Source: a virus
DNA length: 54,681 nucleotides
Direction: 5' to 3' (one strand)
IMG/VR virus record: IMGVR_UViG_3300028571_000037
Coordinates: 1 to 54,681 of that record
The notes below the pieces were generated by a model that was not told the DNA's origin, did no database searches, and saw only the letters and a list, made by a program, of their open reading frames with translations. This document shows positions 1 through 54,681 of the stretch, piece after piece (the stretch's first letter is position 1; each line of letters starts with the position of its first letter). The translations under genes and the position numbers were made by a program.

Positions 1-1
1 T

Positions 2-211
2 TTGGTATTAGGAAATACACCAATTGAATCATTGGGAAACCTTGTATCAGTTGGGGGAAAGTTGGATTTGGAAGGAACACCAATTGAATCATTGGGAAAC
101 CTTAAGTTTGTTGGGGGGTATTTGGATTTGGAAAGAACACCATTATTTAAGAAGTACACCGAAAAACAAATCCGTAAAATGGTAAATGTTGGTGGTGATA
201 TCTATTTATAA
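2..211 (+). CDS. LRR-like repeat protein, 5' truncated by window edge
   Basis: C-terminal end of a protein built from a ~23-residue repeat of the form ESLGNLxxVGGxLDLExTPI, closing with a KYTEKQIRKMV segment. The same repeat and the same ending occur in the next gene, so these are tandem paralogues. The open frame reaches the window edge with no credible start, so the gene begins upstream. The regular L-N-V-L-L spacing suggests a leucine-rich-repeat-like solenoid; no catalytic motif is visible. Function unknown; binding or structural roles are only inference. Confidence 0.75.
   Translation: MVLGNTPIESLGNLVSVGGKLDLEGTPIESLGNLKFVGGYLDLERTPLFKKYTEKQIRKMVNVGGDIYL
202..209 (+). promoter_or_regulatory. 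TATTTAT start-proximal motif
   Basis: CTATTTAT ends 5 nt before the ATG at 215, inside the last codons of the upstream repeat gene. It belongs to a recurrent motif seen before many genes here (see findings). Confidence 0.4.
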
Positions 212-214
212 GTT

Positions 215-889
215 ATGAAGATTGTAATATCCGAGAGCCAGTACAACAGGTTGATTGAAACCGAAGAAGAACAAAAAGTTCTTCATGTTCCTTCATTGAA
301 GTTTTTTAATGATGATTGGGATTTGTTGCAGAAATTTTTGAAACTGAAAGGAAATCCACTTTATAGTATTGGGGGGGATTTGTATTTGGAAGGAACACGA
401 ATTGAATCCTTGGGAAACCTGCAATCAGTTGGTGGGAGTTTGTATTTGGAAAATACACCAATCCAATCTCTCGGAAATCTAACATCAGTTGGTGGGAGTT
501 TGTATTTGGAAAATACACCAATCCAATCTCTCGGAAACCTTCAATCAGTTGGTGGGAGTTTGAATTTGGGATATATACCAATTGAATCTCTTGGAAACCT
601 AAAATCAGTTGGTGGGAGTTTGAATTTGTATAAAAATCCAATCAAATCTCTTGGAAACCTAACATCAGTTGGTGGGAGTTTGAATTTGTATAAAACACCA
701 ATTAAATCCTTAGAGAACCTGAAAAAAGTGGGTGAAAATTTAGATTTACGTGAATCAAAAATTAAGTCCCTCGGAGATCTTGAATTTGTTGGTGGCAATC
801 TGTTTTTGAGCAACACACCATTATCGAAAAAGTATACCGAAAAACAAATTCGTAAAATGGTGTATGTTCAACGTGGTGTGTATTTTTAG
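215..889 (+). CDS. LRR-like repeat protein with N-terminal (I/L)xE tag
   Basis: 224 residues. The first ~20 (MKIVISESQYNRLIE) match the tag shared by many proteins in this window. A short linker is followed by about eight copies of the ESLGNLxSVGGSLxLxxTPI repeat (roughly residues 48-200) and the KYTEKQIRKMV ending shared with the upstream paralogue. DNA repeats are close to identical in places, so copy number probably changes by recombination. The start is fixed by the tag and the upstream TATTTAT motif. Likely a packaged or structural protein by virtue of the tag; the repeat function is unknown. Confidence 0.85.
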   Translation: MKIVISESQYNRLIETEEEQKVLHVPSLKFFNDDWDLLQKFLKLKGNPLYSIGGDLYLEGTRIESLGNLQSVGGSLYLENTPIQSLGNLTSVGGSLYLENTPIQSLGNLQSVGGSLNLGYIPIESLGNLKSVGGSLNLYKNPIKSLGNLTSVGGSLNLYKTPIKSLENLKKVGENLDLRESKIKSLGDLEFVGGNLFLSNTPLSKKYTEKQIRKMVYVQRGVYF

Positions 890-892
890 GTT

Positions 893-964
893 ATGAAGAT
901 TGCCATTTCGATTATTTGTCGTATCTTTATGACATGGAAAAAGAGAAATTATACAAGAATGTAA
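893..964 (+). pseudogene. Start relic of a further tagged repeat gene
   Basis: ATGAAGATTGCCATTTCG encodes MKIAIS, nearly the MKIVIS start of the gene at 215, and sits in the same position after an identical gene ending. The frame then loses similarity and stops after 23 codons, overlapping the next gene in another frame. It looks like the stump of a third tandem paralogue; chance similarity cannot be excluded. Confidence 0.4.
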
Positions 965-1188
965 ACGATGAGTTCCTATACCTATTCAATTGGGTTAGCG
1001 GAGGGTTTAACGATGTGTGGGCTCCGAATAAAAAGGAAGCTTACCGTCGTGTGGTAAATGACCGCAAAGAGTGGGAAGATAAGAATCCGACTTATAGTAA
1101 GTTGCGTCCTGACTACAAGTCAATGCGTCGTTGTACCTTTACCCAATACCAAAGTCAAAACCGTATGGGTTGGATGATGTCCATGTAA
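934..1188 (+). CDS. Conserved phage protein of unknown function
   Basis: 84 residues from the ATG at 934; an in-frame TTG at 916 would add six residues. Rich in aromatic and charged residues (LYKNVNDEFLYLFNWVSGG, DVWAPNKKEAYRRV), with no signal peptide or membrane segment. The VSGGFNDVWA type of sequence is one I associate with small conserved phage proteins, without a known role. It sits between the repeat genes and tRNA-Tyr. Confidence 0.7.
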   Translation: MEKEKLYKNVNDEFLYLFNWVSGGFNDVWAPNKKEAYRRVVNDRKEWEDKNPTYSKLRPDYKSMRRCTFTQYQSQNRMGWMMSM

Positions 1189-1194
1189 AATAAA

Positions 1195-1279
1195 GGGGGT
1201 ATCGCATAGTGGCTATTGCAGTTGACTGTAAATCAATCGCCTAACGGCATCGGAGGTTCGAGTCCTTCTACCCCCACCA
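1195..1279 (+). tRNA. tRNA-Tyr(GTA)
   Basis: Complete class II cloverleaf with encoded CCA. The acceptor GGGGGTA (1195-1201) pairs with TACCCCC (1269-1275), followed by discriminator A and CCA at 1277-1279. The anticodon loop CTGTAAA carries GTA. The long variable arm fits bacterial Tyr, and the T-loop is TTCGAGT. Confidence 0.95.
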
Positions 1280-1329
1280 ATACGTTCTTCAACTTTGAAT
1301 AAAAAAATTTGATAAAGTTCATATCCTTA

Positions 1330-1337
1330 GTATTTAT
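1330..1337 (+). promoter_or_regulatory. GTATTTAT start-proximal motif
   Basis: GTATTTAT, 6 nt before the ATG at 1344; a good example of the recurrent putative late promoter motif. Confidence 0.45.
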
Positions 1338-1343
1338 TCTATT

Positions 1344-1763
1344 ATGAACCTTCGTGAAACAATAAGGAAAGTGATCAAGGAAGATCAAAATATCAAAAAA
1401 ATTGATTTACTCCGTAAAGTCATAAAAAGAATCATCCCCGACAACTCGGTGTTCACATCAAGATATGACATACCATACGCTGACACGGGTGAGGTTGAGG
1501 TTTATATCGAATATAGTGTTACTCCTAAAACAGAAATTAATAAATCCTCAGAAGGATACTACACGATCAACCTACATCTCAATATAGAAAAACTAATGTG
1601 GAAAGGTCCATACGATGATGACTTTGAAAACGTTCCCGGTCTATATGATATTCCTGAATATATCTTCGAAGAACTGGGATATGAACATAGAAAAAGACTT
1701 GAAAAACTCGTTGGCGAGTTATACTTCGATCAGGATTACGATTACAAAGAAAAAGGAGTCTAA
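1344..1763 (+). CDS. Tagged small protein of a local alpha/beta family
   Basis: 139 residues. It starts with the tag-like MNLRETIRKVIKED, which contains I-K-E followed by D. The body alternates beta and helix (VEVYIEYSV, YTINLHLNIE, then YDIPEYIFEELGYEH) in the same order as several other small proteins within 7 kb: helix, VDEVxV strand, IxVxVD strand, helix with G. No catalytic motif. The tag suggests packaging into the capsid; the rest is unknown. Confidence 0.75.
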   Translation: MNLRETIRKVIKEDQNIKKIDLLRKVIKRIIPDNSVFTSRYDIPYADTGEVEVYIEYSVTPKTEINKSSEGYYTINLHLNIEKLMWKGPYDDDFENVPGLYDIPEYIFEELGYEHRKRLEKLVGELYFDQDYDYKEKGV

Positions 1764-1854
1764 GACAATCCCTATAAGAAAGATTGTTAAAAAATTTTAT
1801 CAAATATTGATAAAGGAATCCGTTGGTGGTATATTGGTGTAGATAAAAACATAA

Positions 1855-1941
1855 GGAGGTTTGACAGAGTGGTCGAATGTATCTGATTTGAAATCAGACG
1901 TACCTGAGAGGGTACCCGGGGTTCGAATCCCTGAGCCTCCG
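1855..1941 (+). tRNA. tRNA-Ser(TGA)
   Basis: Class II tRNA. The acceptor GGAGGTT (1855-1861) pairs with AGCCTCC (1934-1940), discriminator G1941. The anticodon loop TTTGAAA carries TGA. Variable arm TACCTGAGAGGGTA, T-loop TTCGAAT. CCA is not encoded (GCA follows). Confidence 0.95.
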
Positions 1942-1984
1942 CATCGGTTGTTGTTCTTTGACATATAAAAAAAATATATAAAAT

Positions 1985-2425
1985 ATGGATACAATATCAT
2001 TTATTTTAGGAATATCTTCGGTGGTGGTTATCGCGATTGCGGTGGTTGCTGTTGTAGGATTTTTTAAGGTCATAAGCGTTGCAAAACATTTCAATAATTA
2101 CAGACAATACTTAGATGTAGAGTTAAGTAATAAAATAAAAGAAATCAGAGATGAAAATACTCAAGGAATTGAGTACTTACATCGAAGGATTGATAGTGCT
2201 GAGAGAGAATATTCCACACAAAATGACGAATTGAGAAGGAATATCGATCAGAAAAACCATGAAATCACTTCCCATGTTGATCTAATAAGTCAACACGGAG
2301 AAAATAATAAGAACGAGATTTATCGATATATCGATTCGAGATTCGATAAGTTCGAAAATAAATTAAACGACACAATCAAAAATGGTTGTGAACCGGTTAA
2401 AGAATCAACTAGCCGAAAGGCATAA
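1985..2425 (+). CDS. Membrane-anchored coiled-coil protein
   Basis: 146 residues: an N-terminal membrane segment (about residues 5-30, ILGISSVVVIAIAVVAVVGF) without a cleavage site, then a long charged helical region (about 38-135) with heptad-like spacing. It probably spans the inner membrane with a cytoplasmic or periplasmic stalk. The architecture resembles small phage membrane or spanin-like proteins, but no signature supports a specific role. It stands alone after tRNA-Ser. Confidence 0.7.
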   Translation: MDTISFILGISSVVVIAIAVVAVVGFFKVISVAKHFNNYRQYLDVELSNKIKEIRDENTQGIEYLHRRIDSAEREYSTQNDELRRNIDQKNHEITSHVDLISQHGENNKNEIYRYIDSRFDKFENKLNDTIKNGCEPVKESTSRKA

Positions 2426-2485
2426 ATAAATCGTCGAGGGACAACAACCGTTTGTTTATAACCCCACCACTAACTATTTATTGTG

Positions 2486-2554
2486 ATGAAAACTATCAAA
2501 AATATCATCATAAAAGGAATCAAATCATTTTTTGAACTGATTCAGTATCATTAG
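2486..2554 (+). CDS. Possible 22-residue basic peptide
   Basis: ATG frame encoding MKTIKNIIIKGIKSFFELIQYH, a short amphipathic sequence. An ACTATTTATTGTG motif lies just upstream (CTATTTAT at 2474-2481), matching the putative promoter seen elsewhere. Too short to be sure; it could be an unused frame. Confidence 0.3.
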   Translation: MKTIKNIIIKGIKSFFELIQYH

Positions 2555-2624
2555 TAGATAAATTTTATTGGTGATATCTTTTTTAGGTATTAACCATTTC
2601 GAGTTGCCATCGTTAACTTGAATT

Positions 2625-2882
2625 TTAGGATCTCATTGCAAAGACAATATTGTCTATTTTGGATAAACCAATTCCTAATGATCGCATAATATTATAGATG
2701 TCTTTCTTTATTTCATCAGATAAATAAATGTTGTCATATTTTTTGTTAACGATTGTAATTTTGTGTGTCACAAAATGTTTTGTATCAATATTCACTATAA
2801 TTTCCTCGATACCTGGATACTTTTTAAGTAAGACCCGATCGAGAATATTACTTATCATCTTTTTTTCTAATTGTGGATCCAT
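2625..2882 (-). CDS. Small alpha/beta family protein
   Basis: 86 residues from MDPQLEKKMI; an upstream in-frame ATG at 2972 would add 30 Lys/Ile-rich residues that look non-coding. Pattern: N-terminal helix, KYPGIEEIIVNID strand, THKITIVN strand, then the LGIGLSKIDNIVF ending. This is the same order as the tagged proteins at 1344, 3163 and 4148, but without a tag and on the opposite strand. Function unknown. Confidence 0.6.
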   Translation of the reverse strand: MDPQLEKKMISNILDRVLLKKYPGIEEIIVNIDTKHFVTHKITIVNKKYDNIYLSDEIKKDIYNIMRSLGIGLSKIDNIVFAMRS

Positions 2883-3148
2883 CAAATTATAAATAATTTT
2901 AGTTTTCTTATTTGTTTTTTTTATTGTAAAAATAATTTTGATACCAACTTGATATAAGATTTGGTAGTTCAAAAATCCATTCCAAACTTCGGATACTAAT
3001 CAAAGTAATTGAAATTACAAAAAAAATAAAAAATAGTTGTTCCATGAATTTAGTTATAAATAGTCGTATAGTAAGAGTTGTAATTAGAAATTATCTCCTA
3101 TCATTCTAACTGTGTAGTAAATGTATAAAAATTTATTCTATATTACAA

Positions 3149-3156
3149 ATATTTAT
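3149..3156 (+). promoter_or_regulatory. ATATTTAT start-proximal motif
   Basis: ATATTTAT ends 6 nt before the chosen ATG at 3163. Confidence 0.4.
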
Positions 3157-3162
3157 AACAAC

Positions 3163-3531
3163 ATGAACTATATGATTACTGAAAATCAAATGGAATCTCT
3201 CATTAAGGAATTCAATCAAAGTCCCGAACAAAAGGTGTCTAATTATTTGACACGTGCCGTAAGGATTAAATTTCCCGTGGTCGATGAAGTTGAAGTACAA
3301 TTCGTGTTTACTCCCTCAGAGATACTGAAAAATCCAAAACGAAAAGACGTTGTTAAAGTGTTTATATATGTTGATCAACAACTAAATCCCGTAGAACGGA
3401 ACTCAGACAAAGTTTCTGAAAGTCAAATACAAGAATATACCCAAAAAATATTAGAAAAGTTTTTCGGTTTGATTGTTTTGTTCACTTCCTTTGATTCGAC
3501 AAAGTTTGAATATATCGATGGAAATTATTGA
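3163..3531 (+). CDS. Tagged small alpha/beta protein
   Basis: 122 residues from MNYMITENQMESLIKEF; an earlier ATG at 3121 is rejected because the tag and the upstream motif both fit 3163. The tag offers I-K-E followed by F as an (I/L)xE site. The body follows the local family: AVRIKFPVVDEVEVQF, VVKVFIYVD, then a helix and an FFGLIVLF ending. It abuts the next gene, suggesting co-transcription. Confidence 0.8.
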   Translation: MNYMITENQMESLIKEFNQSPEQKVSNYLTRAVRIKFPVVDEVEVQFVFTPSEILKNPKRKDVVKVFIYVDQQLNPVERNSDKVSESQIQEYTQKILEKFFGLIVLFTSFDSTKFEYIDGNY

Positions 3532-3533
3532 TT

Positions 3534-4148
3534 ATGGGAAAAATTAAATTAAACGAAAACGAGCTTTCGCATTTGGTTCATCAAATATTGGAACAAAAAA
3601 ATAAACATGTGACTTGCGAGAGATGTGATTGGGATTGGGATATAACAGCAGATGATGAAGATCCGTATCTATGTCACATGTGTGGTCATAGAAATGATAG
3701 TAAAACTAAAAAAAGACTTAAGGAACAAGATGTTAATGAACCGAATCAATTCGTTGAAATAAATTTACAGGATTTAATAAATCAACGTAATCAAAATACA
3801 CCTACGGGACCCATTAAGATTTTGTTTGACAAATTATATAATAAAGAATTAGTTACAAAATCTCTTGATTTAGAAGTTTATTACAGTTTTAAGAATTTCT
3901 CACAAGGTCCTAAGTTAAATTCGTTTTCAAATCTTAAATATGACCCATCACAAAAATACATTAGTGGATCTGTTTCTATTACAAAAGTTCTATATAAAGG
4001 ACAGGATGTAACCGAGTTAGTAAAAATAATTACAAATGATGGTAGTTTAACAAAAAAAATGGTAAAAGAGTCTGCTTATGATGTATTTAGGTCCTTTGTT
4101 AAGAACTTGGGATTAGAAGTTGGTCAAATTAAAGTAATGTTGTTCTAA
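3534..4148 (+). CDS. Tagged protein with zinc ribbon and alpha/beta domain
   Basis: 204 residues from the ATG at 3534. Tag MGKIKLNENELSHLVHQILE (I-L-E followed by Q). Residues ~25-55 form a compact zinc ribbon, C-x2-C-x-W-x-W then CHMCGH, a pair of CxxC knuckles. The C-terminal half has the strand-helix pattern of neighbouring proteins. It overlaps the next start (TAATG). The ribbon sits directly after the predicted cleavage site, so it would become the mature N-terminus. Role unknown. Confidence 0.85.
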   Translation: MGKIKLNENELSHLVHQILEQKNKHVTCERCDWDWDITADDEDPYLCHMCGHRNDSKTKKRLKEQDVNEPNQFVEINLQDLINQRNQNTPTGPIKILFDKLYNKELVTKSLDLEVYYSFKNFSQGPKLNSFSNLKYDPSQKYISGSVSITKVLYKGQDVTELVKIITNDGSLTKKMVKESAYDVFRSFVKNLGLEVGQIKVMLF

Positions 4149-4720
4149 TGGAAATAGAATTGTTATATAAATCTTTAGATAAGTTATTCGATCAGCTCCT
4201 TAAGAAAAGAATTGATTTGGATTACACCCTATCTATTGACGAAGGAGCAACTAAAATAATTGAAGAACCTATATTTAAATTAAATCTTATAGTCGATCCT
4301 GAAAAATATCATTGGAGTGGTACCGATTACGACCCGAGATACCACGACCAAATATTAAGGGTTGAAGACTATATTACAAATATTGTAAAATACTTGGGAT
4401 TATCCTTAGATAATTTTAGTTCTATGGATACCATTTTCGACCCCGAGAAAATAAAAGAATATTATTCAAGAATAATCCCTATGATACCACCTATATGGAA
4501 ATTGTTTCAAAAAAGTCAGAGATATCTCCAAGTACCTGATCTAAAGTTTGTCGAAATGAAAAAAAGATTAGACAGGGATTATGACCTAATCTTCCATTTG
4601 GATCCATCAACAGCTTCTAGGGTAACAAATAATTTCTCAGAAATATATTATCCCTTTTTCAACAGTTTCGGACTCAACGAACTTCCGATGGACAGCCATT
4701 ATATCGATTTTACTTTTTAA
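4148..4720 (+). CDS. Alpha/beta family protein without tag
   Basis: 190 residues; start overlaps the previous stop by one base, indicating translational coupling. IFKLNLIVDPEKYHWSGTDYD and VEDYITNIVKYLGLSLDNFSS show the local family pattern most clearly, and the second half (KRLDRDYDLIFHLDPS) may be a second degenerate copy. No tag and no known domain. Confidence 0.8.
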   Translation: MEIELLYKSLDKLFDQLLKKRIDLDYTLSIDEGATKIIEEPIFKLNLIVDPEKYHWSGTDYDPRYHDQILRVEDYITNIVKYLGLSLDNFSSMDTIFDPEKIKEYYSRIIPMIPPIWKLFQKSQRYLQVPDLKFVEMKKRLDRDYDLIFHLDPSTASRVTNNFSEIYYPFFNSFGLNELPMDSHYIDFTF

Positions 4721-4722
4721 CT

Positions 4723-5271
4723 ATGAAAATTATTATAACAGAAAACCAACTACGAACTCTATCGGAGCAAATGTCGTCTGACGATCAATGTATCAAACCT
4801 GAGATTGACCAACTTAATTCAATATTTTCGGGTCTCGGAGAACTTTACGGTGGAGAATATGAAGACCAAGAAATTATCGATCAAACATCCGACCCAAAAC
4901 AAAAACAACTTTTGTCCCAAATCTTAAGTGGATTTAAAAATATGAATGTAAATCAACTCAGATATGAGTTGGAAAAGGTCATGACCTTAAAAAATCTTGA
5001 GGAACAGAATACACCATATATGGAACAAACAATCGAAATTGGTGGTGTAAAAGTTCCTAAAATCGCCGTACATGGAGTATTGGGTTTAATAGTCATTTCT
5101 ATTTTATCCACGTTGTTGAAAATGATCCCACAGAATCAATCAAGAGGTGGATCAAGATTGGCTTCGAGGGCTCAGGGGTGTCAAGGTGCAGGAGCCCGAG
5201 CACGTCTTGTAAGACGTAGAAGAAGACGTGAAACGTGGAGATCATTTCTAAAAAAACTTGGAATAAGATAA
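4723..5271 (+). CDS. Tagged protein with membrane segment and Arg-rich tail
   Basis: 182 residues. The tag MKIIITENQLRTLSE precedes QM (L-S-E site). The middle is acidic. A hydrophobic segment lies at ~120-140 (HGVLGLIVISILSTLL), followed by a strongly basic C-terminus containing RLVRRRRRRETWRSF. The basic tail could bind DNA or RNA, which would suit an internal capsid protein; this is inference. It follows the upstream gene by 2 nt. Confidence 0.8.
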   Translation: MKIIITENQLRTLSEQMSSDDQCIKPEIDQLNSIFSGLGELYGGEYEDQEIIDQTSDPKQKQLLSQILSGFKNMNVNQLRYELEKVMTLKNLEEQNTPYMEQTIEIGGVKVPKIAVHGVLGLIVISILSTLLKMIPQNQSRGGSRLASRAQGCQGAGARARLVRRRRRRETWRSFLKKLGIR

Positions 5272-5332
5272 TTTTTTTATTATATATCAAATAACGATGT
5301 AAAATTGGGGTTTTTCGTGTTATATTTATAAT

Positions 5333-5473
5333 ATGGGAACAATTAAAATTTTATCAAACAAATTAATTCTTAAACACGAGGATGGAACCAAAGAAACACT
5401 CACAATTCCAAGACTCAATGACTTCAAAGTAAATCAAGTTTTTGTTAGATTCAGAGGAGAAATATACACTTAA
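5333..5473 (+). CDS. 46-residue small protein
   Basis: ATG frame MGTIKILSNKLILKHEDG...RGEIYT preceded by ATATTTAT (5322-5329) 3 nt upstream. The composition is normal for a protein and the frame fills the gap between two coding genes exactly. It looks like a small beta-rich protein; function unknown. Confidence 0.6.
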   Translation: MGTIKILSNKLILKHEDGTKETLTIPRLNDFKVNQVFVRFRGEIYT

Positions 5474-5497
5474 GAAATTTACTAATATTTATAATGG

Positions 5498-6088
5498 ATG
5501 AAAAAGTCCATTTTAATTACTGAAAAACAACTATCTAAGATTATTTCAATAATAAATGAACAATCTGAGCCAAATTTGTTATATAAAACCTTATATAATC
5601 CTGATACAAAAACAATTTTAGCTTCTTATTATTTAATTCAAGAACGACCTAATTCTTTCTTTGTTGCTAATCCAAAAGAATTCGTTAATAGGTCTGTTGA
5701 ATGGGGTGATGGTTCACAAGACTACAAAATTGGAATAGAACTTGTCGATCTTCCAAAATCACAAGTGGAAATCGAAGGTAACATTGATGGTTTTCCAAAT
5801 TTCAAAATATTTAAAATTCCATATTTCTTATTCAAGAAAGAACCTAAGTTATCAATTAGAAGATTCGAGGGTAACAAAAGAGCCTCATTGGACAATCAGG
5901 GATCCACTCTGAAGAAAATTAATGATTCAAAAGTTGTAGACGCATTTGAGGCTTTGGGAGGTGATTACAAAAAAATAAAAAATTATGTAAGTAGAATCGA
6001 AAATCCTATTTTACCAAAACCCGTGGATCCTTCGGTATATGGAAAAGAAGACAACCTATTTAAGAGTCCCATATACCAAGGATATTAA
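5498..6088 (+). CDS. Tagged protein of unknown function
   Basis: 196 residues. Tag MKKSILITEKQLSKIISIINE precedes Q (I-N-E site). ATATTTAT (5485-5492) is 5 nt upstream; a nearby ATG at 5494 is out of frame. The rest is a beta-rich soluble domain (WGDGSQDYKIGIELVDLPKS) with no recognised motif; the WGDG followed by a strand is PKD-like but unproven. The C-terminus has the Pro-rich run PILPKPVDPSVYG. Confidence 0.85.
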   Translation: MKKSILITEKQLSKIISIINEQSEPNLLYKTLYNPDTKTILASYYLIQERPNSFFVANPKEFVNRSVEWGDGSQDYKIGIELVDLPKSQVEIEGNIDGFPNFKIFKIPYFLFKKEPKLSIRRFEGNKRASLDNQGSTLKKINDSKVVDAFEALGGDYKKIKNYVSRIENPILPKPVDPSVYGKEDNLFKSPIYQGY

Positions 6089-6106
6089 AAAAACCTTAAT
6101 ATAAAA

Positions 6107-6223
6107 ATGACCCTTACTATTAATATGGAATCACGGTTTATTAATTACGTCAGTGGTGAAAACAAAGTTGAGGCTAAAGATTGGATGCCCGAGTTGAACG
6201 TAAAACAGATTAAATCTAAATAA
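6107..6223 (+). CDS. 38-residue small protein
   Basis: ATG frame MTLTINMESRFINYVSG... ending KQIKSK. It fills the space between the tagged gene at 5498 and the promoter at 6228. Protein-like composition; no domain. A second in-frame Met lies at residue 7. Confidence 0.45.
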   Translation: MTLTINMESRFINYVSGENKVEAKDWMPELNVKQIKSK

Positions 6224-6227
6224 TTTT

Positions 6228-6258
6228 TTTGATACTTGAGAAAACTCCTGTATATTTG
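6228..6258 (+). promoter_or_regulatory. Bacteroidota-type promoter
   Basis: TTTG (6228-6231), 19-nt spacer, TATATTTG (6251-6258). This fits the Bacteroidota primary sigma consensus and lies 17 nt before the ATG at 6276. Confidence 0.7.
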
Positions 6259-6275
6259 TATTATAATTTATCAAC

Positions 6276-6545
6276 ATGTTCAGAAAACTATTATATATCG
6301 GTTTGATTTCCTTAGCTCTAACCCTTTTTTTTGTGATCTCAGGGATTAAGTTCATCCTTAGTGGTGTGGATATGTTTGGACCCGAGAAAGAGTCGCAAAC
6401 ACACGATTTTGTGATAAATGATACAACGAAAGTTCAGTTTGTTAGATACGACACCATCCAAGTCAAAATTAAGAAGACAATACCCGAAGTCAAAAATTTA
6501 GACACAGATTCAACCACTAAAATAATCACCGATTCCATCAAATAA
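6276..6545 (+). CDS. Small single-span membrane protein
   Basis: 89 residues: N-terminal hydrophobic segment (about 5-30, LLYIGLISLALTLFFVISGIKFIL), then a Thr/Asp/Lys-rich hydrophilic tail. No lipobox and no clear cleavage site, so probably membrane-anchored. Has its own host-type promoter. Converges on the minus-strand gene with an 8-nt overlap at the 3' ends. Confidence 0.75.
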   Translation: MFRKLLYIGLISLALTLFFVISGIKFILSGVDMFGPEKESQTHDFVINDTTKVQFVRYDTIQVKIKKTIPEVKNLDTDSTTKIITDSIK

Positions 6546-6813
6546 TGTCATAACTGGCTTGAACGACACACCTTGTGTTCTTTCCATGGACGAATTCCCA
6601 AGCATTTTCCATAATCCACTCAATATTTTGTGGCCAATAGGTCACAGTTACCTCAGGGTCGGTGATATGAACAAATACTTCTACCTGTTCAGTCCGTAAA
6701 TGAGATAAATTAAAGACATTTTTGACTTCTATTCTTGAACCCTCCCCAAAAAAAAGTTCCAGAGTGGTTTTTTCTGAACGATTTACATATTCTTGTAAAA
6801 CTTTCTTTTTCAT
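6538..6813 (-). CDS. Small protein, local alpha/beta pattern
   Basis: 91 residues, MKKKVLQEYVNR start. RIEVKNVF and VEVFVHITDPE strands followed by WIMENAWEFVHG resemble the local alpha/beta family. No tag. Convergent with the membrane gene at 6276. Function unknown. Confidence 0.7.
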   Translation of the reverse strand: MKKKVLQEYVNRSEKTTLELFFGEGSRIEVKNVFNLSHLRTEQVEVFVHITDPEVTVTYWPQNIEWIMENAWEFVHGKNTRCVVQASYDII

Positions 6814-6854
6814 TCTTATAAATTTATGATTATTCTGAAATAACTACATATTTA

Positions 6855-6870
6855 TTGCTAGAACTAGCAA
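6855..6870. repeat. Short inverted repeat
   Basis: TTGCTA GAAC TAGCAA, a 6-bp perfect dyad in the 117-nt gap upstream of the minus-strand gene at 6813. Could be an operator or a chance palindrome; nothing else is evident in this gap. Confidence 0.25.
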
Positions 6871-6930
6871 CTATATTAGTCTTTTTCTTATTTTTATTAA
6901 CTAGAATTTAAATTATAGTTAATTTAGAAC

Positions 6931-7185
6931 TTATAGGACCTTTTTTGACAAATTCCAACCCTGTCTCATTATGGGTGTCCTCTTAGTTTTTTGTTTTACC
7001 AAAAAGTAGACATCATATTTGAGATCGTATAATTTATCGGGATTTGGTGTCGTGTCTAATACAATACTCGCATCCATATAGACGTGAGACTTGTTTTTAT
7101 TGACACATTCTATCGAAATAGACGATAAAAATGGGTATTTATCCACTAACTCTTGAGGGTTGAACTTATTAAATGGACATATCAT
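6931..7185 (-). CDS. Small protein, local alpha/beta pattern
   Basis: 84 residues, MICPFNKFNPQELVDKYPFL. It has the KYP..SSISIE strand followed by SHVYMDASIVLD and a basic end. Its start is preceded by ATATTTAT (7199-7192 on the minus strand, 6-nt gap), back to back with the same motif serving the plus-strand gene at 7233. Function unknown. Confidence 0.7.
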   Translation of the reverse strand: MICPFNKFNPQELVDKYPFLSSISIECVNKNKSHVYMDASIVLDTTPNPDKLYDLKYDVYFLVKQKTKRTPIMRQGWNLSKKVL

Positions 7186-7232
7186 ACCCCAATAAATATT
7201 ATCTTATATTTATTAAGTATAAAAAATGTAAA

Positions 7233-7493
7233 ATGATTAGATTAGTCGAACTTTTTATGAAGATAATGACTGATGGTACAGGAGTATCATCAAAACGATT
7301 CTCAGGTCTTGTAACCCTCCTAAATTTGATTGTATTGGCATATATTACAACAGTGAAAAATGGTCAAACACCCGAATATATTTTTGATACGCTTGCATTA
7401 TTGTCGGCATCTTTTTTAGGTTTGACTACCATTGAGAAAATTTTTGGAAAAAAGAAAATTGTGTCAGATGAGTCAACAGGAGAACAACATTAA
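7233..7493 (+). CDS. Holin-like two-span membrane protein
   Basis: 86 residues from MIRLVELFMKIMTD; an earlier start at 7173 would give an improbable N-terminus. GTGVSSKRFSGLVTLLNLIVLAYI is followed by a second span (LALLSASFLGLTTIEKIF) and a basic tail. This KRF-plus-two-spans layout is common among small phage membrane proteins annotated as holins. No endolysin is immediately adjacent; two hydrolases lie within 3.5 kb. Holin function is inferred. Confidence 0.65.
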   Translation: MIRLVELFMKIMTDGTGVSSKRFSGLVTLLNLIVLAYITTVKNGQTPEYIFDTLALLSASFLGLTTIEKIFGKKKIVSDESTGEQH

Positions 7494-7674
7494 TACAAAA
7501 TTCACTCGAGAATACGAGAGTGAGTTTTCACGTCAAATTTGGAAATATGATTTGTCAGTCACAAAAAATAGGCCCGTGTCTGTAACTATTCACACCAAAG
7601 ACAATACGGATTGGAAACCCAAGATGACAATTGGTGATTATGCAAAGTTGGCTAAAAAAGGAAAACTAAAGTAA
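7468..7674 (+). CDS. Small soluble protein overlapping holin-like gene
   Basis: 68 residues from MSQQENNINTKF. It overlaps the previous gene by 26 nt in another frame, an arrangement usual for coupled phage genes. The ending TIGDYAKLAKKGKLK is basic and looks helical. No domain recognised. Confidence 0.6.
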   Translation: MSQQENNINTKFTREYESEFSRQIWKYDLSVTKNRPVSVTIHTKDNTDWKPKMTIGDYAKLAKKGKLK

Positions 7675-7875
7675 TTTTTTTTCCAATTCTTCTTTGAGGA
7701 ATTTGATTTCAGATTCTGTTAGAGAATCCAAAAATTTGTTGAATCCCGAAGATTCATTTTTCAGTACTTTGACGAGTTCGACACTTTTAACCTCAATCAC
7801 TTCGCCGTCACTGTCAATAAGTTCACTATCGTCTCGATCGTAATCGTACAAATATAAATAATCTTCATTGTTCAA
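7666..7875 (-). CDS. Acidic C-terminal frame, possibly read through from 7963 gene
   Basis: 69 residues from a TTG codon. The frame is open upstream to 7962 and is exactly in phase with the gene ending at the TAA 7965-7963. Those extra 29 codons read as normal protein (EYTGQLQVDGYFTKDQLE) but contain no start codon. Either the TAA is read through, or this is the remnant of a longer gene that lost its start. The sequence is Asp/Glu rich with a helical EEL end. Confidence 0.5.
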   Translation of the reverse strand: MNNEDYLYLYDYDRDDSELIDSDGEVIEVKSVELVKVLKNESSGFNKFLDSLTESEIKFLKEELEKKLL

Positions 7876-7962
7876 TTCATATACATTAGATTCTAATTGA
7901 TCTTTTGTAAAATACCCATCTACCTGTAATTGACCAGTGTATTCGTGGGTTTCGGTTCTACG

Positions 7963-8259
7963 TTAAGAAACGTTTATTTGAAATAATTTTTTGCTTGGTG
8001 TAATAATATTTGACGAATTAAGAGTCCCATTTTTCAAATTTTCTTCATTCATCAAAAGTGTGTTCACGTAATAGAAAAATTGATCAACATCTTTAGGTAG
8101 AGAAAGATGTTTGTTAATACTATTATAAAATTTATAAACATCATCAGAAAAATTAGAGTTCCACGTCACGTCAATTGATTCAAATAATTCGTCATGATTT
8201 TTCATCCACTGAGAATAAAGAATTTTTGTGACCTTAACTAATTTATCACCCGTCAGCAT
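7963..8259 (-). CDS. Small helical protein downstream of hydrolase
   Basis: 98 residues, MLTGDKLVKVTKILYSQWMKNHDELFE; mostly helical, no signal or membrane segment. It follows the lysozyme-like gene by 3 nt, so it is likely co-expressed. In-frame coding continues past its TAA (see findings). Confidence 0.7.
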   Translation of the reverse strand: MLTGDKLVKVTKILYSQWMKNHDELFESIDVTWNSNFSDDVYKFYNSINKHLSLPKDVDQFFYYVNTLLMNEENLKNGTLNSSNIITPSKKLFQINVS

Positions 8260-8262
8260 TTA

Positions 8263-8907
8263 TTATGCAATTTTTGGTGGTTTAGGAGATGATCCAGAAT
8301 TATAACCTCTGACTACTTTTAGAGCCAACTCACCAGTACCCCAAGGTGAAGATTTCAGAGCGAGTGCCGATTTTTCAGCACTATCACCTGTTTTAAGTGC
8401 ATTTATTATATTTTGATAACGACCATTTTTTATAGTCCTTACAGTTGCATCAATACCATCTTGACTACTCAGGTAATTTCTAACACCTGATTTACAACCT
8501 GAAACTCCTTTTTTCAAACAGTTATAAAATGTTGAACCAGGTTTTGATTGTGTTGTATTGAATGGATTGTTTCTTGCTGTACCACCCTCGGCTTGTCTCC
8601 ACGCATAAAAAAACTTCATATTCTCATCCGAGATGGGTGCACCAATTCCCTTGAGGATTGATTTATAAAACTCATCATCAGTTGTTGTTTTTGTCAGTGG
8701 AGTTACATTACCTGATACGTTAGTGGACTTAGTATCAAGATCAAAGTCCTGATCATCAAAGTCCTCGTCATCAAAAAGAGATGCCAAGGTACTTTTGATT
8801 ATACCTGACTTAATTGCTTGAGTTATACCAGCGGCAATTGGAGATTGTTCCATGAAAGACATCAGTTGTGTTTGTCTTTCCAATTGTTCGAGCAGAGATT
8901 TCTTCAT
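8263..8907 (-). CDS. Lysozyme-like peptidoglycan hydrolase with N-terminal tag-like segment
   Basis: 214 residues. N-terminal MKKSLLEQLERQTQLMSFMEQ resembles the window's tags, but its site would be M-E instead of I/LxE. Residues ~80-205 form a lysozyme-like domain: FFYAWRQAEGG with a candidate catalytic Glu, NNPFNTT, YLSSQDGIDATVRTIKNGRY. This layout is seen in phage virion-associated transglycosylases. GTATTTAT (8920-8913) lies 5 nt upstream. Probably acts on the host wall at entry or lysis. Confidence 0.8.
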   Translation of the reverse strand: MKKSLLEQLERQTQLMSFMEQSPIAAGITQAIKSGIIKSTLASLFDDEDFDDQDFDLDTKSTNVSGNVTPLTKTTTDDEFYKSILKGIGAPISDENMKFFYAWRQAEGGTARNNPFNTTQSKPGSTFYNCLKKGVSGCKSGVRNYLSSQDGIDATVRTIKNGRYQNIINALKTGDSAEKSALALKSSPWGTGELALKVVRGYNSGSSPKPPKIA

Positions 8908-8933
8908 TTTAAATAAATACTATTATAAATATA

Positions 8934-8957
8934 AAACCCCCACGATTAAGTGAGGGT
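8934..8957 (-). terminator. Intrinsic terminator (minus strand)
   Basis: On the minus strand ACCCTCAC TTAATC GTGGGGGT then TTTTAT: 8-bp stem with one mismatch and a short U tract, downstream of the genes at 8963-9758. Confidence 0.6.
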
Positions 8958-8962
8958 CTATA

Positions 8963-9085
8963 TCAAGAAATTCTAACACCGAACCACCAAAGGTCAAACC
9001 TGATAAAAAAGTTCCCATCGTGAAAACCAAAACCGAATCTAATCATTCGATTTTTTTTATTCAGTGGGATTTTATTCCATCTCAT
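8963..9085 (-). CDS. 40-residue protein overlapping phosphoesterase end
   Basis: The ATG lies within the last codons of the metallophosphoesterase gene. The sequence MRWNKIPLNKKNRMIRFGFG..., ending RFDLWWFGVRIS, is basic then aromatic-rich and ends just before a terminator. Small phage proteins of this kind are common; function unknown. Confidence 0.5.
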   Translation of the reverse strand: MRWNKIPLNKKNRMIRFGFGFHDGNFFIRFDLWWFGVRIS

Positions 9086-9758
9086 CAGGGAACGTAATTT
9101 CGTTGGTTTCGGGATTCCAATCCACCGTGAATGGTTTCTGAGTAAATAGGTATCTTTCATCTAAAAGTGCCGCGTTGAAAAAATGGGTAGTCCCATCGAA
9201 CTTGTATCCGTATCCTGTGTGGATGTGTCCGAATACGTGGATTTTCGGTTTGAGGGATTTGATTCCCTCTGCCAACACCTCACAACCAAGAGGAACGCTA
9301 TGACCTTTGATTGTATCGAGATGACCCCAAGGTGGACCGTGGGTAATCAAGATATCAGTGTTATCAGGGATATTCTTCCACTTTTGTTGGAGTTCAGAAC
9401 CCATTCTTGGTAGATTGAATGCCCAATCGTAGAATTCGGGTTGCCAAGGTGATCCATATACTTTAACTTCACCGATAACCTCTGTGTTGTCTTGTAGATA
9501 GGTAACATTTGGATACATCTTAAGAAGTTCTCGACACATATCGGGACTTTCTTGGAATCCCCAATCGTGGTTACCTGCGATGAAGATCTTGTGGGTGTAG
9601 TTGTCCAAACCATTGAACCATTTCAGGAAGTCGGTGATTTCTTTTTCGTATCCCATACTTGAAATATCGCCAGCGTGAATCAATACATCTCCACCAGGTA
9701 ACGTGGCTGTCACCTGATTGTGTTTGGTATGTGTGTCGCTAATAAAGGTAATTTTCAT
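9072..9758 (-). CDS. Calcineurin-like metallophosphoesterase
   Basis: 228 residues. All class motifs are present in order: SDTH (residues 7-10), HAGDIS (27-32), GNHDW (~62), ITHGPPWGH (~138) and VFGHIHTG (~175), which bind two metal ions. The family hydrolyses phosphomono- or diesters, including nucleotides and RNA ends. The full length is intact, no signal peptide, so cytoplasmic. Substrate cannot be predicted; nucleic-acid end processing is plausible in a phage with many RNAs. Confidence 0.92.
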   Translation of the reverse strand: MKITFISDTHTKHNQVTATLPGGDVLIHAGDISSMGYEKEITDFLKWFNGLDNYTHKIFIAGNHDWGFQESPDMCRELLKMYPNVTYLQDNTEVIGEVKVYGSPWQPEFYDWAFNLPRMGSELQQKWKNIPDNTDILITHGPPWGHLDTIKGHSVPLGCEVLAEGIKSLKPKIHVFGHIHTGYGYKFDGTTHFFNAALLDERYLFTQKPFTVDWNPETNEITFPDEME

Positions 9759-9827
9759 TTCTCTGAATTTTGTTAAAGATACAAAAAAATTTTGTATAAA
9801 AAAAGATATGGTAAATACCTTTGGATA

Positions 9828-10049
9828 TTAAAAAAACAAACTTTGAGTTTTGTTATCTAACGACCTTTGAAACGATTCTTTGATTATTTCGTGGTGAAGG
9901 TAATCTTGATCTTCAAGACCTGTTGTGTTGCTATGTTTTGCCAATAGATTTTCGAATAACCTTTTTGTACTTTGAATGTGGTGATCATTGGTACAAGAGT
10001 TCAGAACTGAGAGTACCCATAAAAATTCTTTTGATAAATTATCTTCCAT
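9828..10049 (-). CDS. Small helical protein
   Basis: 73 residues from MEDNLSKEFLWVLSVLN. The ATG is chosen because TATATTTG (10061-10054) lies exactly 4 nt upstream, the arrangement seen at other starts. CTNDHHIQSTKRLFENLL and EDQDYLHHEI show possible metal-binding residues without a known motif. Function unknown. Confidence 0.65.
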   Translation of the reverse strand: MEDNLSKEFLWVLSVLNSCTNDHHIQSTKRLFENLLAKHSNTTGLEDQDYLHHEIIKESFQRSLDNKTQSLFF

Positions 10050-10053
10050 AAGA

Positions 10054-10061
10054 CAAATATA
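10054..10061 (-). promoter_or_regulatory. TATATTTG -7 element next to start codon
   Basis: Minus-strand TATATTTG, 4 nt before the ATG at 10049. No clear -33 TTG at the usual distance. Confidence 0.45.
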
Positions 10062-10107
10062 GGTCAATCATACTACAAATATCGGTCAATATTGTAAAAT
10101 GTTAATA

Positions 10108-10950
10108 TTATGACAATAATTTATAGTACTCTTTGAAATGCATTATTCTGTCTTTCAAACCAATCACACCACCGTTTACTCTTTTAGTAACAGCCGTTAC
10201 GGTAATATCATCAGATCCTTTATCGGCAATCAAGTTTAGTCCATTCTTAGAAAAAAACCATCCGGCAGATGCTAAAGCATAGTGTGTTGCCACCAAATCG
10301 GGATTTTTCACGGTATCCTCACCGATTGCCTTCGCAAATGCGGTATAATTTGCTTTACCAGTCAACTGAATATATCCACGACCTCTAAAGATGTATCCTT
10401 CTTTTGTTGATTCATCACCATTACCCATTCTACCGCCATAAACTTTTGAAGCGATCTTTTCAGGATTTCTTGCATAAGATTCGGATAAATTGCCAGGAAA
10501 ATATTTTGGAAATATTTTTTTCAAACCATCAGCAGAGTAATTTAAGTTTTCTTGAACCGCCTTGAAGTTTCCTGATTCATGTCCACATTGTGCTAAAAAA
10601 TGTGCCAACCGAAGTGGTGTATTAATTTGAAACTTTTCCATTACCGTTGGAATTTGGGAAATGACCGCATCGGGAATATGACCCTTGAGTTTTGACAAAT
10701 CGATATTACCTCCCTTAGTAATTACCTTATCTTCTGATATCGTTTCTTTAGCTACAATCGCTCCGCCGATTACACCAAGTTTTGTTAATGTTGCAGTTCC
10801 AGCAATTCCATCGGCAACTAAATTGTTTTTTACTTGCCATTCTCTTAGTTTGGTTTCAGTTCCAGCTCCGAATATACCATCAGATGTAAGTCCTAATTTT
10901 GCTTGAAGTTTTTTTACATCCTCTCCTTTGGATCCTTTTTTTAGTATCAT
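10108..10950 (-). CDS. Endolysin: PG-binding domain plus GH19 lysozyme
   Basis: 280 residues. Residues 1-60 are a PG_binding_1 domain (LKKGSKGEDVKKLQAKLGL, DGIFGAGTETKLREWQ, DGIAGTATLTKLG). Residues ~90-280 are a GH19 chitinase/lysozyme fold with AHFLAQCGHESGNF (catalytic Glu in HES) and the FRGRGYIQLTGKANY signature. It would cleave glycan strands of host peptidoglycan at lysis. No signal peptide, so release needs a holin; candidates are at 7233, 14074 and 39756. ATATTTAT lies 17 nt upstream on the coding strand. Confidence 0.95.
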   Translation of the reverse strand: MILKKGSKGEDVKKLQAKLGLTSDGIFGAGTETKLREWQVKNNLVADGIAGTATLTKLGVIGGAIVAKETISEDKVITKGGNIDLSKLKGHIPDAVISQIPTVMEKFQINTPLRLAHFLAQCGHESGNFKAVQENLNYSADGLKKIFPKYFPGNLSESYARNPEKIASKVYGGRMGNGDESTKEGYIFRGRGYIQLTGKANYTAFAKAIGEDTVKNPDLVATHYALASAGWFFSKNGLNLIADKGSDDITVTAVTKRVNGGVIGLKDRIMHFKEYYKLLS

Positions 10951-10978
10951 GGTTATTATTTTTTTTTATAAATATTAT

Positions 10979-12166
10979 TTAAAATTGAATTCTACCCGAA
11001 TAACCCGGAACAATAAGATAAAAATTTTGTGTTCCACCTCGTAAAAGGTTTCCTGTTGTTATTGATGACAATCCAGGATATAAGGGACGAACGTTCGTTG
11101 TTGAATTTAATATGGACGTAAATTCAGTCGGAGTAAAATAGGATGATCTTGATATAGACCATGAATTAATCAATCCTGATTTTAATCCCAACAAAAGATA
11201 TTGATCAGATACGTTTATTCTACCATCATTATTTAAATCAAATCGATGAAATGTCAAACCGTTAGTTGAAACTAAACCGAATATAATATCTGAAACTCTT
11301 TTACCATCATTATTAGATAATTGTTGAGTTGGGGTAGGTGCGGTTACTTTTACTCTGAATTGAAAATTATTAATGTCTAATCCTGTTGATAGAAATTGAT
11401 ATCTTCCTTGTGAGTCCGTGTTTACCGAACGATTTAGAACAAAATCATTTGAGACAACCGATGGTGAAAATCTGTATTTTTGGGGTGTACTTATAGACCA
11501 CACACTCGCGTTTTTACCACCTACAGGAACAACTTTACTACCGTCAATATTTGTAAGACCTAATGTTGCTCCATTTGCACCACATTGAGGTTTGGTTTGA
11601 AAGTTTATATCAATAACATTTGTTGTCTCGTTTAAAACAATTTGGAACGTATGAAGGTTGGATCTACACCCATAATGTGGTACGTTATTGAAATTGAATA
11701 CAAGTACCCTGTTTGGTGCAGACCCTGTGGTGTAATAATTCATATTACCTGTATTCGGTAACAAATCTTCCCAATCTGCTAAAATAGTATTTTTCGGAGC
11801 ACCACCATTTGGTAAAAATTGTGCGGTATATCCGTTGGTCTGACCCGCAGAAAATCCAATCCAACCATTTGAACTCACATAAAACTGAGTGTAGTTGTTT
11901 CCAAAATAATTGAATGAGAAACCAATATTATAGGGACCCTGAACACAATCGTCACAACCTGTTAGTGAAGATCCACCTGTATAATTGTAATTTGAATATG
12001 TTGGTTGGGTAATATCATAATTTGATACTGATATGGTGTGAAGTTCAACAGGTATATTGGCAATACCCGTCTGATCAGCATCATACACATAACCTGAGAA
12101 CGTAAATTCTTGAGCATGAACAACACCGAACAAAAAGAATGATATTACTATCAACAATCTTTTCAT
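10979..12166 (-). CDS. Secreted beta-rich protein with dockerin-like repeat
   Basis: 395 residues from the ATG at 12166. Signal peptide MKRLLIVISFFLFGVVHA then Q. An N-terminal beta domain is followed by a region like Bacteroidota adhesin domains (NYFGNNYTQFYVSSNGWIGF, CGANGATLGLTNIDG). At ~318-336, FDLNNDGRINVSDQYLLLG is a dockerin-type Ca-binding repeat, a single copy. The end (FYLIVPGYSGRIQF) lacks the T9SS tail motif. Overlaps the upstream stop. Likely exported and able to bind a cohesin-like partner such as the 15485 protein; pairing is inference. Confidence 0.8.
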   Translation of the reverse strand: MKRLLIVISFFLFGVVHAQEFTFSGYVYDADQTGIANIPVELHTISVSNYDITQPTYSNYNYTGGSSLTGCDDCVQGPYNIGFSFNYFGNNYTQFYVSSNGWIGFSAGQTNGYTAQFLPNGGAPKNTILADWEDLLPNTGNMNYYTTGSAPNRVLVFNFNNVPHYGCRSNLHTFQIVLNETTNVIDINFQTKPQCGANGATLGLTNIDGSKVVPVGGKNASVWSISTPQKYRFSPSVVSNDFVLNRSVNTDSQGRYQFLSTGLDINNFQFRVKVTAPTPTQQLSNNDGKRVSDIIFGLVSTNGLTFHRFDLNNDGRINVSDQYLLLGLKSGLINSWSISRSSYFTPTEFTSILNSTTNVRPLYPGLSSITTGNLLRGGTQNFYLIVPGYSGRIQF

Positions 12167-12618
12167 CACATTTTTGAAATACTAACTTCTAACGCTTTTT
12201 TTACCGCCGCTGCAAATGTAGATTTTTCAAACGGTAAGTTTTCATCTTTGAGTTCAGCAAAACTCGCCTTTACGGATAACTTAGCAGATCCCTCACCTGA
12301 ATATTCTACACCGTCTTTTACAACAATAACTTTCACAATCGTATTTTTCTTTTTGATCATAAAAGGTCCAATGTTTATACCCACAGTTGGTGACTCAATT
12401 GATGTAATTGCAACATTCACGGGTAAACCATCTTCACAGATAGAATACTTTTCTCCCATCAACTCCTCAGTCAATTGTTTGAGACCAAATACAAATTTCT
12501 TTGATGATAGATCTGGATTTTCTGTTAGGTTATCTACTTTGGAAACCGAATAACAATTTTGTGAATATAACACTGATGTTGACATCAACACCGATAAAAT
12601 AAAGAATAATTTTTTCAT
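12166..12618 (-). CDS. Secreted periplasmic protein of the surface module
   Basis: 150 residues. Signal peptide MKKLFFILSVLMSTSVLYS then Q. The mature part has strand-rich segments (NIGPFMIKKKNTIVKVIVV, GEGSAKLSVKASFAEL) and ends with a helix FAAAVKKALEVSISK. That ending resembles the last helix of the CsgG-like protein at 14439 and may reflect a shared fold. A curli-accessory role is a guess from position. Both ends overlap neighbours, so it is in an operon. Confidence 0.7.
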   Translation of the reverse strand: MKKLFFILSVLMSTSVLYSQNCYSVSKVDNLTENPDLSSKKFVFGLKQLTEELMGEKYSICEDGLPVNVAITSIESPTVGINIGPFMIKKKNTIVKVIVVKDGVEYSGEGSAKLSVKASFAELKDENLPFEKSTFAAAVKKALEVSISKM

Positions 12619-14081
12619 AGTAATATTTTTCCTCCTGTTAATATCTGATAGTTTAGAATACTACCTTTTACTTGATAAGTACCACTAATACTTATGTTGT
12701 ACTTGAACGATTTAGAGATGGTGTAATCCCATGAACTAAACGGAACAATAAGAAGTCCCGAGTCCCACCACTTCCCATCGTAAAACTTAGTGAAGGGAGA
12801 ATACACACCCAAAAGTAATATATTACCAGATATTTTTTTGTTTGCGGTAAATGGAATAAAACCACCACCCACAGCAGATAAGTTTGTAAAAGGTTTTCCA
12901 GCTAATCCCCCGATAGTGAAATTCAATCCTCCCATAAGATTTACTTTACCAAATCTTTTTGAGTCCATAACCGTAGTGGTGTTGAAAATATTTCTTTTGA
13001 AATCCACCATAGATGAGTTGGCGAAGATCAATGTATTGGTTTTTGATCTGTTACTTCGTGCTCCGTAAATAGTTAGATTGGTATTGTTGATACTTGTTGT
13101 AAAGTTCAAAAGAAGACCCTTAGCAAACGTATTGTTAGTGTTTGACTTGGTCATTGACATAGTACCTTTGAATTGATTAGAACCATCCTCATTGCTTCTG
13201 AGAACAACTAAGTCGCCAGTCCCTATCAAAGATCCAACTTTTACACGTGATCCACCTTTACTACTTGATGATGAAGAAACATTACTGATTGATGCTGTGG
13301 TTCCACCTTGTCCTCCACCTGATGTTTCGTTTTGTTTTGTAGTACCACTATTTGTACCCGATTGGGTATTACTACCCCCACCTTGACCTGTATTCGTACC
13401 CGATTGGGTACTATTTCCTGTATTTGAAGAAGGAGGATTAGTTACAGGCTGCTTAGTCTGTCCACTTCCCCCTTGAGAAACATTACCTGATTCGTTAGGT
13501 GTTCCTCCTTCTTGATTACTTCCTTCGCTAGTTGAAGGATTATTAGATTCGTTTCCTCCTTGTTGAGATCCTCCACTCTGAGACGTTGAACCATTTGATG
13601 AATTTCCTTGAGAATTATTACTCGTTCCATTGGTAGTTGTGTTTTGTTGATTATTCGTAGAGTTTCTATTTCTACGAGGTCCATTACTCGATGATGATGT
13701 TGCATTTGAAACCGAGGTTGACAACGTATTAGTTGACATGGACGATGCGGCTGTAATTGACGTAAGTGTCGATATGATATTTTGTGTAATTATTTGGTTC
13801 TGTCCCGTCTGTGTTGCGGTCAATAATTCATCACAAGGTTGATTGGTTGATTGTTGTGATACTGTGTTTACCCAGTTTTCAAAAACACCATTTTGAAAAT
13901 CTGATTGAGAAAAAGTACCTAAAAATCCCAAATAGTTGATAGTTACACTTTGTCCTGATGAAATAAAAATAGTTTTAACGGTTTTGGAACAAGGGTCCAC
14001 ATAAGAATATGTGAACCCCTGCTGACCAAAAACTGAAGTTGTTATAAAAAATAATATTATTAAGAATATTATTTTATTCAT
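12615..14081 (-). CDS. Secreted protein with Ser/Asn/Gly/Gln low-complexity linker and beta-rich C-terminus
   Basis: 488 residues from the ATG at 14081, which overlaps the previous stop. Signal peptide MNKIIFLIILFFITTSVFG then Q. Residues ~20-125 are a small folded domain with Cys. About 130-280 is almost pure S/N/G/Q/T, like amyloid or spacer segments. About 290-488 is rich in alternating strands (GLLLNFTTSINNTNLTIYGA, MGGLNFTIGG) and could be a beta barrel in the outer membrane. Placed beside a CsgG-like gene, it may be a secreted fibre or a surface anchor. No exact family recognised. Confidence 0.75.
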   Translation of the reverse strand: MNKIIFLIILFFITTSVFGQQGFTYSYVDPCSKTVKTIFISSGQSVTINYLGFLGTFSQSDFQNGVFENWVNTVSQQSTNQPCDELLTATQTGQNQIITQNIISTLTSITAASSMSTNTLSTSVSNATSSSSNGPRRNRNSTNNQQNTTTNGTSNNSQGNSSNGSTSQSGGSQQGGNESNNPSTSEGSNQEGGTPNESGNVSQGGSGQTKQPVTNPPSSNTGNSTQSGTNTGQGGGSNTQSGTNSGTTKQNETSGGGQGGTTASISNVSSSSSSKGGSRVKVGSLIGTGDLVVLRSNEDGSNQFKGTMSMTKSNTNNTFAKGLLLNFTTSINNTNLTIYGARSNRSKTNTLIFANSSMVDFKRNIFNTTTVMDSKRFGKVNLMGGLNFTIGGLAGKPFTNLSAVGGGFIPFTANKKISGNILLLGVYSPFTKFYDGKWWDSGLLIVPFSSWDYTISKSFKYNISISGTYQVKGSILNYQILTGGKILL

Positions 14082-14352
14082 AAGTCTCTTCATCATTTTT
14101 TTTACCATGTTTTGCAGTAATAAACTTGTCCACGGACGCGATTCCAAATGAACCTAAAGTTATCACCATAAATCCATCGAAAATAAATTCATTTATTGGC
14201 ATTTCTTGTCCGTGGAATCCTGTCCAAATATCGACACCTAGACATACTACCATCATTATAAATGCGCCAAAACCAACAACAGATTTTTCATTAATATCAT
14301 TGTCGTCCATAAACATTCTCTTTAAAAAATTTGGATTTTCTTTCTTTTTCAT
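14074..14352 (-). CDS. Holin-like two-span membrane protein
   Basis: 92 residues: basic N-terminus, two hydrophobic spans (VVGFGAFIMMVVCLGVDIW; FIFDGFMVITLGSFGIASV) and a basic/acidic tail. The layout matches the holin-like protein at 7233 (span, IFDG.., span, K-rich end). Lies between CsgG-like and low-complexity genes; could help lysis or belong to the secretion module. Confidence 0.65.
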   Translation of the reverse strand: MKKKENPNFLKRMFMDDNDINEKSVVGFGAFIMMVVCLGVDIWTGFHGQEMPINEFIFDGFMVITLGSFGIASVDKFITAKHGKKNDEETYE

Positions 14353-14438
14353 TTTATTTTTATTTTATTTTTTGTTATGGTATAGTTACCTTTTTTCCTC
14401 ACAAGATGAGAGGAGTATAGATAGATTTATCTATGTTT

Positions 14439-15167
14439 TTAACTTCTTAATTTACCTTTTTTTATGAGTTTTTCCACCACTCTTACGGATGCGGTTTCTA
14501 AAGCCTTTTTTGTTGATACCCCTACGGTCGATTTATTGAAAGTTGGTCCTTCAATATCTCCTAAAGTTGTTGAGGTTTTTGTTGTGATAGCACGTCCCTG
14601 ACCTGAACCAGTGATGACCTCACCACTTTCAGCATCTACAAATCTAATTTGTAATCCCAATTGGGTTACTTGTTTGATTGTGACACCTGAGGTTTCTACA
14701 ACTTCATCTTCACCAACTGAAAAATCATAGACTTCTATGTAAACAAAATATTCAGCCAATTTAATTTTACCTTTTCCATCAACTTTGTTTTCGGTAAAAC
14801 CTTTATTGGACGCTTTGAATTGTTGTACCATTCTTTCTTTGATTTCTAACTTGTCTTCGGTAAAAACAAAACGACTAGTCTCTTCCAAATATTCCAAAAC
14901 AATATTGGTTACACCCATACCAACACGAGCGTCTTTTAGTTCAGGATACATTTCGTAAACCTCATCACTGATTCCGATTTTTAGAATTTGAATTGGTACT
15001 TGGATGGTATCTTCGTATGGTGGTAATGATTCAAGGGATTTCTTTTTCTCAAAGTTTGCCGTGTATTCCTCCGTCTTCACCGTTCCGATTTGTTGGGCGA
15101 AAACTTGGGTTGAAACCAAACATATTGTTAGAAAAAATAATTTACCAAGGTGCGTCTTCACTCTCAC
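14439..15167 (-). CDS. CsgG-like secretion channel / curli assembly family protein
   Basis: 242 residues from a GTG at 15167 (an alternative GTG lies at 15161). Signal peptide ...ICLVSTQVFA then Q; there is no lipobox, whereas cellular CsgG is a lipoprotein. Visible CsgG-family features: VGMGVTNIVLEYLEETSRFVF, LQIRFVDAESGEVITGSGQG and the terminal helix STKKALETASVRVVEKLIKK. CsgG forms an outer-membrane export channel for curli. Here it probably opens a pore or assembles with the adjacent secreted proteins. Confidence 0.8.
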   Translation of the reverse strand: MRVKTHLGKLFFLTICLVSTQVFAQQIGTVKTEEYTANFEKKKSLESLPPYEDTIQVPIQILKIGISDEVYEMYPELKDARVGMGVTNIVLEYLEETSRFVFTEDKLEIKERMVQQFKASNKGFTENKVDGKGKIKLAEYFVYIEVYDFSVGEDEVVETSGVTIKQVTQLGLQIRFVDAESGEVITGSGQGRAITTKTSTTLGDIEGPTFNKSTVGVSTKKALETASVRVVEKLIKKGKLRS

Positions 15168-15459
15168 TTTTTTCTTCTTTTACAGGTTTTTCCACAATTG
15201 TTTTTTCTTTGATGACTGTTTGACCACCACCTTGATTTGAATTTGTTGATGAGTTATCAACATTTAAGATAATCGGTGCGGGTGCTTGTGTTTGTTGAGC
15301 AGGTGCTACTTCTTCAGTTTTCTCCTCCTCTTCAACACCAAAGATTTCGTTAAATTGAGTTGTGATGTAAGCACCAGCTGCTGTAGCAATTGTGGTTACA
15401 AGACCAATGACCGTTTTCTTGATCGTTGACATTCCACCTTCTTGAGATTCTTCTGACAT
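15142..15459 (-). CDS. Membrane-anchored Pro/Glu-rich protein
   Basis: 105 residues. A membrane helix at ~12-35 (TIKKTVIGLVTTIATAAGAYI) is followed by an acidic, Ala/Pro/Gln-rich extended tail ending KSESEDAPW. Overlaps the CsgG-like start by 26 nt, so it is co-translated. It may span the periplasm toward the channel protein. No known family. Confidence 0.7.
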   Translation of the reverse strand: MSEESQEGGMSTIKKTVIGLVTTIATAAGAYITTQFNEIFGVEEEEKTEEVAPAQQTQAPAPIILNVDNSSTNSNQGGGQTVIKEKTIVEKPVKEEKSESEDAPW

Positions 15460-15484
15460 AATTTTGATTTTTATTTTATTGGGT

Positions 15485-17374
15485 TTATTTGACTTTCAGA
15501 ATTTTTTTTCTGAAAAGTTTCTTTTCATTCTGTAAAACAGCTAAGTATTCACCAGTTGGTAGATATCCTAAATCGAATGTTCTTGTGTATTCACCGATGT
15601 CGTACTTGCCGTTCAATATATCAATTTGTAATCTACCATTTAAATCATAGATCCCTAAAGTAACATTACCTGGTTCAAAAATTTTGAACTTCAAAGTAGT
15701 TTCACCTTCTGTTGGATTTGGGAAAAGTACCATATCATTATATTCAAAATTACCATCGGTTTTGAAGATTTGTAAGATTCCGTCTGTTGGTGTAATTTTT
15801 AAGTCTTTTGATGAACGATTTCCAGCAAATTTACGAGTGACATATAGAGGTGATTTGTTCCAATTGACTTGAGTTGATTTAGCACGGAAAACTAATGTAA
15901 AAAATATCTCACCATCTTGTATCAAATTTTGATTGTTTGACGGATCATATCCTCCCCACTCAACAACATTGTCATTTGGGTTAATATATGAGACCCAGTT
16001 CCCTGGTTTTTGTTCGTTTACAAGTTCTACAAATTCTAACAAATCAGAGTCGTATTTCATAGCAACTTGGAGAGACCCAAGTTCTACCATTCCCGTTTTT
16101 AATTTTACAGGAATATTCACCAAGTCACCTTCATTTACCGCCAAGGTAGGAAAGTTTACTTCAATTGTCTCCAAGTCCATATCGTAATGAGTTGTTACAT
16201 CTATGATACGTTGGTTAGCGTTGTTTGGGTTCACAATTTCAATCGGAATCATACGAGCCATTTTGAAACCAGTACCATTAGCATCACCAGGTGAAGCTAC
16301 ATAATATGTAACTGAGTCCGGTTCATTACTACCAATTAACTTTGTGAAGTTTGTTTGACCAGGTATAGTACTCCTCAAGTTTGAAGTCGAACCATTAATT
16401 GTGTTATATTCTGTTTGACTAAAGAACAATACGTCGGATACTGAATTGACCCAAGATGTAAATCTTCCTGACACTCTAGCAAAAATCGAATAAACATCCG
16501 ACACAGAAATGGAGTTGTCACCGTTTACATCAGAAGTGTAGAAATCAAAACCTGAGGGTTGATTTACACCCAAGATAAATTTATTTACTTGTTGAGCATC
16601 TGTAGTTGTTACGATATTTCCATATCCCAAAGTATCACCCTTCACGTTGATTCTAACGTTCCATGCTGAAGTATCAACACTTACATTAGTAAAGTCCCAT
16701 CTTCCATCAACACCCGAAGTCGATGTTGCCACCGAAGACCAAGAAGATGAATTTTTTAGTGACTTTTCCAATACTACGGGAATATTTTTAGCTCCCAAAC
16801 CTGTTACATTTAAGAAACGACCTTTATAGGTAAACGTTTGTGGTAAAAATGCCCCACCAAAATTTTCTAATCCGAGTGTGTAATCATTACCTAATTGCGA
16901 AGTTGCTAGTTGTGTAAATGATGATCCACCCACAAAAGTCATTGAAGTTGGGTTCAGATACGTAGTTGACAAGGTTGAGTTATGATTGAGTGTTAGAGTA
17001 AACATCGATCCATTTGGTAAAGTAAAGTTTGGATCTGTACCCGTATAGGTCATTGTAATTGTTACATACCCCGCGGTGGGGTTATCCCTATATTGTAGAT
17101 AATTCGAGAAGTTTGTGTTTGACACAATAATTGAATCAACACCCGAAAATGCTGTTTGATCATAAAAAACCCTGAACTGTGTTGCCGTTACTTTATCTGT
17201 GGTGCTATTGTAGTAACATAATCCTATGTTAGTTTTACCATCAGAGTAAGAACCTAATTGATAAGTTTGGTCTAGTGTGATAAATGCACCTGAGTTTGTG
17301 GGTGTTGGACATGTTTGAGCCCGTGTAGTCAAGAATAAAAGAAACATTCCGACAGTCAAAATAACTTTTTTCAT
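15485..17374 (-). CDS. Cohesin/dockerin surface protein with type IX secretion sorting domain
   Basis: 629 residues. Signal peptide MKKVILTVGMFLLFLTTRA then Q. An N-terminal beta domain (20-150), a CNA-B-like segment (~180-245, YKGRFLNVTGLGAKNIPVVL), a dockerin-type loop (DVNGDNSISVSDVYSIF, ~282) and a cohesin-like domain (~405-520, LGSLQVAMKYDSDLLEFVE). The last ~80 residues form a T9SS type-A sorting domain: LFPNPTEGETTLKF, IYDLNGRL, YLPTGEYLAVL and a KKILKVK end. Such tails direct export through the host T9SS and attachment at the cell surface. First gene of the minus-strand module. Confidence 0.9.
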   Translation of the reverse strand: MKKVILTVGMFLLFLTTRAQTCPTPTNSGAFITLDQTYQLGSYSDGKTNIGLCYYNSTTDKVTATQFRVFYDQTAFSGVDSIIVSNTNFSNYLQYRDNPTAGYVTITMTYTGTDPNFTLPNGSMFTLTLNHNSTLSTTYLNPTSMTFVGGSSFTQLATSQLGNDYTLGLENFGGAFLPQTFTYKGRFLNVTGLGAKNIPVVLEKSLKNSSSWSSVATSTSGVDGRWDFTNVSVDTSAWNVRINVKGDTLGYGNIVTTTDAQQVNKFILGVNQPSGFDFYTSDVNGDNSISVSDVYSIFARVSGRFTSWVNSVSDVLFFSQTEYNTINGSTSNLRSTIPGQTNFTKLIGSNEPDSVTYYVASPGDANGTGFKMARMIPIEIVNPNNANQRIIDVTTHYDMDLETIEVNFPTLAVNEGDLVNIPVKLKTGMVELGSLQVAMKYDSDLLEFVELVNEQKPGNWVSYINPNDNVVEWGGYDPSNNQNLIQDGEIFFTLVFRAKSTQVNWNKSPLYVTRKFAGNRSSKDLKITPTDGILQIFKTDGNFEYNDMVLFPNPTEGETTLKFKIFEPGNVTLGIYDLNGRLQIDILNGKYDIGEYTRTFDLGYLPTGEYLAVLQNEKKLFRKKILKVK

Positions 17375-17395
17375 TTTTTAAAATATTTTATAGAT

Positions 17396-17403
17396 ATAAA
17401 TAT
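17396..17403 (-). promoter_or_regulatory. ATATTTAT motif for the surface module
   Basis: Minus-strand ATATTTAT in the 27-nt divergent gap, 21 nt before the ATG at 17374; overlaps the start of the plus-strand gene at 17402. Confidence 0.35.
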
Positions 17404-17863
17404 GAAGAATTTTCTTGTTTTCTGTTTTTTTTTAGTACCATTATTTACTTTTGGACAAATTAGAGTATTGGATGTTGGTAACGGATGGAATGTTAAGGTT
17501 TGGTCCGCACTAGAAGTTATTAAAAAAACTGATTTAGAGAAGTATGATAGAGTGATTATTCATTGTAAGGAAATTGGATTCTGGAATGGAAACTTTTCTA
17601 CGATAGAGGATGGAAATAAAATTATACTGTCAAAAACAGAACTCGATTATGGTTCAATAAATAATATTGCTTGTACTATAGTTCACGAATCGCGTCATCT
17701 TATGTTGGAAAAATCACAAACCAAGTGGGATAAGGATTTCGAAGAATTTATGTGTTATGATTATGAGTTAAATTTTGCTATGAAGATCGATAATATAGAA
17801 AAATGGTTAATTGAACATATTATAGATACACGAAACAAATACGCGAAAATAATTAGTCTGTGA
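17402..17863 (+). CDS. Secreted HExxH-type zincin-like protein
   Basis: 153 residues. Signal peptide MKNFLVFCFFLVPLFTFG then Q. IVHESRHL at ~101-108 is an HExxH zinc motif, and a Glu in FEEFMCYDYELNF ~25 residues on could be the third ligand. Small for a protease. It would act in the periplasm or outside the cell. Peptidase activity is inferred from the motif alone. Divergent from the surface module. Confidence 0.7.
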   Translation: MKNFLVFCFFLVPLFTFGQIRVLDVGNGWNVKVWSALEVIKKTDLEKYDRVIIHCKEIGFWNGNFSTIEDGNKIILSKTELDYGSINNIACTIVHESRHLMLEKSQTKWDKDFEEFMCYDYELNFAMKIDNIEKWLIEHIIDTRNKYAKIISL

Positions 17864-17922
17864 CCATAAAAATGTAAGATTATAAAAACATTAACTATTT
17901 ATAAAAAATATCACAACACCAT

Positions 17923-18531
17923 ATGAAAGAGTTTATAAAATATATCTTGAAAGAAAATCTACCAAAAACAGGTATGATCCTGAAAGAAGGTGTTGAGACT
18001 TCACAGGGATTACAATATATGGTGGAAAATGGTTTGACATTGACCGACAATATCTACCGTCCCTACTCTGATGAGTATTTCAATCTTATAAACGAAACAA
18101 GGGATTTACATCAAAAAGGTTTGGTGAGTATATGTGAGGATGATAAGTGGTTCTTAGAAACAAATGTTGGTGAAACAGCGATCTTCGAAGGAGATATAGT
18201 ATGGTTAGACATTCCACACGAAATAGATGACGAGGTTTTAGTAGAGGCTGAATATCGTGGTAAAAAGGTAAAATTAAGTTCACCATTCAGAACATCGGGT
18301 GGTCCAAAGAAATTCGGTGTATATGTGAAAAATGATAAGGGTAATGTAATTAAGGTTAGCTTTGGAGATCCTAATATGAGAGTGAGAAATAACGACCCCG
18401 CTGCGAGAAAAAGTTTTAGAGCACGTCACAAGTGTGATCAGAAAAAAGATAAGACAAAAGCAGGTTATTGGTCATGTAATGTTGCCAGATACAGAAAACA
18501 ATTGGGAATAAAATCTTCATCTCCTTGGTAA
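17923..18531 (+). CDS. Tagged phage protein with C-terminal RHKC...YWSC domain
   Basis: 202 residues. The start MKEFIKYILKE followed by N gives an L-K-E site. Residues ~105-195 hold a domain common in phage proteins: PFRTSGGPKKFGVYVKND, VIKVSFGDPNMRVRNNDP, ARKSFRARHKC, YWSCNVARY, with paired Cys. I have seen this domain in phage structural or protease-linked proteins, but its function is not known to me. CTATTTAT lies 20 nt upstream. Probably a virion protein. Confidence 0.8.
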   Translation: MKEFIKYILKENLPKTGMILKEGVETSQGLQYMVENGLTLTDNIYRPYSDEYFNLINETRDLHQKGLVSICEDDKWFLETNVGETAIFEGDIVWLDIPHEIDDEVLVEAEYRGKKVKLSSPFRTSGGPKKFGVYVKNDKGNVIKVSFGDPNMRVRNNDPAARKSFRARHKCDQKKDKTKAGYWSCNVARYRKQLGIKSSSPW

Positions 18532-18548
18532 TTGGTCTATAATTGATT

Positions 18549-18815
18549 ATGGATTTACCATTCTCACAAGAAAATATCGATGGAAAAATTTTGAGGACAT
18601 TTTCATCAGATGTTGATGATGAAGAACTCAAATGGCACTTTGACCTATGTGATCGAAAAGTAAAAGTGATCGAAGGTACAAATTGGGAATTACAGTTCGA
18701 TAATCAACTTCCTGAAAAACTTATCCCTAATAAAGATTTTTTTATCCCCAAAGGAATTTATCATAGAGTTATAAAAGGAGAAGGTGATTTAGTTGTATTG
18801 ATCCAAGAATTTTAG
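18549..18815 (+). CDS. Small cupin-like protein
   Basis: 88 residues from the ATG at 18549. The ending DFFIPKGIYHRVIKGEGDLVVLI resembles the second half of a cupin barrel (IPxGxxH). A metal-binding His is present but the first cupin motif is weak. Such single-domain cupins occur in phages with unknown roles. Its stop overlaps the minus-strand nuclease stop. Confidence 0.65.
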   Translation: MDLPFSQENIDGKILRTFSSDVDDEELKWHFDLCDRKVKVIEGTNWELQFDNQLPEKLIPNKDFFIPKGIYHRVIKGEGDLVVLIQEF

Positions 18816-19393
18816 TTATTCATTAAATATTTTTTATAATCACTATATGTTGGTTTTTCGTTTGCAAAATAGTACTTGTATGTATTACCTTTATGGGTAA
18901 TTGTTTTGGTAAAACCTGTGGGAACCAAAGCTCCTGTCATCAACTCGGGTTGTTTGGAATCAAAATGTACATCAATTCTTACCTTTACATCACCTGTCTT
19001 AGACAACTCCCTTTCGTGTGCCTCTAAAAATCTCCAAGTCCCACGGTTCAAATACTGATTCTGAAGAGCACAATTTAAGTAAGTGAAAGTTGTATATAAC
19101 ATTTCTTTGGTACAATTGAAGGCCGCTGCTGGTGCCAAGTGACCCTTGTCCCAAACATTATTTTCATAGTCCTTATTGTCTGAGGTCCAAATTTTAGTAT
19201 CCTTATAAAAATCCATACCCTCCCTTGATGCAGTCCCGTTGGGACATTTTATGTAATACTCCAACCATAATGGTTGTTCGTAAACCTCAGAATATTCACC
19301 CTTAAATATTGTTGTCTCAAACGGTACCCTTTCTCTTGTTTGACCAAAAAGTAAAACAGGTAACAGTAATAATAAAAAAATCATCTTTCTCAT
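18812..19393 (-). CDS. Secreted DNA/RNA non-specific endonuclease (NUC1 family)
   Basis: 193 residues. Signal peptide MRKMIFLLLLLPVLLFG then Q (a second ATG at 19384 is possible). The active site WDKGHLAPAAAF (~81-92) corresponds to the family DRGH motif, with H as general base. YLNCALQNQYLNRGTWRFLE supplies the metal-binding Asn and the NxGxWxxLE signature. The first position is Lys in place of Arg. It would degrade nucleic acids in the periplasm or outside, unusual for a phage protein. Confidence 0.88.
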   Translation of the reverse strand: MRKMIFLLLLLPVLLFGQTRERVPFETTIFKGEYSEVYEQPLWLEYYIKCPNGTASREGMDFYKDTKIWTSDNKDYENNVWDKGHLAPAAAFNCTKEMLYTTFTYLNCALQNQYLNRGTWRFLEAHERELSKTGDVKVRIDVHFDSKQPELMTGALVPTGFTKTITHKGNTYKYYFANEKPTYSDYKKYLMNN

Positions 19394-19438
19394 CTTTATT
19401 AAATATAACTAATAATCCTTAATTTTTCCTTGAAAAAA

Positions 19439-19468
19439 TTGTAGAACCAATTAGAATCAGTATATTTG
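19439..19468 (+). promoter_or_regulatory. Bacteroidota-type promoter abutting start codon
   Basis: TTG (19439-19441), 19-nt spacer, TATATTTG (19461-19468), then 4 nt to the ATG at 19473, implying a leaderless or near-leaderless transcript. Confidence 0.65.
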
Positions 19469-19472
19469 TTTT

Positions 19473-19973
19473 ATGAAAACTAAACTATCACTTTTATTTC
19501 TTGTCTTGACCTTTTTGGTAAAGGGCCAGTCCGCATATTATGGTTACTACGGAGGTGGGACGTACAATAACGGAAGGACTGTAGATTTTATACTTGTACA
19601 AGGTGACACGTCTCTTATCACAACCTTCAATGGTCTCGACCGAAGGGACTTCGGTATTTATGTTGGTGTGAGATATGGTGGTTTATTCAGTGGGTCTCTT
19701 TTTTACACACCTTTCAACACCATAAACAGGATCGGTATCACCAAAGGATTTATGAACGACGGTGTTAGGGGTATGGCGGGTTTAAAAATACAACCTGACG
19801 GTAATTCATATAATCTATATCCCGAATTCGGTGTTATGTTACACCCTATCAGATTTATCACCCAAGATCCATTTTCATTCGATATCACTTTCTCGGCTCA
19901 TCAGTCTAATCAAAGTAGAGTGGGATTTGGAATATCTATTCCAATTCAATTTAGAAACAACTTGAGATTGTAG
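19473..19973 (+). CDS. Secreted beta-rich, possibly outer-membrane protein
   Basis: 166 residues. Signal peptide MKTKLSLLFLVLTFLVKG then Q. The mature part alternates strands rich in Gly/Tyr/Phe (YYGYYGGGTYNN, FGIYVGVRYGGLFSGSLFY, VGFGISIPIQF) and looks like a small outer-membrane barrel. No exact family. Host-type promoter suggests early expression; receptor masking or superinfection exclusion would fit but is speculation. Confidence 0.75.
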   Translation: MKTKLSLLFLVLTFLVKGQSAYYGYYGGGTYNNGRTVDFILVQGDTSLITTFNGLDRRDFGIYVGVRYGGLFSGSLFYTPFNTINRIGITKGFMNDGVRGMAGLKIQPDGNSYNLYPEFGVMLHPIRFITQDPFSFDITFSAHQSNQSRVGFGISIPIQFRNNLRL

Positions 19974-19980
19974 TATTTAT
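19973..19980 (+). promoter_or_regulatory. GTATTTAT start-proximal motif
   Basis: GTATTTAT, 5 nt before the ATG at 19986; overlaps the stop of the upstream gene. Confidence 0.45.
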
Positions 19981-19985
19981 AGTCT

Positions 19986-20903
19986 ATGGACAAAGTCAAC
20001 ATAGATAAACTCAATGATCTCCTTCAACAGAGAAAATTGTCAATTTGTGGTCCAATTTTTAAAGACTCAACAATTGATGAATGTTTTGATTATTACATTG
20101 AGGTTATAGGTATCGACCCAAAACTCAAATTAAAACTCAAGGTGATAAAAAGTGTTACGAATGAACAAACTGACACATTTTGGAATATAGTTGGAAGAAT
20201 TTTAAATCGTAAAGACCTTCACTTACATGAACTATTTAGAACACGAATTATACAACTCTTGAAAAATTTTGGTATCAGTGACTTCAATATAGACAAATGG
20301 GAATATATTGAACCTGAAAAAAACAATGACATGATTCAAGAACAAAAAGTATCAAGAAAATTTCTTAGAGATATTGTCCGTGATATTATCTTTAAGATAA
20401 AAAAAGATTATAAAAAACCAAAGACTTACAAATACAATAGAGTTGATCCTGGTTTTGGTAATCCTTTTGATATGGAAATAGTTATGAATAAAGGTAAGGA
20501 TTTCGATGGCAAATTCCTAAAACCTTATGATATGGAAGCTTTTTGGGATGATGATACAGAAACACTCGAGGTGTTTTTGAATATAGACCCAAGGACAGAT
20601 CAGTCCTTTTTATACAATTTGGTTGGAGAATTTAACGATGTTATATCTCATGAGCTCACTCACAAAAGACAATATGAAAGAGGTGACAAGATATCGAAAC
20701 GTAGAATCACCCGACCTGAGACATATTACACACAACCACACGAGATTGAAGCACAAATGGTTGGTTTCAAACGAAAGTCTAAACTAACAAAAAGGCCTAT
20801 GGAAGAGATCATTAGAGACTACTTCAATAAAAGACGTGCCAAGTATAATTTGAATGACAAGATTATAGATCGTATTGTAAAAAAACTAATGGAACATGGA
20901 TAG
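19986..20903 (+). CDS. Putative zincin with HELTH motif
   Basis: 305 residues, no signal peptide. ISHELTHKRQYERG (~219-232) is an HExxH zinc motif, and PHEIEAQMVGF ~30 residues later offers a third ligand, as in SprT-like and other phage metallopeptidases. An N-terminal ~110-residue helical region may be separate. An internal segment (VSRKFLRDIVRDIIFKIKK) recalls the tag helices seen elsewhere, but it is internal and preceded by MIQEQ. Protease activity is inferred. Confidence 0.8.
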   Translation: MDKVNIDKLNDLLQQRKLSICGPIFKDSTIDECFDYYIEVIGIDPKLKLKLKVIKSVTNEQTDTFWNIVGRILNRKDLHLHELFRTRIIQLLKNFGISDFNIDKWEYIEPEKNNDMIQEQKVSRKFLRDIVRDIIFKIKKDYKKPKTYKYNRVDPGFGNPFDMEIVMNKGKDFDGKFLKPYDMEAFWDDDTETLEVFLNIDPRTDQSFLYNLVGEFNDVISHELTHKRQYERGDKISKRRITRPETYYTQPHEIEAQMVGFKRKSKLTKRPMEEIIRDYFNKRRAKYNLNDKIIDRIVKKLMEHG

Positions 20904-21288
20904 GAGAAAGAATTTAGAAAAGACTCAAAAATTGTTGAAGTTCGCACTAGAAACTGGTTTAGGTGAAAAAAATAGTGTTAGTATAGATTTTGATTTTGAT
21001 GTTAATCAGTCAGGATCAATTGAACAGATAATGATTTTCATCTTACTCGATCTTGGAGGTGAAGGTTATTATGAGTTGAAAGATTTGGTATTTGAACTTA
21101 ACCGACAAAAACAAATTATTGAAAATGTGTTGAGTCACCCAAAATTACAATTTCAAAACGACGGATCTTTGGGAGCCAATAATGGTAAAATAAATGATTT
21201 GACGGAGGCTGGAATCCTGAAGATGAATATTGACCCTGACGATTTTAAGGTTGGTTGGCACTTACTGGTTGAACCAACCAAAGATTAA
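20896..21288 (+). CDS. Unknown protein coupled to zincin gene
   Basis: 130 residues. It overlaps the zincin stop by 8 nt. Helix, then SVSIDFDFDV and IEQIMIFILLDLG strands, then helix. No membrane segment or known motif. Co-expressed with the zincin; could be its partner. Confidence 0.75.
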   Translation: MDRRKNLEKTQKLLKFALETGLGEKNSVSIDFDFDVNQSGSIEQIMIFILLDLGGEGYYELKDLVFELNRQKQIIENVLSHPKLQFQNDGSLGANNGKINDLTEAGILKMNIDPDDFKVGWHLLVEPTKD

Positions 21289-21315
21289 AGATTCTTACTT
21301 TTCTTGGCGTAAAAT

Positions 21316-21933
21316 TTAGGACTTATCTAATATTTTTTTTACAATACCTTCTAATACTTCTGTGGATATGGTAAAAATACCTATTGATATAAGTCTTTTC
21401 GATAATATACTAATTTCCTGTGGTGAGAAATCTTGACCTTGTAGTGTCATGGTCAGATAACCAAGTAAAGGTATCATATAAGTGTAGGATATTATATCGG
21501 TAATAAGCGCACCGGTTTTTAGTGACGATAATAAAAAACGTTGAAATGATAATTGTAATTTTTTTGTTTGAGAAAGACCATCTTTGAATTCTTCATAAAG
21601 ACCTGCTTTCTTTATTCTATTCAAAATTTCGACCGTCATTTTTCTATTTTCATTAAAAATGATTGCAACAACCCCGATTACTAATAGAAGAATTTCGTCT
21701 TCGTTCAAACTAGTAAATTTACCAGCGAGATAATTTTCTAATGGACGAGCTAATGCACCTATTAATGACGAAAAAGTTAGTAATATCCTTAAGTTAAGTC
21801 CAAATTTTTGAAAAACCCTTTTAAATAGATCAGCTGAGTAGTCTTTCGTCTCGGTATAGATTCCTTTTAGAACATCAGAAACTCCCTCAGATATCAATAT
21901 TTTGGTTTGAGATTCAGTGATTAAAATATCCAT
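21316..21933 (-). CDS. Tagged multi-span membrane protein
   Basis: 205 residues from MDILITESQTKILISEG (I-S-E site). The ATG at 21933 is chosen because the tag begins there and GTATTTAT (21945-21938) is 4 nt upstream. Hydrophobic segments at about 55-75, 85-100, 145-165 and 180-195. A membrane protein carrying a capsid-type tag is odd; it could instead be a helical internal protein. Function unknown. Confidence 0.75.
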   Translation of the reverse strand: MDILITESQTKILISEGVSDVLKGIYTETKDYSADLFKRVFQKFGLNLRILLTFSSLIGALARPLENYLAGKFTSLNEDEILLLVIGVVAIIFNENRKMTVEILNRIKKAGLYEEFKDGLSQTKKLQLSFQRFLLSSLKTGALITDIISYTYMIPLLGYLTMTLQGQDFSPQEISILSKRLISIGIFTISTEVLEGIVKKILDKS

Positions 21934-21965
21934 AATAATAAATACTTCATTATATTTATTTGTGT

Positions 21966-22274
21966 ATGAATAAATTAAATCCAAAATTAGAAGTCGGAGA
22001 TAGAATTGTTTTAATTAGCATGGATGACCCATATAAAATACCATCGGGAACCGTAGGTACGGTAATGAATATTCAGAAAGTACCATTTTCGGACAGCTCA
22101 GACTACAACTATCTAATCGATTGGGACAACGGATCAAAACTTGCTTTGGAACCTGACTTAGATGTTTGGGTACTAAAGTCAGATTATGATAATAGAAAAG
22201 ATAAAAAAGTTGATGAGTCATATAGTATCTACGAGGAACTATATCATCAACACATTAAGAAGATTGTGAAATAA
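21966..22274 (+). CDS. DUF4314-like small SH3-type protein
   Basis: 102 residues from the ATG at 21966. VGDRIVLISMDDPYKIPSGTVGTVMNI and YLIDWDNGSKLALEPDLDVW match the DUF4314 pattern, a KOW/SH3-like barrel found in phages and mobile elements. The final ~30 residues are a charged helix. No established biochemical role. Confidence 0.8.
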   Translation: MNKLNPKLEVGDRIVLISMDDPYKIPSGTVGTVMNIQKVPFSDSSDYNYLIDWDNGSKLALEPDLDVWVLKSDYDNRKDKKVDESYSIYEELYHQHIKKIVK

Positions 22275-22565
22275 TTATTCTACAATTTCGTAAGAATATT
22301 CACCATTGTCAATAACAGGGTTCAACTCTATGTCCAAAAACATGGGATAATCATCACCTTGTGAAGATCCCTTCATATTATAATCAAAATGTTCCAAGGC
22401 ATCTTCAACGGTTAACCCTTCATTGACTAAATTATCAATTATTTTGGGTACACTGTATAAAACGTGTCTTCCCATCGATTGTGAGACAACTCCGATAATG
22501 GCGTTATCGTGATCTGGTAAGGTCAAACAATCCTCACAAAAATCACTTAGTTGATACAGATCCAT
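22275..22565 (-). CDS. Conserved phage unknown
   Basis: 96 residues, acidic. A helix with CEDCLTLPDHDNAIIG and VEDALEHFDYNMKGS; ends in beta strands. Stop adjoins that of the plus-strand DUF4314 gene (convergent), and the start overlaps the previous gene by 23 nt. No motif recognised. Confidence 0.7.
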   Translation of the reverse strand: MDLYQLSDFCEDCLTLPDHDNAIIGVVSQSMGRHVLYSVPKIIDNLVNEGLTVEDALEHFDYNMKGSSQGDDYPMFLDIELNPVIDNGEYSYEIVE

Positions 22566-22776
22566 TATCGTATTTTGAGAAAGTTACCTCTAAATTGACC
22601 AATTTGTCATTAGCTGTCGCCAACTTTTCAACATATTTGTCCATTTCCTCCAAGATTTGAGGATGTTCACCGATACCTACAGCACTTGTAAAGTAGATCT
22701 CCAAGGTGGCACGAGCCTCAGCAATATCCGATTCGTATTTCTTTTTCAGTGCGGTATAAATAAAATATTCTTTCAT
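22543..22776 (-). CDS. Small helical coiled-coil protein
   Basis: 77 residues, MKEYFIYTALKKKYESDIAE, almost entirely helical with heptads, interrupted by GIGEHPQILEEMDK. Overlaps the downstream gene by 23 nt. Similar short helical proteins are frequent in large phages; role unknown. Confidence 0.7.
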   Translation of the reverse strand: MKEYFIYTALKKKYESDIAEARATLEIYFTSAVGIGEHPQILEEMDKYVEKLATANDKLVNLEVTFSKYDNGSVSTK

Positions 22777-22821
22777 AGTATTTTTTTATAAATGATAAAC
22801 TTATTATAGGGTGTAATCAAG

Positions 22822-23262
22822 TTAGTTGTAAAATTTTTCAGCCAAGAATTTTAGTCGGTATCCTTTGACATATTCCTTTATCTGTGATTTGGGTAACCAA
22901 AATTCGAACTCACCGATAGAATCAAGTTTTTGAGTAACATGGTCACGGAAAGATAAAAGAGTTTCTTCTGATACCGGATACTTCAACCCGATGTGTTTAC
23001 TACAAGTGGGACCGATTCCAACAATCATACCCAAAGTAGTCTTTAAGGTAGCGTTGCAAATTCGGCAACACTTTCCATTTTGTTGAGTAAGTTTAGCACG
23101 AACACGAACCGCATCGGTGGTCATATGAGTGGTACTGATCAGATCAACCAAAATCGGGTGAAAGTTCAATCCAAGGTTTTTACGAATTTCTAAAGCGATC
23201 TTACGCTTTAATTTTACGGATTCGTTGTTGAGAGGAACACGGATTTCGATTTCGTTGGTCAT
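22822..23262 (-). CDS. Zinc-binding protein with CxxC...GIGPTC motif
   Basis: 146 residues. Residues ~69-92 carry CRICNATLKTTLGMIVGIGP followed by TC, a compact metal site reminiscent of DUF6011-type modules (C-x2-C, then GIGPxC). The flanks are basic and mixed alpha/beta. It may bind nucleic acid; inference. Separated from the next plus-strand gene by a short divergent region. Confidence 0.75.
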   Translation of the reverse strand: MTNEIEIRVPLNNESVKLKRKIALEIRKNLGLNFHPILVDLISTTHMTTDAVRVRAKLTQQNGKCCRICNATLKTTLGMIVGIGPTCSKHIGLKYPVSEETLLSFRDHVTQKLDSIGEFEFWLPKSQIKEYVKGYRLKFLAEKFYN

Positions 23263-23319
23263 GTTTTGAGGATTTGTTGTTGTATACCCAAAGGTAAGTC
23301 ATTTTTTTATATCGGCAAG

Positions 23320-23327
23320 GTATTTAT
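23320..23327 (+). promoter_or_regulatory. GTATTTAT motif
   Basis: GTATTTAT, 14 nt before the ATG at 23342. Confidence 0.35.
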
Positions 23328-23341
23328 AGTAAATTTATTAT

Positions 23342-24526
23342 ATGAACGCATTTTTTCTTTCAGTAAAAGCTGATGAACGTGAAAACATCTTATCACAACA
23401 CCGCAAAGTATATGACGGTTATCAGACTTTGAATCCAGCCGCGATGGATGCAATTCAACCTCTCTATACACAAGATTTTGCAAATGACAAAGAAGGATTA
23501 GTTGTGAATAATAAAGGTGAAGTAATGCCGTACACAAATATGGGAATAAATGAATCCAAATTAGACTTCTCACCCCTCGGTTATGCGAAACGAGTTATCA
23601 AAGGTGATATTTCTATCGAAGATGCGATGGAGGAATCAGGTTTACCCTTTATGTTAATTTCAAGATTGGTAAAAAAACTGACTGGTAAATCTCTTGAGAT
23701 CAGAGAAGAAGAAATGTGTGAACAATGTGATCAAGAAATGTCAGAGGAAAATGGTGATAAGATGACATTATCAATGTTGGGAGATGCGATTATGAATTCC
23801 CAAGAATTCCAAGATATATTTTCAATGATGGATCCCACAGAATTCGGTGACGAATTTGAATACACTGATAACGTATTATATAATGTCTTACAAGATTACG
23901 AAGGTGAACCATTTTATGATGATTTGTATGATTACTTGAGGGACAATTATTCCGAAAGTCTGTTCGACTCTTATTTGGTGACCGTTGGTGGTAATTACTC
24001 TGACGAAGATAACACCGAAGATATTGATTACGAAGAACTAGATGAGATCTATGCTGATGATATGGACGTATCTGACGAAGAATCAGCATATCAGTTTGTA
24101 TCCCACGGTCCCGATGATGTATACGGCACAATGAAGGATTATGATAGTGCTACGGGTTCCTACCACAAGATCGATTCTATGAAAGATGTCCAACAATATG
24201 ATGACAGCTCCGATATCAACAATATGTTTGGTGATCTATCCGATGGTATGGCTTTCTCTGACGAGGATCAATCCGATACATTCCAACACGATGCTGGTGA
24301 TGTAGATAGAGAAGGAGACTCAGGATTAGGTATGGATACCGAAAACGATATGGACCTATCAAAGGTTAAACCAGCATATGATTTTATGTCAGACGGTCCC
24401 GATGACCCCTATGGTGTTGAAGAAGAAGAAGACATCGAAGAAATGGTTGACGAAGACCTCAGGGAGTCATTCAAAGAAAAAAGAAAACTCGTTATGGAAA
24501 TGATGAGTAGAATGTCCAAGTTCTAA
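23342..24526 (+). CDS. Large acidic phage protein
   Basis: 394 residues, very acidic (Asp/Glu runs), with two copies of a YxFxSxGPDDxYG motif (~244 and ~362). N-terminal ~110 residues are a folded domain (FSPLGYAKRVIKGDISIED). CEQC...EM near residue 130 could bind metal. Possible scaffold or structural component by size, acidity and position in a late-looking unit; no homologous family identified. Ends at a strong terminator. Confidence 0.8.
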   Translation: MNAFFLSVKADERENILSQHRKVYDGYQTLNPAAMDAIQPLYTQDFANDKEGLVVNNKGEVMPYTNMGINESKLDFSPLGYAKRVIKGDISIEDAMEESGLPFMLISRLVKKLTGKSLEIREEEMCEQCDQEMSEENGDKMTLSMLGDAIMNSQEFQDIFSMMDPTEFGDEFEYTDNVLYNVLQDYEGEPFYDDLYDYLRDNYSESLFDSYLVTVGGNYSDEDNTEDIDYEELDEIYADDMDVSDEESAYQFVSHGPDDVYGTMKDYDSATGSYHKIDSMKDVQQYDDSSDINNMFGDLSDGMAFSDEDQSDTFQHDAGDVDREGDSGLGMDTENDMDLSKVKPAYDFMSDGPDDPYGVEEEEDIEEMVDEDLRESFKEKRKLVMEMMSRMSKF

Positions 24527-24532
24527 AACTAT

Positions 24533-24561
24533 ATCCCCTTTATAAACAAGGGGATTTTTTT
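24533..24561 (+). terminator. Intrinsic terminator
   Basis: ATCCCCTT TATAAAC AAGGGGAT followed by a T tract: 8-bp stem just after the acidic protein gene. Confidence 0.9.
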
Positions 24562-24572
24562 ATATTGGATAT

Positions 24573-25307
24573 ATGAAAATAGATTGTGTTTATATCATAT
24601 CTTTGGATTTAAGTCCTGAGTATATGACAGAATTAATCAATAGGGCTAAACAACTACCACTTTCCAAAGACACCAAAATTGTTATAAAAAAAGGTTTTCC
24701 AGGTATATCCTTAAAGTACAATCCAAACTCAGAATATCAGTTGTATAACAATTGGGACTTAACGGATTCGGGTAGTAAAGTATTTTTTTGGACTAGACCT
24801 GTGAAGTTTGGTGAAGCTGGTGGTATGATATCACACACACAATGTTGGGAAGACGCTTATAAACGAGGATATAATACAATTATGATTCTCGAAGATGATT
24901 TCACTCTCAATCATAAAATAGATTGGCAGATTTTTGATGGTTTGGGTAACTATTTTTGGGAGTTTTGTTTGTTATCACATAACTCGTTAGAAGATTATTT
25001 TACTGACATTCCAAAACCAGCATCTATTGGTGTGGATGGTTTTGTAAGGCCGACTTTTTTTTACAACACCCATACGTATATTATCAATAAAAGTGGAATA
25101 GAAAAATTGGTTGAATATTACTTACCAACCCTGAAGAAAAATATTATCGTCAGCGATGAATTTTTATCGGCCGTCACATCGTCTCATCCGAGGAAAGATT
25201 TGAGAGAGATGTACATATCGAATATATCAGCGATTGCTACAATTAAAAACTACACAGGACAATCAAGATCCGAAGGTATTGGTAACAGTTTGACTGAGAT
25301 AGAATAA
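24573..25307 (+). CDS. GT25-like glycosyltransferase
   Basis: 244 residues. N-terminal CVYIISLD and KFGEAGGMISHTQCWEDAY then TIMILEDDF follow the LPS glycosyltransferase family 25 pattern; EDD is the likely nucleotide-sugar/metal site. No signal peptide. Could modify host LPS or phage glycoproteins, possibly on hydroxylated residues made by the adjacent oxygenases. Substrate unknown. Confidence 0.8.
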   Translation: MKIDCVYIISLDLSPEYMTELINRAKQLPLSKDTKIVIKKGFPGISLKYNPNSEYQLYNNWDLTDSGSKVFFWTRPVKFGEAGGMISHTQCWEDAYKRGYNTIMILEDDFTLNHKIDWQIFDGLGNYFWEFCLLSHNSLEDYFTDIPKPASIGVDGFVRPTFFYNTHTYIINKSGIEKLVEYYLPTLKKNIIVSDEFLSAVTSSHPRKDLREMYISNISAIATIKNYTGQSRSEGIGNSLTEIE

Positions 25308-25814
25308 TTAGTCACGATATCCTCCCACGAGCATTTTGACTTCTTTTTCGTCAATATTCTGTTTACTCAACCATATTTTTTTTGTGTCGTAGACATCAAA
25401 TTTGATATGATTGAAAAATAAGAATAATGTACCTCTATTTGTATCGTATGTGATGGGATCCATATTAGTTTCGTAAACATATTTTTCCATCAAGACTGGT
25501 CCAAATGGTAATAACTTTCTTACGTCTTCCATAACCTCAGGTTGATAAAATTCGTTGGTCACCGAAATTGAGATAATATCTTCAAGTCCAAAGTCTTGAT
25601 TTTTGACGTATTTTACGAGTTCTGTTATGTATAATTCTTCCTCTACCAATACTAATTCTATGGGTTTTGTTGAATTGGTCAAAAACTCAATATCAATTTC
25701 TTTTTTATAAAAGATAACAAACTTATCAACGGTGTCGGTATATTTTTCGATTCTTTTTTTTAGACTGATTCTATTGTCGTGATAGAAAATACAGTCAATT
25801 ATTTTGTTTAACAT
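25308..25814 (-). CDS. Putative glycosyltransferase (GT17-like)
   Basis: 168 residues. The start MLNKIIDCIFYHDNRISLKK, then YTDTVDKFVIFYKK, resembles the N-terminus of GT17-type transferases (IDCFxFxNExDxLExRL...VDxFVI), but it is short and lacks a clear catalytic acid motif. Stops tail to tail with the GT25-like gene. Could be inactive or another fold. Confidence 0.5.
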   Translation of the reverse strand: MLNKIIDCIFYHDNRISLKKRIEKYTDTVDKFVIFYKKEIDIEFLTNSTKPIELVLVEEELYITELVKYVKNQDFGLEDIISISVTNEFYQPEVMEDVRKLLPFGPVLMEKYVYETNMDPITYDTNRGTLFLFFNHIKFDVYDTKKIWLSKQNIDEKEVKMLVGGYRD

Positions 25815-25868
25815 ATTTGTAATACTTTATTTATCTAATAATAGTCTTAATTTTTTAAAAAAAAAGAT

Positions 25869-26468
25869 ATGACATATTCTGATCCATTTATTAATCACTA
25901 TTCGGAACAAAACTTAGATTTTATGAACTTTTATGTCTTTAGTGAATTATTCACGGAAGAGGAGGTAGAGAACATTATAGAATTGGGTAATAGTTTGACT
26001 ATGAGAGAAGGAAAAATTAACGGAGGAAAAAATGATCTCAATACCGAAATTAGAAAAAGTGAAATCGGGTTTTTCGGGGTTACAGATCAGACAAGATGGA
26101 TTTTCGATAAGATTGCTGAACACGTTCTTATAGCAAACAAACAAATGTGGAACTTTGATCTGATCGGTTTCGGTGATAGTATTCAATTTACAAAATATTA
26201 TGGAGATGGTGGACACTATGACTGGCATGCTGATATTGGGGAAAGTGTTCCTCATCGAAAAATTTCTGTTGTAGTACAATTGTCTGATGAGGACGAATAC
26301 GAAGGTGGTAACTTACAATTCAACGTTGGAAGATACTACCCTCAAGCACCAAAAAAGAAAGGTACTATGGTGGTTTTTCCAACTTATATGTTACATAGAG
26401 TATCTCCTGTTGTCGATGGAACTAGGATGAGTTTGGTATCATGGGTTTCGGGACCCAATTTTAAGTAA
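25869..26468 (+). CDS. 2OG-Fe(II) oxygenase, PKHD type
   Basis: 199 residues. The iron triad is visible: HYDWHAD (HxD, ~117-123), HRVSPV (distal His, ~178) and TRMSLVSWV (Arg for 2-oxoglutarate, ~185). VVVQLSDEDEYEGGNLQF is the usual double-stranded beta-helix core. The family hydroxylates peptidyl residues or nucleobases using Fe(II), O2 and 2-oxoglutarate. Overlaps the next start by one base. Confidence 0.92.
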   Translation: MTYSDPFINHYSEQNLDFMNFYVFSELFTEEEVENIIELGNSLTMREGKINGGKNDLNTEIRKSEIGFFGVTDQTRWIFDKIAEHVLIANKQMWNFDLIGFGDSIQFTKYYGDGGHYDWHADIGESVPHRKISVVVQLSDEDEYEGGNLQFNVGRYYPQAPKKKGTMVVFPTYMLHRVSPVVDGTRMSLVSWVSGPNFK

Positions 26469-26866
26469 TGATTGAAAGAATAGAACCCACTGAAATTATT
26501 GGTAAACTTTCTGAACATAAAAAGTTTATGTGGATCTGTTATTTAAAAAATAGTAATGCTTTAGCAATCAGACCAACTTGGGATCCAGCACCATCGGGTG
26601 CTGAAAGTGTAATACTTTTAGTACACGACGAGTTTCCTAACTTGATTGTATTCGAAAGTTACATAGATGAGGCGTATGACCAGGTTAAGGAATTTGGTGT
26701 TATTGAATCAGATATTATTTATAGAAACAAATTGAGACCAATCATGATGACATTTAAAAATGGTTGGATAAATAAAACTTCAGGAAGTAATTGTTATTGT
26801 ACTGAAACGTTTGTAGACCTGATTATTGATCTACATCCTGAGTTCTTAAACACTTTATCTATTTGA
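26468..26866 (+). CDS. Unknown protein coupled to oxygenase
   Basis: 132 residues; TAATG overlap with the oxygenase gene. Alpha/beta with NKLRPIMMTFKNGWIN and a Cys pair (NCYCTE). No known domain. Probably acts with the oxygenase cluster. Confidence 0.7.
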   Translation: MIERIEPTEIIGKLSEHKKFMWICYLKNSNALAIRPTWDPAPSGAESVILLVHDEFPNLIVFESYIDEAYDQVKEFGVIESDIIYRNKLRPIMMTFKNGWINKTSGSNCYCTETFVDLIIDLHPEFLNTLSI

Positions 26867-27575
26867 ACCAACCTGTGTAGGTAAATCTGAGTTCAGGTGT
26901 TCCTGGGCTCACTGGTGATACAAAATGCCACTTACCCTTATCTTTTGGTAAGTAAAATAAAGTAAGGGTATTGAAAGTCGGTACTTCGATCCTCTCGACC
27001 TTTTCTCTTTTGTCATCCATAAAATGAAGTAGTCCACCATATTCGGGTAACCAATTTTTAGAGAGTTGATATACAAATCCTAAAGTACCATTAGGTGAAT
27101 CAACATGTGGGGATAGGTAATCTCCGATGCCGTAACAAGCAGCAAAAACTTCATCACTATCGGTGTATTTTGTTCCTGTAGATTGTGATATAAAATTTAA
27201 ACATTCTGAATCTACTAGCCATTTTCTCAAATTACACTCGGTACACAAACAATCCTCAAAATGATTATCTTTTGTTCTAAAGAAATTATAAGCAAATTTA
27301 CCCTCAGAAAAGGATTTTAAACTAATTTCATAGTTTTTACGGATTTCATTATAGTTTTCCTCGATATTTCGAACAAAGGAGGGACCAGTCTCGTTTTCTT
27401 GGGGAAAAGTAGACACTTCCCACCATTCAGAAGGCATTTCTTCACTAAACCACGAATAAAGTTTTTCAGCAATTTCTGGTTCCATGAAATTTTCTATTAC
27501 CACTACTTTATTTTTCTTGAATTCTTTTTTTACCAATTCAAGGTTTACCGATTTGTTTATAATTTTTTCAAACAT
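26859..27575 (-). CDS. 2OG-Fe(II) oxygenase with Cys-containing insert
   Basis: 238 residues. YLSPHVDSPNG gives HxD (~152-154), KWHFVSPVSPG the distal His (~217) and ELRFTYTGWF the 2OG-binding Arg. An insert CLCTECNLRKWLVDSECLNFI before the core has clustered Cys that may bind metal. N-terminal FKKNKVVVIENFMEPE is typical of prolyl-hydroxylase-like proteins. Convergent with 26468. Confidence 0.88.
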   Translation of the reverse strand: MFEKIINKSVNLELVKKEFKKNKVVVIENFMEPEIAEKLYSWFSEEMPSEWWEVSTFPQENETGPSFVRNIEENYNEIRKNYEISLKSFSEGKFAYNFFRTKDNHFEDCLCTECNLRKWLVDSECLNFISQSTGTKYTDSDEVFAACYGIGDYLSPHVDSPNGTLGFVYQLSKNWLPEYGGLLHFMDDKREKVERIEVPTFNTLTLFYLPKDKGKWHFVSPVSPGTPELRFTYTGWFK

Positions 27576-27578
27576 TTT

Positions 27579-28157
27579 TTAGTTTTCTGTGTTGAAGAAG
27601 AAGACCTGAAATAATCTACCATTCTCTTTATTGGTTCCAAAGTAATCCAAAGATACGTGGAAATTATTTGACCTGTATAGTATTAACCTGTTGAATACAT
27701 TACCTATTTTGTCTACCATTTCCCATTTTGTATAATCTTGACTGTCCATAGATATTATTTTATAAATAGGGTCATCATCCTGACCTTCGTAATTTTTCCA
27801 TGTTGAAATGTTCGTTTCCTTATGTTTGAAAAGACCGGTACCTGATGATAGAGGTGCGTCGGGTGTAAGATAACAAACTCCAGCCCAATCTGTGTATGAG
27901 TCAGTATGTATCCATGATCTGTCTTTAGAGGTCGTGTATTGGAAAGAACCAGTGTATTCTCCACCCCAATTAGTTACTTTACCAACGGTTGGTTCTAATA
28001 CTTTTTGAATAAGGTCCTTGATGTTATCATTTAAAAAAGATTTGGTTCTCTCACCAGGAAAATTACCTCTGACTTTATACTCTTGTTGTAGTGCAAAATC
28101 TCTAACTTCGTGTGGATTTGAATAAAAATCATCAATAACTAAGGAATTAACTCTCAT
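27579..28157 (-). CDS. DUF6445-type oxygenase-like protein
   Basis: 192 residues. IDDFYSNPHEVRDFALQ start, SWIHTDSYTDWAGVCYLTPD (HxD) and LILYRSNNFHVSLDYFG (distal His) fit the DUF6445 group, related to 2OG-Fe(II) enzymes. It follows the 28157 start on the same strand as the previous oxygenase, 3 nt apart, so they form an operon. Confidence 0.8.
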   Translation of the reverse strand: MRVNSLVIDDFYSNPHEVRDFALQQEYKVRGNFPGERTKSFLNDNIKDLIQKVLEPTVGKVTNWGGEYTGSFQYTTSKDRSWIHTDSYTDWAGVCYLTPDAPLSSGTGLFKHKETNISTWKNYEGQDDDPIYKIISMDSQDYTKWEMVDKIGNVFNRLILYRSNNFHVSLDYFGTNKENGRLFQVFFFNTEN

Positions 28158-28239
28158 TTTTTTAATTTTATTTTAATAATATAATTACTTTTGATAAAGA
28201 AAATGATATTTGTTGTATATAAACAATCAAATTGTAATT

Positions 28240-28557
28240 ATGGAAGTTAAGGAAATTGTACAAACTATCATTAGAGAACCTGTTTTGGAAGTTCATTTCA
28301 GAATGGATGTTGATGGTGACGATGTTATTCGTATCAAAGAATTTATCATAGGGGAAATTAACGACTATGGTTACGAAGTTTTTACCGAAAACTTAAACAT
28401 TTTCGACTCAATTGTATGGAGTGATGATAATTACGAAGATGATGGTTTTGCAGATATTGATAATGAACCGATGGAGGTAGATGAAGAAGAACTCATAATT
28501 TTTATGAATGAATTTTTTGTAATATCCGATGATATTCCTGAACCAGAATTTTTTTAG
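28240..28557 (+). CDS. Acidic protein of unknown function
   Basis: 105 residues from MEVKEIVQTIIREPVLEVHF; the ATG at 28240 is preferred over one 30 nt upstream. Contains the local strand pattern (LEVHFRMDVDGDDVI, then KEFIIGEIND) and a strongly acidic second half. Tag-like helix at the start, but no clear (I/L)xE end. Function unknown. Confidence 0.7.
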   Translation: MEVKEIVQTIIREPVLEVHFRMDVDGDDVIRIKEFIIGEINDYGYEVFTENLNIFDSIVWSDDNYEDDGFADIDNEPMEVDEEELIIFMNEFFVISDDIPEPEFF

Positions 28558-28559
28558 AG

Positions 28560-28567
28560 GTATTTAT
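28560..28567 (+). promoter_or_regulatory. GTATTTAT start-proximal motif
   Basis: GTATTTAT, 4 nt before the ATG at 28572. Confidence 0.45.
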
Positions 28568-28571
28568 TATT

Positions 28572-28802
28572 ATGCGACAAAAGACAATCGGGATGGAAGT
28601 ATTGATTGATATGTTCCAAAAGTTATCCGAAAACCCCGTTGAAATGGGGGAACAAGAAGATGGCGATGGTGGTGGGGGTAAAAGTCCCACAAAACATTTT
28701 GATTTATATAAACCTGTACGAGGTGCCGCAAATCAAATTGGAAATACTAAGTGGAGTGATTCATATACCCTAAAAAGGGGTGTGGCTAACACTTTATTTT
28801 AA
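28572..28802 (+). CDS. Small Gly-rich protein
   Basis: 76 residues: helix (IGMEVLIDMFQKLSENPVEM), an EDGDGGGGK linker, then a conserved-looking tail FDLYKPVRGAANQIGNTKWS...RGVANTL. Promoter motif links it to the late-type set. Unknown function. Confidence 0.65.
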   Translation: MRQKTIGMEVLIDMFQKLSENPVEMGEQEDGDGGGGKSPTKHFDLYKPVRGAANQIGNTKWSDSYTLKRGVANTLF

Positions 28803-28807
28803 TAATG

Positions 28808-28815
28808 ATATTTAT
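28808..28815 (+). promoter_or_regulatory. ATATTTAT motif
   Basis: ATATTTAT, 14 nt before the ATG at 28830. Confidence 0.35.
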
Positions 28816-28829
28816 ATAATAAAAAAACC

Positions 28830-30386
28830 ATGAAAAAGGTAAATTTGGAAGATGGAAACGCTTCTTTGAATAAGGTTCTCCTAATGATGAAATACGATAC
28901 GAGTAAGACTCTTAACGAAAATAAAGTTTTATTACAAGAACAAGAAATCCCAAAAGGTTACAGAAAAATCGTTGGTCAAGATTTTGTTCGTGGACCCAAA
29001 GCAGAAAAAATCAAACAAGGACTTCTCGAGTTACAAAGTGTTGAAGATTTTGCGGCACTAAATAAGTTTCACAAAGCTGCAGTTGGATTCGAAATTCCGA
29101 GGTTGTTGCAAAATGAATTGGGTGTTGGTGATGTTTTAAGAGCAAAACAAATTCAGGACCATCTGAAAAAAATCGGCGTTCAGATGACATATGGGTTGAA
29201 GGGACCTGCGAATGTAGACGGTTCATCAATCAAACTTAAATATATAAGAAAAACCGCTGAACCAAAACCTGAAGATACCAAAGTGCAACCCAAAACCACA
29301 AAACCACAATTTGTTGAAGGACCTACGAAAGAAGAAGTAAAATCTGGAAAAAAACTTCTTAAATCAGGTATGAAAGGTGAATTTGTAAAAGAGGTACAAT
29401 CTGTATTGAATGCACTGTCATCAGAACAAGGAAACTCTAATTTTTTTGTTGGTAAGGTCGATGGATTATTCGGTGGTAAAACAAAAAAGGGCTTACAAAA
29501 CTATCAAATTTCTGCAGGACTTAAATCCGATGGTGTTTTAGGAAAAGACACATTCGCTCTTCTTTTTAGAGACAAGACCGAACCATTGGCAGTTGCCAGT
29601 AAGAATACAAAATCAATTCTACCCACACGACCCGAATCAGGAGTTCAACGGGTTCCAACACTACCAACTCAAAACGCTCATGTAGATCCACAACCTGTAA
29701 TAAGAGAAAGTCTCAAAAAGAACCTCAAGACAAAATTAGTTGAAAAAACTCAAGAAAAAGAAAATCTTCTTATTGAATCAAAAATTACTACAAACAGATT
29801 CAAACTTATCTCAGAGGGTCTTGTAATTGAAACCGATGACGATAAAATCAGATTCGTTGAGACTGTCATCCAAGAAACAAATTACTTGGTGTCACAGGGA
29901 TATACCTCTAAGTCAATAAACGAAGGTTTATTTAGTGCTTTAGGAGGTTTATTCGGGGGATCTTTGAAAGCTATACCCGCCGTATTTGGCGAATATATCG
30001 CGAAGTGGCTTACTAAAACTTTAGGGGTTCCGCAGGGGTCGTTTATCGAAGGTGCTATTATGGCTTTGGTAGGTAACCTAAACATTGCTGATTACGATAA
30101 ATTTTTCACGGATTGTAGATTTGCTTCCAATAAAATCGCAGATTCATTAATTGAGGGATATCTTATTCAAATGCAGAACAAAATGAATTCAACTTCACAA
30201 GGAGCTTCAGGATTTATCGTATCGGCACTTCGTAACGCAGTTGCTGAAAACTTCTTGGAAGACAAAGAAGGTATCATTCAGATCTTACAAGACAAAATCG
30301 GTGATTTTCTATGTCCTAAACTGGCCAAAGTATCAAATGTAATCGCTGATAAAACAGAAGAAATTAAAGACAAGGCGGTAGCCTAA
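28830..30386 (+). CDS. Tagged virion-type protein with PG-binding domain
   Basis: 518 residues. The N-terminus has MMKYDTSKTLNENK then LLQEQE (L-Q-E site, ~residue 35), a longer version of the window's tag. Residues ~178-245 are PG_binding_1-like (KSGMKGEFVKEVQSVLNAL, VDGLFGGKTKKGLQNYQ, DGVLGKDTFALLF). The last ~150 residues are helical with a hydrophobic Gly-rich segment (LFSALGGLFGGSLKAIPAVF). Probably a packaged or ejected virion protein that touches peptidoglycan. Followed by a terminator. Confidence 0.85.
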   Translation: MKKVNLEDGNASLNKVLLMMKYDTSKTLNENKVLLQEQEIPKGYRKIVGQDFVRGPKAEKIKQGLLELQSVEDFAALNKFHKAAVGFEIPRLLQNELGVGDVLRAKQIQDHLKKIGVQMTYGLKGPANVDGSSIKLKYIRKTAEPKPEDTKVQPKTTKPQFVEGPTKEEVKSGKKLLKSGMKGEFVKEVQSVLNALSSEQGNSNFFVGKVDGLFGGKTKKGLQNYQISAGLKSDGVLGKDTFALLFRDKTEPLAVASKNTKSILPTRPESGVQRVPTLPTQNAHVDPQPVIRESLKKNLKTKLVEKTQEKENLLIESKITTNRFKLISEGLVIETDDDKIRFVETVIQETNYLVSQGYTSKSINEGLFSALGGLFGGSLKAIPAVFGEYIAKWLTKTLGVPQGSFIEGAIMALVGNLNIADYDKFFTDCRFASNKIADSLIEGYLIQMQNKMNSTSQGASGFIVSALRNAVAENFLEDKEGIIQILQDKIGDFLCPKLAKVSNVIADKTEEIKDKAVA

Positions 30387-30448
30387 GTAAATTGTGGGTT
30401 AGATACCCATAATCTAAACCAACAAAAGAAGGGGGGTGGTTTATCTAA

Positions 30449-30477
30449 GAAAGGGGGTTGAAAAACCCCCTTTTTTA
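30449..30477 (+). terminator. Intrinsic terminator between convergent genes
   Basis: AAGGGGGTT GAAA AACCCCCTT then TTTT: 9-bp stem, tetraloop. Placed at the end of the 28830 gene and overlapping the clpP stop, so it may act in both directions. Confidence 0.9.
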
Positions 30478-31149
30478 TGTCCTTTTGATAACTATTTCAT
30501 CGATGATCCCGTAGTCTACAGATTCCTGTGCTGACAACCAAAAATCTCGTAACATATCCTGTTTCACTTGTTCGGGGTCTTTATTACAGAACTTAGCCAA
30601 TAGAGTGATCAATATCTCATTAGTTTTTTCCCATTCGATGAAGTTAATACGAGCGTCTTGAATGTTACCTCCAGCACCACCTGAGGTTTGGTGTAACATA
30701 GTCTTTGAAAACCTGAGTGATGATCGTTTGCCTTTAGTTCCAGCACCCAACAAAACAGATCCCATAGACGCTGCCATACCTGTATTCACAGTTTTGATAT
30801 CACATTTGATGTAATCCATCACATCTACCATAGATAACCCTGATTTCACCGAGCCTCCTGGAGAATCAATATGCATTGTGATATCCAAATTATCCACCGA
30901 GTCGAGATACATAAGTTGAGCTTGGACAACAGTTGACATCGCATCATTTACGGGACCTGCGACCCACAACAAACGTTCTCTCATCAAACGAGAGAAGATG
31001 TCCATTTGTGTGACCCTCATTTCTCGTTCCTCTAAGATATAGGGTGTCATAGAGGCACTGACCTGTTGGTCGTAGTAGTGTAGGTTCATCGAGGACAGAC
31101 CATGTTCACTAATGGCGTACTTCTGAAAATCATTCATATTTGGGTTCAT
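30475..31149 (-). CDS. clpP: ClpP-family serine protease
   Basis: 224 residues, start at 31149 or the ATG at 31137. Catalytic triad visible: Ser ~128 in TGMAASMGSVLLGAG, His ~153 in MLHQTSGG, Asp ~202 in RDFWLSAQESVDYG, with the IDSPGGSV oxyanion loop at ~94-101. ClpP forms a tetradecameric barrel that needs a Clp ATPase; one is encoded at 49001. The phage version may degrade host or virion proteins or serve in maturation. Confidence 0.95.
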   Translation of the reverse strand: MNPNMNDFQKYAISEHGLSSMNLHYYDQQVSASMTPYILEEREMRVTQMDIFSRLMRERLLWVAGPVNDAMSTVVQAQLMYLDSVDNLDITMHIDSPGGSVKSGLSMVDVMDYIKCDIKTVNTGMAASMGSVLLGAGTKGKRSSLRFSKTMLHQTSGGAGGNIQDARINFIEWEKTNEILITLLAKFCNKDPEQVKQDMLRDFWLSAQESVDYGIIDEIVIKRT

Positions 31150-31151
31150 AA

Positions 31152-31541
31152 TTATCCTTCGTGGTTTATAATGTTAGAGTTAGCAAAGATAAGGTAAAGT
31201 CCAATAGATACCAATAATAATTTCAAAGCCAAACCAAATGAATTCGTTTGGTCAAACACAGTAGATAATGTTTGTAGGGAAAATAGTGATACAGTCAATA
31301 CACTCGCCTGTTGGGGATGTAGTGATGAAAAACGTTTGTACATTGTAACGAGACTAAACCAAATTGCTCCACCCGATACTATGATCCCTAAGATAAGTAA
31401 AATTGATAAAACTTGACCGATTCCGACTCCGATAAATGTTCCACCGATAAATGCGGTGATGGCCGCCAGTATTTGACGTAAAAAATAGTTGGTACCGTTG
31501 ATGGTTCCTGAAAATTGAAAATATTTTTTTAGTTTGTTCAT
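31152..31541 (-). CDS. DUF805 membrane protein
   Basis: 129 residues from MNKLKKYFQFSGTINGTNYF; the longer frame to 31607 reads through tRNA-Leu and is rejected. Starts with the YFxFxGRxxRxxYW-like DUF805 opening and has four hydrophobic spans. Bacterial DUF805 proteins are inner-membrane proteins of unclear function. Lies directly upstream of clpP and contains its likely promoter. Confidence 0.75.
   Translation of the reverse strand: MNKLKKYFQFSGTINGTNYFLRQILAAITAFIGGTFIGVGIGQVLSILLILGIIVSGGAIWFSLVTMYKRFSSLHPQQASVLTVSLFSLQTLSTVFDQTNSFGLALKLLLVSIGLYLIFANSNIINHEG
31184..31214 (-). promoter_or_regulatory. Bacteroidota-type promoter for clpP
   Basis: Minus strand: TTG (31214-31212), 20-nt spacer, TATCTTTG (31191-31184), 34 nt before the clpP start; embedded in the end of the DUF805 gene. 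Confidence 0.5.
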
Positions 31542-31564
31542 AGGTTTTGGATTATAAATGTTAG

Positions 31565-31650
31565 TACCACCTGCCGGAATCGAACCGGCACGGACCCTTC
31601 GGTCCATTTGATTTTAAGTCAAACTTGTCTACCTGTTTCAACAAGGCGGC
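31565..31650 (-). tRNA. tRNA-Leu(TAA)
   Basis: Minus strand, class II. The acceptor GCCGCCT (31650-31644) pairs with AGGTGGT (31572-31566), discriminator A. The anticodon loop CTTAAAA carries TAA. Variable arm TGGACCGAAGGGTCC, T-loop TTCGATT. No encoded CCA. Confidence 0.95.
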
Positions 31651-31681
31651 AACTTGTATAATTATAATAACTTAATTTGAG

Positions 31682-32173
31682 TTAGACAAATGAAACTTTG
31701 AAATCATCCCAAAGTGTTCCTACATCATTGGATAGAACAAAAGAGAAGATACTTGGTTCATATGGTTTTTGTTGAGGTTTCATACCTGCTTCCTCGGGTG
31801 TACGACTACCTTTTTTTATATTACAAAAATGACAACAGGTCACAAGGTTACTCCAAGTATTCTTACCCCCTCGTGATTTGGGGATTACGTGGTCTATTGT
31901 GAGATTTTTTTTACCACCACAATACACGCATTGGTTATGGTCTCGAGCATATAGACGTTTTCTACTGAGTTTCAGATGAGATGCTATATACCTAACGTAA
32001 CTCAAAAGACGTATTATCAAAGGTCTGGTAAACTCCCCGACGCTTGTCACAATCTTTTTGTTATCCTCACGAAGTACCTCAGCCTTCCCTTTTATTACCA
32101 AGATAAAACCCCTTCGGGTGCTTGTGACATTCAAGGGTGTATAATCTGAATTCAACACAAGTACCTTATCCAT
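31682..32173 (-). CDS. HNH endonuclease (McrA-like)
   Basis: 163 residues. N-terminal VLNSDYTPLNVTSTRRGFIL and a C-terminal HNH fold: CVYCG (~83), LTIDHVIPKSRGGKN (His of HNH with D), NLVTCCHFCNIKKG (Asn and second CxxC). The complete bbα-metal site suggests an active nuclease. This family is common in bacteria and phages and is not obviously a homing enzyme. Confidence 0.9.
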   Translation of the reverse strand: MDKVLVLNSDYTPLNVTSTRRGFILVIKGKAEVLREDNKKIVTSVGEFTRPLIIRLLSYVRYIASHLKLSRKRLYARDHNQCVYCGGKKNLTIDHVIPKSRGGKNTWSNLVTCCHFCNIKKGSRTPEEAGMKPQQKPYEPSIFSFVLSNDVGTLWDDFKVSFV

Positions 32174-32304
32174 ATATTAAATTTTCTATAAACAAAAATA
32201 CACAAAATTTTTCACTAAGATATAGTATTATATATTTTCTTCAGGTTCACAACTGGTGACTCCGATATCTTATTGGACATTACTATAAATAGTTATGATA
32301 AGGG

Positions 32305-32335
32305 TTTGTCTTGTGATTTTTTGGTTGTATCTTTA
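32305..32335 (+). promoter_or_regulatory. Promoter for tRNA-Arg
   Basis: TTTG (32305-32308), 19-nt spacer, TATCTTTA (32328-32335), 17 nt before tRNA-Arg(TCT). The remaining 32174-32304 stretch is AT-rich with nothing else recognised. Confidence 0.5.
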
Positions 32336-32352
32336 CCGAGGTAATACAATCT

Positions 32353-32425
32353 GCCTCCGTAGCATAATGGATAATGCAACACACTTCTAATGTGTCGATT
32401 GCTGGTTCGAGTCCAGTCGGAGGTA
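32353..32425 (+). tRNA. tRNA-Arg(TCT)
   Basis: The acceptor GCCTCCG pairs with CGGAGGT (32418-32424), discriminator A. The anticodon stem-loop ACACA CTTCTAA TGTGT carries TCT, reading AGA, a favoured codon in AT-rich genes. T-arm GCTGG TTCGAGT CCAGT. Confidence 0.95.
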
Positions 32426-32477
32426 CAAAATCGATATCTTGATATGGTATAATTCTGCCAATCAATATCGATTATTC

Positions 32478-32508
32478 TTGTTTTTTTAATTTGTTTGGCA
32501 TACATTTG
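32478..32508 (+). promoter_or_regulatory. Bacteroidota-type promoter abutting start codon
   Basis: TTG (32478-32480), 20-nt spacer, TACATTTG (32501-32508), 4 nt before the ATG at 32513. Confidence 0.6.
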
Positions 32509-32512
32509 CGCT

Positions 32513-33109
32513 ATGAAAATCTTATTCCTTGATAATGACGGTGTCATCTGTTTAAATAATAATTGGGGTTCTCGTCACAAAAAACAAAAAAAGTGGGGAG
32601 GACGAAAACTATCTATGTCATCGAACGAAATTCCAATTCAATACCGATTTGATAACTTTGATACAAAGGCTGTCAAAGTATTGAACGAAATCTTGGAACA
32701 GACTGGTGCTGAAATCGTTGTTAGTTCAGATTGGAGGTTTCACGCTACTTTGGAAGAATTGGGTGAATACTACCTATCCCAGGGAATTGTAAAAAAACCA
32801 ATTGCTACCACCGATATGTTCAAAGACATTTTCCCCCGAGAATGGTCCGCTTTGAGATTTCGAGCAGATTTGGAATTGGAAAGAAGTATGGAGATCCAAC
32901 ATTGGGTTGATAATCATCCTGAGGTAACACATTGGGTTGCTGTTGATGATTTGAATATGAGTGTTGAGTTCTTGGGACCAAGATTTGTTGCCTCAAATGG
33001 TACAGATGGTCAAGCTGGCCTCAAAAACTTTGTGTTGACACCTTCGGATAATCAAGGTATCAAACAATCGGGAATAAAAGATAAAATACTAAGATACTTA
33101 TTACTATGA
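32513..33109 (+). CDS. HAD-superfamily phosphatase-like protein
   Basis: 198 residues from the ATG at 32513. FLDNDGVI (~5-12) is HAD motif I, although D-x-D is D-N-D; VVSSDWR (~69-75) fits motif II; WVAVDDLN (~136-143) is motif IV. This set resembles HAD domains in nucleic-acid repair proteins of phages. Probably a phosphatase, possibly acting on nucleic-acid 3' ends. Shares ATGA with the next gene. Confidence 0.8.
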   Translation: MKILFLDNDGVICLNNNWGSRHKKQKKWGGRKLSMSSNEIPIQYRFDNFDTKAVKVLNEILEQTGAEIVVSSDWRFHATLEELGEYYLSQGIVKKPIATTDMFKDIFPREWSALRFRADLELERSMEIQHWVDNHPEVTHWVAVDDLNMSVEFLGPRFVASNGTDGQAGLKNFVLTPSDNQGIKQSGIKDKILRYLLL

Positions 33110-33696
33110 TTATTATAGACGACTTTATACAAGATTTAGATTTTTTAGATAAAATCTCTGAGGATAAATCTTTTTGGGAACACGGTTACCGTTGGTATGA
33201 CGGATGGTGGAAATCTCCGATGGAAGATTTGAGACACGAACTGATCTATAAACTGTGGGGGGAAAATTCTCCACATCATAATGTTCAGGTTGCAGGTTTT
33301 GAACATTGGATTGGTGATTTTGGTCCCGATAACAAAGATTCTATGTTGAATATGGATTGGTCTTTGAAACCCCATTTTGATAAGGATGAAACACTTTGGG
33401 GTAAAAACAAAGAAATGGTCGGACCAAAAATTGGTACGGTTTTTTATCCTTGTCGTGAAATTGATGAAATCGAAGGTGGTATGTTATATATTTGGGATAA
33501 ATATGAGCATGCTAACTTGAGTCCTCAAGGTTGGGTAACTAACCTAACTCAAGAACCTCAGATTATAAGTCCAAAATTCAACAGATTAATTATTTTTGAT
33601 GCTTCCAAACTTCACGCAGTATCCTATGTAAAATCGGGACGAAGAAGAGCTATTGCGGTAAACTTATGGGAAAATAAACCAGAAGAATTCAAGTAA
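33106..33696 (+). CDS. 2OG-Fe(II) oxygenase
   Basis: 196 residues. Start overlaps the HAD stop. LKPHFDKDE (HxD, ~89-91), LIIFDASKLHAVSYV (distal His, ~169) and GRRRAIAVNLWENKP (2OG Arg) mark a prolyl-4-hydroxylase-like core. GGMLYIWDK is the usual EGG strand. Host-type promoter shared with the HAD gene. Substrate unknown. Confidence 0.88.
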   Translation: MIIIDDFIQDLDFLDKISEDKSFWEHGYRWYDGWWKSPMEDLRHELIYKLWGENSPHHNVQVAGFEHWIGDFGPDNKDSMLNMDWSLKPHFDKDETLWGKNKEMVGPKIGTVFYPCREIDEIEGGMLYIWDKYEHANLSPQGWVTNLTQEPQIISPKFNRLIIFDASKLHAVSYVKSGRRRAIAVNLWENKPEEFK

Positions 33697-33709
33697 TCCA
33701 TCTTTCAAT

Positions 33710-33826
33710 ATGAATTGTATTGTCTGTGGAAAATCGACTGATCGAGTGGAGGAAGATCATATTATAAATGGATCACACCTATCGTGTTTATTAGATAATG
33801 AGGAACTTGACAAGACGATAATTTAG
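33710..33826 (+). CDS. 38-residue CxxC protein
   Basis: ATG frame MNCIVCGKSTDRVEEDHIING ... DKTII (shortened). The initial CIVC with a later HIINGSHLSC could bind one zinc. It starts 14 nt after the oxygenase gene and fills the gap to 33849. Confidence 0.55.
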   Translation: MNCIVCGKSTDRVEEDHIINGSHLSCLLDNEELDKTII

Positions 33827-33848
33827 TGTATTTTTCTAAAAAAAGAAA

Positions 33849-34490
33849 ATGGCTAAATATTCTCTCCTTGTCAATGGAACCGGTTTCGATGGTTCCGCCC
33901 ACGTTCTAAAATCTGAAGAAGTTCAGAAAATCCGAGATTTCCAAGAAGAAGCGGGTTACAACGCATTGTATGAAATGTATTCTGACCTTCCCGAACTTTT
34001 GGAAAATTATGACCATTATGACACCAACTATTGGGTTACTTCAACCGCTATGGCAACACCAAGACTTCACTTTGTTCTCGTGGATGAAGAAGAAAAGATT
34101 GTTTGGGATGTAAAACCCGAAGAATTTTCTGAAGTAAATTCCGAAACCACTGGTTTCAAGTTCCCTGAAGACGCTGAAGATCATGTCAAAGAGATTGATG
34201 CTTATCCACACGAAGGTAAGGAAAATATCTTGTTGGTTTATGAGGAGACCAAAGGTACTATGATTGATTTCGTTGTTGAAAGTGACGAAGCACCCAAACC
34301 TATTGATTTCTCATTTACCGTTCAAAGTTTGGAAACTCCTGAATATGAAATAGAATTGGTTGATAAAGTGTTCTTCAAGGGCACTCAACTTGAATCAGTA
34401 TATGAACAAGAAAACTACACAGGTAAAGGTTTAACTGTTGCAATCTATACTATGGAGGACTTGGATAGTGATTCGGATTCTGAAGAATAA
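33849..34490 (+). CDS. Unknown acidic beta-rich protein
   Basis: 213 residues. LLVNGTGFDGSAHVLKSEEV then alternating strands; ends in an acidic tail DSDSDSEE. No signal peptide or membrane segment. Unrecognised; the composition suggests a soluble, perhaps DNA-mimic-like or inhibitor protein, which is speculative. Confidence 0.75.
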   Translation: MAKYSLLVNGTGFDGSAHVLKSEEVQKIRDFQEEAGYNALYEMYSDLPELLENYDHYDTNYWVTSTAMATPRLHFVLVDEEEKIVWDVKPEEFSEVNSETTGFKFPEDAEDHVKEIDAYPHEGKENILLVYEETKGTMIDFVVESDEAPKPIDFSFTVQSLETPEYEIELVDKVFFKGTQLESVYEQENYTGKGLTVAIYTMEDLDSDSDSEE

Positions 34491-34525
34491 TTTAAAATAA
34501 GGTAGGAATCTTATTTTTTTTTATT

Positions 34526-34533
34526 TACCTTTG
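34526..34533 (+). promoter_or_regulatory. TACCTTTG -7 element next to start codon
   Basis: TACCTTTG, 4 nt before the ATG at 34538; no obvious -33 TTG. Confidence 0.4.
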
Positions 34534-34537
34534 AATT

Positions 34538-35185
34538 ATGAAAATAGATAGAAAAAAATTAGAGTGGTATCTAAAGAATATCCGAACTAACAGTAAGGAT
34601 CAGGAGATCACCGATGAGGAATTGGTTGATCAACTTGCTACATGGATCGAGAGAAATCCTAAATGTGTCGATGTAAAAGGTGTAAGTGACCATGGTCGTT
34701 TTTACTATTCAACCGTTGGTTATGGTGTCTTCTCTTTGATGGGTGAGAAATACCGTATGGGTAGGGTTGAAATCTTCGACAGTGAAGATGAATCAGGGTA
34801 TGCTGTTAGTGAAGGTATCTATACAATGCCCCACGTTGCTGCAAACCAATTCGAAGACTTCATCAATTCATTGCAAACTGATCTGCCAATAAACATCGAA
34901 ATTGGATCTCACGAATGGTGTGAGAAAGAATGTGCCACAGATCTTGGTTTCGAAACACCTGCCCAGATGAGGGACCCTGAAAAAATCAAAGAGTTCCAAA
35001 AAAAGAAAAACGATGAGTATGCGATAGAACGTGGATTCAAAGATTTTGATGAGTTGTGGGCAAATAGCAAATTCGGTGGTAAAGCAAAAGAACAAGAATT
35101 TATACAAATAAATCAAGATAACCCAATAACAAAGGGTAGTACTGCTTTGATAAGAAACCCAAATAGAAATGAAATTTCGGAATGA
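34538..35185 (+). CDS. Unknown protein
   Basis: 215 residues. N-terminal helix (MKIDRKKLEWYLKNIRTN), a central beta region (GRFYYSTVGYGVFSLMGEKY) and a charged C-terminus (KKKNDEYAIERGFKDFDELW). No domain recognised. The stop codon lies inside an 11-bp tandem repeat, so slippage there could alter the C-terminus. Confidence 0.75.
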   Translation: MKIDRKKLEWYLKNIRTNSKDQEITDEELVDQLATWIERNPKCVDVKGVSDHGRFYYSTVGYGVFSLMGEKYRMGRVEIFDSEDESGYAVSEGIYTMPHVAANQFEDFINSLQTDLPINIEIGSHEWCEKECATDLGFETPAQMRDPEKIKEFQKKKNDEYAIERGFKDFDELWANSKFGGKAKEQEFIQINQDNPITKGSTALIRNPNRNEISE

Positions 35186-35205
35186 TTTCGGAATGATTTC
35201 GGAAT
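35173..35205 (+). repeat. 11-bp tandem repeat, three units
   Basis: Units AATTTCGGAAT, GATTTCGGAAT and GATTTCGGAAT; the TGA of the upstream gene is formed at the first junction. Confidence 0.8.
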
Positions 35206-35240
35206 GATGAACTTAAACACCCAAGAAATAAAAAAAAATT

Positions 35241-35564
35241 ATGCAAAATTTTATTAATAAAAAAGTATTAGTAACTACACAAGGTTGGTTCTATGGTAAA
35301 GATGGACGTTCATATAAGGGGGTTCATGGAACATTAAAAGCAATTCACGAAGCGGGTAAAACACTTGGATTTATTCCCAACCGAGCACACGCTAACTGGT
35401 TTATAGAAATCGGTGAAATGGTAATTATGGGATGTCAAGTAATGTATATTGTTGAATGTGAAACCATAAACACTGGTAATGTTACCGATTGGACAACTGA
35501 GGCTCAAAGTGAAACTGGCATAAAGGAATATCAACGTCCAACAGCTATTTATGTGGTATCTTAG
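35241..35564 (+). CDS. Unknown protein
   Basis: 107 residues. Beta-rich with INKKVLVTTQGWFYGKDGRS and GEMVIMGCQVMYIVECE; SH3- or KOW-like by appearance, no firm match. Soluble. Confidence 0.7.
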   Translation: MQNFINKKVLVTTQGWFYGKDGRSYKGVHGTLKAIHEAGKTLGFIPNRAHANWFIEIGEMVIMGCQVMYIVECETINTGNVTDWTTEAQSETGIKEYQRPTAIYVVS

Positions 35565-35594
35565 AATTACCACTAACTTTCAAGACCAAATTAG

Positions 35595-35798
35595 ATGAAT
35601 AGTCCAATCACAGGTAAACCGATGAAGTTTATATTTGATGAGCATAAAGCTACAAGTAATAAGACAGGTGATGTAACTTTTAGAATCTACTATTGGTTGT
35701 GTCAGGACAGTGGTGAAAAGTTCATTTTAGACAGAGATGAAATTAATTTAAACAATAATTCGGAAATAATCCGAGTTACTAAACACAATTTTGCATAA
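35595..35798 (+). CDS. Small unknown protein
   Basis: 67 residues, MNSPITGKPMKFIFDEHKAT. Resembles a zinc-ribbon-like small protein in its opening (PITGKPM), but only one Cys is present, so any metal site is lost. Unknown function. Confidence 0.6.
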   Translation: MNSPITGKPMKFIFDEHKATSNKTGDVTFRIYYWLCQDSGEKFILDRDEINLNNNSEIIRVTKHNFA

Positions 35799-35881
35799 TA
35801 TACTTGATTGATTTATTGTGCAACATATGGATCACATCCTTATAATGTCTTATAAAAGTAAGAAAACAAATACAAATTATT

Positions 35882-36235
35882 ATGGCACACCCGTTACAAC
35901 ATGCAAAATCTTCGGTAAATAAATTCGGAGGAAAACCCGAAGACTATATTCACCTTCACAATTGGTTAGACGAAACAAAGGCGTGGTTTGGACATTCATT
36001 TCATAGAATGTTTCGTCATCACTCTGAAGGTATCTTTGAGATGGAAAAGATTTTCGGTCCTGAGTTCAAAAACAGTGATGGTAAAACAGTGTATACTCGT
36101 TACGTTGGTGAACAACACGTAAGAGAAGATTGTAACAACTATATCCCAACAGCCAAAGAATGGATTGATGGATTGACCGCTGAAAAAAAACCTATGTGGA
36201 TGATCCGTACTATGGAATTAAACATTAAAGATTAG
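35882..36235 (+). CDS. DUF6915-like protein
   Basis: 117 residues. MAHPLQHAKSSVNKFGGKPE, HRMFRHHSEGIFEMEKIFG, YTRYVGEQHVREDCNNYIP and the WIDGL end match the DUF6915 pattern, small proteins of phages and bacteria with unknown function. Many His residues but no defined active site. Confidence 0.8.
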   Translation: MAHPLQHAKSSVNKFGGKPEDYIHLHNWLDETKAWFGHSFHRMFRHHSEGIFEMEKIFGPEFKNSDGKTVYTRYVGEQHVREDCNNYIPTAKEWIDGLTAEKKPMWMIRTMELNIKD

Positions 36236-36242
36236 TATTTAT
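36235..36242 (+). promoter_or_regulatory. GTATTTAT start-proximal motif
   Basis: GTATTTAT, 4 nt before the ATG at 36247. Confidence 0.45.
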
Positions 36243-36246
36243 CGTT

Positions 36247-36927
36247 ATGACACAAAAGGAAAAAATCTTATTTAAAATGATGAGTTCATACATTCAGAAA
36301 ATGGGTTGTGATAGTGCCGAAATGATGGGTGAATATTGGGACGACGAACTCTTTAGTGACCGAAATTTTAATTGTAAAGGTGGTGGAACATATAAATTTC
36401 CATTTGATGCAAGTGATGTTATAAACGGTTGGGTGGATAGTTTAGATTTAGATATCAATTCATACGAGGACGAAGGTCTGAATTCAGTGTGGTTAGAAAT
36501 CAGTCCAAAAGATAATAGTATATCAGTAATTGCCGGTTTTTCTGAAACCCAATTGGGGGAAGAGCAACTAATTGTTGAAACACTATCTGATAAGTGGGGT
36601 GTTGAGGGGCTAAAAAAAGAACTTGAAAAAGAATTCGGAGATTTCAAATTAATCGAAGTTCAATTCAATGGTTATGGTGACTCAGGTGGTTTGGAAGGTA
36701 TAAAAGTTGACGGTGAAGAATATGGTTCAGACCAAATTCCATATTCATTAAAGAACGTACTTTATGGTATGTTGGGTGAATTCGGAGGATGGGAAATTGA
36801 TTCAGGATCTGAAGGATTTTTCGATATAGATTTGGAAAATGATAAAGTTGTATTACATTTTCATTGGAACGAACAAGTTGATAGACCTGAAACACTACAC
36901 CGAGAAGAAATTGAAACTAAAATTTAA
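36247..36927 (+). CDS. DUF6878-like protein
   Basis: 226 residues. The second half has VQFNGYGDSGGLEGIKVDG and GWEIDSGSEGFFDIDLENDK, the GSGDSG and GWEINDG signature of DUF6878-type proteins. The first half is a separate unknown domain. Ends 15 nt before the RNase P RNA. Confidence 0.75.
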   Translation: MTQKEKILFKMMSSYIQKMGCDSAEMMGEYWDDELFSDRNFNCKGGGTYKFPFDASDVINGWVDSLDLDINSYEDEGLNSVWLEISPKDNSISVIAGFSETQLGEEQLIVETLSDKWGVEGLKKELEKEFGDFKLIEVQFNGYGDSGGLEGIKVDGEEYGSDQIPYSLKNVLYGMLGEFGGWEIDSGSEGFFDIDLENDKVVLHFHWNEQVDRPETLHREEIETKI

Positions 36928-36942
36928 CTTATACAGAAATAA

Positions 36943-37174
36943 ATCAACAAAGTTCTGTCGCTCTACGGAGAGGAAACTCAGGACATCACACGCTTAAGGT
37001 GGGAGATATAAGTCAACAAACTTATAATGGTTAGTTATAAGTCCTTATCCTTATATCACTTTACCACCGAGGATGCAACCCAAAACAGTCCATGACGGTG
37101 AGCTGGTCGGACAAGGTGGGGGCAAATAGACTAATGACAGATTAAATACAGAATCTTGGTTATACTTTGTTGAT
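36943..37174 (+). ncRNA. rnpB: RNase P RNA, minimal bacterial type
   Basis: About 232 nt closed by an 11-bp P1 (ATCAACAAAGT 36943-36953 with ACTTTGTTGAT 37164-37174). P2 is TCTGTC (36954-36959) with GACAGA (37136-37141). Conserved blocks line up with bacterial M1 RNA: AGAGGAAACTCAGGACA near the 5' end, ACAGTCCATGACGG then GGACAAGG and GGCAAATAGAC, and ACAGAATCTTGGTTATA at the 3' end. P3 is reduced to CTCT ACGG AGAG. Shorter than cellular versions (~350-400 nt). It lies 6 nt before the tRNA array, whose 5' ends it would mature with host RnpA protein. Confidence 0.9.
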
Positions 37175-37180
37175 ATAAAC

Positions 37181-37252
37181 ACCTCCTTAGGTTAATGGAT
37201 AAACCTCTTCACTACGGATGAAGTATTGGGAGTTTGAATCTCTCAGGGGGTA
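37181..37252 (+). tRNA. tRNA-Arg(ACG)
   Basis: The acceptor ACCTCCT pairs with AGGGGGT (37245-37251), discriminator A. The anticodon loop CTACGGA carries ACG, which would need A34 to I34 editing to read CGN. T-loop TTTGAAT. Confidence 0.9.
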
Positions 37253-37263
37253 CAAAAAAATAC

Positions 37264-37293
37264 TTGGATATTCAAAAATTTGGTGTATCTTTG
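37264..37293 (+). promoter_or_regulatory. Promoter for tRNA-fMet and following RNAs
   Basis: TTG (37264-37266), 19-nt spacer, TATCTTTG (37286-37293), 11 nt before the initiator tRNA. Confidence 0.7.
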
Positions 37294-37304
37294 TATAACA
37301 AAAT

Positions 37305-37376
37305 AGCGGGGTAGAGCAGTGGTAGCTTACGAGGCTCATAACCTCGGGGTCGGGGGTTCGAGTCCCCCCCCCGCAA
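37305..37376 (+). tRNA. Initiator tRNA-fMet(CAT)
   Basis: Numbering from U8 (37312) gives position 1 A (37305) against position 72 A (37375), an unpaired 1:72 end, and an A11:U24 D-stem pair. Both are initiator hallmarks. The anticodon stem is CGAGG/CCTCG, so the third hallmark (three G:C pairs) is only partly kept. Loop CTCATAA; T-stem GGGGG/CCCCC. Confidence 0.8.
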
Positions 37377-37380
37377 CAAA

Positions 37381-37440
37381 GTAGACCTTCAAAAGGGCCC
37401 TTCCGTATCTGCGTGAACGGCATGTTGGGCCCGGGTCTAC
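37381..37440 (+). ncRNA. Nested hairpin between tRNAs (7-bp outer helix)
   Basis: GTAGACC (37381-37387) pairs with GGTCTAC (37434-37440); inside it GGGCCC (37395-37400) pairs with GGGCCC (37427-37432), and CCGT with ACGG. The outer helix has acceptor-stem length, but there are no D, anticodon or T arms. First of five such hairpins in the array. Confidence 0.6.
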
Positions 37441-37449
37441 CTCTTTCAA

Positions 37450-37523
37450 GCAGAAGTAGCTCAGTTGGTTAGAGCGCAAAACTGTTAATTTTGATGTCCT
37501 TGGTTCGAGTCCAAGAGGGGGAG
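37450..37523 (+). tRNA. tRNA-Asn(GTT) with unpaired acceptor stem
   Basis: D-arm, anticodon arm (CAAAA CTGTTAA TTTTG) and T-arm (CTTGG TTCGAGT CCAAG) are good and specify Asn. The expected acceptor strands GCAGAAG and AGGGGGA do not pair. GGGGGAG (37517-37523) could instead pair with CTCTTTC (37441-37447), which would leave a nine-base insert before the D-arm. May be decayed or need editing. Confidence 0.65.
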
Positions 37524-37527
37524 CACC

Positions 37528-37556
37528 GTTACTTGAACTAGCACTAGGAAAGTAAC
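37528..37556 (+). ncRNA. Hairpin (7-bp stem)
   Basis: GTTACTT (37528-37534) pairs with AAGTAAC (37550-37556), 15-nt loop. Second of the inter-tRNA hairpins. Confidence 0.5.
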
Positions 37557-37557
37557 A

Positions 37558-37588
37558 ACCATTGGATGAAGCTAGCATCTCGAATGGT
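37558..37588 (+). ncRNA. Nested hairpin
   Basis: Outer ACCATT/AATGGT (37558-37563, 37583-37588) and inner GATG/CATC (37565-37568, 37576-37579) with loop AAGCTAG. Confidence 0.5.
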
Positions 37589-37591
37589 CCT

Positions 37592-37617
37592 GTAGGTTGA
37601 CAAGTAAAAAGTCCTAC
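37592..37617 (+). ncRNA. Hairpin
   Basis: GTAGG (37592-37596) pairs with CCTAC (37613-37617), with a possible inner GAC/GTC. Its 3' flank overlaps the next hairpin, so the two could be alternative folds. Confidence 0.4.
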
Positions 37618-37619
37618 CA

Positions 37620-37656
37620 GGTAGAGTAGGTAATCCGTATTCGGATAAGCTCTACC
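37620..37656 (+). ncRNA. Nested hairpin (7-bp outer helix)
   Basis: Outer GGTAGAG/CTCTACC (37620-37626, 37650-37656), inner ATCCG/CGGAT (37633-37637, 37642-37646) with loop TATT. Ends 5 nt before tRNA-Gly. Confidence 0.6.
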
Positions 37657-37661
37657 ATTTT

Positions 37662-37734
37662 GCGAAAGTAGCTCAGTTGGTAGAGCATGACCTTACCAAG
37701 GTCAGGGTCGCCGGTTCGAATCCGGTCTTTCGCT
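37662..37734 (+). tRNA. tRNA-Gly(ACC)
   Basis: The acceptor GCGAAAG pairs with CTTTCGC (37727-37733), discriminator T. The anticodon loop TTACCAA carries ACC. The body closely resembles bacterial tRNA-Gly(GCC), so position 34 appears to have changed from G to A. Bacteria rarely use ACC for Gly. Confidence 0.9.
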
Positions 37735-37777
37735 CTAATGATAAATATTAATTCAGATATTTATTATTTGTAAAAAT

Positions 37778-37878
37778 AGTCGGGTGGCTGAAATGACAAA
37801 GGCACATTCACTTCGGATGGTGAACACAAGACCTGAAAAGGTTGTTCTCAATTGTAGGTGGGATTCCTACCCCGACTA
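37778..37878 (+). tRNA. tRNA-like class II RNA with atypical anticodon loop
   Basis: The acceptor AGTCGGG pairs with CCCGACT (37871-37877), discriminator A. T-stem GTAGG/CCTAC has an unusual loop TGGGATT. The best anticodon stem, TTCAC/GTGAA (37807-37811, 37820-37824), leaves an 8-nt loop TTCGGATG. A variable arm GACC/GGTT is present. The D-loop lacks GG. Could be a degenerate tRNA, a frameshift-type tRNA or another RNA; identity unresolved. Confidence 0.5.
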
Positions 37879-37885
37879 TCGTATG

Positions 37886-38069
37886 GGTTGGTAGTAATAT
37901 GCGTAGGTCGACGATATGGGAGAGCATATCGCAAGGGTACACACTAAGGATAAGTCGTTTATTTCGGGACTCACGTCCGATTGTATGAAAAGACTCGTCT
38001 CTCTAATGGTGTGTGAAGCCGAATCAGTGAGTAAGGTCAGATTCCTGATAAAGTCGATCACTATCAACC
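37886..38069 (+). ncRNA. Unassigned 184-nt structured RNA
   Basis: Closed by GGTTGGTAGT (37886-37895) with ACTATCAACC (38060-38069) and then GGTCGAC (37906-37912) with GTCGATC (38053-38059). Each helix contains one G-U pair that works only on the plus strand. Inside are hairpins GATATG/CATATC (37913-37930) and GAATC/GATTC. No open reading frame of note. Not tmRNA, RNase P or SRP by eye; 6S-like length but not an obvious 6S rod. Confidence 0.6.
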
Positions 38070-38091
38070 TTTTTTATTTGTATAATATTTG

Positions 38092-38121
38092 TTGAACATC
38101 TGTTAAAAAATGTTATCTTTG
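38092..38121 (+). promoter_or_regulatory. Bacteroidota-type promoter
   Basis: TTG (38092-38094), 19-nt spacer, TATCTTTG (38114-38121), 49 nt before the ATG at 38171. Confidence 0.7.
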
Positions 38122-38170
38122 GATCAAGATTTGTTATTACTGAATGTGCAACTAAAAAACTAATTGAAAG

Positions 38171-38395
38171 ATGAAAGCTATATTAGAATATGATTTACCC
38201 GACGACGAACATGAATATAGGATGGCCATACAAGGTGCTAGCGTTCATTCGGTTCTATGGAAAATGGATCAATACTTACGATCCAAAGTAAAACATTCGC
38301 CAGATTCTACATCTGACGACACTTACAAAGCTTATGTTGAATGTAGAGAAACACTTCATGGGTTTATATCAGACCACAACGTTTCATTTGACTAA
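38171..38395 (+). CDS. Conserved small phage protein
   Basis: 74 residues. MKAILEYDLPDDEHEYRMAI, SVLWKMDQYLRSKVKH and a YKAYVECRETLHGFISDHN end match a small protein often seen in phages and prophages, without known function. Own host-type promoter suggests early expression. Confidence 0.8.
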   Translation: MKAILEYDLPDDEHEYRMAIQGASVHSVLWKMDQYLRSKVKHSPDSTSDDTYKAYVECRETLHGFISDHNVSFD

Positions 38396-38489
38396 TACAA
38401 TATATGATTTATAATTCACATATAATAAGGGTATGTCTTCTTTGTGTTTATGATTCTTATTTTGATAAAAATTTTTAAAATCTTGTATT

Positions 38490-38669
38490 ATGAGTTATGT
38501 GATATTTAAAGAAGGTAACTTGGATGGGAAAAAAATAACTGTCCTTGTAAATGATAGTGAGGGTATTGCTATTGAATTTGAAACGTTCGAGTCGGCACAA
38601 AACACCGCAGAATTGTTCGAGAATAATTCCCTCTCAGGAAATAAATATTTTGTAAAAGAGATACGTTGA
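38490..38669 (+). CDS. 59-residue small protein
   Basis: ATG frame starting MSYVIFKEGNLDGKKITVLV, ending GNKYFVKEIR. Compact beta-alpha-beta pattern with normal composition. Stop and next start overlap (TGATG). Confidence 0.75.
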   Translation: MSYVIFKEGNLDGKKITVLVNDSEGIAIEFETFESAQNTAELFENNSLSGNKYFVKEIR

Positions 38670-38854
38670 TGAACTTGGATCTATCGAATCAGAAGTATAA
38701 CAAATTTCAAGGTACATCACCTGAAGGATTTGTTTTGGTTCCATATGAAATGATTCAAGAGTTAAAAAACTTTGATACATGGGTGGAGTTCAAAAACTCA
38801 GATATGGATTGGATCGAAAAAAAATCAGCAGAAATTTATTCAAAGACTAATTGA
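38669..38854 (+). CDS. Small unknown protein
   Basis: 61 residues, MNLDLSNQKYNKFQG start; LVPYEMIQELKNFDTWVEF and WIEKKSAEIY helices. Coupled to the upstream gene by TGATG. Unknown function. Confidence 0.7.
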   Translation: MNLDLSNQKYNKFQGTSPEGFVLVPYEMIQELKNFDTWVEFKNSDMDWIEKKSAEIYSKTN

Positions 38855-38855
38855 G

Positions 38856-39011
38856 ATGGTAGACAAATTTGTATGTATCATTTGTAGTGTACCAGCAACC
38901 ACCAAAATTTCGGTTAATATGGGAAGTGACTTTTTGTTGTCCTGTTCTGACGAAAGTTGTAAACGGGTTATTAGATCACAGATACAGGGAGCATTGAAAA
39001 ATCAAAATTAA
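38856..39011 (+). CDS. 51-residue Cys-rich protein
   Basis: From the ATG at 38856: MVDKFVCIICSVPATTK then LLSCSDESCKRVI. The C-x2-C and C-x4-C pairs suggest a zinc knuckle that may bind nucleic acid. Starts right after the previous stop. Confidence 0.65.
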   Translation: MVDKFVCIICSVPATTKISVNMGSDFLLSCSDESCKRVIRSQIQGALKNQN

Positions 39012-39034
39012 AATTATAATATTTGTAAAAAATT

Positions 39035-39106
39035 GCCGATATAGCTCAGTGGTAGAGCCACTGATTTGTAATCAGTAGGTCCTTGGTTCAAATCCGAGTA
39101 TCGGCT
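39035..39106 (+). tRNA. tRNA-Thr(TGT)
   Basis: The acceptor GCCGATA pairs with TATCGGC (39099-39105), discriminator T. The anticodon loop TTTGTAA carries TGT. T-arm CTTGG TTCAAAT CCGAG. Confidence 0.95.
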
Positions 39107-39127
39107 CAAAATATAAACTAATTCTAA

Positions 39128-39256
39128 ATGAGTAAATTTGATTGGAGACACGCAGACCTCGAAGGTGATGGAAAACCTAAAGGACGTGATGTTAAAAAAG
39201 AAATAAAACTTCCTAAGTTGACCAATAAAAAAAATAAAGGTAAAAATAAAGAATAA
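39128..39256 (+). CDS. 42-residue basic peptide
   Basis: MSKFDWRHADLEGDGKPKGR followed by a Lys-rich end. Its stop overlaps the next ATG (TAATG). Could bind RNA or DNA; unknown. Confidence 0.55.
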   Translation: MSKFDWRHADLEGDGKPKGRDVKKEIKLPKLTNKKNKGKNKE

Positions 39257-39417
39257 TGGAATCCTACCAAACTGACTGTAAATTGGATGAACTTAAAACT
39301 AACCTGTTATTAAACGATCCACTCGATTCTTTGAAGAAAGAAATACAAAAAAAAACCGATGAACCGTTTATTTGTCCTTGGGATAATAATTTGGGAGATA
39401 TAACATATTTTCGATAA
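39256..39417 (+). CDS. 53-residue protein
   Basis: MESYQTDCKLDELKTNLLLN start and a conserved-looking ending FICPWDNNLGDITYF. Coupled to the upstream peptide. Unknown function. Confidence 0.55.
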   Translation: MESYQTDCKLDELKTNLLLNDPLDSLKKEIQKKTDEPFICPWDNNLGDITYFR

Positions 39418-39424
39418 TATCAAC

Positions 39425-39497
39425 GGACGAATAGCTCAGGGGTAAGAGCAGGATGCTTATATCATCAAGGCCGAGGGTTCGATTCCCTCTTCGTCTA
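39425..39497 (+). tRNA. tRNA-Ile(TAT)
   Basis: The acceptor GGACGAA pairs with TTCGTCT (39490-39496), discriminator A. The loop CTTATAT gives TAT, reading ATA, which is frequent in this AT-rich DNA. The anticodon stem has four good pairs (GATG/CATC). Confidence 0.85.
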
Positions 39498-39561
39498 CTA
39501 ACCCATATAAAAGTTTGATAATATTTTTTTTTCTTATATTTAAACTAATTATTATAAAGTT

Positions 39562-39651
39562 ATGAAAACAATTATTCAGAATATTATTGATCCACAACAC
39601 GGAGTCATTTGTCAAAAATGGTTTCTGGGTGGTGTATGTTCGGGAGTTTGA
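39562..39651 (+). CDS. Possible 29-residue peptide
   Basis: MKTIIQNII...GGVCSGV; preceded by TTTG, 17 nt, TATATTTA (39514-39542) and followed by a terminator, so a transcript is likely. It may be a leader or a non-coding transcript. Confidence 0.35.
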   Translation: MKTIIQNIIDPQHGVICQKWFLGGVCSGV

Positions 39652-39680
39652 AATAAACTAAATAAGCCTTTATAAAGGAA

Positions 39681-39714
39681 AACCCCGAACTCATATGAGA
39701 CTCGGGGTTTTTTG
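39681..39714 (+). terminator. Intrinsic terminator
   Basis: AACCCCGA then inner CTC ATAT GAG, then TCGGGGTT and a T tract. Confidence 0.9.
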
Positions 39715-39755
39715 TTTTTATAAGTTCTTTGAAATGTTGGTTACCATATACAGTC

Positions 39756-39917
39756 TTACTTCTTAGAGAAGATAGACCAAAGAGTTCCCGATAAAGCAAC
39801 TACACCACCAATAAGTTCGTTTAGAAGGGATTCCTCAATAACACCTTGGATTACCAAGATACCACCTACGAAAGTAAGAACGTGTCTTACGATTCCTTGA
39901 ATTTGTTCTTTTGTCAT
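39756..39917 (-). CDS. Small phage holin-like membrane protein
   Basis: 53 residues: MTKEQIQGIVRHVLTFVGG then ILVIQGVIEES, a second hydrophobic segment LIGGVVALSGTLWSIFSKK. Two short spans separated by an acidic turn match a widespread family of 50-90-residue phage holin-like proteins. Likely permits endolysin access to the wall; inferred. Confidence 0.75.
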   Translation of the reverse strand: MTKEQIQGIVRHVLTFVGGILVIQGVIEESLLNELIGGVVALSGTLWSIFSKK

Positions 39918-39976
39918 AATAGAAAATTTTAATTAGATTTATTCATTATAAATATCTAACTTTGTAGTCATAAGAC

Positions 39977-40050
39977 AGGCATTTAGCTCAGATGGTTAGA
40001 GCACCTCGCTGATACCGAGAGGGTCGGAGGTTCGAATCCTTCAGGGTGCA
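39977..40050 (+). tRNA. tRNA-Ile(GAT) with defective acceptor stem
   Basis: D-arm GCTC/GAGC, anticodon arm CTCG CTGATAC CGAG and T-arm GGAGG TTCGAAT CCTTC are intact. The expected acceptor strands AGGCATT and AGGGTGC do not pair; GCATTT (39979-39984) can pair with GGGTGC only by using positions 8 and 9. Confidence 0.65.
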
Positions 40051-40055
40051 CACAT

Positions 40056-40130
40056 GTTGGCCGTAGCTCAGTAGGTTAGAGCGTCTGATTGTGGTTCAGA
40101 AGGTCGTGGGTTCGATTCCCATCGGTCACC
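40056..40130 (+). tRNA. tRNA-His(GTG)
   Basis: Has the His-specific extra G-1 (40056) pairing C73 (40130). The acceptor TTGGCCG pairs with CGGTCAC except at position 1. The loop TTGTGGT carries GTG. Confidence 0.88.
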
Positions 40131-40135
40131 CAAAT

Positions 40136-40209
40136 GGTCCTGTACCCAAGTGGTTTAAGGGGGTGCTCTGCAAAAGCATTATTCATCAGTTCGAATCTGA
40201 TCGGGACCT
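40136..40209 (+). tRNA. tRNA-Cys(GCA)
   Basis: The acceptor GGTCCTG pairs with CGGGACC (40202-40208), discriminator T. The loop CTGCAAA carries GCA. T-arm ATCAG TTCGAAT CTGAT. Confidence 0.9.
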
Positions 40210-40215
40210 CAAAAT

Positions 40216-40286
40216 TACCCTCTCGTCTAATGGCAGTACAAGCGGTTTTGGTCCGCTGAATTGGGGTTCGAGTCCCTGGGGGGTAA
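40216..40286 (+). tRNA. tRNA-Gln(TTG)
   Basis: The acceptor TACCCTC pairs with GGGGGTA (40279-40285). The loop TTTTGGT carries TTG. T-arm TGGGG TTCGAGT CCCTG. Confidence 0.88.
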
Positions 40287-40291
40287 CAATT

Positions 40292-40360
40292 GCGTCCATA
40301 GTGTAATGGTATCATCACGGTCTCCAAAACCGTTGTTCTAACTTGGAGTCCCACATTATA
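40292..40360 (+). tRNA. tRNA-Trp(CCA), 3' half degenerate
   Basis: GCGTCCA acceptor start, D-arm and anticodon arm ACGGT CTCCAAA ACCGT are clear for Trp. No matching TGGACGC or regular T-arm follows; instead GTGTAATG near the D-arm can pair with CATTATAC downstream. Probably a decayed gene. The 130 nt to the next CDS hold only AT-rich sequence. Confidence 0.5.
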
Positions 40361-40491
40361 CATTACCTACAAAAAATAACAGAGTTATATTTTATATATC
40401 GAACTAATTACACACTATTTTACATTTTATGGTCAAAAAAAAGTAATAACTCTATCTAATATAATATTTATTGAATTATACTTGTATTCGA

Positions 40492-41118
40492 ATGGAATTT
40501 ACAACAGTACTTACTACATTAATCACAGCTGTTTCATCGGTCTTTGTTGCTCTTATCACCGCAGGGTACTTTAGAAGATTACATGACCGAAACGTTGAAA
40601 ATAAATCAAAAAAACTTTTGATGGTTCAAATCCAAAAAGATGAACTGATACATTTTACACTCAGGGAGATACGTAGGAAATACAATTCGGATAGGGTTTA
40701 TATTTTACAATTTCACAACGGAGGTATTTTTTATACACAGTCTCCAATGCAGAGAGCATCTGTCACCTATGAAAGAAATTCAGATGGTTTGGAGAGAATA
40801 ACAGATAGATTTCAGAATATACTAATATCAAACTATAATTGGTTATTGAAAGAAACAATTGAAAACAGGTTTTTTTTCAATGACATAGATCAACAGATTG
40901 AAGATCTACCAACCAAAAGTTTACTAAAAGCATACGGTAACTACGCACACGCAACGGTTCCAATTTACGACAACTCACAACAACTTATCGCTACTCTATC
41001 CCTTAGTTGGGTATTTTCAGAAATTCCAACAGATTGGATAGAAGACGATAAATTTTCGATATATTTCAAAACATCATTGTTTACGGATGCAAACTCATTG
41101 AAAACCCTTCTAGTATGA
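40492..41118 (+). CDS. Membrane-anchored GAF-like protein
   Basis: 208 residues from MEFTTVLTTLITAVSS; the ATG at 40492 is preferred to a TTG at 40471. One N-terminal membrane helix (5-30), a basic linker and coiled segment, then a domain with RVYILQFHNGG, ASVTYERNSDGLERI and HATVPIYDNSQQLIATLSLS, arranged like a GAF sensor fold. Ligand unknown. ATGA overlap with the next gene. Confidence 0.75.
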   Translation: MEFTTVLTTLITAVSSVFVALITAGYFRRLHDRNVENKSKKLLMVQIQKDELIHFTLREIRRKYNSDRVYILQFHNGGIFYTQSPMQRASVTYERNSDGLERITDRFQNILISNYNWLLKETIENRFFFNDIDQQIEDLPTKSLLKAYGNYAHATVPIYDNSQQLIATLSLSWVFSEIPTDWIEDDKFSIYFKTSLFTDANSLKTLLV

Positions 41119-41396
41119 TTGACTTTTGGGATATAGAGTTTGATTCAGAAAATGAATTTTTAAACAACGACTTTATCGATGGTATTATCAAATTAGGTTT
41201 TGTAAAAAAAACAAATTTTATTTATGTAAAAGAAGTTGTTAATTATTTTGGTGATGTCGTGTCCGATGGTCTTTTGATTGATTTGGAACAAAAGAAAATT
41301 TACTATCATCCCGAACCAAACTGTGTTGTGAATTATGAGTTACCCGATCCTGATATAACTAAGGTAGACTTTTTTATCCGAAACAATATTATTTGA
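41115..41396 (+). CDS. Unknown protein coupled to GAF-like gene
   Basis: 93 residues, start overlaps the previous stop. Acidic N-terminus, GLLIDLEQKKIYYHPEPN middle and PDPDITKVDFFIRNN end. No recognised domain. Confidence 0.7.
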   Translation: MIDFWDIEFDSENEFLNNDFIDGIIKLGFVKKTNFIYVKEVVNYFGDVVSDGLLIDLEQKKIYYHPEPNCVVNYELPDPDITKVDFFIRNNII

Positions 41397-41403
41397 TATT
41401 TAT
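41396..41403 (+). promoter_or_regulatory. ATATTTAT start-proximal motif
   Basis: ATATTTAT, 6 nt before the ATG at 41410. Confidence 0.45.
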
Positions 41404-41409
41404 AATACT

Positions 41410-42054
41410 ATGAACTTAGTATATCCACTACAGGGTAAATCCTACAAATCAACTTCCGACTTTGGAAAAAGATGGGGACGACAACATAAAGGGGTCGACC
41501 TACAAGCCGAATCGGGTACAAGGGTTGTAAGTGTCTTAGACGGGAAAGTTGAAAAATCGGGAGATTTCAACGACGGATATGGTGGACAGTTGTTGATAAG
41601 ACACGACACCCCCGAGGGAATTTTTTACTCGAGATATGCTCACCTTAGAAAAACGTATAAACGAACAGGTGAAACTGTAAAGGCTGGTGAAAAAATCGGA
41701 GAAAGTGGTGGTGGAGAAAATGATGCTAATAAAGGTAGATCAACTGGACCACACTTACATTTTGAGTTTTTAGGTGAAGGACTCAAAGCTCTCGACCCTG
41801 AACAATTTTTAAAGGGTGGTGCAGTAGTTGCCGCAGGTACAAAAGGATCAGAAGATTCTAAGGGTGATACCGACACATCAAGATCTGTAGATACACCAAA
41901 TGTTGTAGATAAAATTATGAGAGGTGTGGCAAGAGTTATGACACCGATCGGAGCAATAACTTCGATAAAAGGAGCTTCGACTCCAAAAAATGAATCTATA
42001 ACCAACAAACCTTTATTAGAGGAAATAGATAGAATAAAAGAATTACTAAAATAG
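41410..42054 (+). CDS. M23 (LytM-like) peptidase
   Basis: 214 residues. FGKRWGRQHKGVDLQAESGT (first zinc His and Asp) and TGPHLHFEFLG (HxH) are the M23 zinc site, at ~24-38 and ~113-120. The last ~80 residues are a low-complexity linker and a helix. No signal peptide, so probably virion-associated or released at lysis; it would cut peptide cross-links, complementing the GH19 and lysozyme-like enzymes. Confidence 0.92.
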   Translation: MNLVYPLQGKSYKSTSDFGKRWGRQHKGVDLQAESGTRVVSVLDGKVEKSGDFNDGYGGQLLIRHDTPEGIFYSRYAHLRKTYKRTGETVKAGEKIGESGGGENDANKGRSTGPHLHFEFLGEGLKALDPEQFLKGGAVVAAGTKGSEDSKGDTDTSRSVDTPNVVDKIMRGVARVMTPIGAITSIKGASTPKNESITNKPLLEEIDRIKELLK

Positions 42055-42061
42055 TATTTAT
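42054..42061 (+). promoter_or_regulatory. GTATTTAT start-proximal motif
   Basis: GTATTTAT, 4 nt before the ATG at 42066; spans the end of the M23 gene. Confidence 0.45.
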
Positions 42062-42065
42062 CATT

Positions 42066-42365
42066 ATGGAAAACTTAAAAAAAATATTAAGAGAAAATCT
42101 TATCAAACATCTAAACGAAGCGGATAAGAAAAAAGACGATGTTATCGTACCACAGGGATGCTTCGGTGGACCAAAACACGGTGTGGGCGCCTTGGTATCA
42201 ATTGTTGAACTACTAATGAGTGAAAAAGATAGTGATGGTTTGAAGGCCGTAAACGATCTAAAACAGTTCTTAAAGGGAAGTAGTAAGGTAGACCCCAAAG
42301 TCGTCGTACAGATCCTTAGAAAACACAACAAACCACAATTTATACCATTCACTGGTTGTTTGTAA
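42066..42365 (+). CDS. Tagged small protein
   Basis: 99 residues. Start MENLKKILRENLIKHLNEAD contains an L-N-E site. The remainder has IVELLMSEKDSDGLKAVNDL and VVVQILRKHNKPQF helices with two Cys. Promoter motif and tag place it in the presumed packaged set. Followed by a terminator. Confidence 0.75.
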   Translation: MENLKKILRENLIKHLNEADKKKDDVIVPQGCFGGPKHGVGALVSIVELLMSEKDSDGLKAVNDLKQFLKGSSKVDPKVVVQILRKHNKPQFIPFTGCL

Positions 42366-42388
42366 AATACAAAACGATTTAAATAGAA

Positions 42389-42413
42389 AAAACCCCTTTT
42401 TCAAGGGGTTTTT
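42389..42413. terminator. Bidirectional terminator
   Basis: AACCCCTT TTTC AAGGGGTT with T tracts on both strands, between convergent genes. Confidence 0.9.
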
Positions 42414-42428
42414 AGTTTGTAAAGAATT

Positions 42429-43154
42429 TTATAAATTTTGCCAAGATTTTCCTATGATAATGTTTCTGATACAACCTAAAGTAACATTGAATTTGTTTGC
42501 AAACTGTTGATAAGTATGACCTTGGTTTCGGTCAAAATTTTTTCTTATCCATATAACATCTTCTTTACCAAACTTTGCCGCTGGTGTTCTTCCTTTTCGT
42601 GACTCCTTTAATTTCAATAGATGTTCATCGGAAAAACCACCTTTATCTTGCCATACCTGTTGTAATTTTTTACCCGCCACATTCTTTTGTTCTTGAGTCC
42701 ATTTGTTACCAAAGTTCGGATTTTCTTCACCCATCATAATCCCCTTTAATCCATTGTTCCAAGGAACAAAATCCTTTTTAGCGTCTTTCATTTTCTGAAT
42801 GACTTCAGGATTTTGCATTGCTTTTTTTGTTCCTACAGAAACATTTTGTTTTCTTTCTTCAGTGACTATTACCCCTTGACTACCTTCACCACCATCAGTC
42901 AAATTTACCAATGAACCTAATCCCAAATCGCGGCGACCTAATTGTTTGATTTCAGATTTTTCCCATTCACAGGCCTGCTCCCATGTGATATTTTCTTTTA
43001 TAATTTCAATGCTATAACCCACCTTATTTACTATATGGTGCCAATGTGGGTTTCGGCTGTCTTCTGAATAAGGACGTTCACGATCACCAATTCCCACGTA
43101 AAATACCTCTTGAGTATCCATTCTATAGTGTTTGTATCCAACCTTGTTATTCAT
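42429..43154 (-). CDS. GIY-YIG-type homing endonuclease
   Basis: 241 residues. Residues ~5-95 are the nuclease domain: EVFYVGIGDRERPY, SRNPHWHHIVNKVGY and SLVNLTDGGEG. A linker with ENPNFGNKWTQEQ (NUMOD3-like DNA-contact motif) and a C-terminal helix-turn-helix (TYQQFANKFNVTLGCIRNII) follow. Such enzymes move themselves between phages. No interrupted host gene is seen beside it. Confidence 0.85.
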   Translation of the reverse strand: MNNKVGYKHYRMDTQEVFYVGIGDRERPYSEDSRNPHWHHIVNKVGYSIEIIKENITWEQACEWEKSEIKQLGRRDLGLGSLVNLTDGGEGSQGVIVTEERKQNVSVGTKKAMQNPEVIQKMKDAKKDFVPWNNGLKGIMMGEENPNFGNKWTQEQKNVAGKKLQQVWQDKGGFSDEHLLKLKESRKGRTPAAKFGKEDVIWIRKNFDRNQGHTYQQFANKFNVTLGCIRNIIIGKSWQNL

Positions 43155-43209
43155 GTTACGAATTTACGAAAAAAAATCCATCTCCACCAAACTTTTTACA
43201 TCTCCACAG

Positions 43210-43217
43210 ATATTTAT
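43210..43217 (+). promoter_or_regulatory. ATATTTAT start-proximal motif
   Basis: ATATTTAT, 4 nt before the ATG at 43222. Confidence 0.4.
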
Positions 43218-43221
43218 TATT

Positions 43222-43758
43222 ATGGAAAGTACAGGAAGAAAACTAGGTATTTGTAAATGTGATAATTGTGGAATTGAATTTCGAAAACCACAAAGTGAAA
43301 TAAATAGAAACCAAAAACTAAGTAGAAAAAATTTTTGTTCAAGAACTTGTGTAGGAAAAAACAACACAAAAAACTTACCAAAAAATATTGATGGCTATAA
43401 AATTTCAACACACTCAGCAAATAAAAAAGATGAATATACCCCTTTTAGATATCATTATAGGAACATAAAAAAAAGGAATAAAGATGTTACAATTTTTTTA
43501 CAAGACCTGAGAAAAGTTTGGGAGCAACAAAAAGGTATTTGCCCTTTTTTGAACATTGAACTTACTCTCAGTGGTTATTCAAGAATTGAAAAAAATCCGA
43601 TTTATTCGGCTTCAGTAGATAGAATAGATTCCACCAAAGGGTATGTTATAGATAATATACAATGGATATCAAGATCAATAAATTTGATGAAGAACACAAT
43701 GACAAACGATCAAGTGAATGAAATATTAAGTTTGATAAAAAATAATAAAGGGACGTGA
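43222..43758 (+). CDS. HNH homing endonuclease
   Basis: 178 residues from MESTGRKLGICKCDNCG. An N-terminal zinc finger (CDNCG, FCSRTC) precedes a phage HNH domain (SASVDRIDSTKGYVIDNIQW, ISRSINLMKNTM), typical of freestanding HNH genes. It divergently neighbours the GIY-YIG gene. The stop lies in the loop of a strong hairpin terminator. Confidence 0.85.
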   Translation: MESTGRKLGICKCDNCGIEFRKPQSEINRNQKLSRKNFCSRTCVGKNNTKNLPKNIDGYKISTHSANKKDEYTPFRYHYRNIKKRNKDVTIFLQDLRKVWEQQKGICPFLNIELTLSGYSRIEKNPIYSASVDRIDSTKGYVIDNIQWISRSINLMKNTMTNDQVNEILSLIKNNKGT

Positions 43759-43774
43759 GTCCCTTTATTATTTT
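43741..43774. terminator. Bidirectional terminator
   Basis: 14-bp perfect stem AATAATAAAGGGAC GTGA GTCCCTTTATTATT with T tract; serves the HNH gene and the tmRNA on the other strand. Confidence 0.9.
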
Positions 43775-43788
43775 GGAGATAAACTCCT

Positions 43789-44201
43789 TGGTGGAGGTGA
43801 GCGGAGTCGAACCGCTGTCTTGCTCAGTTTACCCATAAAGGACTACATGCTTAGGTCAGGGTTTGTCGTACCCTCCGAAATATTTGATTCCTTTTTTTTC
43901 CATCGTTATCAACAACTATGGGGTGTTCACTCAAAACCGGCAGAACACCAAACATTACCTCCATTCCTTTTAAGATAGAAACCACACCATAAGGACTTCT
44001 GTTTCAAGGTATATGTCCCCCTCGACCCATTGTTATTATAGCCTAAGCTACAGTAACTCCCTCGGTTTGGATTAGACCCAAAGCCTCAAGTGTTGCGAAA
44101 GTATCGCCTTTTGATTTTTGCTTCCATAGATTAAAGTGATAGGAAACATCTCACTGCATGCCCCGTATGACTAACTCTGCCAATCAATACCCGGCACCCC
44201 C
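43789..44201 (-). ncRNA. ssrA: tmRNA
   Basis: 413 nt on the minus strand. The acceptor GGGGGTG (44201-44195) pairs with CACCTCC (43799-43793), then A and encoded CCA (43791-43789). T-arm AGCGG TTCGACT CCGCT. Helix 5, GTTACTGTAGC TTAG GCTATAATAAC (about 44060-44030), holds the tag stop TAG in its loop, as in bacterial tmRNAs. TAATC before codon CAA resembles the TAGTC that precedes the resume codon, giving a possible tag QTEGVTVA; this frame choice is tentative. It rescues stalled ribosomes. Confidence 0.93.
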
Positions 44202-44219
44202 ATAATTTCAAAGAACTGA

Positions 44220-44304
44220 TGAAACAACTTTCGCCCCCTGTATAGACATTACGTCAGATGCTCAAGGTCAGCCTTGACTGTTAAGGGAGCCACCTGTTGT
44301 TTCA
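44220..44304 (-). ncRNA. Structured RNA upstream of tmRNA
   Basis: Minus strand: outer TGAAACAAC/GTTGTTTCA (9 bp), then GCTCCCT/AGGGGGC (7 bp with one G-U pair possible only on this strand), enclosing hairpins TCAAGG CTGA CCTTGA and GAC/GTC. It lies just 5' of tmRNA and may be a separate RNA or leader. No family recognised. Confidence 0.5.
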
Positions 44305-44344
44305 CCAACATTACAAATATAAATACAATTTTATTGATATGAAA

Positions 44345-44352
44345 CTATTTAT
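44345..44352 (+). promoter_or_regulatory. CTATTTAT motif
   Basis: CTATTTAT, 13 nt before the ATG at 44366. Confidence 0.3.
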
Positions 44353-44365
44353 AATAAAAAAAACT

Positions 44366-44734
44366 ATGAAAAAGAATGTTATAAGGTTAACTGAGTCTGA
44401 TTTGGAAAAAATCGTCAGAAAGGTTATTGAAGAACAAAGTGCTGGTGTTGCATTTGGTGCAGAGGGTAATGGTCTGAAGGTAAAAAAAGAGGATAAAGGA
44501 GAAGAGATGTTTGCCAAGGCGGACATTATGAGTAAATATCTTGATTCGAGGGACAGAGAGGTCAAGGGTGATATCGAGTTTTCCGAAAAGAAGGAATTCG
44601 GTCCTGAGGACTACGATTCTTTTATGGAATATATCAACAACTGTGACACTAGATGGTGTCTTACCACTAAGAAATTTTATGACAAATATGCTGAAAGGGG
44701 TAATATCACAGTTGGTAAAGGAAGAAGAAAATAA
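44366..44734 (+). CDS. Tagged small charged protein
   Basis: 122 residues from MKKNVIRLTESDLEKIVRKV, whose tag ends VIEE before Q (I-E-E site). The start at 44366 is set by the tag, not the longer frame. The rest is Lys/Glu-rich with FMEYINNCDTRWCLTTKKF near the C-terminus. The tag is almost identical to that of the next gene, which otherwise differs. Confidence 0.8.
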   Translation: MKKNVIRLTESDLEKIVRKVIEEQSAGVAFGAEGNGLKVKKEDKGEEMFAKADIMSKYLDSRDREVKGDIEFSEKKEFGPEDYDSFMEYINNCDTRWCLTTKKFYDKYAERGNITVGKGRRK

Positions 44735-44745
44735 AAACGTTTTAT

Positions 44746-44770
44746 TTTTATCAAACTATTTTTGATAAAA
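44746..44770. repeat. 10-bp inverted repeat before tagged gene
   Basis: TTTTATCAAA CTATT TTTGATAAAA: perfect AT-rich dyad between two tagged genes, 7 nt before the GTG start at 44778. Operator or weak terminator. Confidence 0.4.
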
Positions 44771-44777
44771 TCTCTGA

Positions 44778-45875
44778 GTGAAAAAGGTTATAAGGTTATC
44801 TGAATCGGATTTGGAAAGAATTGTAAGACGAGTGATTTCGGAACAAAATGGTTTCGAAATTATTAAGGGTAGTACATCTTCGGAACCAATCAGGAGTAAT
44901 GCGTTAAGTATTTACGGGTTACCTGTTAACGAAAAAAATTCAAATAGTGTTTGGGAGTTAGTTGGTTGGGAAGATTCTATAGTACCTACGTTTACTAAAA
45001 CCAAAAATTTGTCATTGTTCAAACCTGTTGGAAGGGGGAACGAACCAACAGATTTTATAGAATTTATTGTTTATCCAAAAATCAGAGACGGTGAGAAAAA
45101 AAGTTTTAGGTTAGATCAAAAGGGCACTTTGAAGGCTAACATCTACTACAATGAAAAAGGTGTTCTATGGAGAGTTTTGAAGGTAAGGGGATCGGGTAAT
45201 GGATTATTGGCCTTGGGTCGGGCACTTAAGACGGATTCAACTCCGAGTTTTCCTAATCAAATTATCATTACGATGGGTTCTGAAACTCGAGAGAGTTCTA
45301 TGTTTAGTTGGAACCCCAAAAACATCAATTCAATACAGACAGGTTTGAACACTATTCTCAGACTAATTGCCGCCTCAATTCTTACTAAATCTAATCTTAA
45401 GAGTCAGGATCCGATTTTTAAGAAATATGTTGGTCTATCCAATCAGGATATTTCCAAGAATGTTGGGGAAATTATTAAGACATTGGATGATAAATTTACG
45501 AATGGATCGTATGATAGATCAAAATTAGGTGAAATTGATGTGACACCGATTGTCAGTTTTTTAAACTCATTACCAAAAATTTCTATGAATGATTTGGATA
45601 AAGATGACAATTACTTCCAAAATGTTTATGGGAAGAAGATGGATCCGTTTTTTCAGTTTGTGGTAAATGAATATAAAAAACGTATAGGTATGTTTTTAAA
45701 AGATGTTTCACCTGATAACTACACTCAGCTCATCTCGGCAGTAAATCCAAAAGGGGATATGTCAATCGGGAATTCGATTATGAAACATGTATCTGGTACC
45801 AAATATGGACAGATGGTACCAGGGACCAGTGCAGGACAGACCACTACAAAAGGTGAGTATGAGCTAGGAAAATAA
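44778..45875 (+). CDS. Tagged protein of unknown function
   Basis: 365 residues, GTG start. Tag MKKVIRLSESDLERIVRRV ends VISE before Q (I-S-E site). The middle is beta-rich (FIEFIVYPKIRDGEKKSFRL, GTLKANIYYNEKGVLWRVL), then helical with a Gly/Thr-rich end. No family recognised. Ends in a hairpin. Likely a virion protein by tag. Confidence 0.85.
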   Translation: MKKVIRLSESDLERIVRRVISEQNGFEIIKGSTSSEPIRSNALSIYGLPVNEKNSNSVWELVGWEDSIVPTFTKTKNLSLFKPVGRGNEPTDFIEFIVYPKIRDGEKKSFRLDQKGTLKANIYYNEKGVLWRVLKVRGSGNGLLALGRALKTDSTPSFPNQIIITMGSETRESSMFSWNPKNINSIQTGLNTILRLIAASILTKSNLKSQDPIFKKYVGLSNQDISKNVGEIIKTLDDKFTNGSYDRSKLGEIDVTPIVSFLNSLPKISMNDLDKDDNYFQNVYGKKMDPFFQFVVNEYKKRIGMFLKDVSPDNYTQLISAVNPKGDMSIGNSIMKHVSGTKYGQMVPGTSAGQTTTKGEYELGK

Positions 45876-45892
45876 GAGGTTGGAAAACCTCT
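45875..45892. terminator. Weak bidirectional terminator
   Basis: AGAGGTT GGAA AACCTCT between convergent genes; short T-rich flanks. Confidence 0.6.
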
Positions 45893-45893
45893 G

Positions 45894-46136
45894 TTATTTG
45901 ATGTCTTCGTAGTTGTCGTATGAGTAAAAGTATTCAACTTGGCCTTCATCTCCAATCACCATAACAGTGTCGTGAACCACTCTCAGAGTATCGTCGATCC
46001 AAATTAGGTTACCTTGTGTGGTGTCCACTTCCGATGAATTTGACTCAATAGAATTGTTTGGTGTGTTACAAGAGAACAAAGTAAGTGGGAGTAGGACAAT
46101 CAAAAAATTTCTCATATTGTTTTTAGTTTTTTTCAT
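45894..46136 (-). CDS. Lipoprotein
   Basis: 80 residues; ATG at 46136 or 46115. Signal MRNFLIVLLPLTLFSC has a lipobox (LFSC), so Cys is lipidated. The mature part is acidic and short (DTTQGNLIWIDDTLRVVHDT). TATATTTG lies 4 nt before the 46136 start. Superinfection-exclusion lipoproteins of phages have this size and layout; role inferred. Confidence 0.75.
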   Translation of the reverse strand: MKKTKNNMRNFLIVLLPLTLFSCNTPNNSIESNSSEVDTTQGNLIWIDDTLRVVHDTVMVIGDEGQVEYFYSYDNYEDIK

Positions 46137-46140
46137 ATTT

Positions 46141-46148
46141 CAAATATA
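46141..46148 (-). promoter_or_regulatory. TATATTTG -7 element next to start codon
   Basis: Minus-strand TATATTTG, 4 nt before the ATG at 46136. Confidence 0.45.
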
Positions 46149-46172
46149 CAACAAAAATTCAATATCTTCATG

Positions 46173-46180
46173 GTATTTAT
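46173..46180 (+). promoter_or_regulatory. GTATTTAT start-proximal motif
   Basis: GTATTTAT, 7 nt before the ATG at 46188. Confidence 0.45.
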
Positions 46181-46187
46181 TAAAAAC

Positions 46188-47240
46188 ATGAAACTATCTG
46201 AATTTTTATTTGAGCAAAATAAGGACCCTAATTCGGTGGTCCTTATTTTACGTGATTATTTGAGTGGTGATGCCACCAAGGATGAAGTGATGGAGGTTAT
46301 ACCAGAAATTAAGGAAATAAAAGGTAATGGTGCTCTTTTAGAATTTGATGATTATTGGGACCTCTTTTCCGAAGATTCGTCTACCGATGGTTATATCGAT
46401 GATATTTTAAACGATAGAGGTTCGTGGATTTATGAGGATCAGGAATCTGAAGATTGGGATCAAGGATATGGTTTTTACAATTTTTCTAAAGAGGAACAAG
46501 CAAGGCTTAATCAAGTAATGTCACTCATTTATCCCGAATTGAGACAATCACCTTGTGATTTCGATGATTCTTCAAATTGTACCCGTTATATTTCTGATTT
46601 TATTTCTGAAGAATTTTCTCAACAATTATCGAATATTTTTTATAGTATTACTGAATCTAAAAATACTAAAATACTGGAAGAACTAAAAGAAGAACTATTT
46701 TCCGAATACTCTTTGCCACTTCCCAAAGGTTTATTACAAATGATGGTTATCGAACCATATGAATCATTTGTTGTTACCATACCACAATTATTGAATTTCA
46801 TCCAACAAAATAATAATGATTCAGAAGATCTTGTTGATATAATTAAAAAATATAATTATGAGGTTGGTTATTATCCTAATTGGGAGGATGGATTTTATGA
46901 ATATGGTGGTGATTGGGACGATACGGATTTTCGAAAACGTGTTGATAGATTGTTGGAGGATATGGAAAACTCCATAATGAATGGTGAAGAACCATTTAGT
47001 AAATACACTAAAGTCGGGAACTTTTTTAGTCTATTAAAAGACTTCGGGGTTACCGTTGGTCGATATAAAGAATTCCCCGAAAATTCCGTTTACGGCCGAT
47101 TTCGTATTGTGAAGTTTTTGCACGAGGAAGATAAGGTGTTTGTTCAAGTAACAAAAAAACCAAATGAATTCCAATATGTTAACTATAAACTCCCCATCGA
47201 GGACGTTAAGAATCTATTGACTACATATAGTCTTTTTTGA
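46188..47240 (+). CDS. Tagged large acidic protein
   Basis: 350 residues from MKLSEFLFEQ, a very short tag with L-F-E before Q, strikingly like the MELITELFDE-type openings of T4 capsid-targeted proteins. Rest acidic, helical, with YPNWEDGFYEYGGDWDD in the middle and a beta C-terminus (VYGRFRIVKFLHEEDKVFV). No known domain. Confidence 0.8.
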   Translation: MKLSEFLFEQNKDPNSVVLILRDYLSGDATKDEVMEVIPEIKEIKGNGALLEFDDYWDLFSEDSSTDGYIDDILNDRGSWIYEDQESEDWDQGYGFYNFSKEEQARLNQVMSLIYPELRQSPCDFDDSSNCTRYISDFISEEFSQQLSNIFYSITESKNTKILEELKEELFSEYSLPLPKGLLQMMVIEPYESFVVTIPQLLNFIQQNNNDSEDLVDIIKKYNYEVGYYPNWEDGFYEYGGDWDDTDFRKRVDRLLEDMENSIMNGEEPFSKYTKVGNFFSLLKDFGVTVGRYKEFPENSVYGRFRIVKFLHEEDKVFVQVTKKPNEFQYVNYKLPIEDVKNLLTTYSLF

Positions 47241-47241
47241 T

Positions 47242-47267
47242 TTTGTAACATTTTTTTTGTATATTTG
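47242..47267 (+). promoter_or_regulatory. Possible host-type promoter
   Basis: TTTG (47242-47245) and TATATTTG (47260-47267), but the spacer is only 14 nt, so the -33 match is doubtful. Confidence 0.4.
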
Positions 47268-47282
47268 TTGAGGACTAATCTT

Positions 47283-47360
47283 ATGGATGAATATAGATTT
47301 GGTATATATCAATTGTATGTCCTTATAATATATTGTAATAAAACACTTTTGGAACAATGA
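47283..47360 (+). CDS. Possible 25-residue leader peptide
   Basis: ATG frame MDEYRFGIYQ...TLLEQ whose TGA overlaps the ATG of the peptidase gene (ATGA). Placed after a TATATTTG element, it may couple translation. Confidence 0.35.
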   Translation: MDEYRFGIYQLYVLIIYCNKTLLEQ

Positions 47361-48178
47361 AAGATTTAGAATTTTTAAAGGAACTAATGTCTGTTCGGAC
47401 CTCCACATATTACGAAGAACTTATGGTACAATTCATCTGTGAATGGTTGGACAAGGAAGGTATCCCATATGTCGTTGATGAAATGATGAATGTGTATGCG
47501 ACCAAGACCACAGAGGGGTTTGAAGAAAAACTTTATCCCTGTATGGTGGCACATACCGATACGGTCCATCATTTTGAAGACGAAATTTTGGTAAAAGAAC
47601 AGATGTTACCAAATCGTCAAGGAGATAATAAGTTGTCATTGAAAGGATATAACCCTCAGGGAAACCCTGTCGGGATCGGTGGTGATGATAAATGTGGTGT
47701 TTTTGGGGCTTTAATTTCCCTTAGGGATTTACCTCATCTTAAAGCGGCATTTTTTGTTTCCGAAGAAATTGGTTGTTTGGGGTCGAGTGCTGCTAGTCCC
47801 GAGTTTTTCTCGGATGTTGCTTATGCAATTCAACTCGATGCTCCGAGTAATTATATGGTAACGGAGGTGTGTTCAGGTATTCGTTTATTCGATCGTGAAT
47901 CAGATTTTTATAAGACAGTGAACGAAGTTTTATCGGAAAAATTTGAATATCATGAATTTCAAGTTCATCCATATACAGATGTTTCTCAATTGAAAAAGAA
48001 ATTTAACTTTTCTTGTATAAATTTTTCGTGTGGATACTATAATTATCATACAATCAATGAGTATGTAGTGGTTGAAGATTTAGAAAACTCAATTCATACT
48101 GCTCAAGAAATTATAAACAGATTAGGATATACAAAACACGAATATGAAGCTCAAGGATACCGTAGGAATTTTTCCTGA
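47357..48178 (+). CDS. M20-type metallopeptidase (peptidase T-like)
   Basis: 273 residues. Co-catalytic metal motifs in order: VAHTDTV (~67), GIGGDDKCG (~106, bridging Asp), SEEIGCLGS (~135, general base Glu and metal Glu), QLDAPS (~160) and YNYHTINEYV (~235, last His). Shorter than cellular peptidase T, so the dimerisation lid is reduced. It may trim short peptides, perhaps the products of the Clp machinery or prohead propeptides (speculative). Confidence 0.88.
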   Translation: MKDLEFLKELMSVRTSTYYEELMVQFICEWLDKEGIPYVVDEMMNVYATKTTEGFEEKLYPCMVAHTDTVHHFEDEILVKEQMLPNRQGDNKLSLKGYNPQGNPVGIGGDDKCGVFGALISLRDLPHLKAAFFVSEEIGCLGSSAASPEFFSDVAYAIQLDAPSNYMVTEVCSGIRLFDRESDFYKTVNEVLSEKFEYHEFQVHPYTDVSQLKKKFNFSCINFSCGYYNYHTINEYVVVEDLENSIHTAQEIINRLGYTKHEYEAQGYRRNFS

Positions 48179-48746
48179 AACTTTAAGTAAATCTTTTTGT
48201 AATGAATTGATTGATATTTTTAAAAAGAACAAACAATATCATTATCAAGGAATCACAGCATCTGGTTACGATAGTGTATACAAGGAAACCACCGATTTCA
48301 ACTTATTGGACAACCCAGAATTAAGTGAGTATACAAATCACATTACTAAAATGTCGAATGAAAAAATTAACGAATACTTGGAAAGATTTCCGGCTAACTC
48401 AGAATTCAACACAGCCAACTATCTTTTCAGGTTGGGAACCTACTACCCTGTTTGGCAACTACAAAAGTATAAAAAGGGTGAAGGACACTTCAAAGCCTAT
48501 CATACTGAGGGAGAATATTGGGAATTTCACAACCGAATATTTGCGGTAATGTTTTACCTAAATGATGTACCTGAGGGTGGTGAAACAGAATTTTTACACT
48601 TGGATATGATGATCAAACCGAAACAAGGTACTTTTTTAGTGTGGCCAGCACCTTGGCCTTATGTTCATCGTGGACATGTACCGATATCCAACAACAAATA
48701 CATTCTTACGACATGGCTCAATCGAAATGAAAAGATTGGGATATAA
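48144..48746 (+). CDS. 2OG-Fe(II) oxygenase, prolyl-4-hydroxylase type
   Basis: 200 residues; overlaps the peptidase gene by 35 nt. AYHTEGEYWEFHNRIFAVMF gives H-x-E in place of H-x-D, GGETEFLHLDMMIKPKQGTF the core, and YVHRGHVP the distal His. KYILTTWLN closes, with Lys or none for the usual Arg/Lys. The H-x-E variant is less common and may alter activity. Confidence 0.85.
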   Translation: MKLKDTVGIFPETLSKSFCNELIDIFKKNKQYHYQGITASGYDSVYKETTDFNLLDNPELSEYTNHITKMSNEKINEYLERFPANSEFNTANYLFRLGTYYPVWQLQKYKKGEGHFKAYHTEGEYWEFHNRIFAVMFYLNDVPEGGETEFLHLDMMIKPKQGTFLVWPAPWPYVHRGHVPISNNKYILTTWLNRNEKIGI

Positions 48747-48754
48747 AATATTTT

Positions 48755-48779
48755 AGAGGTCGGAAGACCTCTTTTTTTT
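48755..48779 (+). terminator. Intrinsic terminator
   Basis: AGAGGTC GGAA GACCTCT followed by T8. Confidence 0.92.
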
Positions 48780-48799
48780 GCCTTAACATTTTTGAACTT

Positions 48800-48988
48800 A
48801 TGAAACTAAACGAAATAGAAAAGAAAATTACAGATATCGAATATGAATTATTTATATCAATACGTCAAGGTCATCGACCAAGTATCGGAGACCAATATCA
48901 CAATTTACGTGTTGAGGTAAACATCCTACGATGTATGTATTTTGGGTATGATTCAAAGTTCTGTAAAAAAACAAAAGAGGGTCTATGA
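48800..48988 (+). CDS. Small helical protein
   Basis: 62 residues, MKLNEIEKKITDIEYELFIS; coiled-coil-like helix then HNLRVEVNILRCMYFGYDSK. Its stop lies in a terminator hairpin. Unknown function. Confidence 0.65.
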   Translation: MKLNEIEKKITDIEYELFISIRQGHRPSIGDQYHNLRVEVNILRCMYFGYDSKFCKKTKEGL

Positions 48989-48996
48989 CCCTCTTT
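48974..48996. terminator. Bidirectional terminator
   Basis: AAAGAGGGTC TAT GACCCTCTTT between the small gene and clpC (convergent). Confidence 0.85.
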
Positions 48997-49000
48997 CTAT

Positions 49001-50995
49001 TTATTTGATGACAACTTTTTCATCCTTTACTGTGAGAAGGTATCGAGTTCCTTCTTTCACCGTATCAGAAAGAACAGATTCAGATATCAAATCTTCAACT
49101 TCATCTTGAATTGCTCTTTTGATGGGTCGAGCTCCGTAAACTTGGTCAAACCCTACTTTAGAAATGTGTTCAACAATTTTGTCATCAAAAGTAAAAGATA
49201 ACTTAAGATCATTCAAACGTGAGATCAATTTATTCAATTCAATTGATACGATTTTTTTCATAGATTCTTGATCTAAAGAATTAAATACAATTGTTTCATC
49301 AATACGATTTAAAAATTCTGGTGAAAAATAGTTTTTCATTTCCTTCTTGATGATTTCCTTTTTCTGTTCCTCTGATGAATAAGAAGATCCACCGAATCCG
49401 ATTCCTGTACCGAAATCTTGAAGTTTTTTGGCACCAAGATTAGAGGTCATTATTATCAGGGTGTTCTTGAAGTTGATCTTGCGACCCAAAGAATCAGTCA
49501 AATGACCTTCGTCTAACATCTGAAGTAAGGTGTTGAAGATTTCTTTGTTTGCCTTTTCTACCTCATCGAACAGAACAACTGAGTATGGTTTGTTCTTAAC
49601 TTGCTCCGTAAGTTGACCACCTTCATCGTATCCAACATATCCCGGAGGAGCTCCGATCAAACGTGATATTGTATGTTTTTCTTGGTATTCAGACATGTCA
49701 ACACGGATAAGATTGTTGGAAGATCCGAATATTTGTTTTGCCAATTGTTTTGCTAAGTGTGTTTTACCAACTCCAGTGGATCCCAAAAATATAAATGAAC
49801 CGATTGGTTTATTAGGATCTTTAATACCCAAACGATTTCGTCTCATTGCCCGAGCAATTTTGGTTACCGCTTCATTTTGTCCAATCACTTCTTTATTCAA
49901 AAAGTCCTCAAGACCGATAAGGGCGGTTCTATCATCCAAAGACAATTTATTTACGGGTATTTTGGTCATCGATGCTACAACTGTCAGAACAAGATCAGCG
50001 TCAATAGGTTTTCTATTTTCAGATTGTTCTTTTTCGAATTTGATTTTTTCCTTTTCGAGACGTTCCAAAAGTTTCTTCTCCTTATCACGGATCTGAGCCG
50101 CTTGTTCGTAGTCCTGCTTTTTGACGACATCCAATTTATGTTGTTTTAATTCAACCGCCTTTTGTTTCAATACATCGATTGATTCGGGCATCTTAACCTC
50201 TACTTGACTACGAGCACCTACCTCATCCAAAATATCGAACGCTTTGTCGGGAAACTCACGGTCGGTGATATATCGATCTGCAAGATTCACACACATCTCC
50301 AAGATTTCTTGGGTATAAATGACTTTATGGAAGTCTTCGTAACGAGATTTAGATTGTTCTAAGATTAATAGGGTCTCTTCCTTTGATGGTGAGTCGATAC
50401 TGACCTTCTGAAAACGACGTTCGAGAGCTCCGTCTTTTTCAAAGTTGGTACGGTACTCGTTTAGTGTTGTTGCTCCGATACATTGGATCTCACCACGAGC
50501 CAATGCGGGTTTGAATATGTTCGATGCGTCCATAGATCCTGAAGCATTACCAGCTCCTACGATTGTGTGGATCTCGTCAATAAAGACGATAATCTCCTTG
50601 TTTTCAGATAATTCTTCGATAATGACTTTCATACGCTCTTCGAATTGTCCACGATATTTGGTACCAGCAACAATAGAGGTCAGATCCAATAAAACAATTC
50701 GTTTATCACGAAGGTTCCGTGGACAATCTCCCTGAACAATTTTGTTGGCCAAACCCTCGACAATTGCGGTTTTACCACTGCCAGGTTCACCGATTATGAT
50801 GGGATTGTTTTTTTTCCGACGAGATAGGATTTGTGCGATTCGATTGATTTCCATCTCACGACCTATTACAGGATCCAATTTACCTTCAAAGGCCATTTTA
50901 TTTAGGTCTTTAGAGAAATTATCCAATACTGGTGTTCCACTTTGTTTTTGACGGGATTTAGATCCTTTGTCATTTTCGTCCATAGATTCGATCAT
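49001..50995 (-). CDS. clpC: ClpC-like AAA+ unfoldase lacking the Clp-N domain
   Basis: 664 residues from the ATG at 50995 (an upstream TTG would add nine). Two AAA+ modules: first Walker A GEPGSGKT (~69), Walker [10 protein letters not shown]; second Walker A GSTGVGKT (~415), Walker [11 protein letters not shown]. Between them a UVR-type segment ([20 protein letters not shown]) as in ClpC. Cellular ClpC has ~150 N-terminal residues for adaptors; here there are ~25. Feeds proteins to ClpP, encoded at 30475. Confidence 0.93.
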
Positions 50996-51175
50996 ATTAT
51001 AAGTTTTAGAATTATACCCCAAATATACAATTATTTTTCCAAATACCTAATACTGACATTTTGACATACAGGTTTTTTATCGGCTTGACAAAATGTCATA
51101 TAAAATATATATTTATGTATTGGCACATTATTTATGGATAATTTACCAAAATAAATTATAAAATCAAAATTAACT

Positions 51176-51637
51176 ATGTTCGAAAGAAGAATCTTTTTAG
51201 GAGACCTGTTCAATCAACTCAATAATAAATTTCTTAACAATTCCCTATTTGAGAAGTTTGATATTCCCCTAAATGACAACTCAGAGAAAAATAAAAAAGA
51301 AGATTTCAATACGGAAATTTTTAAAACTGACGATGGAAGAATTATCATTAGTAGTTTTATTCGTACATCAGGGTTCGATGATGATATGTTGACAACCATG
51401 TTTGGATCAAAAGAAAAATCAAACTCCGAAATTACCACATTAGAAAAACAACTCCAAAATGCGATTTCCAAAGAAGACTATGAACTGGCGATTAGTCTCC
51501 GTGATAAAATCAACAAATCCAAAAATACACAAGCAGAAATCAACACACTTGAGGTTGAACTTAAAAAAGTTATTTCTGAACATAACTTCGAAAGAGCAAT
51601 CGAAATTCGTGATCAATTGAAAAAACTAAAGATGTAA
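51176..51637 (+). CDS. UVR-motif protein, candidate Clp adaptor
   Basis: 153 residues. Two UVR motifs: LEKQLQNAISKEDYELAISL (~88-107) and LEVELKKVISEHNFERAIEI (~123-142), each followed by RD-x2-K. The N-terminal ~80 residues are a mixed domain with no zinc Cys (unlike McsA). UVR helices mediate McsA-ClpC and UvrB-UvrC contacts, so with clpC transcribed divergently next door this may be the phage's own adaptor. Confidence 0.75.
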   Translation: MFERRIFLGDLFNQLNNKFLNNSLFEKFDIPLNDNSEKNKKEDFNTEIFKTDDGRIIISSFIRTSGFDDDMLTTMFGSKEKSNSEITTLEKQLQNAISKEDYELAISLRDKINKSKNTQAEINTLEVELKKVISEHNFERAIEIRDQLKKLKM

Positions 51638-51648
51638 TATTTACCATT

Positions 51649-51765
51649 ATGGTGAACATCATTATTTCGGTTGTTTTATTTGGAGGAGCGGTCATACTTT
51701 TGGTTTTTTCAAAGACTCAAAAAAAAGATTGTGGGTGCGGATCCTGTACTTGTTCTAACAAGTAA
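51649..51765 (+). CDS. 38-residue Cys-rich membrane protein
   Basis: MVNIIISVVLFGGAVILLVF membrane helix followed by a KKDCGCGSCTC cluster and a short end. ATATTTAC lies 4 nt upstream. Layout matches FeoB-associated or similar Cys-rich membrane peptides. Metal binding is likely. Confidence 0.65.
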   Translation: MVNIIISVVLFGGAVILLVFSKTQKKDCGCGSCTCSNK

Positions 51766-51773
51766 AAAATTAT

Positions 51774-51804
51774 AAACCCCCTGCGTTAGTTTGGGGGTTT
51801 TTTA
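51774..51804 (+). terminator. Intrinsic terminator
   Basis: AAACCCCC ... GGGGGTTT then T3, 11-nt loop. Confidence 0.85.
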
Positions 51805-51848
51805 TTTTAATATTTGGTATTGTCAAGTTTTTGTTGTTACTTTGTTGT

Positions 51849-52304
51849 ATGGAAAAATATATTACACACAATATCGATTGGCAAAAAGCATCGGAGGCTT
51901 TCGAATTACCAATTGATTTGTTAATTGAATTTTTTAACGATGGTAGGGTGATTGGTAGACTTGGTGAATTTATAGATAAGCATCATACACAGTCTTTACG
52001 TCAAAATGAAAATTGTAGTTTTGACAATCTTACTATAGAAAATAAGAGAAGGGAAATTCGTTCGTGTCGTAATAGTGTTTCTTTCGCTGCGTCAAAAGAA
52101 GTAGGAAGTGGAAGAAAAGTAACTAAGAAGGGATTTGAAGAAAAACTCAACAACGTAGATGAATTTGCAGTGATTGATAGCAGACAAATCAAACAAGGAA
52201 AACTTGAATTTCTCCTTTTAACAACAGATGAAGTTCGAAATCTTCCTTTGGGTAAAAATAAAAATATGAGTAGTGATAAATTTTGGGCTACCGTTGAAAA
52301 ATAG
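51849..52304 (+). CDS. Unknown protein upstream of methyltransferase
   Basis: 151 residues from MEKYITHNIDWQKASEAFEL; the upstream TACTTTG then 4 nt to the ATG supports this start. Contains FNDGRVIGRLGEFIDKHH, SVSFAASKEVGSGRK and EFAVIDSRQIKQGKLEFLLL, the last with an acidic-x(n)-strand arrangement that could be a PD-(D/E)xK-like core but lacks the canonical motif. Placement before a DNA methyltransferase suggests a restriction or regulatory partner; not proven. Confidence 0.65.
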   Translation: MEKYITHNIDWQKASEAFELPIDLLIEFFNDGRVIGRLGEFIDKHHTQSLRQNENCSFDNLTIENKRREIRSCRNSVSFAASKEVGSGRKVTKKGFEEKLNNVDEFAVIDSRQIKQGKLEFLLLTTDEVRNLPLGKNKNMSSDKFWATVEK

Positions 52305-52329
52305 ATATTTTTTTGTATAATTATTACAT

Positions 52330-53157
52330 ATGGAACTAAACAAAATTTATCACGAAGATTGCTTGGCTACAATGGGTAGAATGTTAGAGAATACCGTGTC
52401 ACTCACGGTTACATCGCCACCTTACGATGACTTAAGAACATATAATAATAAGATTAAAGGGTTATCAACTGACTATAATGGTTATTCATTTGACTTTGAG
52501 AATATTGCGAGAGAGTTATATCGTGTTACCAAACTTGGTGGTATTGTTGTATGGGTTGTTGGAGATGCTACACATAATGGTTCGGAAACAGGAACCTCAT
52601 TCCGACAAGCATTATTCTTCAAAGAGATTGGGTTTAATATTCACGACACAATGATTTATATGAAGAATAATTTCTCAAATCCGTCATCAACAAGATACCA
52701 TCAGATTTTTGAGTATGTGTTTGTATTATCCAAGGGAAAACCTGCAACTTTTAATCCTATCAAAGACAGGAAGAATGTATATGGTGGACAGGTAGGTTCG
52801 TGGGGTAAGAATACTGTCAGACAAAAAGATGGTTCTATGAAGGAGAACACCAAGAAGATGATAGAAGAGTATGGGCAACGATATAATGTTTGGACATATA
52901 AGACTTCTAAGAATGGACAGGAAGATGAGGTTGCATACGAACACCCAGCAATATTCCCAATTGATTTGGTTAAGGACCATATTACATCTTGGACAAACGA
53001 GGGGGATATTATTTACGACCCGTTTATGGGAAGTGGAACAACCGCAAAAGGAGCCATGTTGTTGAATAGACAATGGATTGGTTCTGAGATAAATGAAGAG
53101 TATGTGGATATATGTGACCGAAGGTTAGGAACGATTCAAACGGAAATGAATCTATAA
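52330..53157 (+). CDS. DNA adenine/cytosine-N4 methyltransferase, beta class
   Basis: 275 residues. Motif IV TSPPYDDLRTY (~28-38) precedes motif I DPFMGSGTT (~231-239), the order of the beta class of N6-adenine/N4-cytosine enzymes; IGSEINEEYVDIC follows. Central target-recognition region ~100-200 with NNFSNPSSTRYHQIFEYVFV. Uses S-adenosylmethionine to modify DNA, protecting phage DNA or acting with a restriction partner. Starts 25 nt after the upstream gene. Confidence 0.93.
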   Translation: MELNKIYHEDCLATMGRMLENTVSLTVTSPPYDDLRTYNNKIKGLSTDYNGYSFDFENIARELYRVTKLGGIVVWVVGDATHNGSETGTSFRQALFFKEIGFNIHDTMIYMKNNFSNPSSTRYHQIFEYVFVLSKGKPATFNPIKDRKNVYGGQVGSWGKNTVRQKDGSMKENTKKMIEEYGQRYNVWTYKTSKNGQEDEVAYEHPAIFPIDLVKDHITSWTNEGDIIYDPFMGSGTTAKGAMLLNRQWIGSEINEEYVDICDRRLGTIQTEMNL

Positions 53158-53162
53158 AATAG

Positions 53163-53189
53163 ACCCCCACTCAAAAGGTGGGGTTTTTT
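53163..53189 (+). terminator. Intrinsic terminator
   Basis: CCCCAC TCAAAAG GTGGGG then T6. Confidence 0.9.
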
Positions 53190-53271
53190 AGTTTCTACAC
53201 GTATTAGACCAACCCTATGAATAAAACCTTTCCTGGTTGACTTGGGGTTTTTTATTTTTTATAATTGAGTT

Positions 53272-53538
53272 ATGTATAAAATTAACAAAGAAAAAGAACA
53301 AGAGGTAGTAATTTCGACTATTGAAACCAAGGAATACCACTTGGTGACTCAAGAGGGTTTGGAGTTTATTGTTAGACAAGAAGATGCATGGGAATGGGTT
53401 ACCTACTATACCAATTTAAGTGAAGATGGTAAAACTATTTCTAAAGTATTCAGAGAATTAAAATGGACAACACCCCCTGATCCAATTATAGATTTTTTTA
53501 ATAATATTGATCAACATCTCAATGACGCAGGAAAATAA
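53272..53538 (+). CDS. Small protein whose 3' end is duplicated at 54107
   Basis: 88 residues: EYHLVTQEGLEFIVRQEDAW, then ELKWTTPPDPIIDFFNNIDQ. The last ~26 residues recur as a partial copy after the next gene. No known domain; overlaps the downstream start. Confidence 0.7.
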   Translation: MYKINKEKEQEVVISTIETKEYHLVTQEGLEFIVRQEDAWEWVTYYTNLSEDGKTISKVFRELKWTTPPDPIIDFFNNIDQHLNDAGK

Positions 53539-54103
53539 GATAAGACCGAATCTATGGCAGAGATTTCTTCTGTATTGGAAATTCGAATATCGTTACTACC
53601 CACGAAACTTTGTCCGTGGAGTTAAAAACCTAATTAAATGGGGTCCGATAATTTGGAAAGACCGTGATTGGGATGATAGTTTTTTGTTTGAAATTATCAA
53701 ATTCAAAATCTCAAATATGTCGGAGTCACATGGTAAAACTATGACTTATGTGGGTTCGCAGCGCAATGTAGAGATTATGGACACAATCGTTCGATTGATT
53801 GATAAATTCCAAACGGAGCATTATCAGCATGAATTCTTAGACTATATTGATGACGAGTATTCATTTGTACAAATCGAAGGAACAGATTCTTTTGAAATGA
53901 AAACTGTAAATCTTCGTAATGACTTAGACCAATATTTCGCAAAATATCCCCTTTTGAAAAAGCGTGCTACAAACCATCCGTTTTATCAAAAAAATCCAAG
54001 TGATAATAGTATGGGAATGTCTATGGGGAAGGTACAACACGATAGGGCAAAACGTCTTATCTTTGAACTTCTAAATCGTAATGTAGAAAAATGGTGGGAA
54101 TAA
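53522..54103 (+). CDS. Unknown phage protein between duplicated ends
   Basis: 193 residues from MTQENKIRPNLWQRFLLYWK. Aromatic and basic N-terminus, FFEIIKFKISNMSESHG-like core and a helical C-terminus. Flanked by the full gene 53272 and a copy of its 3' end, as if inserted with a duplication. No nuclease or transposase motif seen. Confidence 0.75.
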   Translation: MTQENKIRPNLWQRFLLYWKFEYRYYPRNFVRGVKNLIKWGPIIWKDRDWDDSFLFEIIKFKISNMSESHGKTMTYVGSQRNVEIMDTIVRLIDKFQTEHYQHEFLDYIDDEYSFVQIEGTDSFEMKTVNLRNDLDQYFAKYPLLKKRATNHPFYQKNPSDNSMGMSMGKVQHDRAKRLIFELLNRNVEKWWE

Positions 54104-54106
54104 TAA

Positions 54107-54190
54107 GAGTTAAAATGGACAACACCACCAAACCAGATTATAGAATTTTTCAATAACATTGATCACCATCTTGATGATGTAGAAAAATAA
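54107..54190 (+). pseudogene. Duplicated C-terminal fragment of the 53272 gene
   Basis: Reads LKWTTPPNQIIEFFNNIDHH ... in frame, then stop, matching the end of the 53272 protein (LKWTTPPDPIIDFFNNIDQH). No start codon of its own in frame. Confidence 0.75.
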
Positions 54191-54200
54191 CATACATAAT

Positions 54201-54225
54201 ATCCTCACATAATGTGGGGATTTTA
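54201..54225 (+). terminator. Intrinsic terminator
   Basis: ATCCTCACA TAA TGTGGGGAT then TTTT; one G-U pair. Confidence 0.75.
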
Positions 54226-54248
54226 TATTTATTGATAAATTATACCAT

Positions 54249-54623
54249 ATGTGGCAAGCAAACATCACAATCAACAATAATACAGGATACAACTTAACTA
54301 TAGATGGTGTAGGACCTTGCAACACAACAATAGTACCTAACTCATCATTTAGTTGGTCATCAACAGAGGTTCATAACACAAAGAGTTTATTGTTTTGGGT
54401 GCAACCAAACGTATGGTACATGCAAGGTAACCTGTCCTTCGGTCCCGAAGCTGGCGTTTATGTGGACCGTGGATGGATGGCTGACAATGACCAAACCATA
54501 GAGATGTTGGCAAACGCAAATGGTAAGGAATGGACTCAGACATCAAACGGAGGGGAAACTCTCTTACAGTGGAATGAATTTGAAAATGGGGGTGATATAA
54601 CACTAACCTTCAACAATCAGTAA
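54249..54623 (+). CDS. Beta-sandwich protein
   Basis: 124 residues: MWQANITINNNTGYNLTIDG, then regular strands with many Asn, Thr and Trp and no charged clusters. No signal peptide. The fold resembles aegerolysin-like or small tail-fibre/adhesin beta sandwiches by composition only. ATATTTAT (54225-54232) is 16 nt upstream, consistent with late expression. Confidence 0.65.
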   Translation: MWQANITINNNTGYNLTIDGVGPCNTTIVPNSSFSWSSTEVHNTKSLLFWVQPNVWYMQGNLSFGPEAGVYVDRGWMADNDQTIEMLANANGKEWTQTSNGGETLLQWNEFENGGDITLTFNNQ

Positions 54624-54666
54624 TAGAGACCCTTTTAATACAAGGAGTTTATTTATTCTTTTTATT

Positions 54667-54681
54667 ATATTTATCTAAATG
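54667..54681 (+). promoter_or_regulatory. ATATTTAT motif and start of a further gene
   Basis: ATATTTAT (54667-54674), 4 nt, then ATG as the last three bases: the same arrangement as other late-type genes, so a gene probably begins at 54679 and runs out of the window. Confidence 0.45.

Follow-up and report, generated by a model that had tools for sequence, protein, structure and literature searches.

A virus-specific envelope module of Bacteroidota viruses that may place a sugar-binding adhesin on the infected cell surface

Why would a virus carry a fixed block of genes whose products appear to be addressed to the envelope and surface of its host? The window, by which we mean the whole stretch of 54,681 bases analysed here (virus record IMGVR_UViG_3300028571_000037), raises this question with a module at 10979-17374 on the minus strand. 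An initial annotation had described seven contiguous minus-strand genes at this place, five of them with signal peptides, and the open reading frame listing confirms the seven, which from 17374 down to 10979 encode 629, 105, 242, 92, 510, 150 and 396 amino acids. Our reading of the sequence also agrees with the number of signals, as 5/7 proteins carry a Sec-type signal that ends before a Gln, a residue that is invariant in the family alignments. The features are as follows.

15485..17374, minus strand: COH629, exported protein with dockerin-like, cohesin-like and type IX secretion system (T9SS) type A sorting domains
16463..16642, minus strand: dockerin-like region of COH629, aa 245-304 (Pfam Dockerin_1 E=0.0025, under the cut-off; PDB profile dockerin E=0.018)
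15764..16177, minus strand: cohesin-like domain of COH629, aa 400-537 (Pfam Cohesin in 26/31 relatives; PDB cohesins match there)
15488..15730, minus strand: T9SS type A C-terminal sorting domain of COH629, aa 549-629 (above the Pfam and NCBIfam cut-offs)
15142..15459, minus strand: P105, one membrane anchor at the N-terminus, a tail rich in Pro/Gln/Lys and a conserved terminal motif of D/E-x-P-W type (sequence, family listing)
14439..15167, minus strand: CSGG, 242 aa, predicted CsgG-fold exported protein (AlphaFold, Foldseek, alignment), a lipoprotein in some relatives
14074..14352, minus strand: P92, small protein with two transmembrane segments in a holin-like layout, variably present in the module (sequence)
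12615..14096, minus strand: SNG510, predicted 12-strand outer-membrane barrel (AlphaFold, Foldseek, alignment)
about 13731-14018, 13236-13730 and 12621-13232, minus strand: N-terminal domain, disordered linker and barrel of SNG510, respectively
12166..12618, minus strand: P150, short exported CSGG homologue
10979..12169, minus strand: DOC396, exported protein with a variable adhesin-type head on a conserved dockerin-like base (Pfam family scan, calcium-type loop, head swapping)
10108..10950, minus strand: GH19-type endolysin, a neighbour of the module that is not constant (Pfam, PHROGs, distance survey)

The reading frame of SNG510 is open up to a TTG at 14147; its true start probably lies near 14081-14096 instead, since the starts of its relatives point there. 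The endolysin, 28 bases past the module on the same strand, had been overlooked by the initial annotation, as had the swappable lectin-type head of the 396-aa family.

T9SS tails and cohesins are typically features of proteins encoded by cells, and the region could in principle be host DNA joined to the record by misassembly. To this objection we give practically no credence, and the occurrence of the same block in an isolated phage already refutes it. Searching IMG/VR with the 242-aa CSGG returned 86 relatives, 80 of which were kept, and profiles made from the relatives recovered the neighbours in the order COH629, P105, CSGG, SNG510, followed by P150 and DOC396 in either order. The same block is also carried by an isolated Flavobacterium phage, vB_FspM_immuto_2-6A, which has a genome of 160 kb and Flavobacterium sp. 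LMO8 as its host. There the block comprises gp013-gp019, the CSGG protein is 61% identical to that of the window and the counterpart of COH629 is divided between gp014 and gp015. GenBank labels gp013 of this phage a lectin protein and gp015 a cohesin protein. A near-identity DNA search among phages gave no match to the window because the relatives are too diverged. In all, 232 loci were fetched, many from the same or near-identical contigs, and the CSGG proteins of all scans group into 98 clusters when the identity threshold is 98% and into 53 distinct clusters when it is 90%; the carrier contigs reach several hundred kilobases. Within bacterial assemblies the CSGG family occurs on two contigs only, each of which has genes of the module and of an endolysin in the vicinity. 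It was not found in 198/199 Flavobacterium genomes, and the single positive genome is one of these two contigs.

Linkage within the block was measured from two other starting genes, COH629 and SNG510. Every COH629-found locus with enough downstream DNA carries all of P105, CSGG and SNG510 (71/71), while the SNG510-found loci with enough upstream DNA (n=64) have CSGG in 64/64, P105 in 59/64 and COH629 in 42/64. P92 was found in 34 first-scan loci. P105, CSGG and SNG510 are thus a tightly linked core, the seven genes are a real, virus-specific module, and its carriers are a widespread group of Bacteroidota viruses.

The initial annotation had seen a CsgG-like channel in the 242-aa protein. The AlphaFold model of CSGG (pLDDT 72.6, moderate confidence) has E. 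coli CsgG as its top structural match by Foldseek (E=1.7e-7, TM 0.4-0.5), followed by PelC and HpaA, with a loose overlay on CsgG (rmsd about 11). At the level of sequence, CSGG has no CsgG match by Pfam, NCBIfam, PHROGs or PDB profiles, the CsgG family matches none of 30 CSGG members at E<=1, and hhalign against E. coli CsgG gives a probability of 0.7%. On its model CSGG is assigned the CsgG fold, and this part of the claim stands. The pore is not supported as stated because the model contains one extended hairpin (139-157/160-177), a third strand (183-198) remains unpaired before the C-terminal helix, and the stretch that follows the conserved anchor does not reach the length it has in E. 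coli CsgG, so that CSGG may lack a second membrane hairpin. Hairpin 1 has conserved acidic residues, including one invariant Glu. A numerical test for membrane-facing strands, with E. coli CsgG as its sole control, was not discriminating. A lipobox is present in some CSGG relatives. P150 is a shorter homologue of CSGG (hhalign probability 97.5%, E=7e-12); where two dockerin-like proteins had been described, only one separate protein of this kind, of 396 aa, is found.

The S/N/G/Q-rich 510-aa protein had been described as secreted and amyloid-like. In its model, instead, residues 25-120 make up an N-terminal domain, 121-285 are a disordered linker and 287-490 supply twelve strands, each 10-17 residues long, for which Foldseek finds the barrels of NalP, KdgM, FapF and Tsx as matches. 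NalP and KdgM, which are likewise 12-strand barrels, score at least as high as FapF. Confidence is low overall (57.9) and 58-85 in the blocks of the barrel. In the family alignment the composition of the linker is not conserved, and canonical curlin repeats, 5 of which are found in the CsgA control, number 0 in SNG510 and occur in 1/80 relatives. As the pattern used misses CsgB and phage curlin-like proteins, it speaks to canonical and not to diverged repeats, and the negative result leans on the barrel model as well. Considering the barrel model, the unconserved linker composition and the lack of canonical repeats together, SNG510 most probably resides in the outer membrane rather than being secreted as an amyloid. 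That a CsgG pore exports this protein as an amyloid, in the manner of curli, is consequently very unlikely. The CsgG fold, the low-complexity linker and the real curli operons of pelagiphages (PMC9599517) speak for such a system; the predicted barrel, the absence of canonical curlin repeats and of a conserved linker composition, the missing CsgG sequence match and a second membrane hairpin that is not predicted all speak against it.

The claim of a 629-residue protein with a cohesin-like and a type IX sorting domain holds. The sorting domain of COH629 is above the curated cut-offs of both Pfam (E=1.3e-8, 35.4 bits vs 27) and NCBIfam (E=1.1e-8, 34.9 bits vs 23), and among diverse relatives Por_Secre_tail is found in 31/31, Cohesin in 26/31 (best E=9.5e-14) and Dockerin_1 in 11/31 (best 2.5e-6). 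The family profile searched against the PDB matches dockerin, cohesin and solved T9SS tails in that order and at separate places. The cohesin and dockerin of the window copy are themselves below the Pfam cut-offs (18.4 bits vs 22.9 for the dockerin), and it is by the relatives (26/31) and by immuto gp015, which alone is above the cut-off for both Cohesin and Por_Secre_tail, that COH629 is identified as a cohesin domain protein. With a Por_Secre_tail domain and a Sec signal read from its sequence, COH629 has the predicted features of T9SS type A cargo. SprA, the translocon of this system, is above the cut-off in 60/61 Flavobacterium genomes tested. Thus, in the earlier reading of a surface module, the part that is well supported is that the block is phage-encoded and addressed to the T9SS of the host; the CsgG channel and the amyloid are not.

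DOC396 has no T9SS tail. At the C-terminus its family shares a conserved base, in which a calcium-type loop (D-x-N-x-D-x6-D) is invariant; in both the COH629 and the DOC396 families one complete calcium loop is conserved and the first dockerin loop is degenerate. The heads on this base differ between relatives (n=32, Pfam: Lectin_C 18, Laminin_G_3 9, PA14 3, GEVED 3), and the head of the window protein matched no family. Comparing the window with locus L003, CSGG is 95%, P150 90% and COH629 83% identical, while DOC is 51% identical over the C-terminal half and 29% before it. Against locus L018, DOC is 83% identical over its full length, though the other genes are more distant than those of L003. 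In some pairs with COH629 83-93% identical, DOC aligns only over the C-terminal 155-204 residues. These alignments indicate that the heads of the DOC396 family are exchanged between relatives.

A second class of loci, of which L049, L053, L064 and L074 are examples, keeps P105, CSGG and SNG510 and has, in place of COH629 and DOC396, two other proteins, one of 549-555 aa and one that is larger. Those of the larger kind carry LCCL, Lectin_C or PA14 domains, with a weak cohesin match in one, and a PDB profile search with a 549-aa protein of this class returned chance matches only. No T9SS tail was found in the class-2 proteins tested, and since these loci keep the core all the same, the T9SS is not essential to it. 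It seems that the core works without T9SS and that sugar-binding or adhesion domains persist.

Taken together, we assign a probability of about one half to the reading that this virus-specific envelope module equips the surface of infected Bacteroidota cells with a sugar-binding adhesin. In such a model the core would span the envelope, with P105 in the inner membrane, CSGG and P150 in the periplasm and SNG510 in the outer membrane, and CSGG and its partners might form a PelBC-like ring on the barrel that anchors or exports the adhesin parts. COH629 would cross the outer membrane via the T9SS of the host, and its cohesin, judging from co-occurrence, would bind the dockerin of DOC396 and hold the adhesin pair together. 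As DOC396 has no tail of its own, it would either be carried out with COH629 or leave through the barrel or ring. The cohesin scaffold would then present a dockerin-borne lectin on the infected cell, where its likeliest use would be to mask or cross-link surface glycans such that rival phages are excluded or sibling cells are held close, and head swaps would track strain-specific glycans. COH629 has both a dockerin-like and a cohesin-like domain and DOC396 a dockerin only, which would allow a more elaborate arrangement in which T9SS-exported COH629 copies chain head to tail into a cellulosome-like adhesive fibre, capped by DOC396 riding on the scaffold; we regard this elaboration as unlikely.

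The neighbouring endolysin could hint at a role in lysis. P105, CSGG and SNG510 might open or weaken the outer membrane late in infection together with the endolysin and the holin-like P92 within the block, the adhesins being passengers, and a role of this kind has been suggested for CsgG in phage Melnitz (PMC9004378). An endolysin is found in 10/37 loci with 8 kb on both sides; most loci have none within reach, and in immuto it lies ~8 kb from the block. We rank a role in lysis alone lower since the endolysin is not always close by, and such a role leaves the lectin heads, the cohesin and dockerin domains and the T9SS tail unexplained; on balance this reading is rather improbable.

The exported proteins could also act after release, either by coating the particles, much as the initial annotation had put forward in its alternative, or by tying the progeny, once the cell has lysed, to host debris and glycans. 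Virions commonly bear lectin and Ig-like domains, and the exchangeable heads resemble the variation of receptor-binding proteins. The adhesins, however, all carry Sec signals, the block of immuto adjoins replication and nucleotide genes and not structural genes, and none of the proteins matches known structural proteins, which makes decoration of virions or debris a doubtful proposition. Still less probable is uptake, in which barrel, ring and lectin would gather glycans or nutrients on behalf of the infected cell, much as a small Sus-type system does. The barrel does co-occur with a sugar-binding protein, and the best fold matches of SNG510 include the sugar porin KdgM, yet the block has neither a TonB-dependent receptor plug nor an enzyme, and the T9SS tail and the cohesin and dockerin parts would have no explanation. 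Among the options of the initial annotation we infer that rebuilding of the infected-cell surface is the likeliest; as to its outcome, exclusion, cell-cell contact and virion capture are alternatives between which sequence cannot separate.

Elements of the module have counterparts in known systems. Curli or type VIII secretion genes occur in pelagiphages and in the OM43 phage Melnitz, with sibling capture, exclusion and lysis as guessed roles (PMC7029224, PMC9599517, PMC9004378). Like the module, these operons combine a CsgG-fold protein with surface-directed partners; in contrast to it, their CsgG proteins share 37-40% identity with that of E. coli and they carry CsgF and curlin-like proteins, whereas the module has no CsgG sequence match or curlin and adds a barrel, lectins, cohesin and dockerin domains and a T9SS tail. 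T9SS sorting tails on phage proteins are known from Cryophage (PMC7468147), where the cargo varies between strains, and from crAss-BACON cluster 2 (PMC6949934). By their descriptions these are single cargo genes (endoglucanase, GH39 and PA14; BACON) without the cohesin and dockerin domains, CsgG-fold protein, barrel or fixed operon that the module has. The closest structural analogy for CSGG and SNG510 is PelBC exopolysaccharide export, in which a ring of the lipoprotein PelC, with a CsgG-like fold, sits on a separate outer-membrane barrel (PMC12141448), although Pel exports polysaccharide, the module has no Pel genes and PelC is a secondary fold match of CSGG. FapF, the barrel of Pseudomonas amyloid secretion and a recurrent fold match, resembles SNG510 in having 12 strands preceded by a helical region and a linker, but no Fap partner genes were seen in the module. 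In cellulosome scaffolds, too, cohesin and dockerin-like domains are borne by different exported proteins encoded in one operon; the module differs from these in being phage-borne, in having lectin heads in place of enzymes and in its T9SS tail. Among the open-access papers found to mention phage genomes together with cohesin and dockerin, none deals with a phage-encoded pair, judged by title and abstract, the module genes are not mentioned in work on LMO8 phages (PMC7077304), and a Bacteroidota phage expression study holds no lectin or secretion data (PMC9723584). While phage curli genes and phage T9SS cargo are each known separately, their combination appears to be new.

Large Bacteroidota phages thus appear to devote ~6 kb to a fixed set of genes directed at the surface of a cell that they will soon kill. 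If the display model is true, it would give phage-encoded CsgG-like and T9SS-tagged proteins a concrete role, and the phage would be using the type IX secretion of its host as a display route, for which immuto on Flavobacterium sp. LMO8 provides an isolated phage-host pair in which the model can be tested.

The module's 105-residue protein, P105, has a TonB-like layout, in which a membrane anchor at the N-terminus is followed by a Pro/Lys/Glu-rich tail, and an acidic-x-P-(K)-W motif is conserved at its C-terminus:

15142-15459, minus strand, P105.

P105 may serve to dock with the CsgG-fold protein. Four viral loci carry modules of a second class, and a T9SS tail was not detected in either of their large exported proteins:

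L049, 1500-5741, second-class module.
L053, 1819-5381, second-class module.
L064, 4360-8314, second-class module.
L074, 3206-7172, second-class module.

Several further features lie elsewhere in the window:

7173-7493, plus strand, small membrane protein.
17402-17863, plus strand, small exported protein with an HExxH motif and a weak SprT-like match.
18812-19393, minus strand, exported DNA/RNA non-specific endonuclease (Pfam Endonuclease_NS, E=1.8e-21).
31564-40287, ten tRNA genes.
49001-51022, ATPase of a Clp-type ATP-dependent protease.

The first, a second small membrane protein, is a distant relative of the holin-like P92. The HExxH protein (HESRH, zinc-peptidase-like) is encoded divergently from the 629-residue exported protein COH629, 27 bases away. 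Eight of the ten tRNA genes cluster at 37181-40287, in the same phage genome as the protease ATPase.

Relatives of the endonuclease occur in 65 of the 232 module loci, and in the Flavobacterium phage immuto the gene directly preceding the module, gp012, bears an annotation of this same enzyme type; the window's enzyme could be a periplasmic nuclease directed against incoming DNA.
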